Shown here one piece after another: positions 1-64,000 of a stretch of DNA of 64,000 nucleotides. Below the pieces are notes generated by a model. It was not told the origin of the DNA, ran no database searches, and was given only the letters and a program-made list of their open reading frames with translations. The position numbers and the translations under genes are program-made. Every line of letters starts with the position of its first letter. Positions within the stretch are counted from its first letter, which is position 1. Source of the DNA: Clostridia bacterium (GTDB taxonomy: Bacteria > Bacillota > Clostridia > Christensenellales > Pumilibacteraceae); contig JAAVYI010000017.1 of NCBI GenBank assembly GCA_022791055.1, forward strand, positions 1-64,000, given 5' to 3'.

Positions 1-1
1 C

Positions 2-130
2 TTGGGAATAGACAAAGGCAATCCGCAAAGCGAAAGATTTTGGACTAAAAACAAATTCACTAAAACCGGCGAAGTTCGAGAACAGGAACACGGCACAATT
101 CTTTTAATGGAACGAGCAATAGAACGATAA
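2..130 (+). CDS. GNAT-like acetyltransferase, C-terminal end only
   Basis: An open frame enters from the left edge and ends at TAA 128-130, giving 42 residues. The stretch NPQSERFWTKNKFTKTGE followed by a hydrophobic ILLMERAI strand resembles the last part of GNAT N-acetyltransferases, where N-x-x-A/S-x-x-F/W is followed by the final beta strand. The acetyl-CoA loop lies outside the window, so the family is an inference from a short tail. A strong terminator follows about 30 bases later, so this is the end of its transcription unit. Confidence 0.5.
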   Translation: MGIDKGNPQSERFWTKNKFTKTGEVREQEHGTILLMERAIER

Positions 131-162
131 ATTTCAATTTGTCTTTCTAATAATGTTTAGCT

Positions 163-198
163 AAAAGCACTCGAATAAAGTGTTCGAGTGCTTTTTTC
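163..198 (+). terminator. Rho-independent terminator
   Basis: A perfect 11-bp stem (165-175 with 183-193, arm AAGCACTCGAA) with a 7-base loop is followed by a T tract. It closes the gene entering from the left. Confidence 0.9.
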
Positions 199-309
199 AT
201 TATCCGAAAGCGTATCAATAAAATATTTGGTATTTTACTCCCTATGGTAAGTGCGCTTTACGAGTCGCCCTTTGGAAAATATTTCAACGTATAAATTCGC
301 GTAACCCTA

Positions 310-339
310 TTGACGAAAAGGGCGACGATATGCTATAGT
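310..339 (+). promoter_or_regulatory. SigA-type promoter of the NlpC/P60 lipoprotein gene
   Basis: TTGACG (310-315), an 18-base spacer and TATAGT (334-339), with TGC before the -10 box giving an extended -10. The transcript would start near 346. That rules out the upstream in-frame start at 310 and supports the TTG start at 391. Confidence 0.7.
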
Positions 340-390
340 AAGGGTGATCCGTTGCCGGAGACGGTAACAAAAACGATAATGGAGGCTACT

Positions 391-1299
391 TTGAAGAAAA
401 AATTATGGATGCTATTGGCGGCTTTCGCCGTAGCGCTCTGTATGTTCAGTGCTTGCGGTAAGCCGCTTGGCTACCAGCCGTCGCCGTTGCCGGGCGGCAG
501 TATCACGCAACCCGGCGAAGATGACGGCGACGACGATTTGCCGGACGATCCGCCGGATCCGGAAGAGCCGGAACCGCCGACTGCGCCCGACCCGGAGCCG
601 CCCGCAGACGTGCCGCCGCCGGTCGTCGAAAAGCCGGAAGAAGTACCGCCGCCGGCAGTCAAACCGGTTGTAAAAAAAGATATATTGGTTTGCTCGAATA
701 CCGATTCGCTGACTGTGCGTGCGGGCAAAGGGACAAGCTACACAGCGCTCGGTACGCTTGATAAGGGCGATATGGCGGCTTATGTGGCGACGTCGGGGAA
801 CTGGCATCAAATCATATATAAACGACAAACCGCCTATGTTTCGGCCTCCTATGCGTATAAGGTCGAGTTTGAAAAGGGCAGCGAGGCGATCGAGGCGGTC
901 ATCGAACAGGGCAAAAAACTGCTGGGGCTTCCGTATGTGTTCGGCGCGCAGCGCTACCACTGGGGCAACGGCGTGCGCAACCCGTCGTTCGACGGCAAAA
1001 GTTTCGACTGTTCGTCGCTGACGCAATACGTGTTTAAAATGGGCGCCGGCGTCAATCTGGCCACAACCTCGCGCGAGCAAAGTTTACAGGGCAAAGCCGT
1101 TTCGGAATTAAAGCGCGGCGACCTGATGTTCTTTACCAACGAATCGCGCAAAAACAACACAGGCATCGAGCGCATCGGACACGTCGGCATTTACTTCGGC
1201 GACAATATGATCTTACATACCGCCTCCGATCATGCCGTCATCGAGCCGATCAGCAGTAAGCGCTGGAGCTTCTACATCACCGCCCGCCGCGTGGTGTAA
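391..1299 (+). CDS. SH3b-NlpC/P60 cell-wall hydrolase lipoprotein
   Basis: Predicted peptidoglycan endopeptidase of 302 residues anchored outside the membrane. The TTG start at 391 is chosen because GGAGG lies at 381-385, while the upstream in-frame starts fall in or beside the promoter or cover that site. A lipoprotein signal (LLAAFAVALCMFSAC) places the lipidated Cys at residue 22. An acidic Pro/Asp/Glu-rich linker (about 30-95) spans the wall, followed by one bacterial SH3 domain (about 100-157) and an NlpC/P60 domain. In the latter, Cys207 of FDCSSL is the expected nucleophile and His264 of GHVGIYFG its partner. Family function is cleavage of gamma-D-Glu-diamino-acid bonds in stem peptides. 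It is monocistronic and ends in a terminator shared with the convergent synthetase. Confidence 0.9.
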   Translation: MKKKLWMLLAAFAVALCMFSACGKPLGYQPSPLPGGSITQPGEDDGDDDLPDDPPDPEEPEPPTAPDPEPPADVPPPVVEKPEEVPPPAVKPVVKKDILVCSNTDSLTVRAGKGTSYTALGTLDKGDMAAYVATSGNWHQIIYKRQTAYVSASYAYKVEFEKGSEAIEAVIEQGKKLLGLPYVFGAQRYHWGNGVRNPSFDGKSFDCSSLTQYVFKMGAGVNLATTSREQSLQGKAVSELKRGDLMFFTNESRKNNTGIERIGHVGIYFGDNMILHTASDHAVIEPISSKRWSFYITARRVV

Positions 1300-1322
1300 A
1301 GGGAACGCGTTACGACAAAAGC

Positions 1323-1357
1323 AAACGCCCCGTGCAAATCGATTGCATGGGGCGTTT
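1323..1357. terminator. Bidirectional terminator between convergent genes
   Basis: A 15-bp stem with one G-T pair (1323-1337 with 1343-1357) is flanked by A on the left and T on the right. It can end both the NlpC/P60 gene and the leftward acyl-CoA synthetase gene. Confidence 0.85.
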
Positions 1358-1375
1358 TGTCATGTCGGACAAGAT

Positions 1376-3037
1376 TTACTTATTATCGCTTTGACGGATC
1401 TCGACGCGGCGGATCTTTTCGGAGATCGTTTTGGGGAGACGGTCGACAAACTCGACGATACGCGGGTACTTATACGGCGCAGTCGTGTGCTTTACATGGT
1501 CTTGCAACTCGCGTTTGAGTTCTTCGGACGGGAAGTAGTTGCGCGCAAGCACGACGGTCGCCTTGATGATCTGTCCGCGAATGTCGTCGGGAACGGCGGT
1601 GATCGCGCACTCGAGTACGGCCGGATGTTCCATTAAGGCCGATTCGACCTCGAACGGTCCGATGCGATACCCGCTCGACTTGATGATGTCGTCGTCGCGG
1701 CCGACAAACCAAAGGAATCCGTCCTCGTCCATCGTAGCCACGTCGCCTGTGTGGTAGAAACCGTCGCGCCACACGCTGCGCAGTCGATCTTCGTCGTTAT
1801 GATAGCCGATAAACAGACCGATCTGGTCGGGCTTGACGCGAATGCAAATTTCGCCCTCTGCGCCTTGCGACACCGGCTGCGAGTTTTCGTCGAGTAGCTC
1901 GATGTCGTAGAGCGGGGACGGCCGCCCCATCGAGCCGGGACGCGGCTGCATGAACGGGAACGTACCCAAAGCGAGCACCGTTTCGGTTTGGCCGTAGCCC
2001 TCGTAGATCGGCTTGTTAATCTTTTTGAGTATGCTGTCGTATACGGCGGGATTGAGCGGCTCGCCGGCGGTGCAAAAATGCTCGATCGCGCTCAAGTCGT
2101 AGCGCGTCAAGTCCTCTTTGATTAAAAATCGGTACATGGTCGGCGGTGCGCAGAACGTCGTTACTTTGTACTTTTCCAGCAGCGGCAGCAGGTCGAGCGG
2201 GGTATAGCGGCCGTAGTAGTCATACGTGAACACCGCCGCGCCGCAGATCCACTGGCCGTAGATCTTGCCCCAACTGGCTTTGCCCCAACCGGTGTCGGCC
2301 GCCGTAAAGTGGATACCGCCGTCCTTGCAACGGTGCCACATGTGCGCCGTTATGATGTGCGCCAGCGGATAGGTGTACGCATGTGTGACCATTTTCGGCA
2401 TTCCGGTCGTGCCTGAGGTGAAGTAGGCAAGCATCGGATCGGTCGCCTTGTTTTCGGTCTTGAATGTCAGCCGATCCATAGGGTACGGCTTGCACGCCTC
2501 GTCGAAGTCGGTGACATCCGCGCCGCCGCCCACGCCCAAAACAAAGCGCACGGTCGGACACTTCGGCAGCGCCGTGTTGATATATTCGATGACGCCCTTG
2601 GCGTTGACCGCGACGATCGCGCGAATGGCGGCGTAGTTGCAACGATACACAATGTCTTTATAGGTCAGCTGCGCGGTGGCCGGAATGACGACGGCGCCCA
2701 GCTTGTGACAGGCGACCACCGTATACCAGTATTCAAAACGCGACATCAGCATGACGAGAACATGATCGCCCTTGCGAATGCCCTTGTCGTACAGCATGTT
2801 GGCAATGCGGTTGGAGTTCTCGGCGACGTCGCGGAAGGTGATCATGCGTTCCTCGCCGCTGTCGTTGCACCAAATGAGCGCCAGCTTGTCCGGGTCTTCT
2901 TTGGCGTAGCGGTCGACGACGTCGAAACCGAAATTGAAATGATCGGGTACGCATACCCGATAGCGTTTCTTCAAGTCGTCGTAGTCGGAAAATTCGGTGA
3001 CCGGTAAAAATTCGCGTAACAGATTCATGCGTTTCAT
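1376..3037 (-). CDS. AMP-forming acyl-CoA synthetase (acetyl/medium-chain type)
   Basis: Member of the ANL superfamily that activates a short- or medium-chain carboxylic acid as acyl-AMP and then transfers it to CoA in the cytoplasm. The order of motifs is complete: the phosphate loop YFTSGTTGMPK (about residue 205), YEGYGQTE, the hinge region GDVATMDEDGFLWFVGRDDD, KSSGYRIGPFEVE, and the adenylation lysine in PKTISEKIRR near the end. Length (553) fits the medium-chain acyl-CoA synthetase subgroup. The start at 3037 has AAGGA 5 bases upstream; an ATG 12 bases earlier would overlap that site. It is transcribed alone and no neighbour indicates the substrate, so acetate, butyrate or an aromatic acid are all possible. 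Confidence 0.88.
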   Translation of the reverse strand: MKRMNLLREFLPVTEFSDYDDLKKRYRVCVPDHFNFGFDVVDRYAKEDPDKLALIWCNDSGEERMITFRDVAENSNRIANMLYDKGIRKGDHVLVMLMSRFEYWYTVVACHKLGAVVIPATAQLTYKDIVYRCNYAAIRAIVAVNAKGVIEYINTALPKCPTVRFVLGVGGGADVTDFDEACKPYPMDRLTFKTENKATDPMLAYFTSGTTGMPKMVTHAYTYPLAHIITAHMWHRCKDGGIHFTAADTGWGKASWGKIYGQWICGAAVFTYDYYGRYTPLDLLPLLEKYKVTTFCAPPTMYRFLIKEDLTRYDLSAIEHFCTAGEPLNPAVYDSILKKINKPIYEGYGQTETVLALGTFPFMQPRPGSMGRPSPLYDIELLDENSQPVSQGAEGEICIRVKPDQIGLFIGYHNDEDRLRSVWRDGFYHTGDVATMDEDGFLWFVGRDDDIIKSSGYRIGPFEVESALMEHPAVLECAITAVPDDIRGQIIKATVVLARNYFPSEELKRELQDHVKHTTAPYKYPRIVEFVDRLPKTISEKIRRVEIRQSDNK

Positions 3038-3132
3038 CGTGTCCTTCATTAAGAATTTACGTACAGTTTACCACATTAACGCGGAAAAAGAAAGCGATTT
3101 GCCCGCCAATCGTGAAAAGTTGTAAAATTTGC

Positions 3133-3161
3133 TTGTTTTAAGACGTAAAGTATAGTATACT
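3133..3161 (+). promoter_or_regulatory. SigA-type promoter of galU
   Basis: TTGTTT (3133-3138), 17 bases, TATACT (3156-3161). This leaves a leader of about 100 bases before the galU start. Confidence 0.55.
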
Positions 3162-3266
3162 ATAGGGAATGCGGTGGTACACGGTGCGACCTTTCAAAAG
3201 TGTTCTATTGAGGTCGCATCGGGTATGCCCGTTTTCTCGAAACAGTAATTTCAATCGGAGGCGTTC

Positions 3267-4136
3267 ATGCAGAAAGTTCGTAAGGCGGTCATTCCCTGCG
3301 GCGGAATGGGTACGCGCTTTTTCCCTATTACAAAAGCCGTTCCCAAAGAAATCTTACCGATCATCGACACGCCGGTACTGTCGTATATCATCAACGAGGC
3401 GATCGACAGCGGCATCACCGACATCATGCTGATCTTAGGACCGGGCAAAGAGCCGATCCGCGACTACTTTTCGCCCAATCCGCGTTTGGAAGAAAATCTC
3501 AAGGATAAGCCCGAACTGATCAAACTGCTTAAGAGTACTTACAGCCGCGCCAATATCGTGTTCGGCTCGCAGCCCGTTCCCAAAGGCACGGCCGACGCCG
3601 TGTACCGCGCAAAATCGTTTACCGGCGACGAGCCGTTCTGCCTAGCGTATGGCGACGACGTCATTTATACAGAGGGGAAACCGGTCATGCGGCAGCTGGC
3701 CGATTGCTACGAGACCTACGGCAAAAGCGTGTTGGGCGTCCAGTACGTGGCGACCGACGACATCGTTATGTACGGCACGGCCAAGGTCGGCAAGCAAGAG
3801 GGGCGCGCCTATCGCTGTCTCGGCATGGTCGAGAAAGCGCCGCTCGATAAAATTCCGTCGCGCTTGGCGTCGCTCGGCCGCTTTGTACTCACCCCCGGCG
3901 TGTTCGACGAGATCGAGCGCACGCCCGCCGGCAAAAACAACGAATACCAACTGACCGATACGCTCAACCGCATGTGCGAGACCGAAGGCGTATACTGCTA
4001 CGACTTCGAAGGCAAACGCTACGACATGGGCGACAAGTTCGGTGCGATGACCGCGGCGGTCGAATATGCGCTGCGCTCGCCGTTCGGCGACAAGATGAAA
4101 GCGTATATTCTCGACCTTGCCAAAACGTTGCAATGA
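3267..4136 (+). CDS. galU: UTP-glucose-1-phosphate uridylyltransferase
   Basis: Makes UDP-glucose from glucose-1-phosphate and UTP for surface polysaccharides and glycolipids. The nucleotide-binding signature CGGMGTRFFPITKAVPKE is at residues 9-26, and the family blocks LAYGDDV, MYGTAKVG and VEKAP follow in order. Its 289 residues match the usual GalU/GtaB length. GGAGG precedes the ATG by 6 bases. The stop codon overlaps the ATG of the next gene (ATGA at 4133-4136), so that gene is probably translated by coupling. Confidence 0.95.
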   Translation: MQKVRKAVIPCGGMGTRFFPITKAVPKEILPIIDTPVLSYIINEAIDSGITDIMLILGPGKEPIRDYFSPNPRLEENLKDKPELIKLLKSTYSRANIVFGSQPVPKGTADAVYRAKSFTGDEPFCLAYGDDVIYTEGKPVMRQLADCYETYGKSVLGVQYVATDDIVMYGTAKVGKQEGRAYRCLGMVEKAPLDKIPSRLASLGRFVLTPGVFDEIERTPAGKNNEYQLTDTLNRMCETEGVYCYDFEGKRYDMGDKFGAMTAAVEYALRSPFGDKMKAYILDLAKTLQ

Positions 4137-4783
4137 CCGACGCGCTGATCTACGACAACGCTACGGCGGCCGCGCGGGTGCAACGCGTCACCCAAAAGGG
4201 CGGGCGCGCCAACGTCGTCACGCGGCGGCCGACTGTCTTTGAAGCAATGCATGTCATGCCGTATATGCACATCGACGAAACGAGCGATGCGGCCGATTTT
4301 TTATATCCGCGGCTGTATTTACCCGGCTTAGAGACCGATGACGCCGTCATCGATCGCGTGATCGAGCGGGTGGCAGAAGGCGCGGCGCTGTTCGTGCGGG
4401 CGGCCGAAACGCTCGACGAGGTCGGGCGTCTCGATGTGCGTTTCCATTTAAGTCCGATCATGCTGCTACATAAGTTGGGCGTTCTCGACAACGCGCTTTT
4501 GACCGGCGGCATATATCTCGACAACGACGACGTCGATCTGATGATCCAGTGCAACGCGCGTCTCGTGTTGCTGCCGTCGACCGACATCGGCGGCGGGAAG
4601 GGGATCCCTAACACGGTCAGCTATCTCGGCCGCGGATTGGCGGTCGGGATCGGTACGGGCGACGGCGTGTACACGCAGGACGTGCGCGACGAGTTGACGC
4701 TGTTAAAACTGATCACCAACGCGCAAATGTGTTCGCCGTGCGCTATCGACGAGCGTCAGGCGGCGGCGATACTCGACTTTTGA
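4133..4783 (+). CDS. Degenerate amidohydrolase-like protein coupled to galU
   Basis: A 216-residue protein starting at the ATG inside the galU stop. From about residue 110 the order of blocks resembles the C-terminal half of the MtaD/SsnA-type amidohydrolase barrel (HLSPIMLLHKLGVLDNALLTGG, a small-residue turn with LLPSTDIGGGKGIPN, then VGIGTGDG). The metal or catalytic residues expected there look altered: the usual His of the LLxH block reads LLTGG, and the usual GTDG reads GTGDG. The N-terminal metal-binding HxH half of a full enzyme (usually over 400 residues) is absent. It may be a pseudoenzyme or a structural relative. No function can be assigned; the overlap with galU suggests a link to UDP-sugar metabolism but proves nothing. 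Confidence 0.6.
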   Translation: MTDALIYDNATAAARVQRVTQKGGRANVVTRRPTVFEAMHVMPYMHIDETSDAADFLYPRLYLPGLETDDAVIDRVIERVAEGAALFVRAAETLDEVGRLDVRFHLSPIMLLHKLGVLDNALLTGGIYLDNDDVDLMIQCNARLVLLPSTDIGGGKGIPNTVSYLGRGLAVGIGTGDGVYTQDVRDELTLLKLITNAQMCSPCAIDERQAAAILDF

Positions 4784-4822
4784 AACGCGAGAAAACAATA
4801 CAATAATTTTTTCAAAACGGTA

Positions 4823-4851
4823 TTTACAAACGCGGAAAATCGTGGTATAAT
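4823..4851 (+). promoter_or_regulatory. SigA-type promoter of the cytidylate-kinase-like gene
   Basis: TTTACA (4823-4828), 17 bases, TATAAT (4846-4851), with the start codon 32 bases downstream behind GGAGGAG. Confidence 0.8.
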
Positions 4852-4883
4852 ATAGATATAAAAAGGTAGCGGAGGAGAACATC

Positions 4884-5498
4884 ATGACCAAGCGCGTCAT
4901 TACATTGTCCCGCCAGTTCGGCAGCGGAGGCAGCGAGATCGCCAACCGTTTGAGCGAAAAACTGGGCATTCCGTACTTCGATAAAAGCATCATCGAACAC
5001 GCGGCCAGCGAGTCCGGGATAGCCAAAGAACATTTCGAAAAGGCCGACGAAAAGCGCACCAACAGTTTTCTGTTCTCCTTGGTCAGTTCGCACTACGGCG
5101 GCACGGCCACGCCGATCCAGCTCAACGACATCATCACCGACGACAAGCTGTTCATTTTTACGGCCGACGCGATCAAGAAATGCGCGTCCGAGCCGTGTAT
5201 TATCGTCGGTCGCTGCGCCGACGATATTCTGCGCGACTATCCGATCATCAAGGTGTATGTGTACGCCGACATGCGCGACCGCGTCAAGCGGATCATGCGC
5301 CTGTATGAGTTGAACGAAAAGGCGGCGACCACGCTGATCCGCAAGACCGACAAACGCCGCGCCAACTACTATAACTTCTATACATCCAAAACCTGGGGCG
5401 AGGCGGACAACTACGATATTTGTATCTCCAGTTCGGCGCTCGGCGTCGACGGCACGGTCGACGTGCTCAAAAACTTTATCGAGCGCTACGAGCGATAA
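4884..5498 (+). CDS. Cytidylate kinase-like family protein
   Basis: A 204-residue P-loop kinase-like protein. ITLSRQFGSGGSEIANRLSE at residues 6-25 holds the variant Walker A loop (GSGGSE) typical of the cytidylate-kinase-like family. IIVGRCADDIL and the helical YADMRDRVKRIMR segment (about 110-145) form the rest of the core. These proteins are paralogues of Cmk found widely in Clostridia; their nucleotide or small-molecule substrate is mostly unknown. The gene stands alone between its own promoter and a terminator. Confidence 0.8.
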   Translation: MTKRVITLSRQFGSGGSEIANRLSEKLGIPYFDKSIIEHAASESGIAKEHFEKADEKRTNSFLFSLVSSHYGGTATPIQLNDIITDDKLFIFTADAIKKCASEPCIIVGRCADDILRDYPIIKVYVYADMRDRVKRIMRLYELNEKAATTLIRKTDKRRANYYNFYTSKTWGEADNYDICISSSALGVDGTVDVLKNFIERYER

Positions 5499-5526
5499 TC
5501 TTCTACCTGATTCACTAAGCACGATG

Positions 5527-5562
5527 ACGGCTACCGTTGTTTCGACGGTACGCCGTTTTTTT
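5527..5562 (+). terminator. Rho-independent terminator
   Basis: Stem 5527-5537 with 5545-5556 (one bulged base), loop TGTTTCG, followed by seven T. It ends the cytidylate-kinase-like transcript and insulates the glycan locus to the right. Confidence 0.8.
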
Positions 5563-5646
5563 ATGCCGACAAAGGCACTTGACACCCAAAATGAAAAATT
5601 ATTTAAATATTACTGAAATTTACTGAAAAAATATTTAAAAAAACTA

Positions 5647-5675
5647 TTGACAAAGCGGGAAATATGGTCTATAAT
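5647..5675 (+). promoter_or_regulatory. Consensus promoter of the nanE operon
   Basis: A perfect TTGACA (5647-5652), 17 bases, and a perfect TATAAT (5670-5675). Such a strong promoter on a catabolic operon implies repression, which fits the palindrome lying over the -10 box. Confidence 0.92.
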
Positions 5676-5693
5676 GAAAATAGATTTCATAAT
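5671..5693 (+). promoter_or_regulatory. Predicted RpiR operator, nanE copy
   Basis: The palindrome ATAATGAAA-N5-TTTCATAAT (8 of 9 arm positions paired) overlaps the -10 box and start region. The same ATGAAA-N5-TTTCAT core sits at the same place in the rpiR promoter at 20848-20870. A repressor bound here would block RNA polymerase. The assignment to the local RpiR protein is an inference from the shared motif. Confidence 0.75.
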
Positions 5694-5694
5694 T

Positions 5695-5730
5695 ATGCCG
5701 ATATGATGAAAATCATTTGCGTATCGGCAT
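5695..5730 (+). other. Leader hairpin before nanE
   Basis: ATGCCGATA (5695-5703) pairs with TATCGGCAT (5722-5730), and inside it ATGAT/ATCAT (5703-5707 with 5712-5716) forms a short tip. It lies between the predicted transcription start and the ribosome binding site at 5735. It could affect message stability or be incidental; there is no T tract. Confidence 0.45.
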
Positions 5731-5746
5731 GGACGGAGCCGCATTT

Positions 5747-6439
5747 ATGGGAAAATTGCAGAGAGGTTTGATTGTTTCCTGCCAAGCCGCAGAAGGCGAG
5801 CCGCTGTACGGGTGCCAAGTGATGCACTTGTTTGCGCGTTGCGCCGTAGCGGGCGGTGCGGTCGGGATCCGCGCGCTGGCCGATGAGATTCCCGCTATAC
5901 GAAACGAAGTCGACGTTCCCGTGATCGGCTTGACCAAGCGGCACAGCCCCGACAGCGAAGTGTACATAACGCCGAATATGGCCGACGTCAAGCGGCTGAT
6001 CGAGTTAAACTGCGACGCGATCGCCATAGACGCGACGGCACGACGGCGCGTCGGCGGGGAAACGCTCGAGCAGCTCGTTGCCTACGCGCGCAAGCTGTCG
6101 CCCGAAACCGCGCTTGTCGCCGATATAGATACGTATAATAACGCCGTGCGCGCTCTGCAACTGGGATTCGACTACATATCGACCACCTTGCGCGGTTACA
6201 CGGCCGAAACGAAAGACGCCGTAACGCCCGACGTCGATTTTATCCGCAGCGTCAGCCTGCCGCTCAAGGGCAAGCTGATTGTCGAGGGCGGAATTTGGGA
6301 GCCGGCGCAGCTCGAACAGGTACTGCGCTACGATCCGTATGCCGTTGTCATCGGGTCGAGCATTACGCGGCCGATGCTGATCACCGAACGCTTTAATCGG
6401 GTGCTGACGCTGTCCGACAGTGAGGTACGCTCGGCGTGA
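5747..6439 (+). CDS. nanE: N-acetylmannosamine-6-phosphate 2-epimerase
   Basis: Converts ManNAc-6-phosphate to GlcNAc-6-phosphate in the cytoplasm. The TIM-barrel protein (230 residues, normal length) has the family N-terminus GLIVSCQA, the VIGLTKR strand, the Asp/Lys-containing strand region DAIAIDATARRR, and the phosphate-binding end VEGGIW...VVIGSSITRP. The start at 5747 is chosen because GGAG lies 8 bases upstream; earlier in-frame starts sit in the leader hairpin. It is first in the operon, and its stop overlaps the GTG of the GH84-like gene. No sialate aldolase (NanA) is encoded in this window, so the ManNAc may not come from sialic acid. Confidence 0.93.
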   Translation: MGKLQRGLIVSCQAAEGEPLYGCQVMHLFARCAVAGGAVGIRALADEIPAIRNEVDVPVIGLTKRHSPDSEVYITPNMADVKRLIELNCDAIAIDATARRRVGGETLEQLVAYARKLSPETALVADIDTYNNAVRALQLGFDYISTTLRGYTAETKDAVTPDVDFIRSVSLPLKGKLIVEGGIWEPAQLEQVLRYDPYAVVIGSSITRPMLITERFNRVLTLSDSEVRSA

Positions 6440-7866
6440 AAAGCTATCGCAATTTGTTTACATCGGGTGCGCGCGTGCCGATCCGCGACGTGCGCTATGC
6501 GCAAAGCGATTGCGGAAACGACGGTTTCAAACTGCGCGTCGACGCGGCCGGCAACTGCCGAATCGACTACAGCAACGGCCGCGGTAAGCGGTATGCGCTG
6601 CGCGAAGTCGAGGCGATGCAAGGCGCGGCGTTCGTCGGACGGGCGGAGGACTTTGCTGACTTTAGCCGCCGCGGCATCGTCGAGGGATATTACGGCAAGC
6701 CGTACACCGACGAGGACCGCAAAAGCCTACTGGACTTTATGGACGCGGTGCGCATGAACTTCTATTTGTACGCGCCCAAAGACGACCCGTATCACCGCGC
6801 GCAGTGGCGCGAGCCGTATCCGCAGGCAAAACAGGCGGAACTGGCCGCGCTGTGCCGCTACGCAAGCGAGCGCGAGATCGATCTCTGCTACGCGATCAGC
6901 GTCGGCTTGGACATGCGGTACAGTAGCGAGGACGATCTATGCGCGCTGGTCGCAAAACTCAAGGCGATGGAGGCGGTAGGATTCCGCGAATTTGCGCTGT
7001 TGTTCGACGACATCGACCCGGCGCTTAACCCTGCGGACGCCGCCATGTTCGAGTCGCCCGCCAAAGCGCAGGCGGCAACGGTCGAGCAGGTGCAAAAGGC
7101 GCTCGGTAAAAGCGTGCTGTTCTGCCCGACGGACTACTGGCAGAACGACGACACGCCGTACCGCGCCGGCATAAAAGCGCACCTGCCGACCGATACTACC
7201 GTTATGTGGACGGGCTATAATACGGTCGCGGAGTACATAGACAAAGAGGATGCGGCGCGCGCGCGGCAATACTTCGGACACGACTTGATGCTGTGGGACA
7301 ATTACCCGGTCAGCGACTTCATGACCGAACGCCTGTTCTTAGGCGCGCTGCGCAACCGTGACGCCGACCTATATCGCACCCATTCCGGCATGGTGATGAA
7401 CCCGATGGAGTATCCCGAACTGAGCAAGTTCGCGCTCTACACGGCGGCGCAATATATGTGGAATGCGGCGACCTACGACCCCGACCGCGCGCAAAGCGAG
7501 GCGGCGGCCGTGCTGGTGCCGAACGCGCCCGCGGCGGCGCTACGGCTGATCGAGGACAATGCGGCCTGCGTGATGTACGACCCGCCGCTACATGGCGACC
7601 CGATCGAACGCGAGCGCGTTTACCGCAAATTGCGGGCGGCACTCAATCCGCGGCTACTCGACGAACTGAAAGATTACTTTAACTATGCGACGCTCGAATG
7701 TCGGGCATATCGCGCGTTGCAAGCGGGAAAAGATATTAGCAACCTGTTGCCCAAACTCCGGGCGGCCAAGATCCGCACCGCACCCAATCGGTTCGATACG
7801 CTTATGTCGCAAACGACAAGCGACTACAAACCGAAACAGACGCGCGAAAAATACAGAGTTATATAA
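6436..7866 (+). CDS. GH84-like beta-N-acetylglucosaminidase, cytoplasmic
   Basis: A 476-residue protein of the NAGidase/GH84 type (beta-N-acetylglucosaminidase or O-GlcNAcase-like), retaining with substrate assistance from the N-acetyl group. Visible marks are RRGIVEGYYGKPY at the barrel start (about residue 75), YLYAPKDDPYHR, and the catalytic pair Asp191-Asp192 in LLFDDID. Then comes a WTGYN/WDNYPV region lining the N-acetyl pocket. There is no signal peptide, so it acts inside the cell on imported short oligosaccharides. The GTG start overlaps the nanE stop (GTGA). Pairing with NanE and the ROK kinase points to HexNAc-containing substrates; the exact linkage is not evident. Confidence 0.85.
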   Translation: MKSYRNLFTSGARVPIRDVRYAQSDCGNDGFKLRVDAAGNCRIDYSNGRGKRYALREVEAMQGAAFVGRAEDFADFSRRGIVEGYYGKPYTDEDRKSLLDFMDAVRMNFYLYAPKDDPYHRAQWREPYPQAKQAELAALCRYASEREIDLCYAISVGLDMRYSSEDDLCALVAKLKAMEAVGFREFALLFDDIDPALNPADAAMFESPAKAQAATVEQVQKALGKSVLFCPTDYWQNDDTPYRAGIKAHLPTDTTVMWTGYNTVAEYIDKEDAARARQYFGHDLMLWDNYPVSDFMTERLFLGALRNRDADLYRTHSGMVMNPMEYPELSKFALYTAAQYMWNAATYDPDRAQSEAAAVLVPNAPAAALRLIEDNAACVMYDPPLHGDPIERERVYRKLRAALNPRLLDELKDYFNYATLECRAYRALQAGKDISNLLPKLRAAKIRTAPNRFDTLMSQTTSDYKPKQTREKYRVI

Positions 7867-7877
7867 AAGGAATGAGG

Positions 7878-9362
7878 ATGAAAAAGATCGTATTACTGCC
7901 GCTCGACGAGCGCCCTTGCAATTATCGGTATCCGCAAATGCTGTTTCAGGAAAACGCAGCGTTTTCGCTTACCGTGCCGGACGTTTCGATCATGCCCGAC
8001 AAAAAGCAAGCTGCCGACTTCGAGAAGATCCGCGACTTTTTATTTGCGGCTTGCGCCGATGCCGACTGCCTGGTCGTCTCGCTCGAAATGCTGCTGTACG
8101 GCGGGCTGCTGCCGTCGCGGTTGCATCGGCTGTCGACCGAAACGCTTGGAATGCGGCTGAAAGTTTTACAAGAACTGAAAGCGCGGCGGCCGTCGCTGAC
8201 GATCTACGCGATCGGGCTGATCATGCGCTGTCCGCAATATTCTTCGGCTGACGAAGAACCCGATTATTGGGAGATCTGCGGCAAAGAGATGTTCGCGTTC
8301 GGCGTGTGTAAGGACAAGGGCGAGACCGGCGCGCAATATGATGCGCTTGCAAGACAGGTCGCGCCGTACCTCGACGACTTTACGACGCGTCGCGCCGTCA
8401 ATCTCCGTATGCTCGAGCGCGCGCTCGACTGCGTAGGCGACACGATCGACTTTATGGTCATACCGCAAGACGATTCCGCGCCGTACGGTTGGACGGCCAT
8501 CGACCAGCGCAAGATCCGCGCGGCCGTCTCCGACAAGGGCAAAATGCTCGACTGCCTGATCTATCCGGGCGCAGACGAGGCGGGGCTGACGCTGTTGGCG
8601 CGGTACGTCAACAGCGTGGTCGGCACGCCGCGTGTCGCCGTCGATTATTCTTCGTGCGCCGCGCCGAAAGCCATTCCCGCCTTCGAGGATCGGCCGCTCG
8701 GCGAAAGCGTCAAACTGCAACTGGCCGCGGCCGGCTGTTTGCGGGCAGGCGACGAGTTTTCTTCCGATTTTACGTTAATGGTCAACGCGCCGGCAAGCGG
8801 CATGGTGTCGGCGGCCGATGCGAGCGACAGTCGCTCGTACCAAACCGAACGCAGCCTTGCCGAATACGCGCTCAAGATCCGCGACTTAACGCGTTGCGGG
8901 GTGCGCGTAGCGGTGGCCGACGTCGCCTACGCCAACGGCGCCGATACGCAGCTTGTGCGTATGCTCGATAGTGCGAATGTTGCGATGCAAGTGTCGGCCT
9001 ATGCGGGGTGGAACACCTCGTCCAACACGTTGGGAACGGCGATCGCGCAAGCCTGTCTGTTCCGTGCTTGCGGCGACAGTGCGGCGCATAAACGGTTTTT
9101 GGCGCTCAGGTATTTCGAAGATGCGGGCTACTGTGCGTACACCCGCAAAACGGTGTGCGAACGCGATTTGCCCGGGTTGGGACTCAACTACTTCGATGCG
9201 GGCGAGCGGCGCGGCAAGGTCGCGCACATCGTCGCCCAAACGATCGCGGCGCACATGCGCGAGATCATGCCGCACGTCGCGGCGGACTACCGCATCACGC
9301 AGTGCGAAATGCCCTGGAAACGTATGTTCGAGGTCGGCCTGACGGTAGGCGAGACCTTATAA
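7878..9362 (+). CDS. DUF4127 family protein
   Basis: A 494-residue cytoplasmic protein of a family without established function. Its start IVLLPLDERPCNYRYPQ is the family hallmark (PLD-x-RP). Further conserved-looking blocks are LVVSLEMLLYGGLLPSR (about 70), MVIPQDDSAPYGW (about 195) and YAGWNTSSNTLGTAIAQA (about 375), rich in Asp, Asn and Gly as in an alpha/beta enzyme active site. ATG 7878 is preferred to 7872 because AAAAGGA ends at 7871. It lies between a GH84-like enzyme and a surface protein in one operon, so a role in amino-sugar glycan use is likely but unproven. Confidence 0.8.
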   Translation: MKKIVLLPLDERPCNYRYPQMLFQENAAFSLTVPDVSIMPDKKQAADFEKIRDFLFAACADADCLVVSLEMLLYGGLLPSRLHRLSTETLGMRLKVLQELKARRPSLTIYAIGLIMRCPQYSSADEEPDYWEICGKEMFAFGVCKDKGETGAQYDALARQVAPYLDDFTTRRAVNLRMLERALDCVGDTIDFMVIPQDDSAPYGWTAIDQRKIRAAVSDKGKMLDCLIYPGADEAGLTLLARYVNSVVGTPRVAVDYSSCAAPKAIPAFEDRPLGESVKLQLAAAGCLRAGDEFSSDFTLMVNAPASGMVSAADASDSRSYQTERSLAEYALKIRDLTRCGVRVAVADVAYANGADTQLVRMLDSANVAMQVSAYAGWNTSSNTLGTAIAQACLFRACGDSAAHKRFLALRYFEDAGYCAYTRKTVCERDLPGLGLNYFDAGERRGKVAHIVAQTIAAHMREIMPHVAADYRITQCEMPWKRMFEVGLTVGETL

Positions 9363-9388
9363 CAATAACTAGGTGAGGAGGATTCACT

Positions 9389-12300
9389 ATGCGTAAGAGT
9401 ATGTTGCGCAACCGTTTGGTTGCGCTGGCCGTAGCGCTGTGCGCCGTCGCAGCCGGTTGCGCCGCACTGCTGGGCGGCGGGGGGACGACGGCAAAAGCCG
9501 CTGCGCCTACGGTGTACGGCATGAACGGCGCCGAAATTTCGATCGCGGCGTCGAAAGTCGATCCCTTCGTCGTCGAGGACTCCGCGGGAACTTTGACCAA
9601 ACTGAACTTTTCTTTCGGCGAGGACAGCGCGGTATTCACGACCGCCTGGCTGTACCCCGAAACCCCCGAACGCGCGGGCGTGACCGAATACGCATTCGAG
9701 TGGAAAAGCGGCGCGTACCGTTTGAAGCAACGTGCCACGGGGGGGGCCTTTATATACCCGTCAACGGCCTTGTCGTAAGCCTTAAGGACGACAACGACAC
9801 CTGGGCGGCGGCCGCAGTCGGCACGACGCTTACCAAGAACGGAACATTCCCCGACTATATCGGCGCGGTCGATATGAAAGTCGCGTCGGGGACGAGCAAC
9901 TTAGCGCCCGATAAAAAGATCCGCATTCCGCTCACCAAGATGAACGGAACGCGCAAAGAAAACGAGATCGTATATTACAATGCCGAGTGGGGGCCTACGA
10001 CCGGCCAAAACGAGTTCGGCACCGAAGCGCTGTTCGCCTTACAGGATAACGGCGAGTTTAAGATACAAAAAATGCGCGGCGTGCGCAATACGACCGAACT
10101 GAGTCTGAACGCGCGCTCTTTTATCGTGTCCATTCACGGCACATACCGCGCGCTGCTGACGCCCGGGGCGTTCGTCGACGAGGGCGACACCGCGGAGCTG
10201 ATCGGTATGCAGTTCGTCAATCTGACCAAGTCCAATTCGCGTAAACTGACTTTCGTAAACCCGACCGCACCGGTCAAGCCGACCGACGTCGACCTGATCA
10301 CCGACGCGAGCGGCAATACGCCGTTCCCCGGTTTCCGCGCCGAAAACTATCTGATGCTCTACGACAAGGGTTACGACAAAAGCGTATGCTCTGCGTCGAA
10401 CAAGTTCGCCAACTTCACCGGCTGTAACGAGTGGGGGTACGAGGTGCTTGTGCGTCGCACGTCGGCCGAGGGCGCGACGCCGATCACAGGCGTTATCGAG
10501 ACGCACGGCAAGCAGATCGACAGCCTGCTCGACGATCCGTCGTTCATTCTTTCCGGCAACGGCGCGGCCGAAACGTTTTTGATCAATTCGGCTTTAAACG
10601 GCGCGCAGGTCTCGATCGACGCGGGCAATACGGTGACGATCACCACCACGCCGGCCAGCTACGTGACGACCGCCGTCGCGCGGCTTGATACGGTCAACGA
10701 AATGATGCAAACGGCGATCGACGCCAAATATAAACTCAACTATATCGGCGAGGGCGACACCGCGGAAAACAACAAGTGGACGCGCGCAAAAGGGGCCGCC
10801 GAAAAAGCGCTCGGCGCCAAAGACGACGCCGCCGACAAAAAGACGCTGTACGGACTGATGAAACAGTTGCAGCTCGACGAAGAGGCGGAAGTCATCAACA
10901 ACGTGCATTTGGCCGACTTCTACGACCTGTATTTGACGATCATCAACCAAGCGACGCTGATCGAAAGCATGACCTATCAAGGTAACGCCGTCATGAGTAT
11001 CGCGGCCTGGCACCGTCCCGTGGCCGCGCGGGAAAAGACGACCGAGGCGATCCGCGACACGCTCAAGCTGTTCAAGTCGGTCAACATGAATACCGTGTAC
11101 GTCGAAACGTTCTGGAACGGCTACTCGATGAGCGGCAACAGCAAGTACGTCGACTATCATATCGATTTCAAAAACAACGTCTACGAGGGGTACGACGACT
11201 ATCTGTCGGCGTTCATCGGCGAGGCGCATAAACTGGGCATCGAAGTACACGCCTGGGTGGAAGATTTCTTCGTCGGCTATCAAGGGTACGCCGAAAGCAA
11301 CGTGCTGACCGGCAAAAAGGCCAATTCCGACGAGCAGCTTGTGCCGCAGTCGGAGCGCAGCAAGTGGGTGATCCGCGATTACCAGGGCAACGAGTATACG
11401 CAGTTCGAGGGCGGCAAGTATAAGTTTATCGATCCGTCCAATCCCGAAGTGCGCAAGTTTTTAGTCGACTACTATACCGAACTTTTGACAGAGTACGACC
11501 TCGACGGCATCAACCTCGACTACATTCGCTACCCGGTGCAGAACTTCTACGGCTACGACAAGGACAATCCCGACGTGCCGTATGACCACGGTTACAGCGA
11601 GTTTTCGGCCAACAAATTTTTGACCGAGCAGAACGTGGCGGACAAGAACAGAACGCTCAGCTATCTCAAGCGGCAGCTCAGCAAAAAGACCAGTTTCGAC
11701 GCAGAGGAGACGGCGGCGGCCTGGAGCGCATTCAAGATCCGCCAGATCAACGAATTTGTCGCAGAGGTCAAAGCGGCGGTTGACGCTTGCGAGGCCGATC
11801 GTGTCAAGAAAGGCACGTACAGCGAAAACAATATCATCATTTCGACGTCGGTGTTCCCCGATGCCGACGTAACCGAAAAGAAGAGCCAGGATTGGTTCAG
11901 CTGGGTGCAAGCCGGCTTGATCGAAGTCACCACGCCGATGGCGTATTACACCAACGCCAACACCGTTGCGCAGCGTATCATGTCGATGGTGGGTAAGATC
12001 GGCGGCGTATCCTTCAACTACGGCGGCATTGCGCCGTACTTCATGGGACTGAACGCATACGAGGAAGTGACGCAGGCGCTATCCGCCCTAAAAGGCGGCG
12101 CGTTCGGAACGGTCATCTTCGATTCCAAAACGATCATGAATTCGGAGTTGGCGCGTACCTATCTGTCGAACGGCATTTACGGCAGCGCGGCCGTCGTACC
12201 GCATAAGCAGATCGATAAGCTGCTGGCCGCCTTTACCGACGAGATGAAGTCGCGCGCCGACCTCTACGAGATCGAGGGCAACAAGCTGACCGCGTATAAC

Positions 12301-12720
12301 GCCGCGCTCGACGCGCTTAAAGCCATGCCGTTCTCGACGGCCGAAGAGATCCGGGCGATCATGACCGCCGTCTATCAGATCCAAAACAACGCCAAAAACT
12401 ACGCTTCGGGACACGCGACGACGCGTATCGCCGAAGAAATGGCCAACCTCAATAACGTACTCGACGCGCATCTGTCGCGCTACTATATCGACAAAGAAGG
12501 TTGGATCCCGGCCGAGAGCATTCGCCCCGACCGCGTCAATCCGCCGAAGCCCGACCCCGATCCGGACGACGGAGACGGCGACGACAATCCGCCTGCGCCC
12601 GCGCCCGAAAAAGGTTGCGGCTGCGGGTCGAGTATAGGCGTAGCGACGGGCGGCGCCGCGCTCATACTGCTTTTAGTTGGACTTAGCGTCGCGTTTACGC
12701 GCAAGAGAAAGCAGAACTGA
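9389..12720 (+). CDS. Surface GHL10-like glycosyl hydrolase, frameshifted at a G8 tract
   Basis: Two frames join into one protein of about 1110 residues. The first frame from ATG 9389 (GGAGG upstream) gives a signal peptide ending in an Ala-rich cleavage region. The second continues from the G run at 9739-9746 to 12720. One more G would restore a single frame. The middle (about residues 525-870) is the GHL10/YddW-like barrel: MNTVYVETFWNGY, EAHKLGIEVHAWVEDF, LDGINLDYIRYP and a later VTTPMAYY. The C-terminus has a Pro/Asp-rich spacer, CGCGSS and one membrane helix with a basic tail, so the protein is displayed on the surface. Its role is probably binding or cleaving extracellular glycan for the importer genes downstream. 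Whether the frameshift is real cannot be decided from one sequence. Confidence 0.8.
9739..9746 (+). repeat. G8 homopolymer at the frameshift
   Basis: Eight G in a row, at exactly the point where the reading frame of the surface protein changes. Nine G would make ACG-GGG-GGG-GGC-CTT and keep the frame. Either phase variation, a fixed mutation or an assembly error could explain it. Confidence 0.85.
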
Positions 12721-12768
12721 ATTTCGTAACAGGCGTGAAAACACGTTTGAAATTTAAGGAGGGTTAAT

Positions 12769-15030
12769 ATGAAACACATCAAAACCGTTTGGACCGCGCT
12801 GATGTTGGCGGCGGTCATGGCGCTCGGCTTGGGGCTGGCGGCCTGCGGCACACCGCAGTTTACCATCACGTTCGAGTCGAACGGAGGCAGTGCGGTCGCT
12901 GCGGTGACCGTAGACAAAGACGGCAAGGTCGAAAAACCTGCCGACCCGACCAAAGAAGATTGCATTTTCGACGGTTGGTTTAAGGACGCAACGTTCGGCG
13001 AAAGCTGGAACTTCGGCACCGACACGGTGACGGGCGACGTCACGCTGTACGCGAAGTGGACGCCGCTGGCCGATTGCGCCGTAACGTTCGATTCGCAAGG
13101 CGGCAGCGCCGTACAGTCGGCGACCGTCAAGGCGGGCAAGACGCTGACAAAGCCGACCGACCCGACGCGCGCGCGTTTCCGTTTCGACGGATGGTTTAAG
13201 GATGCGGCAGGCGAAACGGCCTGGAATTTCGACACCGACACGGTGACGGGCGACATCACGCTGTACGCAAAATGGACGCAGGTCGAGGCCGGCGAGATCG
13301 CTTGGGTCAAACCTGCGGCCGGCAGCGTCATTATTCCCGACGACATCGGACTGTTTAACCCTGACTATCGCAAGACGCTCGAAGATCTTGCGCCCGACGT
13401 GTACGCCACCGAGGACGGCGAGCGCTTAGCGACCATTGTTGTCGATACGGATGCCGATTTCGGGTACGACGCAGAGACGAACAAACTGACCCCGGGCAGC
13501 TACACCGTTACCTATGAGACGCGCGACAGCATGAACGAATCGCACGAAGAGACGTTCGACGTCGTCGTCAAATCGGCCGAAGAAGTCAACTACTATGTGT
13601 ATGCGAATCAGGATAAGAGCGGCAAGTCGGGCGTCTGCGGGATCGACTTCAGCGCTGCCGTCGGCGGCGTGCGGATCCGCGTAGCGCACGACAAATATTT
13701 CGAAGTGACCGACGTGGACAATTTGCCCGAAGCGATCCGCAACCCGCATTCGGAAGGCAAAATTATCGACTTCGACGATCCGTTTATCATTAAGAACGCC
13801 GACGACGTAGCGCTCACGCTGAACACGGCCGACGCAATGGCCGAGTATACCGTGTTCGACAGCCACGGCGTTGTCGTGTTCGGTTGGAACGGCGCGAACG
13901 GCAGAGGCGTAGACGAGAACAACCGGTACACGCTCGGCAAAAACGGCGGTATCAACGCTACGACGGTTACCGTACCGGCCGGCGGCTATGTGCTGATCGT
14001 CGGTTACACGGCCGGCGGCAACTGGTACGGGAAAGTAACGGGCGGCAAAGCGATTTCCGCCGACGATTACTGGGGAATAAAGGCAGCGGGCGACGGCGTG
14101 CCGCAGTACGACATGGACGGCAGACAGTTCGCCTCGACCGGTTTCAACTACCGCTGGAAGAACGTCGTACAACTCAAAAAAGGTGCCGACGTGTTGACGG
14201 GCGAATATGTCAACCAAGCGCCGTATATGACGAAAGGATATAACGGCTTTGACATTCTGCGTAGCGACACGCAGTTGACGGAAGAGGAACTGAAAACGCA
14301 AATTCTTGCGGCTATCGGGTTTAGGGACGATGCGGGAACGTTTGATGTGACCGACGATATTGACGTCGTCGCCGCCAATATCAGCCTCAACGCAACCGAC
14401 ATTGCCGCTATCGACAACACGGTAGAAGCCCAGTACGCCGTCAGAATCGAAGTTACCGACTCTACCGACGCTACGCTGAAAGCCGAGTTTTCCATTGTTG
14501 TAACGATTGCGGACAAATATTTGAAAATCGGTGACTCGGTGACTTGGGCAAATCCCACGGTTGTCAAAAATGCAAAATTGACGTCCTCGCCCGGCGACGG
14601 CAAACTATATGTTTGGGATTCTACGGCAACGGCCGATAACATTCATGAGCATAAGTATACCGGTTGTGCGGTTATAAATAAGAATACCGGTAAGATTATT
14701 GCCAGCGCAGACTGGAGCAATTATTACGACCATAGCGGGGTCAAGAAAACGTTGAAAGACGGTTTGGGAATTACGACCGGCGACGGCAAATATGCGGCGC
14801 GCACCTTGTTTACCAACTATATGACCGATGCGGGTAGAACCGAAATTGCATATACGGACGTTGCAAAAGAAGATTTGTTGATCCTTGTAGTTGTTCAAGG
14901 CGGCACGGAGAATCATAAAACGTATGGGCAGAAGTTCAATACCTGCTGTGACGCCGGTTATGCAAACGCCTATGTCGAAATCAAGGGCTTGACGGGGTTG
15001 AGCAATACGGCGAAACCCGTTACGGAGTAA
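12769..15030 (+). CDS. Lipoprotein with two InlB B-repeats
   Basis: A 753-residue exported lipoprotein: signal peptide with lipobox LAAC, Cys26. Two InlB/Listeria-Bacteroides B-repeats follow (about 30-97 and 100-169), each ending in VTGDxTLYAKWT with a central FDGWFKDA. The rest (about 175-753) is a long extracellular region with beta-rich segments and no family I recognise, including a GGYVLIVGYTAGG stretch near 405. B-repeats usually act as protein or glycan adhesion modules. It lies 48 bases after the surface hydrolase and 2 bases before the solute-binding protein, so it likely captures substrate at the surface. From about 14240 on, codons look more A/T-rich than in the first part. Confidence 0.8.
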   Translation: MKHIKTVWTALMLAAVMALGLGLAACGTPQFTITFESNGGSAVAAVTVDKDGKVEKPADPTKEDCIFDGWFKDATFGESWNFGTDTVTGDVTLYAKWTPLADCAVTFDSQGGSAVQSATVKAGKTLTKPTDPTRARFRFDGWFKDAAGETAWNFDTDTVTGDITLYAKWTQVEAGEIAWVKPAAGSVIIPDDIGLFNPDYRKTLEDLAPDVYATEDGERLATIVVDTDADFGYDAETNKLTPGSYTVTYETRDSMNESHEETFDVVVKSAEEVNYYVYANQDKSGKSGVCGIDFSAAVGGVRIRVAHDKYFEVTDVDNLPEAIRNPHSEGKIIDFDDPFIIKNADDVALTLNTADAMAEYTVFDSHGVVVFGWNGANGRGVDENNRYTLGKNGGINATTVTVPAGGYVLIVGYTAGGNWYGKVTGGKAISADDYWGIKAAGDGVPQYDMDGRQFASTGFNYRWKNVVQLKKGADVLTGEYVNQAPYMTKGYNGFDILRSDTQLTEEELKTQILAAIGFRDDAGTFDVTDDIDVVAANISLNATDIAAIDNTVEAQYAVRIEVTDSTDATLKAEFSIVVTIADKYLKIGDSVTWANPTVVKNAKLTSSPGDGKLYVWDSTATADNIHEHKYTGCAVINKNTGKIIASADWSNYYDHSGVKKTLKDGLGITTGDGKYAARTLFTNYMTDAGRTEIAYTDVAKEDLLILVVVQGGTENHKTYGQKFNTCCDAGYANAYVEIKGLTGLSNTAKPVTE

Positions 15031-15032
15031 AC

Positions 15033-16589
15033 ATGAAAAAAATACTGACAATACTATTGAGTTTGGCGTTGTGCTTAGGGGCGCTTGCGGGCTGTAAGTT
15101 CGAAAAGGTGGAGATCAACAAGATCAATCCCGATGCGGACGTCTCGAGTAAGCCGGCGCTCAAACTGCTGCTGCCGTATGTGTCCGACACCATGGAGTCG
15201 AATGCGGCCATACCGCTGATTAACGAGATGACGGGCTATACGGTGTCTTACGACCAGTTGCCGACCGGCGCGAGCGCGGAGAGCAATCTGACTGGCATCA
15301 TCGTCGACAAAAAGACCGACTATCACGCGCTCAAACTGACCAAAAACCAGTTCAACAAATATGCGGTCATGCACGCGTCGTTTGCCGACATTACCGACGT
15401 TGTCAATTCGCCGAAGTTCTCGGTGATGAAGAACGCGATCAAGCAGGAGGCTTGGGACGCCGTGACCTATAACGGCCGTATCCTGGGCATTCCCGACAGC
15501 GCGTCCAACAACAACATCGACAAGTCGATCATCATTCGCAAGGACATTATGTATACTTTAACGAACCCCGACACGGGCAAGAAGTATACCGAAGTGCCGA
15601 CGACGTTCGACGGCTTCAAAAAGCTGTTAAAGGCGTTTCAGGACTCGAAACCGGGCAACAAGACTGCGTTCACGCTGCCCAGCAATATCCAGGTCGTAGG
15701 GCCGATCGCCGCGTCGTTCGGCGTCGACCAGGAATGGCAGGACATGGACGGCGAGCTGACGCACATGATCGAAAACCCGGGATTTTCCGACTATGCGGCG
15801 GCGATGAAAGCGCTCAAAAACGAGGGGCTTTTGGATGCGGCCATGCAAACCAACAGTTTTTCGCACTGCGCGCAGGAGTTCGCCAAAGGCAATGCGATCG
15901 CCACGGTGTCGAACTTCTGGGAAATGGCGACGGTGTCCGAACAGTTGAATGCCAACGGCGGCAAGAAAATGGAGAACTGCGTGGACTTTGCTTACGGTTT
16001 TAAAGACAGTGAAGGCAAGGTAAAGACCTGGCAGTCGTCGGGCGTCAGCTATGTGACCGTCGTACCCAACTGGATGGCGGATAGCGGCATTCACGTCATG
16101 CACATGATCCGGGAAAAGCTGAAAGACGAGAATTTTATACGCTTGGTTGCGGGCGAGCTTGGCACGCACTATCAATACAACAGCATTACCCGCGAGTACG
16201 AGCCGACCGCGCAATACAAGACGGATAAGACGAGCGCCGATCACTTTGTCACCGGCACCAACGACAACATTTACAACACCTGGTGGACGCAGGTCGTCAT
16301 CAAGGGCAACGATGCGTATTACTTCCAGTGGAAAGCGACCAACACCGACGCGTTCAATTCCGACGATCACAAGCTGATCGGGGTACTCAATCCCGTCAAG
16401 TTCGCGCCGCCGCTTGCGACGTATTCCAACCGCGCGGCCGGTATGGAAGATTACTTCAATTCCGAAGTCACCAAGCTGATCTACGGCAACGACAGCGCGG
16501 TAACGGTGGAATCGATTCGCGCCGGCTGGTCGGGCGGGGACAACGCCGCCGCCGTGCGTGAGATCAAAGACTGGTACAAAAACAAATAA
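15033..16589 (+). CDS. Sugar ABC transporter solute-binding lipoprotein
   Basis: A 518-residue extracellular binding protein. The signal peptide ends in the lipobox LAGC (Cys21). The body resembles the LipO/YtcQ-type family 1 binding proteins for complex sugars (LLLPYVSD...INEMTGYTV near the start, AIATVSNFWEMA in the middle), which are longer than simple maltose-type proteins. It lies 2 bases after the InlB-repeat gene and upstream of two matching permeases. The ligand is probably an amino-sugar or mannose-containing oligosaccharide, judged only from the neighbours. A G+C-rich hairpin after the stop may protect its message. Confidence 0.85.
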   Translation: MKKILTILLSLALCLGALAGCKFEKVEINKINPDADVSSKPALKLLLPYVSDTMESNAAIPLINEMTGYTVSYDQLPTGASAESNLTGIIVDKKTDYHALKLTKNQFNKYAVMHASFADITDVVNSPKFSVMKNAIKQEAWDAVTYNGRILGIPDSASNNNIDKSIIIRKDIMYTLTNPDTGKKYTEVPTTFDGFKKLLKAFQDSKPGNKTAFTLPSNIQVVGPIAASFGVDQEWQDMDGELTHMIENPGFSDYAAAMKALKNEGLLDAAMQTNSFSHCAQEFAKGNAIATVSNFWEMATVSEQLNANGGKKMENCVDFAYGFKDSEGKVKTWQSSGVSYVTVVPNWMADSGIHVMHMIREKLKDENFIRLVAGELGTHYQYNSITREYEPTAQYKTDKTSADHFVTGTNDNIYNTWWTQVVIKGNDAYYFQWKATNTDAFNSDDHKLIGVLNPVKFAPPLATYSNRAAGMEDYFNSEVTKLIYGNDSAVTVESIRAGWSGGDNAAAVREIKDWYKNK

Positions 16590-16612
16590 TACAACTTTTA
16601 AACCGTTCCGGC

Positions 16613-16636
16613 GGGGCGCAGGTTTGTATGCGCCCC
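16613..16636 (+). other. Intercistronic hairpin after the binding-protein gene
   Basis: GGGGCGCA (16613-16620) pairs perfectly with TGCGCCCC (16629-16636). There is no T tract, so it is not a terminator. In binding-protein operons such hairpins commonly slow 3' decay and keep the binding protein in excess over permeases. It also buries the ATG at 16628. Confidence 0.65.
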
Positions 16637-16681
16637 GTCCGCGAAACGGATTTCACGCGCCTACACGGATTCGAGGTCTAT

Positions 16682-17620
16682 ATGGTACAAGCACGGTTGA
16701 AAGAAAAATCGAAATTCAAAAAATACGGCTCGCTCATGCTGTTTTTACTGCCGGGCGTGCTGCTTGCCTTTGTGTTCTGCTACGTGCCGATGGCCGGGCT
16801 GATCATGGCGTTCAAGCAAGAGATCGACTTGACGACGTACACCAGTTCGATCGCGTCGATTATCATGACGCCGTGGGGCGGCTTTTCGCAGTTTGCCAAA
16901 CTGTTTGCGGCAAACTCCGACTTCCTGCGCGTACTGGGGAACACGCTGTTTATATCGGTGATGAAGATCGTTTTGGTGTTTCCCGTGCCGATCATTCTCG
17001 CCATTCTGATCACCGAAGTCAAGAATAAGGTATTCAACAAAGCGGTGCAATCGGTCATGTACCTGCCGCACTTTCTGTCCTGGGCGGTGGTCGCCAGCGT
17101 GTTCATGACGTTCATGCACCCCAACACCGGCGCGCTCAACGCCATACTCAAGCTGTTCGGCTGTTCGATCGACGTTTCTTCGGCCAATCAGTTCCCCTGG
17201 ATTATGGTGCTGACGACGGCATGGAAAGACATCGGCTGGTCGGCGGTCGCGTATATCGCGGCGATCCTTGCGATCGATACCGAACAGTACGAGGCGGCCA
17301 AGATCGACGGGGCGGGCAAGCTCAAACAAATTTGGCATATCACGCTGCCGGGGATCGCCGGCACGGTGGCCGTGCTGCTGATCATGCGTATCGGCTATCT
17401 GATGGACGCGGGGTTCGAGCAGATCTACGCCATGCTGACGCCGACCGCCGAATCGAAGGGCGAGATCATCGGCACATATATTTACAAGCTGGCGATCAAA
17501 AACGGCGGCAGCTATGCGCTGACGACGGCGGCCGGTCTGTTCAATTCGGTCATCTCGCTGGTATTGGTGCTGGGCGGCAATCTGTTCTGCAAGAAAGTGT
17601 TTAACAGGAGTATCTGGTAA
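16682..17620 (+). CDS. Sugar ABC transporter permease (LplB/YtcP type, first subunit)
   Basis: A 312-residue inner-membrane permease with about six membrane helices beginning at SLMLFLLPGVLLAFVFCYVP. The EAA loop that contacts the ATPase reads EAAKIDGAGKLKQIWHITLP (about 203-222). The start at 16682 has GAGGT upstream; the ATG 54 bases earlier lies in a strong hairpin. Its TAA shares a base with the ATG of the second permease. It partners with the preceding binding protein. No ATPase gene is in the locus, so a shared MsmX-like ATPase elsewhere must power it. Confidence 0.9.
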   Translation: MVQARLKEKSKFKKYGSLMLFLLPGVLLAFVFCYVPMAGLIMAFKQEIDLTTYTSSIASIIMTPWGGFSQFAKLFAANSDFLRVLGNTLFISVMKIVLVFPVPIILAILITEVKNKVFNKAVQSVMYLPHFLSWAVVASVFMTFMHPNTGALNAILKLFGCSIDVSSANQFPWIMVLTTAWKDIGWSAVAYIAAILAIDTEQYEAAKIDGAGKLKQIWHITLPGIAGTVAVLLIMRIGYLMDAGFEQIYAMLTPTAESKGEIIGTYIYKLAIKNGGSYALTTAAGLFNSVISLVLVLGGNLFCKKVFNRSIW

Positions 17621-18495
17621 TGAGCGTTTCGACACACATTCGCAGCAAAGGCGATACGGCATTCAATATCGTCAACAGCATTCTGCTCGTTCTCTTTATG
17701 CTGTTTACGCTGATGCCGATACTCAATATTTTGGCGACCGCGCTCAGTACGCACTCGCAAACGGTGCTGTTCTGGCCGGTCAAGTTCGACCTGTTCGCCG
17801 TCAAAACGGTGCTGACCGAGCCGAAGTTTTACCGCGCGTTTTTGGTGACGATCATCGTCACGGTGTGCGGCACGGCTATCAGCGTTTTGGCCATGGCGCT
17901 CGCCGCCTATCCGCTGTCTAAAAAGGACTTGCCGCTGCGCCGCACGGTGATGATCTACTTTTTCATCTCGATGCTGTTTTCGGGCGGCATGGTGCCGAAC
18001 TACATTTTGATGTCGACGCTCAAACTGACCAACACGCTGTTTGCGCTCATTCTGCCGTCGGCCGTACAAGTGTTTCACCTCATTCTGATCAAAAACTTTT
18101 TCGAAGGTCTCCCGGAGGCGCTCGAGGAGTCGGCGCGCATCGACGGGGCGAACAACTTGCAAATTCTGTTCCGCATCATTTTTCCCATATCGATTTCGAT
18201 GCTGGTGACGGTCTGCCTGTTTACCGCCGTTGTGTACTGGAACAACTATTTCAACGCCTTGATGTATATTTCGGCCGCGCATTCCAATCTGTACCCGCTG
18301 CCGTTCTATATCGTCAACGTTACCGAACAGTTCCGCGACCCCAACGCGGCGATCGTGTTGGGCGAAAAGTTCAAGTACGAGGAGAATATCAAAGCGGCGA
18401 CGATCATTCTGTCGATGCTGCCGATCGTTTGCACCTATCCGTTCTTTTTAAAGTATTTTACCAAAGGCGTTGTCGTCGGGGCGGTGAAGGGATGA
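17620..18495 (+). CDS. Sugar ABC transporter permease (second subunit)
   Basis: A 291-residue permease of the MalG/YtcP type with six predicted helices. The EAA loop is EALEESARIDGANNLQILFR (about 166-185), followed by the FPISISMLVT helix. TAATG overlap with the first permease and ATGA overlap with the ROK kinase show tight coupling. Together the two permeases form the channel of a type I sugar importer. Confidence 0.92.
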   Translation: MSVSTHIRSKGDTAFNIVNSILLVLFMLFTLMPILNILATALSTHSQTVLFWPVKFDLFAVKTVLTEPKFYRAFLVTIIVTVCGTAISVLAMALAAYPLSKKDLPLRRTVMIYFFISMLFSGGMVPNYILMSTLKLTNTLFALILPSAVQVFHLILIKNFFEGLPEALEESARIDGANNLQILFRIIFPISISMLVTVCLFTAVVYWNNYFNALMYISAAHSNLYPLPFYIVNVTEQFRDPNAAIVLGEKFKYEENIKAATIILSMLPIVCTYPFFLKYFTKGVVVGAVKG

Positions 18496-19334
18496 GACTG
18501 GCTGCTATCGATTTGGGCGGCACGGCCGTCAAGGGCGCGCATCTATGCGACGGAAAGATCATCCGCCGCCACCGCGCGCCGACCGTGTGCGTCGACCGAC
18601 AAACCGTACTCGATTCGGTCTGTACGGTCATCGACGCGTGCAAGCCGTTCGACGGCATTGCCGTCTCGTCCGCCGGCGACATCGATCCGTATCGCGGCGT
18701 TTGCACGTATGCAACCGACAATCTTCCCGGCTTTACCGGGCTGGATATTCGCGCGTATTTGTCGGCGCGATACGGCGTTCCTGTGTCTGTCATAAACGAC
18801 GGCCACGCCGCGCTGTTGGGCGAGGCGACGGCGCGCACGCATAACGAGCCGACCGTCATGCTGACGCTGGGTACGGGCGTAGGCGGGGCATACTACGACG
18901 GCAAAGCGGTCGTATTCGGCGACGATTTTACGTTCGGCCGATTCGGACATCTGCCGCTTGTCGAAAACGGGCTGAAATGCACCTGCGGCAAACGCGGCTG
19001 TATCGAAGCATATATTTCGGGGTCGGCGGTCGTGCGGGCGGCGTCGGCGATCGATTTGACGCCCGCGGAACTGTTCGTTTCGGACAGGCCGCAAGCCGTA
19101 GCGGCGGTCGAAACGTTCTGCCGCGATCTGGCTGCGACGCTCGAGACGATACACGCGCAAGCGCCGTTCGCGCTGTGTATCATCGGCGGCGGCGTGGCGC
19201 GTTCGGCGGCGGCGTGGCTGCCGATACTCAAAAAATATACGACGCGGCGGGTCGAGGCGGCGACACTGGGTGACGATGCCGGACTGCTCGGCGCGGCGGC
19301 GTGGTTTCGGGAGGCTGTATGCGGTACGATGTAG
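18492..19334 (+). CDS. ROK family sugar kinase, possibly ManNAc kinase
   Basis: A 280-residue kinase with the ATP-binding DLGGTAVKGAHL at the N-terminus, the sugar-binding region GVPVSVINDGHAA, the GTGVGGAYYDGK loop and the zinc motif CTCGKRGCIEAY (about 162-173). It lacks the winged-helix domain of ROK repressors, so it is an enzyme. Because the operon begins with NanE, the simplest role is phosphorylation of ManNAc to ManNAc-6-phosphate; GlcNAc or glucose are alternatives. The ATG lies inside the permease stop, and its 3' end overlaps the FAD gene by 16 bases. Confidence 0.88.
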   Translation: MRLAAIDLGGTAVKGAHLCDGKIIRRHRAPTVCVDRQTVLDSVCTVIDACKPFDGIAVSSAGDIDPYRGVCTYATDNLPGFTGLDIRAYLSARYGVPVSVINDGHAALLGEATARTHNEPTVMLTLGTGVGGAYYDGKAVVFGDDFTFGRFGHLPLVENGLKCTCGKRGCIEAYISGSAVVRAASAIDLTPAELFVSDRPQAVAAVETFCRDLAATLETIHAQAPFALCIIGGGVARSAAAWLPILKKYTTRRVEAATLGDDAGLLGAAAWFREAVCGTM

Positions 19335-20827
19335 CAGTCATCGGCGCGGGATTGGGCGGCTTGAACGCCGCGATTTCGGCCGCTAAAAACGGGTGTCGGG
19401 TCATTTTGACCGAGCAGTACGACCGCATCGGCGGGCAGTTGACCGCGCAGGCCGTGCCGCCCGACGAACATCGCTGGATCGAAACGACCGGTTGTACGGC
19501 GTCCTATCGTGCATACCGCAACGAGGTGCGCGACCGTTATCGCAACCACCCGCAAATTATCGACGCGCTCAAGTCGGCCGCGGCGTTCTGCCCGGGCGGT
19601 TCGTCGGTGTCGCGGTTGGCACATCCGCCTAAGTTGGCGCAGGAACTGTTGGACGCGCGGCTCAAGCCCTATCTCGACAGCGGCGCGGTTACGCTATGTT
19701 TACACTGCGCGCCCGTAAGCGCCGGGCGCGAGAACGGACATTTGTACACCGTCACCATGTCGGACGGCAAGACGATCGAGGCCGACTATTTTATCGACGC
19801 TACCGAGACGGGCGACTTGTTGGCGGTGTGCGGCGCGGGCTACGTGACGGGTGCGGAATCGCGCTTGGAGACGGGCGAGGCGCTCGCGCCCGAAACGGCT
19901 TGCCCGACCGACATGCAGCCGGTCACGTGGGTGGCCGCTTGCGACTACAAGGCGGGGCGCAGCGAGCCGATCGAGCGGCCGGCCGAATACGACTTTTTCC
20001 GCAAGTACCCGATGCCTTATGACAAATACGACGTGCTGGGTATGCGCGGTCCCGACTCGCGGACGGGAAAGTCGAAACGGTTCGGCTTTTTCAACGGCGA
20101 GACCGACGGCGACGAAAAGCTGTTCGGCCTGTTTACCTACCGCCGAATCGTCAACGCCGCGCATTTTAAGGCCGGAGAGCCGGTCGACGTGACGCTGATC
20201 AACTGGCCGCAAAACGACTATTTTATGGGCAATATCTTCGGCACGGGCGACGACGCGCACCACCGATACATGGCGCGGCAGTTGACGCTCAGTCTGATTT
20301 ACTGGTTGCAGACCGAAGGCGGCTATAAGGGCTTGGGGCTTAGGACGGATATTTTGGGAACGTCGGACGGCCTTGCCGCCGCGCCCTATATCCGCGAATC
20401 GCGCCGCATGAAAGCGCGCTACACCGTGACGGCCGACGACGTGACCGAAGGGCGCGTATATAAGCATAGCGTCGGCGTCGGGCAGTATCATATCGATTTG
20501 CATATCACCACCGTAACGCATACGTTTTTGTTTGCGCCGACAAAGCCGTTCGAGATCCCTTTGGGCGCGCTCATTTCGGCCGATACCGACAACCTTTTGG
20601 CCGGTTGCAAAAACATCGGCACCACGCATTTGACCAACGGCTGTTACCGCACGCACCCGGTCGAGTGGAATATCGGCGAGTCGGCCGGCCTGCTTGCGGC
20701 GTACTGCGCGCGACAGAAGATCGAGCCGTATGAAGTGGAGCAAAACGAGCGGCATTTTTCCGAACTGGAACGGCTTTTACACGACAACGGTATTCTCAAT
20801 CATTGGCCGCGGCACGTTTTTTCTTGA
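19319..20827 (+). CDS. FAD-dependent oxidoreductase (FAD_oxidored/PF12831 type)
   Basis: A 502-residue flavoprotein. The dinucleotide fold is at the extreme N-terminus (DVAVIGAGLGGLNAAISAAK, then ILTEQYDRIGGQ), a second FAD block is YFIDATETGDLLAVCG (about 155), and TDNLLAGCKNIGTTHLTNG near 425 resembles the family's C-terminal FAD contact. Start 19319 has GGGAGG before it. Members of this family occur in many polysaccharide loci of gut bacteria, where their sugar or sugar-acid substrate is generally not proven. Here it may oxidise a product of the locus. The rpiR promoter begins over its stop codon. Confidence 0.82.
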   Translation: MRYDVAVIGAGLGGLNAAISAAKNGCRVILTEQYDRIGGQLTAQAVPPDEHRWIETTGCTASYRAYRNEVRDRYRNHPQIIDALKSAAAFCPGGSSVSRLAHPPKLAQELLDARLKPYLDSGAVTLCLHCAPVSAGRENGHLYTVTMSDGKTIEADYFIDATETGDLLAVCGAGYVTGAESRLETGEALAPETACPTDMQPVTWVAACDYKAGRSEPIERPAEYDFFRKYPMPYDKYDVLGMRGPDSRTGKSKRFGFFNGETDGDEKLFGLFTYRRIVNAAHFKAGEPVDVTLINWPQNDYFMGNIFGTGDDAHHRYMARQLTLSLIYWLQTEGGYKGLGLRTDILGTSDGLAAAPYIRESRRMKARYTVTADDVTEGRVYKHSVGVGQYHIDLHITTVTHTFLFAPTKPFEIPLGALISADTDNLLAGCKNIGTTHLTNGCYRTHPVEWNIGESAGLLAAYCARQKIEPYEVEQNERHFSELERLLHDNGILNHWPRHVFS

Positions 20828-20852
20828 CGGCGCGCGAAAAAGGGTATATAAT
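20824..20852 (+). promoter_or_regulatory. Promoter of rpiR-GH38
   Basis: TTGACG (20824-20829), 17 bases, TATAAT (20847-20852). The -35 box overlaps the stop of the FAD gene, so the regulator can be made both from this promoter and by read-through. Confidence 0.88.
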
Positions 20853-20870
20853 GAAATAAATTTTCATTAT
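20848..20870 (+). promoter_or_regulatory. Predicted RpiR operator, autoregulatory copy
   Basis: A perfect palindrome with 9-bp arms, ATAATGAAA-N5-TTTCATTAT, overlapping the -10 box and start point. It shares core, spacing and position with the nanE operator at 5671-5693. This implies that the regulator represses itself and the nanE operon together. Confidence 0.82.
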
Positions 20871-20883
20871 GCAGGGGGTCGCC

Positions 20884-21702
20884 GTGCTGGGAAAAGTATT
20901 CGAACGGGTGGACGCATACCGCGACAACGCAACAAAGACCGAACGTAAATTTATCGACCAACTCAAAGACATGGATCGCAACAGCCTGATCTATTTGTCG
21001 ATCACCGATTTGGCCGAATCGTTGGGCGTGGCGGAGGCTACCGTATTGCGGTTTTGCCGCAAGCTGGGGTACAAGGGATTTCAAGATTTCAAATTGCATC
21101 TTTCGCAGGACATTGCAACCGACGTCGGCGACGACGAGTCCAAGCCGAAGCGGTTGGCCGACGAAATGGCCGATTCGATTCTACAGGCCTATAAGCAGCT
21201 CGACTACGAAGAATGCTTACGGGTGGCCGATAAGATCATCGGCGCGCGCAAGCTGTGCGTGTTCGCGGTGGGCAACTCGCAGATCGCGGCGCTCGCCGTC
21301 AAGGCGCGGCTGATCAAGGCGGGGATCAACGCCGAAAACGCATCCGACAACCACGCGCAAGCGATCATTACCGCAAATTTAAGTAAAAACGATCTGCTGA
21401 TCTTATTCAGCGTTTCGGGCGGAACGCTCGACATCATCAAGCTGGCCGAAATCGCGCACGCCAACGGTACGCCGGTCGTCGTCATTACCAACTATTCCAA
21501 ATCGCCGTTAAGCAAGTACGCCGATTATTTATTGTACACCTCGCGCAAAGAGGCGGCTTACGAGGGCGGGTCGCTTGCGACCGTTGCCTCGCAGATCTAC
21601 ATAACCGACGTGCTGTGTACCGCCGTATTCGAGCGGTTAGGCGAGCGCGCGACCGAAAACGCCGGAAAAGCGTCGGGCGCGGTCAGCGACAAGTCGGTTT
21701 GA
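20884..21702 (+). CDS. RpiR (MurR/RpiR) family transcriptional regulator
   Basis: A 272-residue regulator. The N-terminal HTH_6 domain (about 1-75) includes LSITDLAESLGVAEATVLRFCRKLGYKGFQDFK, and the C-terminal SIS domain (about 110-250) has VFAVGNSQIAAL and LFSVSGGTLDIIKLAEIAHANGTPVVVITN, the phosphosugar pocket. The GTG at 20884 is preferred because AGGGGG lies at 20873-20878; the ATG at 20869 overlaps the operator. The likely effector is a phosphorylated amino sugar such as ManNAc-6-P or GlcNAc-6-P, which would release the repressor from the two palindromes. It is followed 33 bases later by the GH38 gene in the same direction. Confidence 0.92.
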   Translation: MLGKVFERVDAYRDNATKTERKFIDQLKDMDRNSLIYLSITDLAESLGVAEATVLRFCRKLGYKGFQDFKLHLSQDIATDVGDDESKPKRLADEMADSILQAYKQLDYEECLRVADKIIGARKLCVFAVGNSQIAALAVKARLIKAGINAENASDNHAQAIITANLSKNDLLILFSVSGGTLDIIKLAEIAHANGTPVVVITNYSKSPLSKYADYLLYTSRKEAAYEGGSLATVASQIYITDVLCTAVFERLGERATENAGKASGAVSDKSV

Positions 21703-21735
21703 CGGTTTGCCGCGCGCGCGGGGAAAGGAGTCGAT

Positions 21736-24639
21736 ATGATCAACCATGCGCAAAATGAAAGAATGATCGCCAAAGTAGCCGGGCTTACCGACTATTACGG
21801 CGGTTTCGAAGTGATAAAAAAGACGCCGGTCGCCGACGTCCTTTTTTCGCAAAAACGAGACGGCGAGACCGCGCCGCCGCCGCGCGCGATCCGAAACGGC
21901 GAGACCTGGGGCGGCGACTTTGTGTATGCGACGTTTACGTTTACGCTGAAAAAGGCGGCCGTGCTCGAGATCGACAACGGCGCACCGGAAAATACCGTTT
22001 TTTGCGACGGCGAGCCTGTGGGGCTTACCGACTATACGGCGGGCGTGCGCACGCCGAACGAACGGTTACACCGCTATATCGGCGTGCCGGCGGGCAAGAT
22101 CACCGTCGAGGGGTACGCCGGACACACCTATTACGGCACCATGCCGCGCGACGGAAAACAAACGTTTTTCTTCAACGGCTACATGCCGACGCGCACATAC
22201 GGCGGCATTTATGCCGTGACGTTCGACGAGCCGTTACGGACGTTCGACTTTTTGCTCGGGCAATTGAATGCCTGCTACCGCGCGCAGGCCGACGCCTTTT
22301 ACCATGCGGGGCTGACCGATGTGTATCATGCGCTGTTCGACGTCATGCCACTGTCCCGCCGTCCGACCAAAGATGAGGTTGCGCGCGGAACGCAGATCTT
22401 AAAAGCCTTTTTCGACAGGCAGCAGGGCGGCGAAAAGCCGTATGTGGGCGCGATCGGACATTCGCACCTCGACACCGCCTGGCTGTGGCCGGTGGTCGAG
22501 ACCAAGCGCAAGGCGTTGCGCACGGCCTCGAACGCAGTACAACTGCTGAAAAAATATCCCGACTATCGGTTTTTGATGTCGAGCGTGCTGTATTACGACT
22601 GGTTTCGTCAGTATCCCGATTTCTATCGGGACGTGTGCGCGCTGGTCGAAAGCGGGCGGTGGGAGACGACGGCGGGCTGGGTCGAATGCGACTGTAATCT
22701 GACCGGTGCGGAAGCGCTGTGCCGCCAGTTCGCCCGCGGCGCGCGGTTCCAAAAACAGCAGTTCGGCAAAACGCCCGAAGTGTTTTGGCTGCCCGACACG
22801 TTCGGCTACAGCGCGGCGCTGCCGCAGATCATGCGCCTTTCGGGCGTCCAATACTTTTTGACGACAAAACTGAGCTGGAACGACACAAACCGATTCCCGT
22901 ATGATACTTTCGTTTGGCGCGGCTTGGACGGCAGCGCGGTCAAAGTGCATTTCAATTCGACGCACACGCGGCTCGACCCGACGGCCGTTTCGGCGCGTTG
23001 CGGCAACATCGTCGGCAAGCACTATGCGCCCTATGCGCTGATGGCCTACGGCTACGGCGACGGCGGCGCGGGGCCGAACGAAGATATGGTACGCGAGGCG
23101 CTGTTGTGCGAGCGCTATCCGGCGGCCAAGGTCGAGCATACGTCGGTACAGGCCTTTATGGAACGGCTGCCCGACGAACTGCCCGTTTGGAACGGCGAGC
23201 TGTATCTCGAATTGCACCGCGGCACGCTGACCGGACGGCACGATTTGAAAAAATACAATCGGCTTTTGGAGAACGCGTTACACGCCGCCGAATTTGTCGG
23301 TGCGCTGACGGGTACGGGGAAAGAGACGACCGACCGCGCGTATGACACGCTGATGCTCAACCAGTTTCACGATATTTTGCCCGGCACGTCGATCGCCTGC
23401 GTCAACGACGAGGCGGAAGCCGATTTGCGCGGCGCGCTCGACATGCTCGACGGGTTTATGGTCGACACGCTCGGGCGCGGCGATCTGCCGCTCAATACGC
23501 TGTCGTTTCCCGTTTCGGGCTACGTCTTGGCGACCGATCGGCCGTCGCCGTCCTACATTGCGCCCGACGGCAAAACGGTTTCGCCCGTGCGCGTCGATAT
23601 GCCGGCATGGGGAACGGGGCGCATCGTAGCGCAGCCCTCGCCGCCCGTATATGCCGACGGCGTTATCGAAACGCCGTTCTATACGGCGAAGATCGGCGAA
23701 AGCGGCTTAAGCTCGCTCGTATACGAGGGGCGCGAGATCGCGTGCGGCGTGCTCGGCAAAATGACGGTCGGCGAGGATCTGCCGCTGTTGTGGGACAACT
23801 GGGACATCGACGCCGACCAGGCGCTCAAACGCCGCGCCGCCGTGCGGACGGAACTGACGCATTTTACCTGCGGCGGACTGCTCGTCGTGCGCGAGATGTA
23901 TCGCATTGCCGACAAGTCGACTTTGACGCGCGACATCGTGTTCAATGCGTCCGATCCGCTGATCCGTTTCGATACGGCGGTCGACTGGCAGGACGATCAC
24001 ACGTTATTGACCGTCGAGTTCGAAACCGATCTGTTTTCGCCGCAGGTGCGCAGCGAAGTGCAGTTCGGGTTTATCGACCGCAGCGTGTACAATTCGACGC
24101 CGACCGAACAGGCGGCTTTCGAGTACGTCAATCACCGTTGGTCGGAACTGCGAGAGGACACGCTGGCCTTTACGCTGATCAACGACTGTAAATACGGGGT
24201 GCATTGCGACGGCGGCACGCTGGGACTGAGCCTGATCAAAAGCGGCACGCACCCCGACGAGCGGGGCGAGCGCGGGGTCAAATCGTTCTCGTATGCGATC
24301 TGCGTCCGTGCCGCCGATACGGCCGAAACGGTGCGCACAGCCGCGGCGTTCAATATGCGGCCGCCGTTTGTCGAAAAAACGTTGCGCGCGCCGTTTGCGA
24401 TCTCCTCGCCGTCGGTCGTGTGCGAGACGGTCAAACTTGCCGAGGACGGAGGAATCGCGTTTAGACTGTACGAGTGCGCGCGCAAAGTGTCGCCGTGCCG
24501 CATCGACTTCGATACGCAAAGCGCGTTTTTCGAAAGCGATATTCCCGAACTGTCGCTGACCCCGATCGGGCAGGGAACGACGCTCGAAATGACCTTCCGT
24601 CCGTTCGAGATCAAAACGATCGTCGTCAAACCGCTGTAG
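21736..24639 (+). CDS. GH38 alpha-mannosidase
   Basis: A 967-residue cytoplasmic alpha-mannosidase of the GH38 family, retaining and zinc dependent. Zinc ligands are His244 and Asp246 in GHSHLDTAWLWP, the nucleophile is Asp354 in VFWLPDTFGYS, and a further ligand is the His in NQFHDILPGTSI (about 546). An N-terminal beta domain (1-230) and C-terminal beta domains (about 650-967) complete the usual architecture. No signal peptide is present, so it trims imported mannosides. AAGGAG precedes the ATG. It is cotranscribed with rpiR, which places mannose removal under the same control as the amino-sugar genes and suggests a mannose plus HexNAc substrate such as N-glycan core pieces. Confidence 0.95.
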   Translation: MINHAQNERMIAKVAGLTDYYGGFEVIKKTPVADVLFSQKRDGETAPPPRAIRNGETWGGDFVYATFTFTLKKAAVLEIDNGAPENTVFCDGEPVGLTDYTAGVRTPNERLHRYIGVPAGKITVEGYAGHTYYGTMPRDGKQTFFFNGYMPTRTYGGIYAVTFDEPLRTFDFLLGQLNACYRAQADAFYHAGLTDVYHALFDVMPLSRRPTKDEVARGTQILKAFFDRQQGGEKPYVGAIGHSHLDTAWLWPVVETKRKALRTASNAVQLLKKYPDYRFLMSSVLYYDWFRQYPDFYRDVCALVESGRWETTAGWVECDCNLTGAEALCRQFARGARFQKQQFGKTPEVFWLPDTFGYSAALPQIMRLSGVQYFLTTKLSWNDTNRFPYDTFVWRGLDGSAVKVHFNSTHTRLDPTAVSARCGNIVGKHYAPYALMAYGYGDGGAGPNEDMVREALLCERYPAAKVEHTSVQAFMERLPDELPVWNGELYLELHRGTLTGRHDLKKYNRLLENALHAAEFVGALTGTGKETTDRAYDTLMLNQFHDILPGTSIACVNDEAEADLRGALDMLDGFMVDTLGRGDLPLNTLSFPVSGYVLATDRPSPSYIAPDGKTVSPVRVDMPAWGTGRIVAQPSPPVYADGVIETPFYTAKIGESGLSSLVYEGREIACGVLGKMTVGEDLPLLWDNWDIDADQALKRRAAVRTELTHFTCGGLLVVREMYRIADKSTLTRDIVFNASDPLIRFDTAVDWQDDHTLLTVEFETDLFSPQVRSEVQFGFIDRSVYNSTPTEQAAFEYVNHRWSELREDTLAFTLINDCKYGVHCDGGTLGLSLIKSGTHPDERGERGVKSFSYAICVRAADTAETVRTAAAFNMRPPFVEKTLRAPFAISSPSVVCETVKLAEDGGIAFRLYECARKVSPCRIDFDTQSAFFESDIPELSLTPIGQGTTLEMTFRPFEIKTIVVKPL

Positions 24640-24668
24640 CACTAAGCAAAATAAAAACGCAAAAAAAC

Positions 24669-24697
24669 AAAAAGTCCCGTCGGTCGGGACTTTTTTT
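24669..24697 (+). terminator. Terminator of the glycan locus
   Basis: Stem AAAAAGTCCCG/CGGGACTTTTT with loop TCGGT and a run of seven T. It also has an A-rich left flank and may serve the convergent hydrolase gene. Confidence 0.92.
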
Positions 24698-24717
24698 CGG
24701 TTGGTCGGTCAGCGGTT

Positions 24718-25506
24718 TTAGCTAGGGCATTTTCGCAAAAAGTTTTCCAAACACACATTAAATTCTTGCGGGGCGTCCATGTTCACGCAATGGCCGGCGC
24801 CCGGCATGACGATGCTATCGCAATGTTCGTATGCCGCCCATTCGTTTACGATTTCGATTTCCGCCGGTATGTCGTGTTCGCCGCAACCGACGAATAACGG
24901 ATAGGGGCGTTGTTTTTGGGGATACCGATTGATCAATTTTTGCAGCCCGGCCAAATACCGAAACGAACGTTTTTTAAATTGCAGGTTCAGCGCATAAAAG
25001 GCGTCTTGCGCGTCGCTCGTATAGGCGCTGATCTTTTTGTTGGCTTTTGCGAACCATTTGATCGAAAACAGGGCTTTGCACATGATTTTCATTTGACTTT
25101 TTCCGTTGGCCTTTTGGCGGGAAATATCAAAATGATTGATGTCGTAGCCTCCGAAACAAGCGAGCGACAACACTTTGTTTTCGTATTTGTTGGCAAAGTC
25201 TTGTATGAATACCGACCCCAACGACACCCCGACAAAATGCGCGGCGGGGATATTGTGCTTTTGGAAAATGCGGTCTATCCAATCGGACATTTCGGTAACA
25301 GCGTCGCCTTTGCGTGCGCGAACGGAATCGCCGTGTCCCAAAATATCGATCGCCAGCAAATTGTATTTGCCCGAAAAGTACGCAAATTGCGCTTTGAACA
25401 TGCGATGGTCGACAAAAGCGGCGTGCATAAAAACAAGCCACTCTTTCTGCGCGGTGTCGTCGATATAATAGGCAATGGGCGAATCTTCGAGATATAACTT
25501 TTCCAT
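24718..25506 (-). CDS. Alpha/beta hydrolase
   Basis: A 262-residue alpha/beta-hydrolase fold protein. The oxyanion region is LVFMHAAFVDHRMF (about 24-37), LAIDILGHGDS follows, the nucleophile elbow is GVSLGS (Ser near 95) and the catalytic His is in MPGAGHCVNMDAP near the end. A cap region rich in Lys and aromatic residues (about 130-185) covers the site. No signal peptide. The substrate is unknown. It has its own promoter and no operon partner. Confidence 0.85.
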   Translation of the reverse strand: MEKLYLEDSPIAYYIDDTAQKEWLVFMHAAFVDHRMFKAQFAYFSGKYNLLAIDILGHGDSVRARKGDAVTEMSDWIDRIFQKHNIPAAHFVGVSLGSVFIQDFANKYENKVLSLACFGGYDINHFDISRQKANGKSQMKIMCKALFSIKWFAKANKKISAYTSDAQDAFYALNLQFKKRSFRYLAGLQKLINRYPQKQRPYPLFVGCGEHDIPAEIEIVNEWAAYEHCDSIVMPGAGHCVNMDAPQEFNVCLENFLRKCPS

Positions 25507-25524
25507 GTTACGCTCCTATATAGT

Positions 25525-25553
25525 ATAGTACCGGCAATCGCCTGGATTGTCAA
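25525..25553 (-). promoter_or_regulatory. Promoter of the alpha/beta hydrolase gene
   Basis: On the - strand TTGACA (25553-25548), 17 bases, TACTAT (25530-25525), with AGGAG just before the ATG. Confidence 0.75.
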
Positions 25554-25586
25554 TGCAAATGCGAAAATTTTTATAATTAAGAAATA

Positions 25587-25610
25587 AGCCTTGCCGATAA
25601 CGACAAGGCT
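25587..25610 (-). terminator. Probable terminator after the tRNA genes
   Basis: AGCCTTG (25587-25593) pairs with CAAGGCT (25604-25610). On the - strand the stem is followed by a T-rich stretch, suited to ending the two-tRNA transcript. The T tract is interrupted, so strength is uncertain. Confidence 0.55.
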
Positions 25611-25644
25611 ATTGACGAATTAAAGGTTCAACCTTTATCGTCTT

Positions 25645-25727
25645 TGGTGCGAAGGACGGGACTTGAACCCGTACGGTTGCCCACACGCCCCTCAAACGTG
25701 CGCGTCTGCCAATTCCGCCACCATCGC
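25645..25727 (-). tRNA. tRNA-Leu (anticodon GAG)
   Basis: On the - strand a class II tRNA of 83 bases including encoded CCA. The acceptor pairs GCGATGG with CCTTCGC (one mismatch). A seven-base anticodon loop UUGAGGG on a CACGU/GCGUG stem gives GAG. A long variable arm and GGTTCAAGTCCC T-arm follow. It reads CUC and CUU leucine codons. Confidence 0.92.
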
Positions 25728-25749
25728 AAATAAAAAAGAGGGGTAAAGT

Positions 25750-25835
25750 TGGTGCCGAAGGTCGGACTCGAACCGACACGCCCTCGCGGGCACTGGATTT
25801 TGAGTCCAGCGCGTCTGCCATTTCACCACTTCGGC
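25750..25835 (-). tRNA. tRNA-Leu (anticodon CAA)
   Basis: On the - strand a class II tRNA of 86 bases with encoded CCA. The acceptor GCCGAAG pairs with CTTCGGC. The anticodon loop CUCAAAA on a CUGGA/UCCAG stem gives CAA, reading UUG. The variable arm GCCCGCGAGGGC is long, as expected for leucine. It lies 22 bases upstream of the second tRNA in the same transcript. Confidence 0.93.
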
Positions 25836-25850
25836 GCAGTCAACTTAAAT

Positions 25851-25879
25851 ATAGTAACACATAATCGAAATTTTGACAA
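25851..25879 (-). promoter_or_regulatory. Promoter of the two tRNA-Leu genes
   Basis: On the - strand TTGTCA (25879-25874), 17 bases, TACTAT (25856-25851), about 15 bases upstream of the first tRNA. Confidence 0.65.
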
Positions 25880-26019
25880 GCGATTGCCGCCGCTTTTTTG
25901 CAAATTTTTTATAAAATCATATTGCGGCCGTTTTAAGCATAAGCGATCCGCTCGGCAAAAAATGCGCCTTAAAGTTCGGCGCTTTGGCAAATTAAAGCGG
26001 CTACACCGTATTCAATCGC

Positions 26020-26048
26020 TGTACATTCGGCCGCCGAAATGGTACAAT
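26020..26048 (+). promoter_or_regulatory. Promoter of polA
   Basis: TGTACA (26020-26025), 17 bases, TACAAT (26043-26048) with TGG before it (extended -10). From 25880 to 26019 I see no other feature. Confidence 0.6.
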
Positions 26049-26112
26049 ACAGAGTATACGAAAGCGGGCGCGCTAAGGCTTAGCGTCGGCCGAAAAGGGG
26101 AACACTGTAATT

Positions 26113-28668
26113 ATGGATGAAAAAGTTTTGGTATTGATCGACGGCAACAGCTTGATCAACCGCGCATTCTTTGCCTTGCCGCCGCTGACCGACAAGCAGG
26201 GACGCCCGTCGCAAGCGGTGTACGGATTTACCACCATGCTGTTAAAAGCGGTGACCGATCTACAGCCGACGCATATGGCGGTGGCGTTCGATCTGCCCGC
26301 GCCGACCTTTCGGCACAAGCTGTACGACGGCTACAAAGCCTCGCGCAGAGGAATGCCGGAAGAACTGGCCGTGCAACTGCCGATCCTTAAAGAACTGCTC
26401 AGGATCATGCACGTCAAAATTATCGAGCGTGAGGGATTCGAGGCCGACGACATCATCGGCACCATGGCCAAAACCAACCCAGTCCGCACCTATATTCTGA
26501 CCGGAGACCGCGACAGCTTTCAGCTAATCGACGATACGACAACCGTGCTTTTGACCAAGCGCGGTCTGACCGATACCGCGCGCATGGACGAAGAGGCGCT
26601 GAAAACGCAAATGGGTCTGACGCCGGCGCAGATCATCGACTATAAGGCGCTAGCCGGCGACGCGTCCGACGAGATCCCCGGCGTCACCGGGATCGGCGAT
26701 AAAACGGCGGTCAAACTGCTGACAGACTACGGCTCGCTCGACGGCATTTACGAGCATCTCGACGCGCTGACCGGCTCGGTCGCCCATAAGCTCGACAGCG
26801 GGCGGGCGAGCGCGTATTTGAGTAGGCAACTTGCGACCATTGTCACCGATATGGATCTGGGCGTCCGCCTCGAAGAATGCGGGTTTCAGTTTCCGTTTTC
26901 GGGACAGGTGCGCGAATACTTGCGCGAACTGGACTTTAAGTCGCTGGTTAAGCGCGGCGACCTGTACGGCGATTACGCCAGCGTCTCCGACGAGCATTTC
27001 GATGCGCGCAAAGCGCCTGCCCGCATCAAGCTGACACAGCCGCAGGCGGTGATCGACGTCATGCGCCCGTCGAAAGAGATCGCTTTTTACTGCGACGAAA
27101 ACGCATTCTTTTTCGCCTACGACCCCGACACCGAATACGAGGTCGGCTTGAAATACGACCTCATCGACGGCAAGTTCGATTTCGAGGACTGCGCGCAGCT
27201 GTTCGCCGCCGCGCTGGCCGATAGGGAAGTCGTCAAAGTGGTGTTCGACGTCAAGAAGTTCAAGCAGCGGCTGTACGGCTTGGGGCTGGAACTCAACAAC
27301 TTTTTCGACGTCCGACTGGCGCAGTATATAGCCGATATGAGCGTCCCGCACGAAAAGGCCGATTCTATATTGGAACACTACGGCGCGGGGGCGGCGTATG
27401 CGTCGGGGCTGCTGTATGTCGCGGCCTTACAAAGAAAAGAGTTGGAGCGGTCGCAAATGCACCGCCTGTTCTACGACGTCGAGCAGCCGCTCGTCGACGT
27501 GTTGCTCGATATGGAGCGGCAGGGCTTTCGCCTGGACACCGAAATGTGCCGCACGCTGGGCAAACGCTACCAGACCGAACTGACGCGGCTGTCGTTCGAC
27601 ATTTACCGTGCGGCCGGCAAGGAGTTTAACATCAACTCGCCGCGGCAGTTGTCCGACGTGCTGTTCAGAGATTTGGGTATCGACTATCCCAAGCGTACCA
27701 CGCGCTATTCGACCAGCGCCGAAATTTTGGAGCAGATCGCCGACCGCCATGAGATCGTGCCGATGGTCATGCGCTATCGCTTGATCTACAAACTGAACAG
27801 CACCTACGTCGAGGGGCTGATGAAACTGGCCGATTCGGGCAGTCGCGTACACACCGAATTTCGGCAGATGTCGACGGCGACGGGACGGCTGTCGAGCGTC
27901 GAACCGAACTTGCAAAATATCCCCGTGCGCGAGGAAGAGGGGCGGGCTTTACGCGGACTGTTCAGCGCGGGCGAGGGCAAAACGCTGGTGTCGGCCGACT
28001 ATTCGCAGATCGAACTGCGCTTGCTGGCGCATTTCTCGATGGACAAGCGCATGGTGACGGCCTACATGAACGGCGACGATATTCACACGTCGACGGCGGC
28101 CGAGGTGTTCGGCGTCGCGCGCGCCGACGTCACGCCCGAAATGCGTCGCAAGGCCAAGGCCGTCAACTTCGGCATCATTTACGGCATGAGCGACTTCGGT
28201 TTGGCCGAAAGCATCAAGGTGCCGCAATCGGAGGCAAAGTTATATAAAGAACGGTATTTCGCGCGGTTCGAGGGCGTCAAGCGCTATCAAGAGGACAGCG
28301 TCGAGCGCGCCAAAAAATCGGGCTGCGCCATTACGCTGCTCGGCCGCGTGCGCCGCATTCCCGAACTGTTCTCGCCGCAGTTTACCGTGCGGCAGTTCGG
28401 CGAGCGCGTGGCGATGAATATGCCGTTACAAGGCAGCGCCGCCGACATTATCAAGATCGCCATGTTAAACGTCGTGCGCGCGCTCGAGGGTATGCAAAGC
28501 AAACTGATCTTACAGATCCACGACGAGTTGATCGTCGAGGCGGCCGACGACGAAGTCGAGCAGGTCAAGGCGATCGTAAAGGAAAGCATGGAGCACGCCG
28601 TCGAACTGAACGTGCCGCTGACTGTCGAAGTGTCCGCGGCCAAAAACTGGCTGGAGTGTAAAGCATGA
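26113..28668 (+). CDS. polA: DNA polymerase I
   Basis: Fills gaps and removes RNA primers during replication and repair. The 851 residues show the 5'-3' exonuclease domain (1-290: LVLIDGNSLINRAFFALP, EADDIIG, TGDRDSFQL, DEIPGVTGIGDKTA). A vestigial 3'-5' exonuclease domain follows (about 300-440), in which the usual acidic D-x-E start is not seen. The polymerase domain carries SADYSQIELRLLAHFS, the O-helix RRKAKAVNFGIIYGMS and QIHDELIVE. Loss of proofreading is common in Gram-positive Pol I. AGGGGAA precedes the ATG. The TGA overlaps the coaE ATG. Confidence 0.96.
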   Translation: MDEKVLVLIDGNSLINRAFFALPPLTDKQGRPSQAVYGFTTMLLKAVTDLQPTHMAVAFDLPAPTFRHKLYDGYKASRRGMPEELAVQLPILKELLRIMHVKIIEREGFEADDIIGTMAKTNPVRTYILTGDRDSFQLIDDTTTVLLTKRGLTDTARMDEEALKTQMGLTPAQIIDYKALAGDASDEIPGVTGIGDKTAVKLLTDYGSLDGIYEHLDALTGSVAHKLDSGRASAYLSRQLATIVTDMDLGVRLEECGFQFPFSGQVREYLRELDFKSLVKRGDLYGDYASVSDEHFDARKAPARIKLTQPQAVIDVMRPSKEIAFYCDENAFFFAYDPDTEYEVGLKYDLIDGKFDFEDCAQLFAAALADREVVKVVFDVKKFKQRLYGLGLELNNFFDVRLAQYIADMSVPHEKADSILEHYGAGAAYASGLLYVAALQRKELERSQMHRLFYDVEQPLVDVLLDMERQGFRLDTEMCRTLGKRYQTELTRLSFDIYRAAGKEFNINSPRQLSDVLFRDLGIDYPKRTTRYSTSAEILEQIADRHEIVPMVMRYRLIYKLNSTYVEGLMKLADSGSRVHTEFRQMSTATGRLSSVEPNLQNIPVREEEGRALRGLFSAGEGKTLVSADYSQIELRLLAHFSMDKRMVTAYMNGDDIHTSTAAEVFGVARADVTPEMRRKAKAVNFGIIYGMSDFGLAESIKVPQSEAKLYKERYFARFEGVKRYQEDSVERAKKSGCAITLLGRVRRIPELFSPQFTVRQFGERVAMNMPLQGSAADIIKIAMLNVVRALEGMQSKLILQIHDELIVEAADDEVEQVKAIVKESMEHAVELNVPLTVEVSAAKNWLECKA

Positions 28669-29249
28669 TCGCCGTAGGCTTGACCGGCGGGATCGCAAGC
28701 GGCAAATCGATGGTCGCGGAAATATTGCGCGAATGCGGCGCATATATTATCGATACCGATATACTCAGTCGGGAGGTGGTAGCGCCCGGCACGGTCGGCG
28801 CCGAAATGCTGGCGGCGCGGTTTCCTGCGGCCTTTACCGACGGCGCGCTCGACCGCCGCACGCTCAAGAACATCGTATTCAACGACGCGGCTTCCTTGCG
28901 CGACCTGAACGCGATCACGCACCCGTTGATCGCCCGCGCCGTCGACGAACGGCTGCGCGCTTGCGACGCGACCGTTGCGGTGGTCGTCGCGCCCTTGCTG
29001 TATGAGAGCGGCCTGGAGAAAAAGGTCGAACTGGTCATCAACGTGACCGCAGACCCCGAACTGCGTATACAGCGGCTTGTCAAGCGGGATACTATCACCG
29101 TGGACTTGGCGCGCGCCATTCTCAAAAGCCAGTTGGACGAAGCGGAGCGCTGCCGCCGCGCCGACGTCGTTATCGACAACAACGGCGACGTCAAGACTTT
29201 GCGGGACGAGGTGAAACTATTATACAATCAAATCGCGGAACGGGGATAA
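28665..29249 (+). CDS. coaE: Dephospho-CoA kinase
   Basis: Phosphorylates the ribose 3'-OH of dephospho-CoA, the last step of CoA synthesis. The 194-residue P-loop kinase has LTGGIASGKS (residues 6-15), DTDILSREVV, the lid and LLYESGLEKKVELVI. ATGA overlap with polA; polA-coaE linkage is frequent in Bacillota. The lytic transglycosylase frame follows directly. Confidence 0.95.
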   Translation: MIAVGLTGGIASGKSMVAEILRECGAYIIDTDILSREVVAPGTVGAEMLAARFPAAFTDGALDRRTLKNIVFNDAASLRDLNAITHPLIARAVDERLRACDATVAVVVAPLLYESGLEKKVELVINVTADPELRIQRLVKRDTITVDLARAILKSQLDEAERCRRADVVIDNNGDVKTLRDEVKLLYNQIAERG

Positions 29250-29290
29250 GGATATTTGCGCTCGTCAACTTAAGTTTAGTAGCGGTTGCC

Positions 29291-29761
29291 GTGTTTTTCT
29301 ATGCGGCGATCGCTTTTCGTTATCCCAAGAAATACGGCGCGGAAATTGCCGCGGCCTGTGCCGAATTCGGCGTGTCCGAACGTCTCGTGCACGCAGTCGT
29401 TTGGACGGAAAGCAAGTTCCTCCCGCAAGCGACGTCGCATAAGGGCGCGCGCGGGCTGATGCAGATCATGCCGTCGACGGGCGCCTATCTCGCCGAACTG
29501 TTGGGCGAGCCGTTCGACCCCGAACGCCTGTATGAGCCGCCGTACAACGTGCGCCTTGGGGTGTTCTATCTCAGCCGCCTGTTAAAGCGGTTTGACCGAA
29601 CGTATGCGCTCGTCGCATACAACGCCGGCGAGACGCGGGCGGAACAGTGGGAGAAAACGGGCGCGATCGAATATCGAGAAACGCGCGACTACGTGTCGCG
29701 CGTCATGTGGGCGGAAAAGGCGTATCGGTTTTTGGGCGTCGACGCTTATTCGACCCCGTAA
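29291..29761 (+). CDS. Lytic transglycosylase (SLT domain), N-terminus uncertain
   Basis: Cleaves the glycan strand of peptidoglycan to 1,6-anhydro-MurNAc ends. The SLT core is clear: WTESKFLPQATSHKGARGLMQIMPSTG, with the Glu of ESKF catalytic, then YNVRLGVFYLSRLL and VAYNAG. The GTG at 29291 gives 156 residues but has a poor ribosome binding site. The same frame stays open upstream from 29252 and encodes a hydrophobic helix (IFALVNLSLVAVAVFFYAAIAF), the usual membrane anchor of this family, yet no ATG, GTG or TTG is in frame there. A rare start codon or a sequence error may hide the true start. The 3' end overlaps the convergent WYL gene by 16 bases. Confidence 0.85.
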   Translation: MFFYAAIAFRYPKKYGAEIAAACAEFGVSERLVHAVVWTESKFLPQATSHKGARGLMQIMPSTGAYLAELLGEPFDPERLYEPPYNVRLGVFYLSRLLKRFDRTYALVAYNAGETRAEQWEKTGAIEYRETRDYVSRVMWAEKAYRFLGVDAYSTP

Positions 29762-30681
29762 GCGACAAGCACCCGCTTGCATTCGGTCAAAAGTTCTTCT
29801 TGTAAATAGGCCGGGGAAACGACGCGCACGGCCGAACCGAACGACAGCAGTTTTTTGAGCAAGCTGCCGCTGCTGTAAACAAGCGCTTGCGCGGTCATGA
29901 CGTCGCCCTTTTTGCGCGTGATGACTTCCGTCCCCAGCCACTCCTCGACGTCCGATTCGATCGACGGGGAAAATTCGATATGCAGTTCGATCTGCCGCGC
30001 GTTCTCGAACTTTTCGTTGAGCTTTCCGTAAACGTCGGAAGGCCTTTTTTGATACGGCGTGTCGGTCAAGTACAGACTGCGAATGCGCGAAAGTTTGAAC
30101 AGTCGGAAGTCGCTGCGCTCGTGACACCACCCGTACACGTACCAAACGCCTTCCTTTAAGATCAGCGAATACGGGTCGAACAGCCGCTCGCTGGCCGTCT
30201 CGTTGCGGTCGATATAGCGCATGTTGAGTGTCACGCCGTCGGCGATACTGCGGTTGATCGTCTCGATCTTGCCGCGGTAGTAGTGCGGGTTGGCCCAGGT
30301 ACCCGAATCGATGACCAGGGTATCGCTTTTCAACAGATACTGCTCATGATCCAGGCTTTGGCTGAGTTGCCGCAGTTTGTCGATGATATTGCGGTTGCGG
30401 TCGTCGTCAAAGCTGCTGAGCGCGCCGACGCAGGTCAAAAGCCGGTCGTACTCGTCGGGCGTGAAAAACGAGTGATCGATGCGGTAGTTGTCGGCAATGG
30501 TGTAGCCGCCGTTTTTGCCGCGGATCGTCTGGATAGGGATGTCGCCGCCGCTCAACGCGTCGATATAGCGGCGCACGGTGCGTTCGCTGATCTCGTATTT
30601 TTCGGCTAAAAACTTGCGCGAAACCTTTTCCCGCGAGGTGAGTAGCGTCATCAGGATACCGTACACGACCGAGTTTTGCAT
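29746..30681 (-). CDS. HTH-WYL transcriptional regulator (YafY type)
   Basis: A 311-residue regulator: winged HTH of the HTH_11 type at 10-60 (FLAEKYEISERTVRRYIDALSG), then a WYL domain (about 140-225, including YGWCHERSDFRLFKLSRI) and a C-terminal WCX extension. WYL domains sense nucleotides or nucleic acid ligands in several systems. GGAGG precedes the ATG. It is divergent from the small gene at 30805 across 123 bases holding promoters for both, so that gene is its most likely target. Confidence 0.9.
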   Translation of the reverse strand: MQNSVVYGILMTLLTSREKVSRKFLAEKYEISERTVRRYIDALSGGDIPIQTIRGKNGGYTIADNYRIDHSFFTPDEYDRLLTCVGALSSFDDDRNRNIIDKLRQLSQSLDHEQYLLKSDTLVIDSGTWANPHYYRGKIETINRSIADGVTLNMRYIDRNETASERLFDPYSLILKEGVWYVYGWCHERSDFRLFKLSRIRSLYLTDTPYQKRPSDVYGKLNEKFENARQIELHIEFSPSIESDVEEWLGTEVITRKKGDVMTAQALVYSSGSLLKKLLSFGSAVRVVSPAYLQEELLTECKRVLVAYGVE

Positions 30682-30726
30682 GGAAAACCTCCGTTTTCGA
30701 CATTTTGGTAAAAAACTTCTGAAATT

Positions 30727-30772
30727 ATTTTATAATGTGGACATACAGTTGTCAAGCACTTTGTGGTATAAT
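30727..30772. promoter_or_regulatory. Divergent promoters between the WYL regulator and the small gene
   Basis: Rightward: TATAAT (30767-30772) with TGG before it, an extended -10, without a good -35 at 17 bases. Leftward: TTGACA (30755-30750), 17 bases, TAAAAT (30732-30727). The two promoters interleave, so one bound regulator could control both directions. Confidence 0.55.
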
Positions 30773-30804
30773 GATGGTATAAAAAGCAGGGAGGTATGTT
30801 TGCA

Positions 30805-31122
30805 ATGTACATAGGTATTTCGACTTTAAATGTCGTAAAAGCGGGAGAGGTGCTTGTTTTGAAGGTCGACCGCTCGTTCGGGTTGGTCGGCGCATACGAC
30901 ATCGGCGGTGCGCTTATAGGCTACGTATCGGAAATGCAGCCCGAGGGATGCATGGACGTGTGGGAGATCTATGCCGCGATCGGCGACAACCGCGTGTTGA
31001 CGACGGCTGCCGTCGCGCTCGGCAATACCGTCATCTTGCATACCGACAGCCGCGTATTCCAAAAGGCGCCGACCGTTACCCGTATCGAGCGCGAGGGATA
31101 CGGACTGCTCAGCGTCAAATAA
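30805..31122 (+). CDS. Small protein of unknown function, weakly HIRAN-like
   Basis: A 105-residue soluble, beta-rich protein (MYIGISTLNVVKAGEVLVLK...). The segment VGAYDIGGALIGYVSE recalls the Asp-x-x-Ala-x-x-IGY core of HIRAN domains, but the match is by eye and weak. GGGAGGT ends at 30795, which favours the ATG at 30805 over 30796. It is alone in its transcript and divergent from the WYL regulator. No function is assigned. Confidence 0.65.
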   Translation: MYIGISTLNVVKAGEVLVLKVDRSFGLVGAYDIGGALIGYVSEMQPEGCMDVWEIYAAIGDNRVLTTAAVALGNTVILHTDSRVFQKAPTVTRIEREGYGLLSVK

Positions 31123-31180
31123 GCAAAGCGACGTTTCGCAAATTTCATCGAACTTTTTGGAGAAAGTACCCCCAAAGCGT

Positions 31181-31209
31181 TTGTAATTTCCTTTACTTTG
31201 TGGTAAAAT
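31181..31209 (+). promoter_or_regulatory. Promoter of the M28-like membrane protein gene
   Basis: TTGTAA (31181-31186), 17 bases, TAAAAT (31204-31209) with TGG before it (extended -10). Confidence 0.6.
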
Positions 31210-31282
31210 AGGTAAGTGTAGAATGGCCGTAAGACCGTTTCTGTCCGATATGTACAAACAAAAGTGGGAGAACCGTTGCTTC

Positions 31283-33901
31283 ATGAAATTGTTTAAGAGA
31301 ATCTACTATCCCGTTTTGGCGGTGCTGATCGTCGCAATGCTCGTGCTGGGTTTTGTCGACGCGACCTATGCTCGCCCCGGTAAGACCGATTCCCGTTTTG
31401 TCGCCGACAGCGTCAAACACGTCGAGGGAATTGCGGCCGAAAACCGTTCGACGCCCGACGGCAAAGCGACGGCGCGCACGTATATCGCTTCCGTTCTCGA
31501 CACGGTGTGCCGCTATGCAGACTCGACGATCGACGACGACGGCATGACGCAAGTCGACGTTGCCGTCAATACGACGCCCGTCCCGACGTATACCGAACAG
31601 GAGACCGTGCTGCTCGACGCCTCGCTCGACACGACCGATAAGCTCGATCAAGTGGCGATCGTCGATCAAACGGTCAACAATCTCGTTGTCTATATTCCCG
31701 GCGCGAAAACGCTTGCCGGCACTCCGGGCGACGCCGTGCTGATGACGGCGCATTACGATTCGCGCGCGGCCGGTGTAGCGGCTTCCGAAGCGGTGCCTGC
31801 CGCCGTCATGTTGCAAAACATCGTCGACATCGTGAGCGGCAATCTTTCGTATCAAAACGATTTGGTGTTTGTATTCACCGACGAGACTGCCGGCGCTTTG
31901 GCGTTCACGCAACAGTTCAAAGGGTTCGACAACGTGACCGATCGGGTCAAGCTGTCGGCAGACTTTACCGCATTCGGCGACAAAGGCACGCTCGCCTTGT
32001 ACGACGTGTCGGATAAAAATGCGGCGCTTTTGGGCGCATATTCGGGGATCAACGGATCGGCATACGCCAGTTCGCTGTTCGACCTATTCGGCTTTAATAA
32101 GGCTGTCAACGGGGTGGACGCATTCGACGGCCCGTATTTGGGGATCGGCAACGTCGGCGGCTCGGCGACGGCGGCCGACACCGTAGAGAACCTGTCGCAA
32201 AACATATGCAAGCAACACGCCGGCATTATGACGCGCTTTACCGAAAAGTTCGGCGATTACGATCTCAATACGCTCGATTCCAAATCGGCGTCGGTGTTCT
32301 TTACCTATTTGAGTCTGTTTACCGTTTGGTATCCGGTGTTCGTGTCCTACATTTTGGGCGCGGTCATTGTCGGACTGATCGTTGCCGTCGTTTGGCTGAC
32401 GGTTAAAAAGAATAAGCAGTTCGCGGCGGCTAACCCGGAGGCGAAGAACAACCCGTATATGTTGGGTCGTTCGATCGGCGGGGCGTTGGTGCAACTGCTT
32501 TCGATCGCGGCGTCGGTGTTGACGCTGTTCGTTTCGTACTATTTGTTAGGCCTGATTTGCGCGGGCTTCGGCGCGTTCAACTTGCACGCGATCAACGATC
32601 TGCTGTTCGGCAACGTGGCGTTTTTGATCGGCGTGATGTTGCTGTCGGCGGCTGTCAATGCGGCGTTCACGCTGGTACTCAAAAAGACGTTCAACGCCAA
32701 AGCGCCCGACGTCGTGCGCGGCAATGTGTGGCTGTGGGCGGTACTGGGATTGATCTTCAGCTTTGCCGCACCGAAGTACGGCTATATCTTTGCGATCGGC
32801 GCCATTTTGGAGCTTGTGACTATGTTGCTTGTCACGCTGTTTAAAGACAAATACAAAGCAAAGTTCAATCAGGACATCGAGCGTCTGTTCCTCTACAATG
32901 CGCCGCTCGTTCTGATCCTTCCGATGGCAGTGCCTGCGATCACGTTGGCCTCTGCGTCGCTCAAAACGCTGTTCTTGCCGCTCATTATGATGGTGTTCAT
33001 GTTGATGACCGGCTTTATCACGCCGTACCTCAGCTACTTGCATCCCGTTCTCGACCGCGTTTTCAAAAAGCTGCCCGATCGCAAGATCCGCGAAGAACAC
33101 GAATACCAAGAAGAGAAAGTCGACCCGGCCAAACCCGGCAAGAAGGGCGAGATCGTTACGGTCAAGAAAGTCGAGACGGTCAAAGTCAAATGGAATTATC
33201 ACAACTGGATGGCCGTGACGGCTGCCGTCCTCGCGTCGTGCCTGATCGTCATTTTCTCGACGGTGTTCACCGGCAGTTTTACGGCGACGGCTGCGTCGCG
33301 TTTTGATGGTTTCGACGGCATTTACGACGACGCGCTCATTTATATGTGGGATCGCAACAGCAGCGGCGTTGTCACCAATACGATCGAAGTACACGACCTC
33401 GACGCTTATCCGTACATCGCGCGCGCCGTCGACGGCTTAGCTTGGGACGGAGAGAAGAAAGCCTATGTTAAGACCGACTGGGCGGGCGACTTTATCAAGG
33501 GCAACGGCCCTACGATCGAGGCGAGTGAGGAAAACACCGTTTACACGTTTACGCCGTATAACTTGGTCCACAGCGAAGTGCGGCTGAAGATTACAGGTGC
33601 TGCCGCCGTGACCAAGTTGACGTTTGCCAAGACGACCGATGCGGAACAGACATACGAAGTCGAAAACGAAGGCGAGGATACGCTCGAAGTGCGTCTCCCG
33701 TACGGCTACGGCGCGTTCACCATGACGGTCGAAGGCACCGAAACCAAGCTGAGCATCGACTATACCGAGCATTATGCGGACGCGGCGACCGCGTTCCAAA
33801 GCCTGGACGATTGGGCGGGGTTGACAACCGGCAGTTATCGCGGCAAGGACAAGATCACGCCGTACCTGCGCGCCGGGATCGTATTGCATTATCAGTATTG
33901 A
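31283..33901 (+). CDS. Multi-pass membrane protein with a degenerate M28 peptidase domain
   Basis: An 872-residue protein. An N-terminal helix (YYPVLAVLIVAMLVLGF) leads to an extracellular M28-like domain (about 45-330), then about nine membrane helices (340-590), a cytosolic Lys/Glu-rich loop (about 600-650), one more helix and a C-terminal extracellular beta domain (about 690-872). The layout recalls eukaryotic Fxna/ERMP1-type M28 proteins. Of the M28 metal ligands, HYDS is kept, but the Asp after it (usual GADD) reads AASEA, the usual DGEE reads TDETAG, and the last His block reads SATAADT. So peptidase activity is doubtful. ATG 31283 begins the membrane signal; an ATG 60 bases upstream adds an unlikely hydrophilic prefix. 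Confidence 0.75.
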   Translation: MKLFKRIYYPVLAVLIVAMLVLGFVDATYARPGKTDSRFVADSVKHVEGIAAENRSTPDGKATARTYIASVLDTVCRYADSTIDDDGMTQVDVAVNTTPVPTYTEQETVLLDASLDTTDKLDQVAIVDQTVNNLVVYIPGAKTLAGTPGDAVLMTAHYDSRAAGVAASEAVPAAVMLQNIVDIVSGNLSYQNDLVFVFTDETAGALAFTQQFKGFDNVTDRVKLSADFTAFGDKGTLALYDVSDKNAALLGAYSGINGSAYASSLFDLFGFNKAVNGVDAFDGPYLGIGNVGGSATAADTVENLSQNICKQHAGIMTRFTEKFGDYDLNTLDSKSASVFFTYLSLFTVWYPVFVSYILGAVIVGLIVAVVWLTVKKNKQFAAANPEAKNNPYMLGRSIGGALVQLLSIAASVLTLFVSYYLLGLICAGFGAFNLHAINDLLFGNVAFLIGVMLLSAAVNAAFTLVLKKTFNAKAPDVVRGNVWLWAVLGLIFSFAAPKYGYIFAIGAILELVTMLLVTLFKDKYKAKFNQDIERLFLYNAPLVLILPMAVPAITLASASLKTLFLPLIMMVFMLMTGFITPYLSYLHPVLDRVFKKLPDRKIREEHEYQEEKVDPAKPGKKGEIVTVKKVETVKVKWNYHNWMAVTAAVLASCLIVIFSTVFTGSFTATAASRFDGFDGIYDDALIYMWDRNSSGVVTNTIEVHDLDAYPYIARAVDGLAWDGEKKAYVKTDWAGDFIKGNGPTIEASEENTVYTFTPYNLVHSEVRLKITGAAAVTKLTFAKTTDAEQTYEVENEGEDTLEVRLPYGYGAFTMTVEGTETKLSIDYTEHYADAATAFQSLDDWAGLTTGSYRGKDKITPYLRAGIVLHYQY

Positions 33902-33933
33902 TCGGCGGTTGCCCGAAAAACAAGACAAAAGAG

Positions 33934-33972
33934 CCGATTTTTTGGGCGAAATCCCAAGAAATCGGTTTTTTT
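33934..33972 (+). terminator. Rho-independent terminator
   Basis: A 13-bp stem with one wobble (33934-33946 with 33953-33965), loop around GAAA, and a T tract to 33972. Confidence 0.9.
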
Positions 33973-33984
33973 CGGTCTTTACAC

Positions 33985-34014
33985 TGGACAAAATACGTTG
34001 CGATATGCTATACT
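33985..34014 (+). promoter_or_regulatory. Promoter of the GH95-like gene
   Basis: TGGACA (33985-33990), 18 bases, TATACT (34009-34014), about 70 bases before the start codon. Confidence 0.6.
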
Positions 34015-34082
34015 TATACTGTATGTATAGGCACGGAGAGGTACGCTTTCCGCGCCGAAAAAAGATAAGAGAGAGGTTCTAA

Positions 34083-36470
34083 ATGGCAGCGATCAGAAAG
34101 CCCAAAAACGCTTTGAAATTCTCCCGTCCCGCCTCTTGGTGGGGTTCGACTTGGCGCGAAGCGCTTCCGACCGGAAACGGCGTCATCGGCGCGGCCGTGT
34201 ACGGCGGCGCTGCGGAAGATGTTGTCATGATCAACCACAGCGACCTGTGGTGGCAGGGGCATGTCGGCGTGTTGCAAGACGTCGCCGATAAGTTGAAAGA
34301 CGTGCGTAAGAAAATGGACGACGGCGCCGTCAAAGAGGCCGAAAATATTTTGTCCAACGGTCTGATTACCAAGGGCTATCGGCCGCAGCTCAGCTATCCG
34401 CTGCCGCTTTGCGACTTTAAGATCAAAATGAACGTCGACCGCGCGCCGCGCGACTATGTGCGCGTTCTCAATATGGAGAGCGGCGAAGTGTCGGTTTCGT
34501 TCCGCGACGGCGCGTCCCGTTTCGAGCGCTCGATGTTCGTTTCGCGCGCGCAGGATATTATCGCATACGAGATCACGCGCACCGGCTCCAAGCCGATCGA
34601 CGTCAAGTTCTCGCTCGATCTGCACGAGCGTTTCAACGCGCGCACCCCGACGGCGATCAGCAAGCTGCCCGACGGCGTCAACACCAAGTACGAAAACTAC
34701 TTTATGTATTTTTCCGCGCGGTCGGACAACGGCACCGAGTTCGGCGTGGTCGGTTTTATCAACCATTACGGCGGCTCGCAGCAGGTTTCGGCCGACGGTA
34801 TTCGCATTTCTGGCGCGTCGAGTGTACTCGTACTCTTAAAGCCGTTTGTCGAAAGCCAGCGCGAAAAAGAGTGGAAGGGGTTGAAAACAAAACTTTCCTC
34901 GATCAAATCGACCTATGAAAAACTGTTAAAGGAGCATACGCCGCAGCACAGCAAGCTGTTCAATTCGGCCGAGTTCGATCTCGACGCCGCCGACCGCGAC
35001 GAGTTCGCCGACGTGCTGTTAGACAAGGCGTTCCAGACAGGCGAGTTGCCGGACGCGCTGATCGAAAAGCTGTGGGCGTTCGGCCGTTATCTGACCGTTT
35101 GCGGCTCGTCGCCTAATTCGTTGCCGTTGGCGCCGTATGGATTGTGGTGCGGCGACTACAAGGCGGAGAACGCGCAGATTCGCGCCGACGGCAGTTTGCA
35201 AAATACTTATGCGCACGTACTGACCGGCAATTTGGCCGACTATCTCAAGAGCGTATTTACCTATTACGAAAGCGTGCTTGACGACTTAAGGAAAAACGCC
35301 TCGCGTATCTACGGTTGCCGCGGTTTGTTGGTGCCGTCGATCATGGCGCACGGCACGGGCGTGTTCGGTCGCGTTGACAGCGGAGTGTTGCACTTTACCG
35401 CGGCCGGCGGTTGGATCGCCAAACTGTTCTACGATTACTATCTGTACACCGACGATGTCAAATTCTTAAAAGAACATGCCTTGCCGTTTATGAAAGAAGT
35501 GGCGATGTTCTACGAAGAGTTCTTCAAGGTCTCGGCCGACGGTTGCTACGACAGTTGTCCGTCGTATTCGCCGGGAACAACGCCTTTGAACTACGCGAGC
35601 GGCGGCGTGGATACGCTGGAGATCGCCCGCAACGCGACCGTCGATTTTGCCGTTGCGAAAGAGTTGTTGACCAACTTGATCGAGGGCAGCCAAATCGCCG
35701 GGGTCAACAAGAGCGACACCGTCAAATGGAAAGATATGCTGACGCGTATCCCCGACTATAAGCTCAACGAGGACGGCACGGTCAAAGAGTACTGCGACAG
35801 CCGTTTTACCGACAATCCGTCGGCCGTTTCCACCGCCATGTACTACCCGGTATACCCTGCGGCCGAAATCGACGAAAGTTCGGAACAGTTTAAGGCGTTC
35901 GGCATGACCGCCAAGCGGAAGGCGGCGACTTCCGTCGGGGCGCAGTCGGCGCAGTCGTTGATCGCGTATGCCAACGTGTTCACGCATTTGGGCGAGGGCG
36001 CGGTAGCTATGGAAATATTGACCAACATTGTCCGCTGTATGGCGATGAACAATTTGATCATTGCGTCCTCCGACTGGCGCGGCATGGGTATCGCCGCTAC
36101 CGATATTTGGGCTGGGTACAGCATCGAAGGCAATACCGGTTTGACCGGCGTTGTGCAAGATATGATTGTGCAATCGAAGTCGGATTCGATCCGCTTGTTG
36201 CCGTCGCTGCCCGACTCGCTCCCGAAAGGCGATATGACCGGCTTGCAAACGCGCACCGGCGCCGAACTTTCGGTCAACTGGGATATTAAACGCGGCGTGG
36301 TCATCGCCAAAATCAAATCGAGAAAGGCCAAGACCGTCAACGTAGTGCTGCCGAAAGGCGCCAAGAAAATGAAGTCGGTCGGAGAAAAGAGCATCGACTA
36401 TGCGACCGGCCTCGTCACCGGTTTGCCGCTGCCGGCCGGTAAGGTCGTCACCCTCGACATCCGTTTGTAA
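34083..36470 (+). CDS. GH95-like (alpha-L-fucosidase/galactosidase) protein, divergent active site
   Basis: A 795-residue cytoplasmic protein with GH95 architecture. The N-terminal beta domain contains ASWWGSTWREALPTGNGVIGAAVYGG and INHSDLWW (residues about 18-60), an alpha/alpha barrel follows (about 285-690), and a C-terminal beta domain has ELSVNWDIKRG. The known catalytic neighbourhood is unusual. Where typical members carry NLQGIWN and a later N-x-N, this one reads APYGLWCGDYKAENAQ. Where PSxSPEN usually appears, it reads PSYSPGTTP, without the Glu. It may have a shifted specificity or be inactive. No signal peptide, so it would act on imported sugars. It is monocistronic and not adjacent to the RpiR locus. 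Confidence 0.75.
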   Translation: MAAIRKPKNALKFSRPASWWGSTWREALPTGNGVIGAAVYGGAAEDVVMINHSDLWWQGHVGVLQDVADKLKDVRKKMDDGAVKEAENILSNGLITKGYRPQLSYPLPLCDFKIKMNVDRAPRDYVRVLNMESGEVSVSFRDGASRFERSMFVSRAQDIIAYEITRTGSKPIDVKFSLDLHERFNARTPTAISKLPDGVNTKYENYFMYFSARSDNGTEFGVVGFINHYGGSQQVSADGIRISGASSVLVLLKPFVESQREKEWKGLKTKLSSIKSTYEKLLKEHTPQHSKLFNSAEFDLDAADRDEFADVLLDKAFQTGELPDALIEKLWAFGRYLTVCGSSPNSLPLAPYGLWCGDYKAENAQIRADGSLQNTYAHVLTGNLADYLKSVFTYYESVLDDLRKNASRIYGCRGLLVPSIMAHGTGVFGRVDSGVLHFTAAGGWIAKLFYDYYLYTDDVKFLKEHALPFMKEVAMFYEEFFKVSADGCYDSCPSYSPGTTPLNYASGGVDTLEIARNATVDFAVAKELLTNLIEGSQIAGVNKSDTVKWKDMLTRIPDYKLNEDGTVKEYCDSRFTDNPSAVSTAMYYPVYPAAEIDESSEQFKAFGMTAKRKAATSVGAQSAQSLIAYANVFTHLGEGAVAMEILTNIVRCMAMNNLIIASSDWRGMGIAATDIWAGYSIEGNTGLTGVVQDMIVQSKSDSIRLLPSLPDSLPKGDMTGLQTRTGAELSVNWDIKRGVVIAKIKSRKAKTVNVVLPKGAKKMKSVGEKSIDYATGLVTGLPLPAGKVVTLDIRL

Positions 36471-36478
36471 AGACAAAA

Positions 36479-36517
36479 GAACCGACGCCAAGACAACTTC
36501 GCGTCGGTTTTGTTTTA
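36479..36517 (+). terminator. Rho-independent terminator
   Basis: AACCGACGC pairs with GCGTCGGTT around an 11- to 12-base loop, followed by TTGTTTT. Confidence 0.85.
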
Positions 36518-36529
36518 AACCATATAAAT

Positions 36530-37201
36530 ATGAATATAGAACAGCAATTCAATTTGATTGCGGCCGAATACGACTGTAACCGCAGAAAATTCATTCCGTG
36601 CTTTGATGATTTCTATCAAAATACGACTGCGTTTCTTGCCGCCCATATCGCCGCGCCGAAACGGGTTGTCGACCTGGGGGCGGGCACGGGACTGTTGACG
36701 CAGTTTTGGTTTCAGTCGTTCCCCAACGCCGAATATGTGTTACTGGATATTGCCGAGGAGATGTTACAGGTCGCCCGTAAACGGTTTGCCGGTATAGAGA
36801 CGGTATCCTATCAAGCGGGCAACTATCTTTACAAGTTGCCCGATATGCCTTTTGATGCCGTCATTTCCGCACTGTCCGTGCATCACCTGGAAGATGCGCA
36901 AAAAGGCAAGGTATTTGCCGACATATACGATCGGTTGCCGCGCGGCGGCATATTTGTCAACTACGACCAGTTTTGCGCCGACAGCCCGAAAATCGACGCT
37001 TGGCAGAACACATATTGGGAGAGACATTTGGCGCATAGCGGTTTGACCGAACAGGATCTCATGCTGTGGAAAGAACGGCGGAAGTTGGATAAAGAATGCT
37101 CTGTGCGCCGACAAACCGACATGCTGCGGCAATGCGGATTCGAAACGGAATGTATCTATTTGCAGCAAAAGTTCGCGGTCATTGCGGCGATTAAACGATA
37201 A
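36530..37201 (+). CDS. Class I SAM-dependent methyltransferase
   Basis: A 223-residue Rossmann methyltransferase. SAM-binding motif I is VVDLGAGTGLLTQF (about 46-59), the acidic loop is YVLLDIAEEML, and motif IV/VI is FDAVISALSVHHLED. The length and simple fold give no substrate. It starts shortly after a terminator, and read-through of that hairpin may be its only transcription; no clear promoter was found between 36518 and 36529. Confidence 0.85.
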   Translation: MNIEQQFNLIAAEYDCNRRKFIPCFDDFYQNTTAFLAAHIAAPKRVVDLGAGTGLLTQFWFQSFPNAEYVLLDIAEEMLQVARKRFAGIETVSYQAGNYLYKLPDMPFDAVISALSVHHLEDAQKGKVFADIYDRLPRGGIFVNYDQFCADSPKIDAWQNTYWERHLAHSGLTEQDLMLWKERRKLDKECSVRRQTDMLRQCGFETECIYLQQKFAVIAAIKR

Positions 37202-37239
37202 GAATGTCAATAAAGAGATTGCGCGCCGCCGAAAAGCCT

Positions 37240-37989
37240 TTAATCGAAAATGATCTCGGGGAGGCGGTCGGTGGTGAAATAGTTGCGGACGTCGCGGTCG
37301 CAAACCATACAGTCGAACGCGCCGAGCGAACAAAGCCGATAGGGCGACGTGCGGCCGAATTTGGTGCCGTCGCATAAAAATACGCTTTTTTCGGCGTTTG
37401 CGCACATGACGTTGCGCAGTGTGTTTTCGTCCTCGAAACAGTCGTATATTTCGCCGTTTGCGCTCACCGATTGCGCCGAAACAAACGCAATGTCGGCGTG
37501 AAATGCGCGCACGGTATTTTCGGCGTGACGACCGATAAGCACGGAGCCGTTGACCGGAGAAATCAGTCCGCCGGTGGAATAGGCGGGAATCTTGTTGCGC
37601 GCCAGCAGCGAAAGCGTGTCGATACCGTTGGTGACCACTTTGATATTTTTGAAATCGGTCAAATATGCGGCGATAAAAAATGCCGACGTCGAGCCGTCGA
37701 GAAAAATCATGTCGCCGTTTTTGATCAGCTTGATCGCAGAAAGCGCGATCTTTTTCTTTTCCAAACTGTTCTGATGCGAGCGGAATGTAAAGCTGGGGAA
37801 AAACTCGTATTCGTCGTTGATACGCGCACCGCCGTGCGTGCGCGTGATCAATCCCTTGTCCTGTAGCGCCGTCAATTTACGGCGCACGGTCGAATCGCTG
37901 ATGTACAGCGTCGAAGAAAATTCTTCTATATCGACCTGCTTTTTTTGCCGCAACAGTTCCAGCATTTCTTTTTCGAGGTTGTCTTTCAC
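37240..37989 (-). CDS. DeoR/GlpR family regulator
   Basis: A 249-residue repressor with an N-terminal HTH (VDIEEFSSTLYISDSTVRRKLTALQDKGLITRTHGGARI, about 19-57) and the DeoRC sugar-phosphate sensor domain (IKNGDMIFLDGSTSAFFIAAYL, KVVTNGIDTL, SVFLCDGTKFG). GTG start with GGAGG upstream. It is divergent from the glpA-like operon across 151 bases that hold repeats and a promoter, so control of that operon by a phosphorylated metabolite such as glycerol-3-phosphate is the likely role. Confidence 0.92.
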   Translation of the reverse strand: MKDNLEKEMLELLRQKKQVDIEEFSSTLYISDSTVRRKLTALQDKGLITRTHGGARINDEYEFFPSFTFRSHQNSLEKKKIALSAIKLIKNGDMIFLDGSTSAFFIAAYLTDFKNIKVVTNGIDTLSLLARNKIPAYSTGGLISPVNGSVLIGRHAENTVRAFHADIAFVSAQSVSANGEIYDCFEDENTLRNVMCANAEKSVFLCDGTKFGRTSPYRLCSLGAFDCMVCDRDVRNYFTTDRLPEIIFD

Positions 37990-38001
37990 GGTTTCCTCCC
38001 T

Positions 38002-38072
38002 AAAACGCGCAAAACGCGCAATATCTTTGACTGTTCGCGCTGTTTTCAGTCAATATGCGCAAAAAGCATATT
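38002..38072. promoter_or_regulatory. Probable DeoR operator region
   Basis: Two tandem copies of AAAACGCGC (38002-38010 and 38011-38019) lie near the regulator start. An inverted repeat AATATGC-N7-GCATATT (38052-38058 with 38066-38072) lies just upstream of the operon -35 box. GCGCAAAA recurs in both. Binding by the divergent DeoR protein is inferred. Confidence 0.55.
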
Positions 38073-38078
38073 TTGCTA

Positions 38079-38107
38079 TTGAATATTTTGCCTGTTTGCA
38101 TTATAAT
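38079..38107 (+). promoter_or_regulatory. Promoter of the glpA-like operon
   Basis: TTGAAT (38079-38084), 17 bases, TATAAT (38102-38107), 33 bases before the start codon. Confidence 0.8.
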
Positions 38108-38140
38108 ATAAAGGAATCGATATGTCAAGCGGAGGGGACT

Positions 38141-39565
38141 ATGTACGATTGTGTTGTAATAGGCGGCGGCGTCGTCGGCGGCACGGTTTTGCGCGAACTG
38201 ACGAAGTACGATTTGCGCGCCGTTTTGCTGGAAAAAGAAAACGACGTCGGAATGGGGGCGAGCCGCGCCAACAGCGGCATCGTACATGCGGGATTCGATG
38301 CGCCGCCGAATACGAATAAAGCCAAGTTTAACGTCGCCGGCAACAAGATGATGCCGACATATTGCGCCGATCTCGGCGTCAAATACCGCAACAACGGTTC
38401 GCTCGTCGTCGCGTTTTCCGACGAGGATAAGAACACGTTGCACGAACTCAAAAAGCGCGGCGAAGAAAACGGCGTGACCGGGCTACAAATTCTCGACGCG
38501 AAAGCGCTCAAAACAAAAGAGCCGCATATTTCCGCGCAGGCGATAGGCGCGCTGTATGCGCCGACGGGCGGGATCGTTTGTCCGTATGAACTGACGGTTG
38601 CCGCGATCGGCAACGCCATGGACAACGGCGCCGATCTTTTGACCGATTTCGACGTCGAGAAAATCGAAAAGAAAAGCGACGGCTTTCACGTGTATGCCGC
38701 GGACGGCCGTAGCGTAACGGGCAAACTGCTATTGAACTGCGCGGGGCTTGCCGGCGGGAAGATCGCCGCGCTTGCGGGCGACGAATCGATACGGATCTAC
38801 CCGCGCAAAGGCGAATACATATTGCTCGACCGCGAAAGCGGCGACTACATTTCGCACACGCTGTTTTTTGCGCCGACCAAGCGCGGTAAAGGCGTGCTGA
38901 TCTCGCAAACGGTCGACAACAACGTTATCGTCGGGCCGACTGCGATCGAGCAGGACGGCACGGAAACGACGGCCGAAGGACTGGGGTACATTGGGGAAAA
39001 GTCGCGCGAGATGTGTCCGGATCTGCCGCTGTATAATACGATCACTTCGTTTGCGGGCGTGCGGGCGTACAGCGACCGACATGATTTCGTCATCGAAGAA
39101 AGCGCGACGGTCGACGGGCTGATCCACTGCGTCGGTATCGAATCGCCGGGGCTGACGAGCGCGCCCGCGATCGCCGAATATGTGGCGAGTACGTTGGTCG
39201 CCAAACACATTGCGCTTAAAAAGAACGATCGGTTCGATCCGATTCGACAGCCCGACTGCTTTTTCAAAAACCTATCGACCGAAGAAAAGAACGCCGTGAT
39301 CAAGCGCGATCCCGCTTACGGCAAGATCGTCTGTCGCTGCGAGCAGGTGACCGAGGGCGAGATCGTGCGCGCGATCCGTGAAAATCCGCCGGCAAAAAGT
39401 GTCGACGCCGTCAAGCGTCGAACGCGGTCGGGCATGGGGCGGTGTCAAGGCGGTTTTTGTCAGCCGCATATCGCGGAAATTTTGGCGCGCGAATTGGGCA
39501 TTCGATTCGAGGACGTCACCAAAAGCGGCAAAGGCTCGCAGCTTGTTCGGGAGAAAACAAAATGA
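38141..39565 (+). CDS. GlpA-like FAD dehydrogenase with C-terminal [2Fe-2S] domain
   Basis: A 474-residue flavoprotein of the DAO/GlpA type, probably oxidising glycerol-3-phosphate anaerobically. The FAD fold is at the N-terminus (DCVVIGGGVVGGTVLRELT), GASRANSGIVHAGFD follows, and a BFD-like Fer2 domain closes the protein (about 395-465) with Cys in VCRCEQVTEG and GMGRCQGGFC. The ATG at 38141 has GGAGGGG upstream; the frame is open further left but crosses the promoter. It is the first gene of a coupled trio with a second flavoprotein and a DUF1667 protein, a common Bacillota arrangement. Confidence 0.88.
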   Translation: MYDCVVIGGGVVGGTVLRELTKYDLRAVLLEKENDVGMGASRANSGIVHAGFDAPPNTNKAKFNVAGNKMMPTYCADLGVKYRNNGSLVVAFSDEDKNTLHELKKRGEENGVTGLQILDAKALKTKEPHISAQAIGALYAPTGGIVCPYELTVAAIGNAMDNGADLLTDFDVEKIEKKSDGFHVYAADGRSVTGKLLLNCAGLAGGKIAALAGDESIRIYPRKGEYILLDRESGDYISHTLFFAPTKRGKGVLISQTVDNNVIVGPTAIEQDGTETTAEGLGYIGEKSREMCPDLPLYNTITSFAGVRAYSDRHDFVIEESATVDGLIHCVGIESPGLTSAPAIAEYVASTLVAKHIALKKNDRFDPIRQPDCFFKNLSTEEKNAVIKRDPAYGKIVCRCEQVTEGEIVRAIRENPPAKSVDAVKRRTRSGMGRCQGGFCQPHIAEILARELGIRFEDVTKSGKGSQLVREKTK

Positions 39566-40815
39566 GAAATTGCGATATAGCGATCATCGGCGGCGGACCC
39601 GCCGGGCTGGCGGCGGCGATCGCCGCATACGATAAGGGCGTAAAAAACATTTTGATCTTCGAGCGCGAAGAAAAGACGGGCGGGATCCTCAAGCAGTGCA
39701 TTCACAACGGTTTCGGCCTCACGCGCTTTCAAGAGAGTTTGACCGGCCCCGAATACGCGGCGCGCTTTGTCGAAGCGGTCGAAAAGCGCAACATCGAAAC
39801 GCTGATCAATACGACGGTGCTTTCGCTTTCGAACGACAAGACGATCACCGCAATCAATCCGACCGACGGCGTGTTCACCGTGCGCGCAAAGGCCGTTATT
39901 TTGGCCATGGGTTGCCGCGAACGAAGCCGCGGCGCGCTCAACATCGCGGGCAGCCGTCCCGCCGGGATCTATTCGGCCGGCACTGCGCAAAAGTACGTCA
40001 ACATAAAAGGCTATTTGCCGGGGAAAGAAGTGGTAATTTTAGGTTCGGGCGACATCGGGCTGATCATGGCGCGGCGCATGACGTTAGAGGGCGCCAAGGT
40101 GCACGCGGTCTGCGAGATCATGCCGTATTCAAGCGGCTTAAAGCGTAATATCGTCCAGTGCCTCGACGATTTCGGAATCCCGCTTTATCTCAATCACACG
40201 ATTACACGCATCGACGGCGGTGACCGCGTTACCGGCGTAGAGATCTCGCGCGTTGACGAGAATAAACAGCCGATCGCCGGCACGCAAAGGTATTTCCCTT
40301 GCGATACGGTGCTGTTTTCGGTCGGGCTGATCCCCGAAAACGAGCTGACCAAAGGCGCGGATATTCCGCTGTCGCCAAAGACGCGCGGCGCCGTCGTCTA
40401 TCAAAACCGCGAAACGCTCGTAGGCGGCGTTTTCGCTTGCGGCAACGTGTTGCAAGTGCATGACCTCGTTGACTTTGTTTCCGAAGAGGCCGAAACGGCC
40501 GGCCGCGGCGCAGCCGATTACGTGTCGGGCGGCGGCGGAGACAAAGCGCCGCTCGACGTGCTGAACGGGCAAAATATTTCCTATGTCTTGCCGCAAAAAA
40601 TCGATAAGAACCTTGCGGGCGACGTCAAACTGTTTTTCCGCGTGAATAACACGTTCAAAAACTGTACGATCAAAGCCGTCAGCGGCGATACGGAACTTAG
40701 TGCGCGCAAGAAAAAGATCGCCGTTCCCGGGGAGATGGAAACGCTTATCCTAAAGGCCGATTCGATCGCGTCGGCGTATGCGCCGATCACCGTATTTTTG
40801 GAGGAAGAGGCATGA
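39562..40815 (+). CDS. FAD/NAD(P)-dependent oxidoreductase, partner of the GlpA-like subunit
   Basis: A 417-residue pyridine-nucleotide-disulfide-type oxidoreductase. The FAD fold is CDIAIIGGGPAGLAAAIAAYD, the NAD fold is EVVILGSGDIGLIMARRM (about 155-172), and a C-terminal FAD contact is ETLVGGVFACGNVLQVHDLVD. ATGA overlap joins it to the genes on both sides. It probably transfers electrons from the first subunit to NAD or a carrier. It differs from E. coli GlpB but fills the second-subunit position in clostridial operons. Confidence 0.87.
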   Translation: MRNCDIAIIGGGPAGLAAAIAAYDKGVKNILIFEREEKTGGILKQCIHNGFGLTRFQESLTGPEYAARFVEAVEKRNIETLINTTVLSLSNDKTITAINPTDGVFTVRAKAVILAMGCRERSRGALNIAGSRPAGIYSAGTAQKYVNIKGYLPGKEVVILGSGDIGLIMARRMTLEGAKVHAVCEIMPYSSGLKRNIVQCLDDFGIPLYLNHTITRIDGGDRVTGVEISRVDENKQPIAGTQRYFPCDTVLFSVGLIPENELTKGADIPLSPKTRGAVVYQNRETLVGGVFACGNVLQVHDLVDFVSEEAETAGRGAADYVSGGGGDKAPLDVLNGQNISYVLPQKIDKNLAGDVKLFFRVNNTFKNCTIKAVSGDTELSARKKKIAVPGEMETLILKADSIASAYAPITVFLEEEA

Positions 40816-41174
40816 AAGAAAAAAGAAGTTTGACTTGCGTAGAATGCCCGATGGGATGCAGTATCGAAGTCGAAACGGAGAACGGCGTCGCGGTGTCGGT
40901 CAAAGGCAATTCGTGTCCGCGCGGCAAGCTGTACGCCGAAAACGAGATCGTCTGCCCGAAACGCGTACTCACCTCGACGGTGCGTGCGGCGAGCGGCGAA
41001 ATGATCCCGGTCAAAACCAGTTCGCCGATCCCCAAGGCGTCAATGCTCGCCATCATGCAAACGATCAATGCCGTGCATCCTACGTTGCCGCTGAAAATAG
41101 GCGATGTGCTTGTGCATGACATTGCCGACGGCGTCGATTTGGTTGTAGCAGGTTGCGTGGAAACGCATATATAA
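40812..41174 (+). CDS. DUF1667 protein (small Cys-rich electron-transfer-like subunit)
   Basis: A 120-residue protein with Cys clusters at the N-terminus (CVECPMGCSIEVE, then NSCPRGKLYAENEIVCPKR), typical of DUF1667, which follows GlpA-like flavoproteins in many anaerobes. The pattern suggests an iron-sulfur or metal-binding subunit. ATGA overlap with the preceding gene shows coupled synthesis of all three proteins. Confidence 0.88.
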   Translation: MKEKRSLTCVECPMGCSIEVETENGVAVSVKGNSCPRGKLYAENEIVCPKRVLTSTVRAASGEMIPVKTSSPIPKASMLAIMQTINAVHPTLPLKIGDVLVHDIADGVDLVVAGCVETHI

Positions 41175-41180
41175 AGATAC

Positions 41181-41837
41181 ATGGAAAGAGTCATTTTCGA
41201 ACTGGCGCAACTGCTCAACGTCTTGCTGGCCGCGATCTTAGGCGGCGCGATCGGCTTCGAACGCAAACTGCGTTTTAAAGAAGCCGGCATTCGCACGCAT
41301 ACCATCGTCAGTATCGGCGCCGCGCTGATCATGGTGGTGTCTAAGGGCGGTTTCGAGGACGGCACGGCGGACATGTCGCGCGTGGCCGCGCAGATCGTTT
41401 CGGGCGTCGGCTTTTTAGGCGCGGGCATCATTATCTTGCGCGGGCAAAAGATGCGCGGGCTGACGACGGCGGCGGGCATTTGGGCGACCGCGGGCGTCGG
41501 CATGGCGTGCGGCGGCGAGCTGTATATCGTCGCGGTCGGCGCGACGATCATCTTGATCGGCGTGCAATGCCTGACGCATTCCGGGCTGAAACTTTTCAAA
41601 GTCAAAAAGTATTACACGGTCAAGATCAAATTTCGCCGCAACGACGGCGTGGGCGATAAGATCAAGGAACTGTTCCAAGTCGAACGGTTTTACCGTTTGG
41701 CCTTGGAACGGCGCGGCGACGAAACGTTCTACAGCGCGACGCTACATACCGGCACCGAATTTTCGTCGACGCAGCTCGATGAGATCATGCGCGAAAACGA
41801 ATGTATCGACCTACTGGAACGCTGCGACGACGAGTAG
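41181..41837 (+). CDS. MgtC/SapB family membrane protein
   Basis: A 218-residue protein with four to five membrane helices and the family signature GGAIGFERKLRFKEAGIRTHTIVSIGAAL near the N-terminus, then GVGFLGAGIIILRGQKMRGLTTAAGIWATAGVGMACG. A soluble ACT-like C-terminal domain follows (about 145-218). MgtC proteins are linked to magnesium limitation and virulence in other bacteria; here it is 6 bases after the DUF1667 gene and ends the operon. The functional link to the dehydrogenase is unclear. Confidence 0.9.
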   Translation: MERVIFELAQLLNVLLAAILGGAIGFERKLRFKEAGIRTHTIVSIGAALIMVVSKGGFEDGTADMSRVAAQIVSGVGFLGAGIIILRGQKMRGLTTAAGIWATAGVGMACGGELYIVAVGATIILIGVQCLTHSGLKLFKVKKYYTVKIKFRRNDGVGDKIKELFQVERFYRLALERRGDETFYSATLHTGTEFSSTQLDEIMRENECIDLLERCDDE

Positions 41838-41912
41838 GAAAACGGAGAAATCAAACAAATGCGGATCTGTAAGGGCATAACCGCAAGATCGACTTAAGAA
41901 AGCCGTCACGAC

Positions 41913-41943
41913 AAAAAATCGAGGCGTTTGACCTCGATTTTTT
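41913..41943. terminator. Bidirectional terminator between the mgtC-like gene and dapB
   Basis: A perfect 12-bp stem AAAAAATCGAGG/CCTCGATTTTTT with a 7-base loop, T tract in both directions. Confidence 0.93.
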
Positions 41944-41994
41944 CTATTTACTCTTCTTATAATTGTGCGGCCGCAGTCAGCCGTTGGGTTGCCG

Positions 41995-42723
41995 TTACAG
42001 TACGTCTTTCATGCTGTATAAGCCGGGCGCGGCGGTTAAAAGGAAGTGCGCCGCACGGAACGCGCCTTGCGCAAACACGACGCGGGAAAGGGCGGTGTGC
42101 GAAATGGAAACGGTTTCATCCTTGCCGCAGAACAGCACGTCGTGTTCGCCGACAATGGTGCCGCCGCGCACGGCGTGAATGCCGATCTCGCCCTCGTTGC
42201 GGGGGCAGTGTCCGTTTCGGCCGTACACATAGGGCGCCGTACCGCGCGCGTCTCTGGCTGCGTCCGCAAGCAGCAACGCCGTGCCGGACGGCGCGTCGAC
42301 TTTTTTGTTGTGGTGCTTTTCAACGATCTCGATGTCGTAATTTCCGAGCGCCTTGGCCGCTTGTGCGACCAGGGACAGCAAGAGGTTGACGCCGACGCTC
42401 ATATTAGCCGACTTGAGAACAGGGACTTCGCGCGAAAGTTGCTCGATTTCCGCCAGCTGTTTTTCGCTGTAGCCGGTGGTAGCCAGCACGACCGGCGTTT
42501 TGTGCGCGCGGGACAGGGCGACGACCGCGTCGAGCAGTTCGGGGCGGGAGAAGTCGATAATGACGTCGAATGCGACGTTGACGGCGCTCGCGTCGGCAAA
42601 CGTCGGCACGGTAGGGTGCGGAACGCGGTCGAGGCCGCCCACCGCCGTAAAGCCCGATTCGGCCGCCGTATCGACCAACATGCGACCCATTTTTCCGTTG
42701 ATACCGATGATGAATGCGCGCAT
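41995..42723 (-). CDS. dapB: 4-hydroxy-tetrahydrodipicolinate reductase
   Basis: Reduces the DapA product in the diaminopimelate/lysine pathway. A 242-residue enzyme with the NAD(P) fold FIIGINGKMGRMLVDTA, the nucleotide loop VVLATTGYS and the catalytic block EIVEKHHNKKVDAPSGTA (about 144-161). It overlaps the dapA stop (TAATG) and is the last gene of the riboswitch-controlled asd-dapA-dapB operon. Confidence 0.96.
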   Translation of the reverse strand: MRAFIIGINGKMGRMLVDTAAESGFTAVGGLDRVPHPTVPTFADASAVNVAFDVIIDFSRPELLDAVVALSRAHKTPVVLATTGYSEKQLAEIEQLSREVPVLKSANMSVGVNLLLSLVAQAAKALGNYDIEIVEKHHNKKVDAPSGTALLLADAARDARGTAPYVYGRNGHCPRNEGEIGIHAVRGGTIVGEHDVLFCGKDETVSISHTALSRVVFAQGAFRAAHFLLTAAPGLYSMKDVL

Positions 42724-43613
42724 TAGGCTTTCCCTCCGACGATGTTTAATTGCCGCATGACTTTTAACAGCGTTTCGGCGTGCGCAGGTTCCATTTCGGT
42801 CAACGGCAGACGCGGCGCGCCGGCCTTGATGCCGATATATTCGAGCGCTTTTTTGGCGGGAATGGGGTTGACCTCGCTAAACAACGCTTTCATAAACGGC
42901 GCAAGTTTGAATTGCAGTTTGGCCGCCTCGGGATAGCGATTTTCCGCGCATAAGTCGGTCAGCGTTTTCATCTCTCGGGGAATGACGTTGGCCGCCACCG
43001 AAATGACGCCTTTTGCGCCTAAACTCATAGCGACGCTCGTCAAACTGTCGTCGCCGCTGTACCAGTCCATTTTACCGTCGATCGCGGCCGCCATAGCCAG
43101 CATTTGATCGATGTCGCCGCTGGCCTCTTTGAGCGCAACGACGTTTTTCAGTTCGGCCAGTCGCGCGCCCGTTTCCGGCTCGATATTGACGCGCGTGCGG
43201 GTGGGGACGTTGTAGGCGATAATCGGAATGCCGACGGCGTCGTTGACCGCTTTATAGTGCGCGAAAAGACCGTTTTGCGTGCATTTGTTGTAGTAGGGCG
43301 TGACGACCAAAATACCGTCGGCGCCCAATGTTTCGGCGCGGCGGCTTTTGGTCACGGCGTCGGCCGTCGCGTTCGAGCCGGTGCCGGCGTATACCGGGAT
43401 ACGGCCGTGTACGGTCAAAATGACGAATTGTAAAAATTCCTCGCGTTCGGCCGCCGTCATTGTCGACGGCTCGCCGGTCGTCCCCAAAGCGAACAGCGCG
43501 GCCGCGCCGCCGGCGATAATGTGTTCGACCAGTCGTTCGGTTTCGGCATAGTTGACGCCCGTCTCCGAAAACGGCGTTACCATGGCGACGCCGACACCGT
43601 TGAATAAACTCAT
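42723..43613 (-). CDS. dapA: 4-hydroxy-tetrahydrodipicolinate synthase
   Basis: Condenses pyruvate with aspartate semialdehyde. A 296-residue TIM barrel with GTTGEPSTMTAAER (about 44-57), the Tyr of VVTPYYNK and IIAYNVPTRT, and the Schiff-base lysine in VALKEASGD (about 162). GAGGTG precedes the ATG. It follows asd by 64 bases. Confidence 0.97.
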   Translation of the reverse strand: MSLFNGVGVAMVTPFSETGVNYAETERLVEHIIAGGAAALFALGTTGEPSTMTAAEREEFLQFVILTVHGRIPVYAGTGSNATADAVTKSRRAETLGADGILVVTPYYNKCTQNGLFAHYKAVNDAVGIPIIAYNVPTRTRVNIEPETGARLAELKNVVALKEASGDIDQMLAMAAAIDGKMDWYSGDDSLTSVAMSLGAKGVISVAANVIPREMKTLTDLCAENRYPEAAKLQFKLAPFMKALFSEVNPIPAKKALEYIGIKAGAPRLPLTEMEPAHAETLLKVMRQLNIVGGKA

Positions 43614-43677
43614 AGTACACCTCGATATAGTTTAGTTTGCAAAGTCGTCCGCGCCAAAAACGCGATCGCCCGCGCGT

Positions 43678-44676
43678 TTAATATTTGCCGGAAATGATCC
43701 GCTCGGCGATCTGTACCGCGTTGGTCGCGGCGCCCTTGCGGATATTGTCGGCTACCACCCACATATTGATGCCGCTGTCTACGCTGTCGTCAAGCCGCAC
43801 GCGGCCGACGAACACTTCGTCGCGGTCGGCACACTCGAGCGCCGTAGGGTAGACCAGGTTGGCCGGATCGTCCATAACGACGACGCCCTCGGCTTTTTGT
43901 AAGACGTCCAAAACACCCGCGCGCGTCACCGGCTTTTCAAACTCGACGTTGACGCTCTCGCTGTGTCCGTAGTACACGGGTACGCGCGCCGTCGTCGCGG
44001 TGATGCGTAGCGACTGATCTTCCAAAATCTTTTTGGTTTCGAAGATCATTTTCTGTTCTTCCTTGGTGTAGCCGTCGTCTAGAAATACGTCGATGTGCGG
44101 CAGAATGTTGCCGGCGATCGGCTTGGGGAATTTCTGCGGCGCAGCGCCTTTTAAGCCGTTTTCCAGATCGCTGTAGCCGCCGACGCCCGCGCCCGAAACG
44201 GCCTGATAGGTCGAATAGACGATGCGCTTAATGCGGAACGCGCGGTGCAACGGCGCCAGGGCTACGACCGCCTGAATGGTCGAGCAGTTGGGGTTGGCGA
44301 TAATGCCGTGATGATTTTTGATGGCGTGTGCGTTGACTTCGGGAACGACGAGCGGCACTTCCGGGTCGGTGCGCCACTGGCTGGAATTGTCGATGACGAT
44401 CGCGCCGCATTCGGCAAAAATCGGCGCGAACGTCTTGCTCGTACCCGCGCCTGCCGAGAACAGCGCAATATCGATATGACGGCTGCGCACGTTTTCCTCG
44501 GTCAGCTCGATGACGGTGTACGACTTACCCAAAAAGTCGACGGTCTTTCCGGCCGAACGCGCCGAAGCGAAGAGATAGAGGTTGCCGATCGGCGGTTTGC
44601 GCTCGGCCAGCACCTGCAACATCTTGCGGCCGACCATTCCGGTCGCGCCGACGACGGCGAAATCATACGTTTTCAT
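43678..44676 (-). CDS. asd: Aspartate-semialdehyde dehydrogenase
   Basis: Produces aspartate semialdehyde for lysine, threonine and methionine. A 332-residue enzyme with the NADP fold FAVVGATGMVGRKMLQVL, SAGAGTSK, DNSSQWR and the catalytic Cys in IANPNCSTIQ (about 127), plus the His of RVPVYYGHSESV. ATG 44676 is preferred: GAAGGAG lies 12 bases upstream, whereas the in-frame TTG at 44697 is immediately followed by that site. It is the first gene behind the lysine riboswitch. Confidence 0.95.
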   Translation of the reverse strand: MKTYDFAVVGATGMVGRKMLQVLAERKPPIGNLYLFASARSAGKTVDFLGKSYTVIELTEENVRSRHIDIALFSAGAGTSKTFAPIFAECGAIVIDNSSQWRTDPEVPLVVPEVNAHAIKNHHGIIANPNCSTIQAVVALAPLHRAFRIKRIVYSTYQAVSGAGVGGYSDLENGLKGAAPQKFPKPIAGNILPHIDVFLDDGYTKEEQKMIFETKKILEDQSLRITATTARVPVYYGHSESVNVEFEKPVTRAGVLDVLQKAEGVVVMDDPANLVYPTALECADRDEVFVGRVRLDDSVDSGINMWVVADNIRKGAATNAVQIAERIISGKY

Positions 44677-44714
44677 TTTATGTTCTTTCTCCTTCAAAAG
44701 TGGTATACGAAATT

Positions 44715-44742
44715 AAAAAAAGACAGTCGCACACGGACTGCC
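44715..44742 (-). terminator. Attenuator terminator of the asd-dapA-dapB leader
   Basis: On the - strand GGCAGTC pairs with GACTGTC around CGTGTGC, followed by seven T. It lies between the riboswitch and asd and is the expected expression platform: lysine binding would favour this hairpin and stop transcription. Confidence 0.87.
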
Positions 44743-44766
44743 TTGAACGAAACCGTTTTTCAGGGC

Positions 44767-44960
44767 GTCAATGTGCTTCATTCTCTAATAGACGAGAACG
44801 ACAGTTGCGGCGGTGTTATCCGACGCACCCAACCCGCGCCGGGTGCCGTATTGACGCAGATTTCGGCGCAGATACCCTTTGACCTTCCGCCGCGGTCGGC
44901 ACAAATGACCGCGTAAACGTGTTTCGGGAAAGCTACTCTTGCTCTGCGCTCCTCATTAAC
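44767..44960 (-). promoter_or_regulatory. Lysine riboswitch (L box)
   Basis: Read on the - strand, the leader shows the L-box landmarks in order. GAGGAGCGC is followed by AAGAGTAG, then GGTCAAAGGGTATCTGCGCCGAA (L-box GGCTGAAAGG...GCCGAA region) from 44890 leftwards. A hairpin CACCC/GGGTG comes next, then ACTGTCGTTCTC pairing with GAGAAT. The closing stem pairs GTTAATG (44960-44954) with CATTGAC (44773-44767). It sits between a consensus promoter and the attenuator ahead of asd, the expected context. The boundaries are by eye. Confidence 0.87.
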
Positions 44961-44966
44961 AACCCT

Positions 44967-44995
44967 ATTATACAGTATAGGTACGCGTATGTCAA
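44967..44995 (-). promoter_or_regulatory. Promoter of the asd-dapA-dapB operon
   Basis: On the - strand a perfect TTGACA (44995-44990), 17 bases and a perfect TATAAT (44972-44967). Transcription would begin near 44960, at the first base of the riboswitch closing stem. Confidence 0.93.
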
Positions 44996-45041
44996 CAATT
45001 TGGCTAACGATATTTTTTTTTCAAATTGCACTTGAAAGAAC

Positions 45042-45070
45042 TTGAATTTATTTGCCGCTTGTTGTATAAT
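45042..45070 (+). promoter_or_regulatory. Promoter of the M20 gene, apparently leaderless
   Basis: TTGAAT (45042-45047), 17 bases, TATAAT (45065-45070). Only six bases separate the -10 box from the ATG at 45077, so the transcript probably begins at or beside the start codon. Confidence 0.78.
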
Positions 45071-45076
45071 AGAACA

Positions 45077-46186
45077 ATGGATATTTCGACCCCGGTCAAA
45101 AATCTGCTGGACGACGCCGTAAGTTTAAGGCGCGACCTGCACCGCATACCCGAGATCAGCGAATGCGAGACGCAAACGTCCGCCTATATCCGTGCCGAAC
45201 TGGAGCGGATCGGCCTGCGGGTCAAGTCGGTCGGGACAGGCCTCTATACCACGGTCAAGGGAACGGCGAGCGATCGGCGCACGATCGGATTCCGCGCCGA
45301 CATCGACGCGCTGCCGATCGTCGAAAAGAGCGGCGAGCCGTTTGCGTCGACCAACGGTTGTATGCACGCGTGCGGACACGACGGGCATACGACGGCGCTA
45401 TTGTTGCTCGCGCGGCTTTTGACCGAACACCCGCCGCAACATAATATCCGCCTGATTTTTCAATTCGGCGAGGAGGGCGCGGGCGGCGCCGAGCGCATGA
45501 TCGAAGGCGGCGCGCTTGACGGCGTCGACGAGATCTACGCCTATCATGTTTGCCCCGAACTGGAAGTCGGGAAATTCGCGTCGGCGCCGGGCGCGTTGTT
45601 CGCCGGCACCGTCGAGTTCGACGTCACGTTTACCGGCCGCGCTTCGCACTGCGCCACCCGCGAGCAGGGGGTCGACGCGCTCCATGCCGCCGCGCGGTTG
45701 GTGCGCGACTTGCCCGAGATCGTCGAGCCGTTCCGCAACAATGCATTGTTGCACGTCGGCAAGCTGACGGCCGGCAGCGCGCGCAACATTGTCGCGGATA
45801 AGGCGGTCGCCGAATGTTCGTTTCGGTTCTTCGACGAGGCCGATCGGGAAAACGGCATGATGCGGTTGGAACGCAAACTGGTCGAGATCACCAACGCCAC
45901 CGGCGCCGATCATACCGTCGTCGTGCACAGCGTGTATCGGCCGCTGATCAATTCGGCCTATGCGCTCGAGCGGTTCAAGCAGTTCGCCGACGTCGAGGAG
46001 ATCGCGCCGCGATACACGGCCGAGGACTTTTCGGCGTACTGCGACAAAGTTCCCGGCTGTATGGTTTGGCTTGGGATCCGCGACGAAAAACATACGTCGC
46101 CTTTGCATTCGGACACGTTCGGATTCGACGAGGGCGCACTGCTGTACGGCATCGAAGCGTTTTACCGCTTGGCGACGTCGGCATAA
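45077..46186 (+). CDS. M20 family amidohydrolase, possibly N-acetyl-diaminopimelate deacetylase
   Basis: A 369-residue metal-dependent deacylase of the M20D group. Motifs are RRDLHRIPEISECE, GFRADIDALPI, the metal-binding HACGHDGHTT (Cys and His, about 95-104), FQFGEEGAGGAERMI and a late SPLHSDTFGFDE. The length fits N-acetyl-diaminopimelate deacetylase and amino-acid N-deacylases. Its divergent position beside the lysine-regulated asd-dap genes supports a diaminopimelate role, but hippurate-type hydrolases look alike. There is no ribosome binding site, and the promoter lies immediately upstream, pointing to leaderless translation. Confidence 0.85.
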   Translation: MDISTPVKNLLDDAVSLRRDLHRIPEISECETQTSAYIRAELERIGLRVKSVGTGLYTTVKGTASDRRTIGFRADIDALPIVEKSGEPFASTNGCMHACGHDGHTTALLLLARLLTEHPPQHNIRLIFQFGEEGAGGAERMIEGGALDGVDEIYAYHVCPELEVGKFASAPGALFAGTVEFDVTFTGRASHCATREQGVDALHAAARLVRDLPEIVEPFRNNALLHVGKLTAGSARNIVADKAVAECSFRFFDEADRENGMMRLERKLVEITNATGADHTVVVHSVYRPLINSAYALERFKQFADVEEIAPRYTAEDFSAYCDKVPGCMVWLGIRDEKHTSPLHSDTFGFDEGALLYGIEAFYRLATSA

Positions 46187-46201
46187 AATAACGGAGGATA
46201 T

Positions 46202-47545
46202 ATGGCTAAAGGAAAAGGACTGATATACAGGCTGACGATGGGGCGGGACGACTTGCCCGACTTTACCCCCAACCGCTTGCCCGGCACGCGCTGGGCGCAG
46301 TTCCGCGACATCTTCAAAAACCGCTTCGGCGCGTTGGTCAAGGTCAATTTGCTGGTGCTGCTGTTTTGCTTGCCGGCGATCGCCTGGTTTGTCATCGTCA
46401 ATCTGTTGAAAACCGCCGATTCGGCTTTGGTGCCGTATTCGGGCAACATCGGATTCGGCTATCCGGTCGTCAACGACGCCGTGCAAATGGGGCAGTTGCG
46501 CGCGTTCAGTTTTGAGATTCAGCGCTGGCTGGTGATGATCCCGCTGATCATGATCGCGGGGATCGGCCTGGCCGGCGGCTTTTACGTCATGCGCCGTCTG
46601 GTGTGGGATCAGGGTATCGGCGTCGGCGGTGACTTTTTCCGCGGGATCAAGTACAACTTTCTGCCGTTCTTGTGGTCGTCGCTGTTTGTCGGCGTGTCGC
46701 TGTTTTTGGTGATGTTCAACATTCGCGCCTATAACATTATCGAGATCCACACGGCGTGGAAGATCGTCGGCATCACCGTTTCGGTCATACAGTTTATACT
46801 CATTCTGTTTATGCTGATGTTTTTGACGACGCAGGCAGTGACCTATCGGCTGAAAACCTGGGGACTGATCAAGAACAGCTTTTTGTTCGCCATCGCATTG
46901 GTGCCGCAAAACCTGTTTTTCCTGGTGCTGACCGCCATTCCGGTCTTGCTGCTGATCTTCCTGCCGACGTTCATTTCGACGATCCTCATCATGCTGTTCT
47001 GTTTTATCGGCTTTTCGTTCATTATGCTGGTGTGGACGCTGTACGCGCACAGCATGTTTGATCGGTTTATCAACGATAAAGTCGAGGGCGCGGTCAAAAA
47101 TCGCGGACTGTATAAGCGCACGCCCGAAGAGATCGAGCGCGACCGCGCGGAGAAAGCCGAACGCGACCGCCGCACGCGCAACATTCGTTTCAACAATCCG
47201 AAGAAGAAAAAGAAAGTTTCCTCGATCGATGAGGGCAGCTCGTTCGCGCCGCTGCCGACCAATTTTTCGCGCGCAGACCTCGAGCGTTTGGCGGCGGAAA
47301 AGGAGAAAGTCAAGCAGGAGATCGACGCCGAATACGACGACGTCGACGGCGAGGATTTTTATGCCGATTCGGATGCGGTCGAGCAGATGCCCGACCTTGA
47401 GACAGAGACGACCGAACCGGCCGTCGAGCAATCGCAGGAAGTAGAACAATCGCAGGAAGCCGAGCGATCGGCGGACGAGGCGAACGACGGGGCGGCTAAG
47501 GCGCAGAAAGCCAAATTGAAAATCAACGGAAACAAAAAGAAATAA
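46202..47545 (+). CDS. DUF624/YesL-like membrane protein with long charged tail
   Basis: A 447-residue protein. About six membrane helices occupy residues 40-285, starting with ALVKVNLLVLLFCLPAIAWFVIVNLL; GGDFFRGIKYNFLPF (about 142-156) recalls the conserved loop of the DUF624/YesL family. The last 160 residues are cytoplasmic, first very basic (RRTRNIRFNNPKKKKK) and then very acidic, with a small direct repeat EQSQEVEQSQEAE. It leads a run of five tightly spaced genes, with TAATG overlap to the next. The charged tail may recruit partners. Function unknown. Confidence 0.75.
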   Translation: MAKGKGLIYRLTMGRDDLPDFTPNRLPGTRWAQFRDIFKNRFGALVKVNLLVLLFCLPAIAWFVIVNLLKTADSALVPYSGNIGFGYPVVNDAVQMGQLRAFSFEIQRWLVMIPLIMIAGIGLAGGFYVMRRLVWDQGIGVGGDFFRGIKYNFLPFLWSSLFVGVSLFLVMFNIRAYNIIEIHTAWKIVGITVSVIQFILILFMLMFLTTQAVTYRLKTWGLIKNSFLFAIALVPQNLFFLVLTAIPVLLLIFLPTFISTILIMLFCFIGFSFIMLVWTLYAHSMFDRFINDKVEGAVKNRGLYKRTPEEIERDRAEKAERDRRTRNIRFNNPKKKKKVSSIDEGSSFAPLPTNFSRADLERLAAEKEKVKQEIDAEYDDVDGEDFYADSDAVEQMPDLETETTEPAVEQSQEVEQSQEAERSADEANDGAAKAQKAKLKINGNKKK

Positions 47546-48249
47546 TGTACCGCGCGCTGGCAACCTATTACGACAGGCTGATGGCCGACGTGCCTTACGG
47601 CGACTGGGTCGACTTTGCCGTGCGCTTTTTACCGGAGGGCAGCGGCGTCGATCTCGCTTGCGGAACGGGCAGTTTTACCTTGGCGCTCGCCCAACGCGGT
47701 CGCCGTGTGACCGGCGTCGACAGTAGCGCGGATATGTTGCGCGTCGCTTGCGAAAAGGCGCTTACGCGCGGCTTGCGCACAACGTTCGTGCAAAGCGATA
47801 TGACGGCGTTTTCTTGCCGTCCGGTCGATTTCGTCACTTGCGTGTGCGACGGGATCAATTATATCGAGCAGCCGGCCGACGTGTTCGCCCGCGTGTACGA
47901 AATGCTCGTTCCCGGCGGTGTCTTTTTGTTCGACGTCAGCAGCGCATACAAGCTGCGCAACACGCTCGGGGATCATACTTTTTTTTACGACGACGGAGAC
48001 CTTGTTTATATGTGGCGCAATTTCCCGCACAAAACCTATCTGGATATCGATCTTACGTTCTTTGCGCGAGAAGGCGATTTGTGGCGGCGCAGCGACGAGA
48101 GCCAGCGCCAGTTTTTGCATAGCGAACTTGCGCTCACCGAGGCGCTGCACGCGGCGGGCTTTACCGTGCAAACGTTCGGCGGCTACGCCATGCGGCCGGT
48201 GGGCAAAAACGAAGAACGCATTTGCTTTGTGTGTCGGAGGGCCGGATAA
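47545..48249 (+). CDS. Class I SAM-dependent methyltransferase
   Basis: A 234-residue methyltransferase with SAM motif I VDLACGTGSFTLALAQRG (about 35-52), VTGVDSSADML, and DFVTCVCDGINYI. The C-terminal half has a substrate region (FFYDDGDLVYMWRNF) seen in small-molecule or tRNA-type enzymes of this group. TAATG overlaps link it to the membrane protein before and the TPR protein after. Confidence 0.88.
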   Translation: MYRALATYYDRLMADVPYGDWVDFAVRFLPEGSGVDLACGTGSFTLALAQRGRRVTGVDSSADMLRVACEKALTRGLRTTFVQSDMTAFSCRPVDFVTCVCDGINYIEQPADVFARVYEMLVPGGVFLFDVSSAYKLRNTLGDHTFFYDDGDLVYMWRNFPHKTYLDIDLTFFAREGDLWRRSDESQRQFLHSELALTEALHAAGFTVQTFGGYAMRPVGKNEERICFVCRRAG

Positions 48250-49892
48250 TGGGCGAGATACTGGATTTCAAGCCCGACGCCGCATTTCTCAACACGGCGG
48301 GCAAGCGGGCGGTTGAAGAAGGCGACTACGGCACGGCGGTGACGCTGTTGCATAAAGCGGCCGAGCTGTGTCCGGACAACACCGACTATCCGATCGATTT
48401 GGCGATGTGTTATGTCGCCATGGACGCGGTCGAAGAAGGACGCAGCATTCTCGAAGAGCAGTTCGGCTTGCACCGCAACATGACCGGCGCGGCGTATATG
48501 GCCTATGCGCATTGTTTTGTCGACGGATCCGATTTCCGCGTCGCTATCGATTTGTTGCGGCGTATCAAGGACGACGAGGTATCGCGCCTATTGCCCGACG
48601 CGCACGAAGGCCCGGCGTTCGATCTCGAGTTTGAAGATCCGCCCGACATCATGCTGGCCGACGACGCCGAATCGGTCGGCGAGCAGTTGCGTGCGTTGGT
48701 CGAGGACGAAAATCTGACGGGCGCGACGAAACTGCTCAACGGCATGGATAAACAGTCGATCAACTATCCGGAAGCGCTCAAGGCTGTTGCGATGATTTGC
48801 TTGGCGCAGGATAAGCGGAAAAAAGCGCGGCAGTATCTACTGAAAACGCTGGAGATCCGTCCCGACGACGTGTTTGCCTTGACCGGGTTGGTGCTGGTGG
48901 ATGAGGATGCCGCGCGCCGCGCGCAGTATTTGACGCAGTTATGCGGGATCGAGCCGAACGGCTACGGAGAGTTGGCGCGTATCTGTACCGCCGCGCGCAT
49001 TGCCGGCGTGACGCCCGAATCGCTCAAGCTGATCGAGGCGATGTACGAGCGGTTCCCGATGCGCAAGGAAGTGCTGGAGGCGATGATCAAGCTGTACGCC
49101 AATGCCGGGTTGTGCGACAAGGCGCGCGAGATCGCGTTTGTCGCGCGTCGACTGTACCCGCGCGACTGTGTGCTGACGGAGTTGCACCGCATGGTTGCCG
49201 ATCTGCAAGGGGTGGGCGAACTGCCGCTCGACGACGGGTTGGGCGCGGACGAGACGGAGCGACGTATCGACGCGTTGGAGACCTGGCTGGAGCGCAAAGG
49301 AAGCATTCATGCCGTCGAAAAGGGCTTACAGGAAAACGCGCACATGCGTGAGACCGTGCGTTGGTTATTCCAAAGCGATCTATACGGGGTGCAAGCCAAC
49401 GTCGGCAGCTTTTTGGCGCAGTCGGAGGCGTGGCAACCGTTCATTCGCGCGCAGTTGTTGCGCGACGCGCCCGACGGCCTCAAGTTCGAATATATCCGCG
49501 CGTTGCTGTTCTACGCCCGCGACAAACGCTATCACTTGATTTCGGGCGGCCGCTATTATGAGTACGAGCCGCACCTGCCGCTCCGCGCTTGCGAGGCCTT
49601 TCTCGACGCCTATTACACCGCTTTTGCGGGACTGAGCGTGTCGCAGGACGACTTCGAGCACAAGCTCGACAGGCTGTTCAAGACGACGGTGCGCGCGTTC
49701 GGCGGCAAGACGCTCGAAGGAAAAGACGATTCCGACTGTATTGCCGCGGCCATGGTGTACGCCATGCGCTGCCGCAAACCGTACTTGACCAAGACCGACA
49801 TTACCGAGTTGTTTAACATCGGATCGGACGAACTCAACGAATATACAAAACTGTATTTTACGACTAAGAAGGGAGGACGCAAAAATGCTTGA
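48249..49892 (+). CDS. TPR-repeat protein
   Basis: A 547-residue soluble protein. Helical tetratricopeptide-like repeats begin at residue 8 (FLNTAGKRAVEEGDYGTAVTLLHKAAELCPDNTDYPIDLAMCYV) and recur around 70-110 and 160-280 (KKARQYLLKTLEIRPDDVFALTGLVLV). The C-terminal half is helical and unassigned. The ATG shares a base with the methyltransferase stop; an in-frame start 27 bases earlier lies inside that gene. It probably acts as a scaffold for its operon partners. Confidence 0.8.
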   Translation: MGEILDFKPDAAFLNTAGKRAVEEGDYGTAVTLLHKAAELCPDNTDYPIDLAMCYVAMDAVEEGRSILEEQFGLHRNMTGAAYMAYAHCFVDGSDFRVAIDLLRRIKDDEVSRLLPDAHEGPAFDLEFEDPPDIMLADDAESVGEQLRALVEDENLTGATKLLNGMDKQSINYPEALKAVAMICLAQDKRKKARQYLLKTLEIRPDDVFALTGLVLVDEDAARRAQYLTQLCGIEPNGYGELARICTAARIAGVTPESLKLIEAMYERFPMRKEVLEAMIKLYANAGLCDKAREIAFVARRLYPRDCVLTELHRMVADLQGVGELPLDDGLGADETERRIDALETWLERKGSIHAVEKGLQENAHMRETVRWLFQSDLYGVQANVGSFLAQSEAWQPFIRAQLLRDAPDGLKFEYIRALLFYARDKRYHLISGGRYYEYEPHLPLRACEAFLDAYYTAFAGLSVSQDDFEHKLDRLFKTTVRAFGGKTLEGKDDSDCIAAAMVYAMRCRKPYLTKTDITELFNIGSDELNEYTKLYFTTKKGGRKNA

Positions 49893-50691
49893 TTTTGACA
49901 AGATGTTCGAGGACTACGCCTTGCGCTACTACGAGGAACACGCCGACGACTTCGAGACGCCGGAGGAGATGGAGGCGGTCATGCCCGACATCTACGAGCA
50001 GTGGGCGGATGCGCCTTCCGCCGCTTTGGGCGGGATCGCGCCGCGCGCGTTCTTCGATCGCATTGCCGATCCCGACGAACTGGTCGATATTCTGATCGGC
50101 ACGTCGGAGGGCGAGGCCAACCCGTGTTCGCTGCTGATCGACCGCATCGCGCAGGTGCCGGAGACGGCGCCGCGGTTGAGCGCGCTCATTCGAGACGGCA
50201 GCAACGTCAAGGCGGTCATGCTGGCAATCAACCTGCTGTCCGACATGGACGCGTTGCACCCGTTCGATGCTTATGTCGCATGGCTGACCGACGAAAATAT
50301 CGACAACGAGCAACGCGAACTGGCCGTCGAGGTCATGACCGACCACGCCGACGAAGTGGCGGAAGCGCTGTACGGACTTTTGGAAAACGCTACGCTCGCG
50401 CAAAAGACGGTCATCGCCGAAATTCTCGTCAACGCCAAGCACGACGAGCGCACCTATCAGCTGTTGCTCGAACTGTTGACCGAGGGGGACAACGTGCCGC
50501 TGTACGCCGGGTATTTGGGCAAATACGGCGACGAGCGGGCGGCGGCCGTATTATATCGTATGCTCGACGACTGCAACTATCTCGAATACATAGAGATCAA
50601 AAACGCCATCGAGCGTATGGGCGGCGTGGTTGACGACGTGCGAGACTTCAGCCAAGACCCGTACTACCGCGCGCTCAAAAATCTGAAATAG
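49885..50691 (+). CDS. Helical-repeat (HEAT-like) protein of unknown function
   Basis: A 268-residue acidic protein. From about residue 70 it consists of paired helices of roughly 35 residues (for example VKAVMLAINLLSDMD, RELAVEVMTDHADEVAEALYGLLENATLAQKTVIAEILV, RTYQLLLELLTEGDNVPLYAGYLGKYGDERAAAVLYRML), the texture of a HEAT-like solenoid. It overlaps the TPR gene by 8 bases and precedes the HD gene by 8. No family was recognised. Confidence 0.7.
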   Translation: MLDFDKMFEDYALRYYEEHADDFETPEEMEAVMPDIYEQWADAPSAALGGIAPRAFFDRIADPDELVDILIGTSEGEANPCSLLIDRIAQVPETAPRLSALIRDGSNVKAVMLAINLLSDMDALHPFDAYVAWLTDENIDNEQRELAVEVMTDHADEVAEALYGLLENATLAQKTVIAEILVNAKHDERTYQLLLELLTEGDNVPLYAGYLGKYGDERAAAVLYRMLDDCNYLEYIEIKNAIERMGGVVDDVRDFSQDPYYRALKNLK

Positions 50692-50699
50692 GAGTCGTA

Positions 50700-51425
50700 A
50701 TGAAAGTCGTAACCCTGGACATGGTAAGATCCAACCCCAATTTCTCCAAACTGATCGAGACGGCCAATAATAACCTTGAAGTCATGGGATATACCGAACA
50801 CGGGCTGCGGCACGTCGGATACGTTTCGCGCACGACGGCCAACCTTTTGCAAGAGTTGGGGTACGACGCGCGTACCGTCGAACTGGGCGCGATCGCCGGC
50901 TGGATTCACGACATCGGCAACGCGATCAACCGCAAGAATCACGGCTTGACGGGCGCGACGCTCGCCTTTGAACTGTTGATGCGCATGGGCATGGACGTGG
51001 GCGAGATTGCGGCCATCATCGGCGCGATCGGCAACCACGAGGAAGAAACCGGTTTGCCGGTCAATCCCATTTCGGCGGCCTTGATCATCGCCGACAAATC
51101 GGACGCGCACCGCAGTCGCGTGCGCAAAAAGAACTTCGACGCAGCCGACATTCACGACCGCGTCAACATGTCGATCAAAAAGAATTATTTGGCCGTCGAC
51201 GCCGACAAACGCGCCATTCGACTGGTGATCTATATGGACAACACGTCGGCAACCATGGAATATTTGCAGATCTATTTTACCCGCATGGTGCTGTGCGAAA
51301 AGGCCGCCGATTTTTTGGGCTATAAGTTCGAACTTGTCATCAACGGCTCGATCATCAACCGCCAGGATCGCGTCGCCGCCCGCAAGCCGCTGAAGTCGGA
51401 AAAGGAAGTCAGCGAAGAGGGGTAG
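50700..51425 (+). CDS. HD-domain phosphohydrolase
   Basis: A 241-residue protein with a compact HD domain: His in GLRHVGYV (about 36), the HD pair in GWIHDIGNAINRKNHG (about 67-82), and Asp in IADKSDAHRSRVRK (about 128). This matches metal-dependent nucleotide or cyclic-nucleotide phosphohydrolases. The C-terminal 90 residues are mixed alpha/beta and may bind a ligand. It closes the five-gene run. The substrate is unknown. Confidence 0.85.
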   Translation: MKVVTLDMVRSNPNFSKLIETANNNLEVMGYTEHGLRHVGYVSRTTANLLQELGYDARTVELGAIAGWIHDIGNAINRKNHGLTGATLAFELLMRMGMDVGEIAAIIGAIGNHEEETGLPVNPISAALIIADKSDAHRSRVRKKNFDAADIHDRVNMSIKKNYLAVDADKRAIRLVIYMDNTSATMEYLQIYFTRMVLCEKAADFLGYKFELVINGSIINRQDRVAARKPLKSEKEVSEEG

Positions 51426-51543
51426 GGAGTATGGCATTTGCCTATAAGGAAGTCTTTTTCAAAAGAATAATAATCCTTTAGGCCGCAAAAGGTCGGAAAT
51501 TCGGTTTTCGCATATTCGGAGAAACTGCGCCATAGACTATAGC

Positions 51544-52602
51544 GTGAAGAAATGTGCGGCTATGACAATGCTGATCATCGGCACGATGATCGGCGCGGGC
51601 TTTGCGTCGGGGCAGGAGATCGTCTCCTTTTTCGGCGCAAGTTATATCTCGCCCTGGATCGCGTTGGTATGCGGAATACTGATCGCCTTGGGCAGTTTTC
51701 TGTTTCTCTATATCGGCCACCGCACCAAGGCAAGCAATATTTCCGAAGTCAATCGTCACCTGTTCGGCAAGGCGCATTTGCCGGCCGACATCTTTTTGCT
51801 GTTCAACAGCCTGATCGTGCTGGCCGGTATGCTGGCCGGCATGGATTCGCTCGGCGACATGCTGTTTCCGCTTTCGCCCTTGTATTCGATTGTGTTCGGC
51901 ATTTTATGCGCGCTCATATCCTATCGTGGCTTAAAAGGGCTTTTACGTTGCAACAGCGCGCTCATTCCCGCCGTTGTGGCAATGATCGTCTTGGTTTGCT
52001 CGTTGCATATCGCAGCACCGCTCGCGACACCGGCATTCGGGTTGCGCGTGCCGTCGTGCGTCATTTACGTGTCGATGAACATGATCTTGGCGGCAACCGT
52101 GCTGGCGACGACCGATGTGCCGCTCAAGATCGCCGCCGTCTGTTCGGTGGCGGCCGGCGCGGTCATGGGGCTGTTGCTGCTACTGATTATCTTTGCCTTG
52201 AACGCCGGCGGCGCGCAGGGAACCATGCCGGTGCTGTATTTGGCCAAAAATATGCCGGTGCTGTTCTATTGCATGGCCGCCGTCGTCGCTGCTGCGATCT
52301 TTACCACCATGCTGACGTCGGCAAGCGGCTTGACCGACTGGCTGGCCGCGCAGACCCGCGACCGCAAATTCGCGTCGGCTGTCGTGTTGCTCGCCGGTCT
52401 GATCCTGTCCAACTTAGGGTTTGAAACGGTGGTCGCGTTTTTATATCCGATCATCGGCATCATCGGCGCGGCTTACATGGCGGCGGCCTTATTCTATGCC
52501 ACGGTCGGCGACCGCGTCAAAACGGCGCTTGCGCGAAGAACGCACAAACGCCGCATGGTTAGACGTAAACGAGTGGCGCGTATGACGGCCGAAAAGCGTT
52601 AG
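51544..52602 (+). CDS. YkvI family membrane protein (APC-like transporter)
   Basis: A 352-residue integral membrane protein with about ten helices. The N-terminus MLIIGTMIGAGFASGQEIVSFFG is characteristic of the YkvI family, which shares the unwound first helix of the amino-acid/polyamine transporter fold. The C-terminus is strongly basic. The GTG start at 51544 lacks a clear ribosome binding site. The 118 bases before it hold no clear promoter. Its stop overlaps the convergent permease gene by 4 bases. Substrate unknown. Confidence 0.82.
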   Translation: MKKCAAMTMLIIGTMIGAGFASGQEIVSFFGASYISPWIALVCGILIALGSFLFLYIGHRTKASNISEVNRHLFGKAHLPADIFLLFNSLIVLAGMLAGMDSLGDMLFPLSPLYSIVFGILCALISYRGLKGLLRCNSALIPAVVAMIVLVCSLHIAAPLATPAFGLRVPSCVIYVSMNMILAATVLATTDVPLKIAAVCSVAAGAVMGLLLLLIIFALNAGGAQGTMPVLYLAKNMPVLFYCMAAVVAAAIFTTMLTSASGLTDWLAAQTRDRKFASAVVLLAGLILSNLGFETVVAFLYPIIGIIGAAYMAAALFYATVGDRVKTALARRTHKRRMVRRKRVARMTAEKR

Positions 52603-53384
52603 CGTCTTTTACGGATCTGTTTTTCGACAATGGCAACGGCGACGTACATCAGCGCAGCCAGTACGCAGAGTATGACCGTCGAGGTCATCACCAGATCGAG
52701 TTTAAAGACCTGCCCGCCGTAGATGATCAGATAGCCCAGTCCTGCGCCGGAGACGAGGTATTCGCCCATGATCGTGCCGACCCAAGCAAGGCCGACGTTG
52801 ATCTTGAGCACCGAGATGAAGTTGGGGATCGAGTAGGGCAGGATCAGCCGAAACAGGATTTGCAACTTGCTCGCGCCCATCGACTTGAGCAGCAGGATCT
52901 TGCCGTCGTCGCACGACATAAAGCCGTTCAACACGCTGATCACCGTGACGATGATGCAGATGAGCACGGTCATCATAATGATCGCTTTGTAGCCCGCGCC
53001 AACCCAAACGATAATGACCGGGCCGAGCGCGATCTTGGGCAAGCTGTTCAATACGACGATATACGGCTCCGCTACGCGGCGGAACGTGTCCGACCACCAC
53101 AGCAAGATAGCGATCACCGATCCCAGCACGGTCGAGATGATAAAGCCGGCGATACATTCGAGCAGCGTGATACCCATGTGCTTGAAAATGTCCTGGCTGA
53201 CCAGTTGACCGAACATCTTGATGATACGGCTGGGGGAGCTGGTGATAAACGAGTCGATCGCGCCGGTGTCGGCCAGTAGTTCCCACAGGCCGATAAACCC
53301 GACGAGAACGGCCAGTTGAATGGACAGGATGCGCACCTTGTCAAGGCGCTGCTTTCTTAAAAATCTTTCGTGTGCGGTTTTCAT
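52599..53384 (-). CDS. ABC transporter permease (SsuC/TauC/ThiX type)
   Basis: A 261-residue permease with six helices and the EAA-type loop DDGKILLLKSMGASKLQILFRLILP (about 158-182). It matches permeases of nitrate, taurine, sulfonate and thiamine-precursor importers. ATG 53384 overlaps the ATPase stop (ATGA); the frame is open 33 bases further but that stretch lies inside the ATPase gene. It forms an importer with the following ATPase and binding protein. Confidence 0.92.
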   Translation of the reverse strand: MKTAHERFLRKQRLDKVRILSIQLAVLVGFIGLWELLADTGAIDSFITSSPSRIIKMFGQLVSQDIFKHMGITLLECIAGFIISTVLGSVIAILLWWSDTFRRVAEPYIVVLNSLPKIALGPVIIVWVGAGYKAIIMMTVLICIIVTVISVLNGFMSCDDGKILLLKSMGASKLQILFRLILPYSIPNFISVLKINVGLAWVGTIMGEYLVSGAGLGYLIIYGGQVFKLDLVMTSTVILCVLAALMYVAVAIVEKQIRKRR

Positions 53385-54133
53385 ATGCTGACTTCCTTCC
53401 AAATCGTGTCGAACCACGCGGAGAACTTGGGCGACTCGCGGCGCTTTAAGGGCGTGGGGCGGTCGATGTCCGGCGCGTAGATGTTCTTGACGGTAGCAGG
53501 GCGCGGGGTGAGTACGATGATCTTGTCGGCCATGCTGACGGCCTCGGAAATGTCGTGCGTCACCAGTAGCGCCGTCAAATGCTCGCTTTTGATGATGGCG
53601 TGTACGTCGTCGCAGACGTTTAGGCGCGTTTGAAAGTCGAGCGCCGAGAACGGTTCGTCCAGCAGCAGGATCTTCGGGCGAAAGGCCAGCGTGCGTATGA
53701 GCGCCGCGCGCTGCCGCATACCGCCCGAAAGCTGCCGCGGAAAGTGTTTCTTGAAATCCTTGAGTCCGTACTTGTCGATCAAGCCGTTAGCGTATTCGAC
53801 CGCTTCGGGCGTGACCTTGTGCTGGATCTCTAAGCCGAGCAGTACGTTTTTTTCGATCGTGCGCCACTCGAACAACTGATCGCGTTGGAGCATGTATCCG
53901 ACGTCGGTGCCGGGGCCGGTCACTTTTTTGCCGCCTACGAAAACTTCGCCTTCCGTCGGCGCAAGCAGTCCCGCCGTGATCGACAGTATGGTTGTTTTGC
54001 CGCAGCCCGAAGGCCCGACAATGGCTACGAACTCACCTTCTTCGACGGTGAAATCGAGGTCGGTCAGTGCCTGCGTTTCACCTTCCATGGTCTGATAGGT
54101 CAGTCCGACGCCGCGAACTTCGAGTATTTCCAT
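53381..54133 (-). CDS. ABC transporter ATPase (SsuB/TauB type)
   Basis: A 250-residue ATPase with Walker A GPSGCGKTT (about 40-48), Q-loop MLQRDQLFEW, signature LSGGMRQRAALIRTL, Walker B ILLLDEPFSALD and switch His in LLVTHDISEA. It energises the adjacent permease. The binding-protein gene lies 66 bases upstream in the same direction. Confidence 0.95.
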   Translation of the reverse strand: MEILEVRGVGLTYQTMEGETQALTDLDFTVEEGEFVAIVGPSGCGKTTILSITAGLLAPTEGEVFVGGKKVTGPGTDVGYMLQRDQLFEWRTIEKNVLLGLEIQHKVTPEAVEYANGLIDKYGLKDFKKHFPRQLSGGMRQRAALIRTLAFRPKILLLDEPFSALDFQTRLNVCDDVHAIIKSEHLTALLVTHDISEAVSMADKIIVLTPRPATVKNIYAPDIDRPTPLKRRESPKFSAWFDTIWKEVSI

Positions 54134-54199
54134 TTGTAAAACCCTCTAATCGGTATGCTTAAGTCGCGCGCAATCGCAGTCTATTGCGATTGTCGTCGA

Positions 54200-55201
54200 C
54201 TAAGCGGCCGCGACCTCGTTGGCGATCGAATTGTCGACGGCTAAAGCGTAGTCGGCGCGCTCGGGCAGGGTGCCGGCGTTTTCCATGATATCCTGTAGGC
54301 GGTCGAACGTCGACTGCTTTAGGACCGGCGTGGTCGCCCAGGCGTTGATGGCGAGATAGCTCTTGACCGATGCTGCGATCGACGCGACCGGCGTGCCGGC
54401 AAACGAAGGCTCGAGCTTCTCTGCGACGACTTCGGGCGTGTTGTCGCGCATGAATACGTACCCCTTGACAATGCAGGCGAGGAATTTTTTGGCGACGTCG
54501 CGGTTTTTCTCCAGGTACGATTTGGATGCGGAGAACGCGGTATACGGCACTTCGCCGCTCGCTTCGCCCACAGAGGCGACGATATAGCCCTTGCCGGCGG
54601 CGACGTATTCGGACGCAGTCGGCTCGAACATCGTGCAGTAATCGTATTCGTCGCTGCCCTCGAACGCGCCGACCATCATATCGAAGGCGACCGTCGTATC
54701 GAGATTGACGTCGGCAGGGTGGTGGAGACCGGCGTTATTGACAACGTATTGCAAGGTCATGGCAGGAACGCCGCCCGCGCGTCCGGCGAGTACGTGCTTA
54801 TCGCGTAGATCCGTCCACTGAAAGTTCGGTTCGGCCTTTTTGGACACGAGGAACGAGCCGTCACACTGCGTCAAAAGCCCGAAAATGACGGGATAGTCCC
54901 GCTGTCCGTTCAAGTGGCAGTAAATGGTCGCTTCCGGACCCATCAGACCGATGTCGGCGGAGTTGGAGGCAATGGCTGTCATCACCTTGTCGGCGCCGCC
55001 GCCGTTCGACAGCTTGATTTCGATTCCCTCTTCCTCGAAATAGCCGTTGTTAATGGCCAGGTACAGCGGCGCATAGAAAATACTGTGCGTCACTTCGCTT
55101 AAGCGTACCACGGTCTTGTTGTCGTCCTTACCGCAAGCGATGAGCGGCAGCGCCAGCATGAGAGCCATGCCGAGCGCAAGAAGTTTACTGATGCGTTTCA
55201 T
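54200..55201 (-). CDS. ABC transporter substrate-binding lipoprotein (NMT1/THI5-like)
   Basis: A 333-residue lipoprotein with signal peptide and lipobox LIAC (Cys about 23). The NMT1/SsuA-like fold shows IFYAPLYLAINNGYFEEEGIEIKL at the start, DIGLMGPEATIY and a TMFEPTASEYVAAGKGYIVAS block. Ligands in this family include thiamine pyrimidine precursors, riboflavin, nitrate and sulfonates; none can be chosen, as there is no thiamine riboswitch or biosynthesis gene nearby. ATG 55201 has AAGGAG upstream. It is the first gene of the importer operon. Confidence 0.9.
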   Translation of the reverse strand: MKRISKLLALGMALMLALPLIACGKDDNKTVVRLSEVTHSIFYAPLYLAINNGYFEEEGIEIKLSNGGGADKVMTAIASNSADIGLMGPEATIYCHLNGQRDYPVIFGLLTQCDGSFLVSKKAEPNFQWTDLRDKHVLAGRAGGVPAMTLQYVVNNAGLHHPADVNLDTTVAFDMMVGAFEGSDEYDYCTMFEPTASEYVAAGKGYIVASVGEASGEVPYTAFSASKSYLEKNRDVAKKFLACIVKGYVFMRDNTPEVVAEKLEPSFAGTPVASIAASVKSYLAINAWATTPVLKQSTFDRLQDIMENAGTLPERADYALAVDNSIANEVAAA

Positions 55202-55308
55202 GTTTTTCTCCTTAAAAAGGTAATTATATCCCATACTATGCGCCCGGTCGCGCGCCCGTTCCTACCCGTCGGTATTTGCCGCGCCTTTGAAAAATGCCGC
55301 CGTTTTAC

Positions 55309-55338
55309 TTGCGTTTGTCGGGCATTGTGTGGTATACT
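55309..55338 (+). promoter_or_regulatory. Promoter of valS
   Basis: TTGCGT (55309-55314), 18 bases, TATACT (55333-55338) with TGG before it. The leader is too short for a T-box, and none was seen. Confidence 0.55.
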
Positions 55339-55372
55339 TTTTTCGTATCTATCATTTTCACACGGAGCGCTT

Positions 55373-57988
55373 ATGAATAAGACTTACGAGCCGAAAAGTT
55401 TTGAATCGAGGATCTACGCCTCGGACATGCAAAAGGGATATTTCCACGCCGACGCGAAGTCGGACAAGGCCCCGTTTACCGTCATGCTGCCGCCGCCCAA
55501 TATCACCGGGCAGTTGCACATGGGGCACGCGCTTGACCAAACCTTCCAGGACGCAATCATTCGCTACAAGCGCATGAAAGGTTTTGAAGCGCTATGGTTG
55601 CCGGGCGTCGACCATGCCTCGATTGCGACCGAAGTCAAGATCGTCGAAAAGTTGAAAGAGGAGGGGACGAGCAAAGCCGAACTGGGACGCGAGGCCTTTT
55701 TGGAGCGCGCGTACCAATGGAAAGAGCAGTACGGCGGCCGCATCGTCGAGCAGATGAAACAGTTGGGCGTCTCCTGCGACTGGGATCGAATGGCGTTCAC
55801 CATGGACGAGCGTTGCTCGAAAGCGGTCAAAACGGTGTTCGTCAATCTATATAATAAAGGACTGATCTATAAGGGCGACCGTATCATTAACTGGTGTCCG
55901 TGCTGTAAGACAGCCATATCCGACGCCGAAGTCGAGTACGAACAGGCGCATTCGCACCTGTGGCATATCCGCTACGACCTCGAGGACGGCACGGGCAGCG
56001 TGACCGTGGCGACGACGCGCCCCGAGACCATGCTGGGCGATACGGCGGTCGCGGTACACCCGTCCGACAAGCGTTATGCAAGTTTCGTCGGCAAGAATCT
56101 GATCTTGCCGCTGGTCGGCCGCAAGATCCCCGTCGTCGCCGATCCGTATGTCGAAAAGGAGTTCGGCACGGGCGCGGTCAAGATCACGCCGGCGCACGAC
56201 CCCAACGACTTCGAAGTCGGCGCGCGGCACGAACTGCCGATCGTCCGCGTCATGGACGACGCGGGTGTGATGAACGAAAACGCCGGCGCATACTGCGGCC
56301 TCGACCGCGCGGCGGCGCGCGAGAAGATCGTCGCCGATCTCAAGGCTTGCGGCGCGCTTGTCAAGATCGAGGACCATTTGAATAACGTCGGCCACTGCTA
56401 CCGCTGCCATACCGTCATCGAGCCGATCGTGTCCAAGCAGTGGTTTGTCAAAATGAAACCGTTGGCCGCGCCCGCGATCCAAGCGGTCAAGACCAAGAAA
56501 GTGACGTTCAGCCCCAAGCGGTTTGAAAAAACATACTTGCACTGGATGGAGAATATCCGCGACTGGTGCATTTCCCGTCAGCTTTGGTGGGGACACCGCA
56601 TACCCGTTTACTACTGCGACGCGTGCGGGGAAATGACCGCGTCGATCGATCCTGTTGACCGTTGCCCGCACTGCGGCGGCGCGGTGCGGCAAGATGAGGA
56701 CGTACTCGACACCTGGTTTTCGAGCGCGCTCTGGCCGTTCTCGACGCTCGGTTGGCCGGAGAATACCGAAGATCTCAAGAAATTTTATCCGACCAATGTG
56801 CTGGTGACCGCTTACGACATCATCACGTTTTGGGTGTCGCGCATGATCTTTTCGGGGATTGAGCATATGAGCGAAGTCCCGTTTTCCGAAGTGCTGATCC
56901 ACGGCATTGTGCGCGACGAGCAGGGGCGCAAAATGAGTAAGTCGCTCGGCAACGGCGTCGACCCGCTGGAGATCATCGAAAGCTATTCGGCCGATACGCT
57001 GCGCTTTTCGTTGGTGCACGGCATCGCGGCCGGCGGCGACATCAAGTATTCGACCAAAAAACTCGACGGCTACAGCAACTTCATGAACAAGATCTGGAAC
57101 GCCGCGCGCTTTGTGCTTTTAAACTGCGAGGGCGTGGCGGTTAAACCGCTTTCGGACGTCAAGCTCAGTTTGGCCGACAAGTGGATCTTGCATGGGCTTA
57201 ACGACACTGTTTCGGCCGTGACCAAATACATGGACAAATACGAGGTCGGACTTGCCGCGGCCAAACTGTACGACTTTACTTGGAGCGAGTTCTGCGACTG
57301 GTATATCGAGCTGAACAAAACGGAGTTGTACGGCGCGGATGAGGCGACGCGCGCCGACCGCGTCAGCGTGCTGGTACACGTGTTGCGCGAGATCCTCAAA
57401 ATGTTGCATCCGATCACGCCGTTTATCACGTCGGAAATTTACGACGCGCTACCGAATAAGGACGCCGAAAACATCATGATCGCGCCGTATCCCGCGCCGG
57501 TCAAACGGCCGCTCAAGCGGTTTGCTGAGGACATGCGGGCGGTGATGGAAGTCATTCGTTCGGTGCGCGCCCTGCGTACCGAAATGAACGTGCCGCAGAA
57601 CAAGCGCACGGCGCTGTTTATTAAACCCGCAACCGACAAGGCGGCGCTTGTCAAAAAGACGGCGCGCTATATCGAAAAACTGGCGAACGGCAGCAGCCTG
57701 ACCGTCGTCGAGAAAAAGCCCGACGGCAATATGGCCGCGCTGGTCACGCCGGTGTGCGAAGTGTATATTCCGATGGGCGAACTGGTCGACACGGCGGCCG
57801 AGCGCAAACGCCTCGAAAAAGAGTTGGCTACCGTCGAAAGCGAGATCGCGCGCGCGCAGGGCAAGCTGAATAACACCGGCTTTACCGCCAAGGCGCCGGC
57901 TAAGCTGATCGACGAGGAAAAGGCCAAGTTGAAAAAATACACCGATTTGAAAGAGAACATTTTGGCAAAGATCGCCGACTTGGGCTAA
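55373..57988 (+). CDS. valS: Valyl-tRNA synthetase
   Basis: Charges tRNA-Val. The 871 residues include the HIGH motif as HMGH in PPPNITGQLHMGHALDQ (about 40-56), the editing domain (about 190-340, TTRPETMLGDTAVAVHP), a zinc knuckle YYCDACGEM...CPHCGG (about 418-445), and the KMSKS loop KMSKSLGNGVDP (about 521). The anticodon domain and a C-terminal coiled-coil arm (about 805-870) complete it. GGAG precedes ATG 55373; the frame is open further upstream, but across the promoter. Confidence 0.97.
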   Translation: MNKTYEPKSFESRIYASDMQKGYFHADAKSDKAPFTVMLPPPNITGQLHMGHALDQTFQDAIIRYKRMKGFEALWLPGVDHASIATEVKIVEKLKEEGTSKAELGREAFLERAYQWKEQYGGRIVEQMKQLGVSCDWDRMAFTMDERCSKAVKTVFVNLYNKGLIYKGDRIINWCPCCKTAISDAEVEYEQAHSHLWHIRYDLEDGTGSVTVATTRPETMLGDTAVAVHPSDKRYASFVGKNLILPLVGRKIPVVADPYVEKEFGTGAVKITPAHDPNDFEVGARHELPIVRVMDDAGVMNENAGAYCGLDRAAAREKIVADLKACGALVKIEDHLNNVGHCYRCHTVIEPIVSKQWFVKMKPLAAPAIQAVKTKKVTFSPKRFEKTYLHWMENIRDWCISRQLWWGHRIPVYYCDACGEMTASIDPVDRCPHCGGAVRQDEDVLDTWFSSALWPFSTLGWPENTEDLKKFYPTNVLVTAYDIITFWVSRMIFSGIEHMSEVPFSEVLIHGIVRDEQGRKMSKSLGNGVDPLEIIESYSADTLRFSLVHGIAAGGDIKYSTKKLDGYSNFMNKIWNAARFVLLNCEGVAVKPLSDVKLSLADKWILHGLNDTVSAVTKYMDKYEVGLAAAKLYDFTWSEFCDWYIELNKTELYGADEATRADRVSVLVHVLREILKMLHPITPFITSEIYDALPNKDAENIMIAPYPAPVKRPLKRFAEDMRAVMEVIRSVRALRTEMNVPQNKRTALFIKPATDKAALVKKTARYIEKLANGSSLTVVEKKPDGNMAALVTPVCEVYIPMGELVDTAAERKRLEKELATVESEIARAQGKLNNTGFTAKAPAKLIDEEKAKLKKYTDLKENILAKIADLG

Positions 57989-58003
57989 AGGAGCGAAACG
58001 GTG

Positions 58004-59458
58004 ATGCAAGACGAAGTTTTCTGTTTTGAAGAGCGCGAAGAGGGCGACGGATATTCGATATACAGCGTGCAGGCGCAGTATCGGCAGATGCGCGACGCGG
58101 TGATCCCGTCAGCCTACGACGGCAGACCCGTGGTCGCAATCGATGAAGGCGCGTTCGACTCGATGGAGACGCTCGAGAGCGTCGAGATCCCCGACAGCGT
58201 GACGCATATCGGCGACATGGCGTTTGCCTGGTGCAGTCGGTTAAAGCGTGTCAAGCTCGGCGGCGCGAAAGTGATCGGCAAAGAGACGTTCGCCTGGTGC
58301 GCCGCGCTTGAACAGATCACCATACCGGCTACGACGATCGAGATCGGTACGGGCGTGCTGAACGGCTGTAACGCGTTAAAGACGATCGAAGTCGAGGCGG
58401 GCAATCCGCGATACCATAGCAAAGGCAACTGTCTGATCGAGACCAAGAAAAAGGCGTTGCTGGCCGGTTGCCCTTTTAGCGTCATTCCCGACGACGGCAG
58501 CGTCACCAACATCGGCGACGAGGCGTTCGCGGGCTTGGAGACGCTGACCGAAATCGACATTCCCGCTACGATCGAGTATTTGGGGAATCGGGTTTTCGAC
58601 AGTTGCAATGCGCTCAAGAAATTGCACATTCCGGCAAGCGTGCAGTGTATCGACGACGGGCTGACTGTAGCGTGCGAGACGCTGGTCGAACTGACGGTAG
58701 ACAAAAACAATTCGATATATCACAGCGCGGGCAACTGTATCATCGACACCGAGAGCAAGTCGCTTGTCGCCGGCTGCGGCGCGAGCGTCATTCCCGACGA
58801 CGGCAGTGTGACCGAAATCGCGGAGAGCGCCTTTGTCGGGTTGCCGCTCCGTAAGGCGGTGCATATTCCTGCGGCGGTCACGGAGATCGCCGACGGCGCA
58901 TTTTGCGACTTGTCCGCGCTTGAAACGATTACGGTAGACCGGCGCAACGAACGGTATCACAGCGACGGCAACTGTCTGATCGAGACCGACCGCGACGCCT
59001 TGATTTTGGGGTGTAACAGCAGCGAGATCCCCGACGGGGTGCGCAGTATCGAATCCCATGCGTTTTGCGATTGTAGGTTTGAACATATCCGATTGCCGCG
59101 CGGGATCCGCACCATCGAAGATTCGGCCTTCCGCAACTGCGAACGGCTGACCGAACTGGCCGTTCCCGAAGGCGTGACAAGTATCGGGGAATGGGCGTTT
59201 GCCGGTTGCAAGTCTCTTAGGAAAATCGCGTTGCCGATAAGTCTCGTCTCGATCGGCGGTTGGGTGATCGTCGGGTGCGACCGCCTTTCGGAAATCGTCT
59301 ATGCCGGCAGTAAAAAGCAGTGGAGGGCGATACGTAAACAGTCGGACTGGCTACCGTATACCCGCACGCCGATCGACCTTTTTGCCCGAGGGCTGTTCGG
59401 CAAATCCAAAAAAATCGGCGTTCTCACCGATTCGCCGTTTAAGGGTTTACGCAAATAA
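58004..59458 (+). CDS. BspA-like leucine-rich repeat protein, cytoplasmic
   Basis: A 484-residue protein made almost wholly of LRR_5/BspA-type repeats of about 23 residues (for example VTHIGDMAFAWCSRLKRVKLG, TNIGDEAFAGLETLTEIDIP, RTIEDSAFRNCERLTELAVP). Three longer inserts share YHSxGNCxIxTxxxxLxxGC (near 146, 248 and 318). BspA proteins are normally exported adhesins, but no signal peptide, lipobox or membrane helix is seen here. AAAGGAG allows either ATG 58004 or GTG 58001. It follows valS by 15 bases and may be read from its promoter. Confidence 0.85.
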   Translation: MQDEVFCFEEREEGDGYSIYSVQAQYRQMRDAVIPSAYDGRPVVAIDEGAFDSMETLESVEIPDSVTHIGDMAFAWCSRLKRVKLGGAKVIGKETFAWCAALEQITIPATTIEIGTGVLNGCNALKTIEVEAGNPRYHSKGNCLIETKKKALLAGCPFSVIPDDGSVTNIGDEAFAGLETLTEIDIPATIEYLGNRVFDSCNALKKLHIPASVQCIDDGLTVACETLVELTVDKNNSIYHSAGNCIIDTESKSLVAGCGASVIPDDGSVTEIAESAFVGLPLRKAVHIPAAVTEIADGAFCDLSALETITVDRRNERYHSDGNCLIETDRDALILGCNSSEIPDGVRSIESHAFCDCRFEHIRLPRGIRTIEDSAFRNCERLTELAVPEGVTSIGEWAFAGCKSLRKIALPISLVSIGGWVIVGCDRLSEIVYAGSKKQWRAIRKQSDWLPYTRTPIDLFARGLFGKSKKIGVLTDSPFKGLRK

Positions 59459-59528
59459 TGATTTTTTATATACGAAAAGCCGCTGTAATAAGGGTATGTA
59501 TTATAGGGATTTTCTTGCGGGCATAGAA

Positions 59529-59567
59529 ATAGCGCACTATCTTCGCTTGCGAAGTATAGTGCGCTAT
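59529..59567. repeat. Long near-perfect stem-loop
   Basis: ATAGCGCACTATCTTCGC (59529-59546) pairs with 59549-59567 with a single bulged A and a 2-base loop. It lies downstream of the LRR gene and downstream of the leftward small gene, in an AT-rich stretch. There is no clean T tract, so terminator function is possible but not clear; it may be a remnant of a small mobile repeat. Confidence 0.75.
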
Positions 59568-59600
59568 AATTTATAAAAGATTATAAAGATAAATTGAAAT

Positions 59601-59768
59601 TTAATTTTCAATTTTAATAATAATATCATATGCAGTAGAACATTCTTCTTTTGATAATTTTGTTTCATTAACCAGATATTCTATTGCCTTATCTTTGTTA
59701 TCAAACTTTTTTAATATACCTCTTATCTCTTTAAATTTTTCAATAGCAGCCCGAATTTCGGTGTTCAT
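59601..59768 (-). CDS. Small AT-rich helical protein of unknown function
   Basis: A 55-residue charged helical protein (MNTEIRAAIEKFKEIRG...NKDKAIEYLVNETKLSKEE...). The start at 59768 has GAGG 9 bases upstream. Its codons are strongly A/T-rich (many AAA, ATA, AAT), unlike the G+C-rich genes around it, which suggests recent arrival. It has its own extended -10 promoter. No family recognised. Confidence 0.6.
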   Translation of the reverse strand: MNTEIRAAIEKFKEIRGILKKFDNKDKAIEYLVNETKLSKEECSTAYDIIIKIEN

Positions 59769-59810
59769 AATTTCTCGCCTCACTTGTAAATTACTGTTTA
59801 TCGTACAATC

Positions 59811-59839
59811 ATTATAGCATAACCGTACTAAAAAAGCAA
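59811..59839 (-). promoter_or_regulatory. Promoter of the small AT-rich gene
   Basis: On the - strand TTGCTT (59839-59834), 17 bases, TATAAT (59816-59811) with TGC before it (extended -10). The -35 box lies in the 3' arm of the terminator at 59830-59862. Confidence 0.7.
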
Positions 59840-59862
59840 GGACTGATTACCGTCCTTGCTTT
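59830..59862 (-). terminator. Terminator after the TSCPD gene
   Basis: A perfect 11-bp stem, AAAGCAAGGAC/GTCCTTGCTTT (59833-59843 with 59852-59862), with an 8-base loop. On the - strand it is followed by a six-T run. Confidence 0.85.
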
Positions 59863-59984
59863 AATCTCTATGAAATGCACCGCTAGGAGCGGCTTTTTTG
59901 GTGTGCGGTTTTACTTGGAGTATAGGGAAAAGCGGACGCAAAAAGCCCGTTCGAGACGGGTGGCGCGTGCGCGGGTGGACAGTA

Positions 59985-60239
59985 TTAGCCTTCGGCGTGA
60001 TTCTTTTTGTATTCTTTGAGCGCTTTGGCCAACTGGTCGGGGCAGGAGGTGCCGTTGCGGCAAACGATGCCGTCGAGTTTGGCGATCACGTCGTCTATGT
60101 CCATGCCGACGGCAAGGCGGGAGATGCCCTGCGTATTGCCGGAACAGCCGTGGACAAACTTGAGCGACGTCAGTTTGTTGTCTTTGACTTCGAAAATGAT
60201 CTGCTTTGCGCAGGTCTTTTGGGTGCGGTACGATTCCAT
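59985..60239 (-). CDS. TSCPD domain protein
   Basis: An 84-residue protein of the TSCPD family, named for its conserved TSCPDQLAKAL (residues about 64-74). Further marks are KFVHGCSGNTQGISRL and IVCRNGTSCP. The same domain forms the C-terminus of some class II ribonucleotide reductases and stand-alone proteins common in Clostridia, with likely metal binding by the Cys residues. GAGG precedes the ATG. Confidence 0.9.
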   Translation of the reverse strand: MESYRTQKTCAKQIIFEVKDNKLTSLKFVHGCSGNTQGISRLAVGMDIDDVIAKLDGIVCRNGTSCPDQLAKALKEYKKNHAEG

Positions 60240-60285
60240 ATCGCTTCAAACCTCTCGAAAAATGATTTTTATGATACGCCGATTT

Positions 60286-60810
60286 TTAGTCGATCAGCAT
60301 TTCGTACAAAGCGTAATACACTTGCGCGGCCTTTTCTTCCCATTTGTTAAGCACCGTTTTGGCCGTGTGACGGTTGGCAACGTTGAGCTTGATCTCCAGT
60401 GTAGTCGATACCGGGTCGATGATCTTCAGTTGCACGGTGTAAGTTCCGTCCGCATTCTTGTTGTAGGTGCGAAAATACTCCTGTTTGCGCCGAAACGTCA
60501 TGCGGTTTTCTTTTATGTATTCGGTGATCTCGGTGCGCAGCGAGGTGGGAATGCGCATATAGAAGTTGGCAAGACACATTCTTCCGTCGGGCGTGATCGA
60601 AAAGTAAATGTTTTGCTCGTGCGTCGACTGGTATATAAAGCCGGTTTCGAGTAACTGCGCCAACGCCTGTTTGCAATCCATGTAGGTGAACCAGTTGTTG
60701 CTGTAGGTACACATTTCCATAATCGTGTTTTCGGTTATGGGAACATCCATCTTGTCGAAAACGAACAACAAGACCAGCTTATTTAAAGTTGACGTTCCCG
60801 ACAGCTCCAA
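60286..60810 (-). CDS. DUF4364 family protein
   Basis: A 174-residue protein of the DUF4364 family, a winged-helix-like group conserved in Clostridia and probably DNA binding. The N-terminus TSTLNKLVLLFVFDKMDVPITENTIMEMC and the HTH-like YMDCKQALAQLLETGFI (about 52-68) fit. A TTG start at 60810 is chosen because GGAGGGG lies 9 bases upstream; the longer frame to 60852 would begin inside the promoter. Its function is not established. Confidence 0.85.
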   Translation of the reverse strand: MELSGTSTLNKLVLLFVFDKMDVPITENTIMEMCTYSNNWFTYMDCKQALAQLLETGFIYQSTHEQNIYFSITPDGRMCLANFYMRIPTSLRTEITEYIKENRMTFRRKQEYFRTYNKNADGTYTVQLKIIDPVSTTLEIKLNVANRHTAKTVLNKWEEKAAQVYYALYEMLID

Positions 60811-60842
60811 TCGATCGCCCCTCCGATAATAAGTGTCATATA

Positions 60843-60871
60843 AGTATAACACACTTTTAAAAAAATTTCAA
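60843..60871 (-). promoter_or_regulatory. Promoter of the DUF4364 gene
   Basis: On the - strand TTGAAA (60871-60866), 17 bases, TATACT (60848-60843). Confidence 0.8.
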
Positions 60872-60931
60872 GGGTTTTCGACAACTATTTTTGCACCCGT
60901 ACGGTTTTTCTCTGCGTCAAATGCTTGCCGA

Positions 60932-61222
60932 AGCATACCCGGTGTCAACCTCGGCAGAACACTTTTCGACACACGCCTTTTCGGCTCGTTTTCACTGTTT
61001 TACGCTGACGTCGTCCCCGCTATCGCCTAGCCGTGAAACATCGAAAAACATCTCGAAAAGCGTCGTGTCGAAAAGCGAGCATTTTACGAAGCAAAATAGC
61101 GAGGATAGACGGCCGAAACGGCGTGCAGGCGTACTCGGTAGTACGTCAAACGGTGTTTCGGCCGAATAGTCCGCTATTTTGCCCGTAAAATGTGTTCTAC
61201 TGGGGTTGACACCGGGCACGCT
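60932..61222. repeat. Nested inverted-repeat element, about 290 bp
   Basis: This fills most of a 430-base stretch without a credible gene. Three imperfect inverted repeats nest. Outer: 60932-60968 with 61184-61222, identical over CCCGGTGTCAACC and AGAACAC. Left inner: about 60962-60988 with 61048-61078, sharing CTTTTCGACAC. Right inner: 61080-61119 with 61155-61192, sharing CATTTTACG, GCAAAATAGCG and GGCCGAAAC, with a tip CGTAC/GTACG. The whole could fold as a branched RNA or cruciform, or be a non-coding mobile repeat. The right end carries the bioY -35 box. Confidence 0.7.
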
Positions 61223-61235
61223 TACATGGTACAAT
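61206..61235 (+). promoter_or_regulatory. Promoter of bioY, apparently leaderless
   Basis: TTGACA (61206-61211), 18 bases, TACAAT (61230-61235). The ATG at 61242 follows after six bases, so the message likely starts at the start codon. The -35 box is part of the inverted-repeat element. Confidence 0.72.
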
Positions 61236-61241
61236 GCCGAT

Positions 61242-61895
61242 ATGACTACCAAACGCTTGATTCGCATCAGCTACTTTGCAATGCTGACCATTATCGGCGG
61301 GCTGATCAGTATCGAAATTCCGTTTGCGCCTACCGTCAAGATCACCTTTCAGACGCTGTTCGTAGCAGCCTCCGGCTTGATCTTAGGCGGGCGCGACGGC
61401 ATGTACGCGCAGATCGTCTATATCGTCATCGGCCTTGTCGGCGTGCCGGTGTTTTCGCGCGGCGGCGGCATTACGTATGTGTTGCAGCCCTCGTTCGGCT
61501 ATATCCTCAGTTTTCCCGTGCAAGCGTTTTTGACCGGGTTTCTCGTTTCCAAACAAAAAACGGTGACTTCCGGGAAACTCTTTTTGTGCGCGTCGGCAGG
61601 GGTACTCGCGTCTTATGCGATCGGCATAACGTATCAAGTGCTGATCGTCGCCTTTTACATCGGCAACGGTCTGCTTGCGGCGATCGCCGGGATCCCCGGC
61701 GTGCTGATCATGCTGGTCAAGGACATTATTTTGATCTATCTGCTTTGCCTGATGTATCCGCGTATCATGACGATGATCGGCGCTGCCAAAAAACAGAAGT
61801 TCGAGGACAACGGTTTGGACGGCGGCGCCGTCTCGAGCGATACGCGCACAGAGGCGGCTGCGACGACAGATAAGCCCTCGCCGCAACAAAAATAG
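61242..61895 (+). CDS. bioY: BioY family biotin transporter substrate-binding subunit
   Basis: A 217-residue membrane protein with six helices, the S component of an ECF importer for biotin. Marks are the N-terminal PFAPTVKITFQTLFVAASGLILGGRDG and GVPVFSRGGGITYVLQPSFGYILSF (about 75-99). No ATPase or EcfT genes are nearby, so it uses a shared ECF module or works alone. The C-terminal 30 residues are a hydrophilic Thr/Ala/Asp tail. Translation appears leaderless, without a ribosome binding site. Confidence 0.9.
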   Translation: MTTKRLIRISYFAMLTIIGGLISIEIPFAPTVKITFQTLFVAASGLILGGRDGMYAQIVYIVIGLVGVPVFSRGGGITYVLQPSFGYILSFPVQAFLTGFLVSKQKTVTSGKLFLCASAGVLASYAIGITYQVLIVAFYIGNGLLAAIAGIPGVLIMLVKDIILIYLLCLMYPRIMTMIGAAKKQKFEDNGLDGGAVSSDTRTEAAATTDKPSPQQK

Positions 61896-61904
61896 GGGAA
61901 AAGA

Positions 61905-61939
61905 AAATACCGCGACGGAAAAGCCGTTGCGGTATTTTT
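61905..61939. terminator. Bidirectional terminator between bioY and fba
   Basis: A 14-bp stem with one wobble (61905-61918 with 61924-61937), loop AAAAG, T on the right and A on the left, serving both convergent genes. Confidence 0.9.
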
Positions 61940-61955
61940 GTACGATCGATCGGGT

Positions 61956-62885
61956 TTACGCCTTGCCGTTGCAGCCGAGCACGTCGACGATCTTATGCTT
62001 GACGCACTGCTTGATCAGCTCTCTGGCCGGGGCGAGGTACTGGCGCGGGTCGAAGTGCGCCGGGTTCTCGTTGAAGTGCTTGCGCACCGCCGCGGTGAAC
62101 GCAAGACGCAGGTCGGAGTCGATATTGATCTTGCAGACAGCCATGCTGGCGGCCTTGCGCAGCATATCTTCGGGAACGCCCTTAGCGCCCGGCATACTGC
62201 CGCCGTTGTCGGTGATGACCTTGACGTATTCGGGGATAACGCTCGAAGCGCCGTGCAACACGATGGGGAACTTCGGCAAGCGCTTGGAAACTTCTTCGAG
62301 AATGTCGAAACGGAGTTTCGCGTCGCCCTTGAATTTGAACGCGCCGTGGCTGGTGCCGATAGCGATCGCCAAGCTGTCGACGTTCGTCTTGGAAACAAAC
62401 TCTTCGACCTGCGCGGGATCGGTGTAGCTGGCATTTTCGGCGGAGACGTTGACATCGTCCTCGATGCCGGCCAGTCTGCCCAGTTCGGCCTCGACGACAA
62501 CGCCGTGGTCGTGCGCATATTTGACGACTTGCGAAGTGATCTTGATGTTTTCGGCAAACGAGTGGTGCGATGCGTCGATCATGACCGACGTGAAACCGTC
62601 GTCGATCGCCGACTTGCACAGCTCATACGTGTCGCCGTGGTCGAGATGCAAGCAGATCGGCAAGCCCGAATCCTCAACGGCCGCTTCGACCAACTTCTTG
62701 AGGTAACGCGGGTTGGCGTACTTTCTTGCGCCCGAAGAAACTTGCAGGATAAGAGGCGCGCGCTCTTCTTTGCCGGCTTCAACGATACCCTGGATCATCT
62801 CCATGTTGTTGACGTTGAACGCGCCGATCGCGTAGCCGCCCTCGTACGCCTTGGCGAACATATCCTTTGTGTTTACTAATGGCAT
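61956..62885 (-). CDS. fba: Class II fructose-1,6-bisphosphate aldolase
   Basis: Cleaves fructose-1,6-bisphosphate in glycolysis. A 309-residue zinc enzyme with ICLHLDHGDTYE (about 77-88, first zinc His), MIDASHHSF, EAELGRLAGIEDDV (Glu ligand region), SLAIAIGTSHGAFKF and LHGASS. GGAGG stands 6 bases before ATG 62885; the frame is open for 66 more codons upstream, but these cross the promoter. Monocistronic, convergent with bioY. Confidence 0.96.
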   Translation of the reverse strand: MPLVNTKDMFAKAYEGGYAIGAFNVNNMEMIQGIVEAGKEERAPLILQVSSGARKYANPRYLKKLVEAAVEDSGLPICLHLDHGDTYELCKSAIDDGFTSVMIDASHHSFAENIKITSQVVKYAHDHGVVVEAELGRLAGIEDDVNVSAENASYTDPAQVEEFVSKTNVDSLAIAIGTSHGAFKFKGDAKLRFDILEEVSKRLPKFPIVLHGASSVIPEYVKVITDNGGSMPGAKGVPEDMLRKAASMAVCKINIDSDLRLAFTAAVRKHFNENPAHFDPRQYLAPARELIKQCVKHKIVDVLGCNGKA

Positions 62886-62925
62886 GGGTGTTCCTCCAAA
62901 AAATAGATTGTATGGATATATACGG

Positions 62926-62962
62926 ATATAGTATACTATATAAATCGCCGTTTGACTAGCAA
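62926..62962 (-). promoter_or_regulatory. Probable fba promoter with a 16-bp palindrome
   Basis: On the - strand TTGCTA (62962-62957), 16 bases, TATAGT (62940-62935). The -10 region lies in a perfect palindrome, ATATAGTATACTATAT (62926-62941), which could be an operator or simply -10-like sequence on both strands. Confidence 0.5.
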
Positions 62963-62976
62963 ATGAGGCGTATTGA

Positions 62977-63005
62977 TTGACTTTTTTTTTGCGCCGTTGT
63001 ATACT
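62977..63005 (+). promoter_or_regulatory. Promoter of the M29 aminopeptidase gene
   Basis: TTGACT (62977-62982), 17 bases, TATACT (63000-63005). Confidence 0.75.
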
Positions 63006-63042
63006 GATATGGAAATAATCTTGCATAGGAAAGGAGAGAAAC

Positions 63043-64000
63043 ATGGATCCGAGAATCAAAACTTTGGCGCATAACTTGATCAACTATTCGGTCAAGGCAG
63101 GAAAAGGGGACAAGGTGCTGATCGAGGCGTTCGACGTCGACGCCGAAATGGTCGTGCAACTGGTGCGCGAGGCATACGCCGTCGGCGCGCAGCCGTTCGT
63201 CGAGATTCGGCAGAACAAGATTCAGCGCGCGCTGATCACCGGCGCAGACGAGGCGTTTATCGAGAACTGGAAAAAGTACGATATTTACCGCATGGACGAA
63301 ATGGACTGCTACATCGGCGTGCGCGGCGCGCTCAACTCGTATGAGACGTCGGACGTGCCGGGCGATAAAATGGACTTGTACTCGCGGCTGTACTCGCACC
63401 CGGTACACCACAACACGCGCGTGTGCAAAACGCGTTGGGTGGTATTGCGCTATCCCAACGAATCGATGGCGCAGCTGGCCGGTATGCCGACCGAAGTATT
63501 CGAGGACTTTTATTTCAACGTCTGTAACCTTGACTACTCCAAAATGGACAAGGCGATGGATAAGCTCAAGGCTTTGATGGAAAAGACCGACCGCGTGCGT
63601 ATCGTTGCAGCCGACACCGACATCAGCTTTTCGATCAAGGGCATTCCCGCGATCAAATGCGCAGGCAATATGAATATACCCGACGGCGAAGTGTACACCG
63701 CGCCCGTCAAGGACAGTATCAACGGCGTCATTCATTATAACGCGCCTTCGATCGAGCATGGCATTAAGTTTGAAAACGTGCGTTTGGTGTTTAAAGACGG
63801 CAAAATCATCGAGCAGACCAGTAACCTGCCCGAAAAGAGCGGCAAGATCTTCGATACCGACGAAGGCTCGCGCTATGTCGGCGAGTTCGCGATCGGCGTC
63901 AACCCGTACATCACGCAGCCGATGGGCGATATTCTGTTCGACGAGAAGATCGCCGGCTCGATCCACTTCACGCCCGGCTGTAGCTACGACGACGCATATA
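63043..64000 (+). CDS. M29 family aminopeptidase (AmpS/PepS type), cut by the window end
   Basis: The first 319 residues of a cytoplasmic metallo-aminopeptidase. Typical marks are NLINYSVKAGKGDKVLIEA, YSHPVHHNTRVCKTRWVVLRYP, AGNMNIPDGEVYTAP and NGVIHYNAPS, then the metal-binding region with GEFAIGVNP. The remaining catalytic His/Asp block lies beyond 64000; the full protein is usually around 370-410 residues. AAGGAG precedes the ATG at 63043. Confidence 0.92.
   Translation, partial: MDPRIKTLAHNLINYSVKAGKGDKVLIEAFDVDAEMVVQLVREAYAVGAQPFVEIRQNKIQRALITGADEAFIENWKKYDIYRMDEMDCYIGVRGALNSYETSDVPGDKMDLYSRLYSHPVHHNTRVCKTRWVVLRYPNESMAQLAGMPTEVFEDFYFNVCNLDYSKMDKAMDKLKALMEKTDRVRIVAADTDISFSIKGIPAIKCAGNMNIPDGEVYTAPVKDSINGVIHYNAPSIEHGIKFENVRLVFKDGKIIEQTSNLPEKSGKIFDTDEGSRYVGEFAIGVNPYITQPMGDILFDEKIAGSIHFTPGCSYDDAY

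Follow-up and report, generated by a model that had tools for sequence, protein, structure and literature searches.

Predicted TGAAA-N5-TTTCA operator of a NanR-like RpiR regulator at an amino-sugar gene block of a gut Clostridia genome

Two promoters of an amino-sugar gene block in the window (the whole stretch of 64,000 nucleotides analyzed here) share the palindrome ATGAAA-N5-TTTCAT. The RpiR regulator encoded in the block very probably binds there, a prediction based on recurrence of the site at the corresponding genes of about a dozen related gut bacteria. In the reading considered probable, both promoters would be held off by a NanR-like RpiR tetramer and released by ManNAc-6-P, with TGAAA-N5-TTTCA as the operator. 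The sites, their genomic rarity, conservation and spacing, and the conserved DNA-contact and phosphate-binding residues were computed directly.

Palindromes at the nanE and rpiR promoters

The promoters and sites are as follows, with scores from a matrix trained on relatives only.

5591..5607, + strand: upstream operator-like site 1, ATGAAAAATTATTTAAA; 56 bp before the -35 start; matrix score 21.5
5623..5639, + strand: upstream operator-like site 2, CTGAAAAAATATTTAAA; 24 bp before the -35 start; matrix score 17.5
5647..5675, + strand: nanE promoter, TTGACA (5647-5652)-17-TATAAT (5670-5675); consensus match 12/12
5671..5693, + strand: predicted nanE operator with perfect core; conserved in relatives
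5706..5722, + strand: weak fourth site, ATGAAAATCATTTGCGT; 32 bp past the main nanE site; score 9.2
20824..20852, + strand: rpiR promoter, TTGACG (20824-20829)-17-TATAAT (20847-20852); consensus match 11/12
20848..20870, + strand: predicted rpiR operator with perfect core; matrix score 27.8

An earlier note had described both palindromes as having arms of 8 or 9 paired bases and identical spacing and position. The coordinates were reproduced (cores ATGAAA-N5-TTTCAT at 5674-5690 and 20851-20867), the arms pair at eight of nine bases at nanE (one internal mismatch, A5673/A5691) and at nine contiguous bases at rpiR, and at both promoters, each with a 17-nt spacer, the palindrome begins 27 nt past the first base of the -35 box. 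Its center coincides with the predicted transcription start (5682 at nanE, 20859 at rpiR), and the two promoters are the top two sigma-70-type matches within 5.5-25.2 kb. For rpiR, the GTG at 20884 (after CAGGGGG) is more likely to be the start codon than the ATG at 20869, which overlaps the palindrome.

A pattern search of the 2.17-Mb genome yielded two perfect ATGAAA-N5-TTTCAT sites, located at the nanE and rpiR promoters only, against 0.15 expected genome-wide from the first-order composition of the window; the matrix was applied to parts of the genome and pattern searches to the remainder. The motif is thus not common at unrelated promoters: the sole other intergenic one-mismatch site (C48:83237) adjoins a paralogous rpiR in an RpiR/NanE/ROK/DUF4127 cluster on contig C48, and the eight remaining one-mismatch sites all lie within reading frames or on start codons. 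The shorter core TGAAA-N5-TTTCA is not over-represented genome-wide (five sites versus seven for the reversed control), which leaves location, the outer A/T and conservation as the basis of the case. One such core site, C33:24863 (TGAAAAACTTTTTCA), is intergenic and lies 3' of nagA, where it has no clear promoter role.

The two upstream sites at the nanE promoter (5591-5607 and 5623-5639) were absent from the earlier note. They are 32 bp apart from center to center, as in a MurR-type tandem operator. A separation of 31-32 bp, equal to three helical turns, occurs in 9 of 22 site pairs across the family, and six pairs at this distance were observed against a shuffle mean of 0.01; such pairs are expected if a tetramer bridges two sites. 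The window rpiR promoter has one site only and no tandem, and the fourth nanE site may be a chance match. Looping between upstream and downstream sites is not claimed, the distances (51-111 bp) having no consistent helical phase.

Conservation in relatives

About a dozen Clostridia MAGs with orthologous clusters keep the motif at the equivalent genes. A site with exactly N5 and up to two mismatches was found upstream of nanE in 10 of 10 regions (shuffle mean 0.94) and, with up to two mismatches, upstream of rpiR or a GH84-rpiR operon in 9 of 11 regions (shuffle mean 0.74); L083 and L084 lack a site in their rpiR regions, which counts against the operator reading. Other spacer lengths gave zero or one region at up to one mismatch, and when all half-sites and spacers were compared, TGAAA-N5-TTTCA was the most widely shared exact palindrome (15/23 regions). 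Chance occurrence in A/T-rich DNA is ruled out by the genome-wide count, the spacer control and the shuffles. The +27 position is repeated at the rpiR-type promoters of L074, L077 and L079. At nanE, the strongest site lies 5' of the -35 box in most relatives, and sites recur at -24 (the position of site 5623 relative to the -35 box), -43 and -56. Among 49 more distant RpiR homologues no enrichment was found (4 of 49 at N5 versus 2-10 at other spacers), which rules out a motif general to RpiR genes; the motif is linked to the subfamily of the window RpiR.

The gene block and its regulator

The proposed unit extends from nanE to the FAD oxidoreductase gene (5.7-20.8 kb) and includes rpiR-GH38 (20.9-24.6 kb).

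5747..6439, + strand: nanE, ManNAc-6-P 2-epimerase; PF04131 and NF002231 over cut-off
6436..7866, + strand: GH84-type beta-N-acetylglucosaminidase-like protein; PF07555, 323 bits
7872..9362, + strand: DUF4127 protein; PF13552, 462 bits
9439..12720 (start provisional), + strand: GHL10-domain protein; PF02638
12769..15030, + strand: lipoprotein-like protein with Listeria-Bacteroides repeats; PF09479, lipobox-like N-terminus
15033..16589, + strand: putative solute-binding lipoprotein of an ABC importer; adjoins the permeases, lipobox-like N-terminus, no Pfam family matched
16628-17620 and 17620-18495, + strand: two ABC permeases; PF00528, the second slightly below cut-off
18429..19334 (true start likely 3' of 18429), + strand: ROK kinase; PF00480
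19301..20827, + strand: FAD-dependent oxidoreductase; PF12831
20884..21702 (open frame from 20869), + strand: rpiR, NanR/MurR-like regulator; PF01418, PF01380
21736..24639, + strand: GH38 alpha-mannosidase, second gene of the rpiR unit; PF01074, PF07748

The DUF4127 protein gave a confident structure model with no credible match in the PDB. The ROK kinase is nearest to N-acetylmannosamine kinase, yet its NF003461 match (109 bits) is below the cut-off of 283. No nanA was detected in the genome (assembly 97% complete): the best TIGR00683 match, a DapA-type relative at 42747-43601 of the window, reached 106 bits against a cut-off of 382, and the likely signal would therefore be ManNAc-6-P that does not derive from sialic acid.

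The regulator belongs to the MurR/RpiR family (HTH_6 PF01418, 72.8 bits; SIS PF01380, 70.1 bits; both over cut-off), and its gene is accompanied by nanE and a ManNAc-kinase-like ROK gene in the window and in relatives. Its closest solved relative is V. vulnificus NanR (4IVN, E 2e-29), with aligned phosphate ligands. The ligands S137, S181, S183 and T186 correspond to Ser135, Ser179, Ser181 and Thr184 of S. pneumoniae NanR. In an alignment through L082, the sugar-selecting Arg148, Asp160 and Tyr229 of that protein are replaced by or equivalent to Lys150, His162 and Tyr231, the second position being His in V. vulnificus NanR as well; given Lys150 for Arg148 and His162 for Asp160, the ligand could be another phosphosugar. 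V. vulnificus NanR binds ManNAc-6-P and has two adjacent binding regions (PMC12713135); its regulon differs in including sialic acid catabolism, and its minimal operator is not defined.

From these sequence features we infer that RpiR (20884-21702) would bind each TGAAA-N5-TTTCA palindrome as a dimer, that tetramers could span pairs of sites with a separation of about 32 bp, and that the bound protein would repress rather than activate, the perfect sites centered on the predicted transcription starts suggesting a block to RNA polymerase at both window promoters. The repressed units would be nanE to the FAD oxidoreductase gene, for import and catabolism, and rpiR-GH38, which contains the regulator's own gene. 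The most likely inducer would be ManNAc-6-phosphate, the substrate of NanE, formed by the ROK kinase acting on an imported ManNAc-containing sugar. The earlier note had predicted one switch for about 19 kb. This reading is supported, as neither of two outcomes that the note named as refuting it, frequent occurrence of the motif at unrelated promoters and lack of conservation in relatives, was seen. The arrangement is more elaborate, since the nanE promoter has its upstream doublet and the genome encodes another regulator of this subfamily and contains a third site.

Known systems and alternative readings

In C. perfringens, NanR is likewise an RpiR protein binding the nanE promoter, and a GAAAAATATTTTC element is located at transcription starts (PMC4509764). 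Its printed sequence corresponds to GAAA-N5-TTTC around an A/T center, matching the core and spacing found here; it is a proposed rather than a proven NanR binding site (PMC4509764). The regulon there is one for sialic acid, with nanA and sialidases (PMC4509764), whereas nanA was not detected here. S. pneumoniae NanR, also an RpiR protein, acts at a nanE operon through TGAAA arms, the G of which is contacted by Arg56 (PMC12713135); this residue aligns with R61 of the window RpiR. Its sites are TCTGAAA-N4-TTTCA (PMC12713135), in contrast to N5 in both window sites, and its central minor-groove Arg67 is replaced by Gln72 in the window RpiR. E. coli MurR is a repressor with two 15-bp sites 17 bp apart (32 bp center to center) over its promoter, for which a tetramer bridge was proposed (PMC12713135); by site layout the nanE doublet shares this distance, whereas effector (MurNAc-6-P) and genes differ.

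Regulator sites 5' of the -35 box are more typical of activators, and the position of the strongest nanE site in most relatives counts against repression. A dual regulator, which would use the start-site operator to repress its own promoter and, with ManNAc-6-P, the -56/-24 doublet to activate nanE, is possible but unlikely. The recurrent upstream positions speak for it, as does S. pneumoniae NanR, a known activator of a sialic acid regulon, which differs from the repressor proposed here and acts from a site some 55 bp 5' of the -35 box (PMC12713135), a placement shared by several nanE promoters here. However, the window nanE start is also covered by a perfect site, and the near-consensus -35/-10 boxes at both window promoters should need no activator. 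Similarly doubtful is an extended version, in which position decides whether RpiR represses or activates (predicted nanE doublet centers at about -83 and -51, three helical turns apart), the C48 paralog shares the sites, and two sialic-acid-independent ManNAc clusters, including the unstudied DUF4127, are controlled.

That the sites serve the C48 paralog instead, or are shared by both paralogs in cross-regulation of the two ManNAc clusters, is improbable. The paralog is 49% identical to the window RpiR, has a nearly identical recognition helix and its own one-mismatch site, and groups with regulators that carry the motif in a moderately supported part of the tree; some sites may be bound mainly by it. 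The gene of the window RpiR, however, adjoins both perfect sites, and sites accompany its orthologues as well. An RNA hairpin at the 5' end of the mRNA is a very improbable explanation: the palindrome would be partly transcribed at the window promoters, but only one arm would be in the RNA if transcription begins at its center, and the many sites 5' of the -35 box, among them the strongest nanE site of most relatives, disfavor it. CcpA catabolite-repression (cre) sites, whose arms TGAAA/TTTCA resemble (PMC12713135, PMC6528599), can be dismissed, since the cre box (a 14-16 bp palindrome) is shorter by one base and has CG in its middle, whereas the sites here need N5 (N4: zero or one region at up to one mismatch) and have an A/T matrix center nearly devoid of C and G.

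Repression by the NanR-like RpiR tetramer, the preferred reading, would add a new, well-supported case to a type of switch already known. It would define TGAAA-N5-TTTCA, often in pairs at 31-32 bp, as a specific operator and assign a regulon to an uncharacterized RpiR subfamily of gut Clostridia. It would also connect DUF4127, GHL10, GH84-type and GH38 proteins with the metabolism of ManNAc-6-P in a genome where no sialic acid lyase was detected. As the N4/N5 difference from pneumococcal NanR accompanies the loss of the central minor-groove arginine, a rule for RpiR operator spacing becomes testable.

Putative operators at the nanE and rpiR promoters

The palindrome ATGAAA-N5-TTTCAT is present at both promoters named in the earlier note, with paired arms of the length and the common placement claimed there:

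5671-5693: nanE site, core 5674-5690, centre 5682, extended arms 8/9 paired (mismatch A5673/A5691); promoter TTGACA-17-TATAAT at 5647 (12/12 consensus match)
20848-20870: rpiR site, core 20851-20867, centre 20859, extended arms 9/9 paired; promoter TTGACG-17-TATAAT at 20824 (11/12 consensus match)

These are the two top-scoring sigma-A-type promoters of the 20-kb region. In each, the palindrome starts 27 nt past the first -35 base, so that its centre coincides with the predicted transcription start. The perfect motif is rare, the only two matches in the 2.17-Mb genome being these sites (0.15 expected from composition).

The unit comprises, in order, nanE, a GH84-type gene, DUF4127, GHL10, a repeat lipoprotein, a putative binding protein, two ABC permeases, a ROK kinase and an FAD oxidoreductase, with no intergenic gap above 76 nt; next come the promoter of rpiR, rpiR itself and GH38. 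In the related genome G007, of the same family, a largely syntenic operon runs from nanE to rpiR, and rpiR overlaps the oxidoreductase gene and lacks an operator of its own. The single strong site there lies at nanE, which is the layout predicted for a single-switch operon.

Conservation and doublet architecture

Orthologues of RpiR (45-65% identity) are present in Clostridia MAGs, usually in the order (GH84)-rpiR-GH38-nanE-DUF4127-GHL10. The motif is kept upstream of nanE in 10/10 regions at up to two mismatches and 7/10 at up to one (shuffle means 0.94 and 0.09), and upstream of rpiR or GH84-rpiR operons in 9/11 and 7/11 (0.74 and 0.06), the independent cases being somewhat fewer than these counts because some MAGs are closely related (L072/L073 and L074/L077). 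Spacers other than 5 matched only 0-1 regions at up to one mismatch. A motif-blind search of 23 regions (every 5-base half-site, spacers 0-13) ranked TGAAA-N5-TTTCA first (15 regions). The whole genomes of three relatives each have between two and six copies of exact ATGAAA-N5-TTTCA, those at the cluster promoters among them, and no excess was found among 49 more distant RpiR genes. The proposed RpiR switch over the nanE and rpiR units is supported, motif and predicted regulator being linked about as strongly as comparative genomics allows.

A matrix trained on the relatives' main sites, with window and secondary sites left out, scored the window sites at 27.8 (rpiR), 22.9 (nanE), 21.5 (5591) and 17.5 (5623). 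Nine of 22 site pairs are 31 or 32 bp apart, every other spacing accounting for at most two. Six secondary sites lie 31/32 bp from a main site (shuffle mean 0.01, maximum 1). Offsets from the -35 box recur at -24 (6 cases), -56 (4), -43 (4) and +27/28 (4), one duplicate dropped; random placement put six cases into a single bin in 0.4% of trials. A distance of 32 base pairs equals three helical turns. It is also the centre distance of the two 15-bp sites of E. coli MurR, which lie 17 bp apart (47 bp overall) and are proposed to be bridged by a tetramer (PMC12713135).

One-mismatch sites number nine in the genome, and eight of them lie inside reading frames or on start codons. The ninth (ATGAAATAAAATTTTAT, position 83237 of contig C48) lies about 114 bp past a second rpiR and 59 bp ahead of the -35 box of a 1090-residue gene leading a second cluster (permeases, GDSL esterase, DUF4127, ROK, NanE, GH36). 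This paralog is 49% identical to the window RpiR; in the tree it groups, at moderate support (91/87 and 83/65), with motif-bearing regulators. The promoter serving the 1090-residue gene (L033:15280-15380, on C48) also carries a palindrome, GGAGT-N3-ACTCC, 3' of the -10 box, together with the direct repeat TTTTACTTCAAATACTTG / TTTTACTCCAAATATTTG, which is imperfect; an additional regulator might bind here. An unusual run, TTGACGGGGGGGGGTTCT, is common to two family promoters of different genomes (L033:15297 and L078:5593).

DUF4127 (PF13552) accompanies nanE in both clusters and in nearly all related ones:

7872-9362: window copy
L034:6118-7653: C48 copy
L036, L058, L067, L074-L085: further loci

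The family is rare (12/396 genomes of the order), with invariant motifs PLDERPCN, QDDS and GWNT. Its structure model is confident (pLDDT 91); sequence search found no PDB relative, fold search no credible match (TM on the query no higher than 0.24), and the literature searched no mention. DUF4127 could represent an enzyme in ManNAc metabolism that has so far gone unrecognised.

Regulator, signal and published elements

Among solved proteins V. vulnificus NanR is closest (E 2e-29); it is a repressor responsive to ManNAc-6-P (PMC12713135). With residues numbered from ATG 20869, R61, invariant across the alignment, aligns with S. pneumoniae NanR Arg56, which touches the G of TGAAA, and Gln72 with Arg67, which enters the minor groove in the middle of an N4 palindrome (PMC12713135). 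The change from Arg67 to Gln72 could plausibly account for the N5 spacer, as a correlation only. The phosphate-binding residues are kept; at the sugar-selecting positions, Arg148 and Asp160 of S. pneumoniae NanR are Lys150 and His162. Because nanE and a NanK-like ROK kinase lie within the unit, nagA lies on contig C33 and nanA was not detected in this genome, the signal is most likely ManNAc-6-P, made from an imported ManNAc-containing source that is not free sialic acid. Adjoining the importer/GHL10/GH94/nagA cluster, nagB is broken into two reading frames (C33:7902-8617; L168 about 1403-2118), through assembly error or decay.

A palindrome centred over the predicted transcription start of each promoter, both being strong otherwise, fits repression as the regulator's mode of action. 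At nanE the protein may instead activate, or do both, since the upstream doublet resembles the S. pneumoniae NanR activator layout, in which the site precedes the -35 box by about 55 bp.

No description of this regulon was found in the literature searched. The nearest published element, that proposed for C. perfringens NanR, is printed as GAAAAATATTTTC (GAAA-N5-TTTC) and lies at nan gene transcription starts (PMC4509764); it shares the N5 spacing, so this group is not alone in having it, whereas the S. pneumoniae NanR spacer is N4. A perfect ATGAAA-N6-TTTCAT (ATGAAAGCGATTTTTCAT) stands upstream of a more distant RpiR gene of Pumilibacter intestinalis (L090), a single case hinting that operator spacing may vary between subfamilies.

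The system is best placed within the known RpiR/NanR-MurR kind of switch rather than in a kind of its own; its operator doublet, spaced by three helical turns, recurs across the family.
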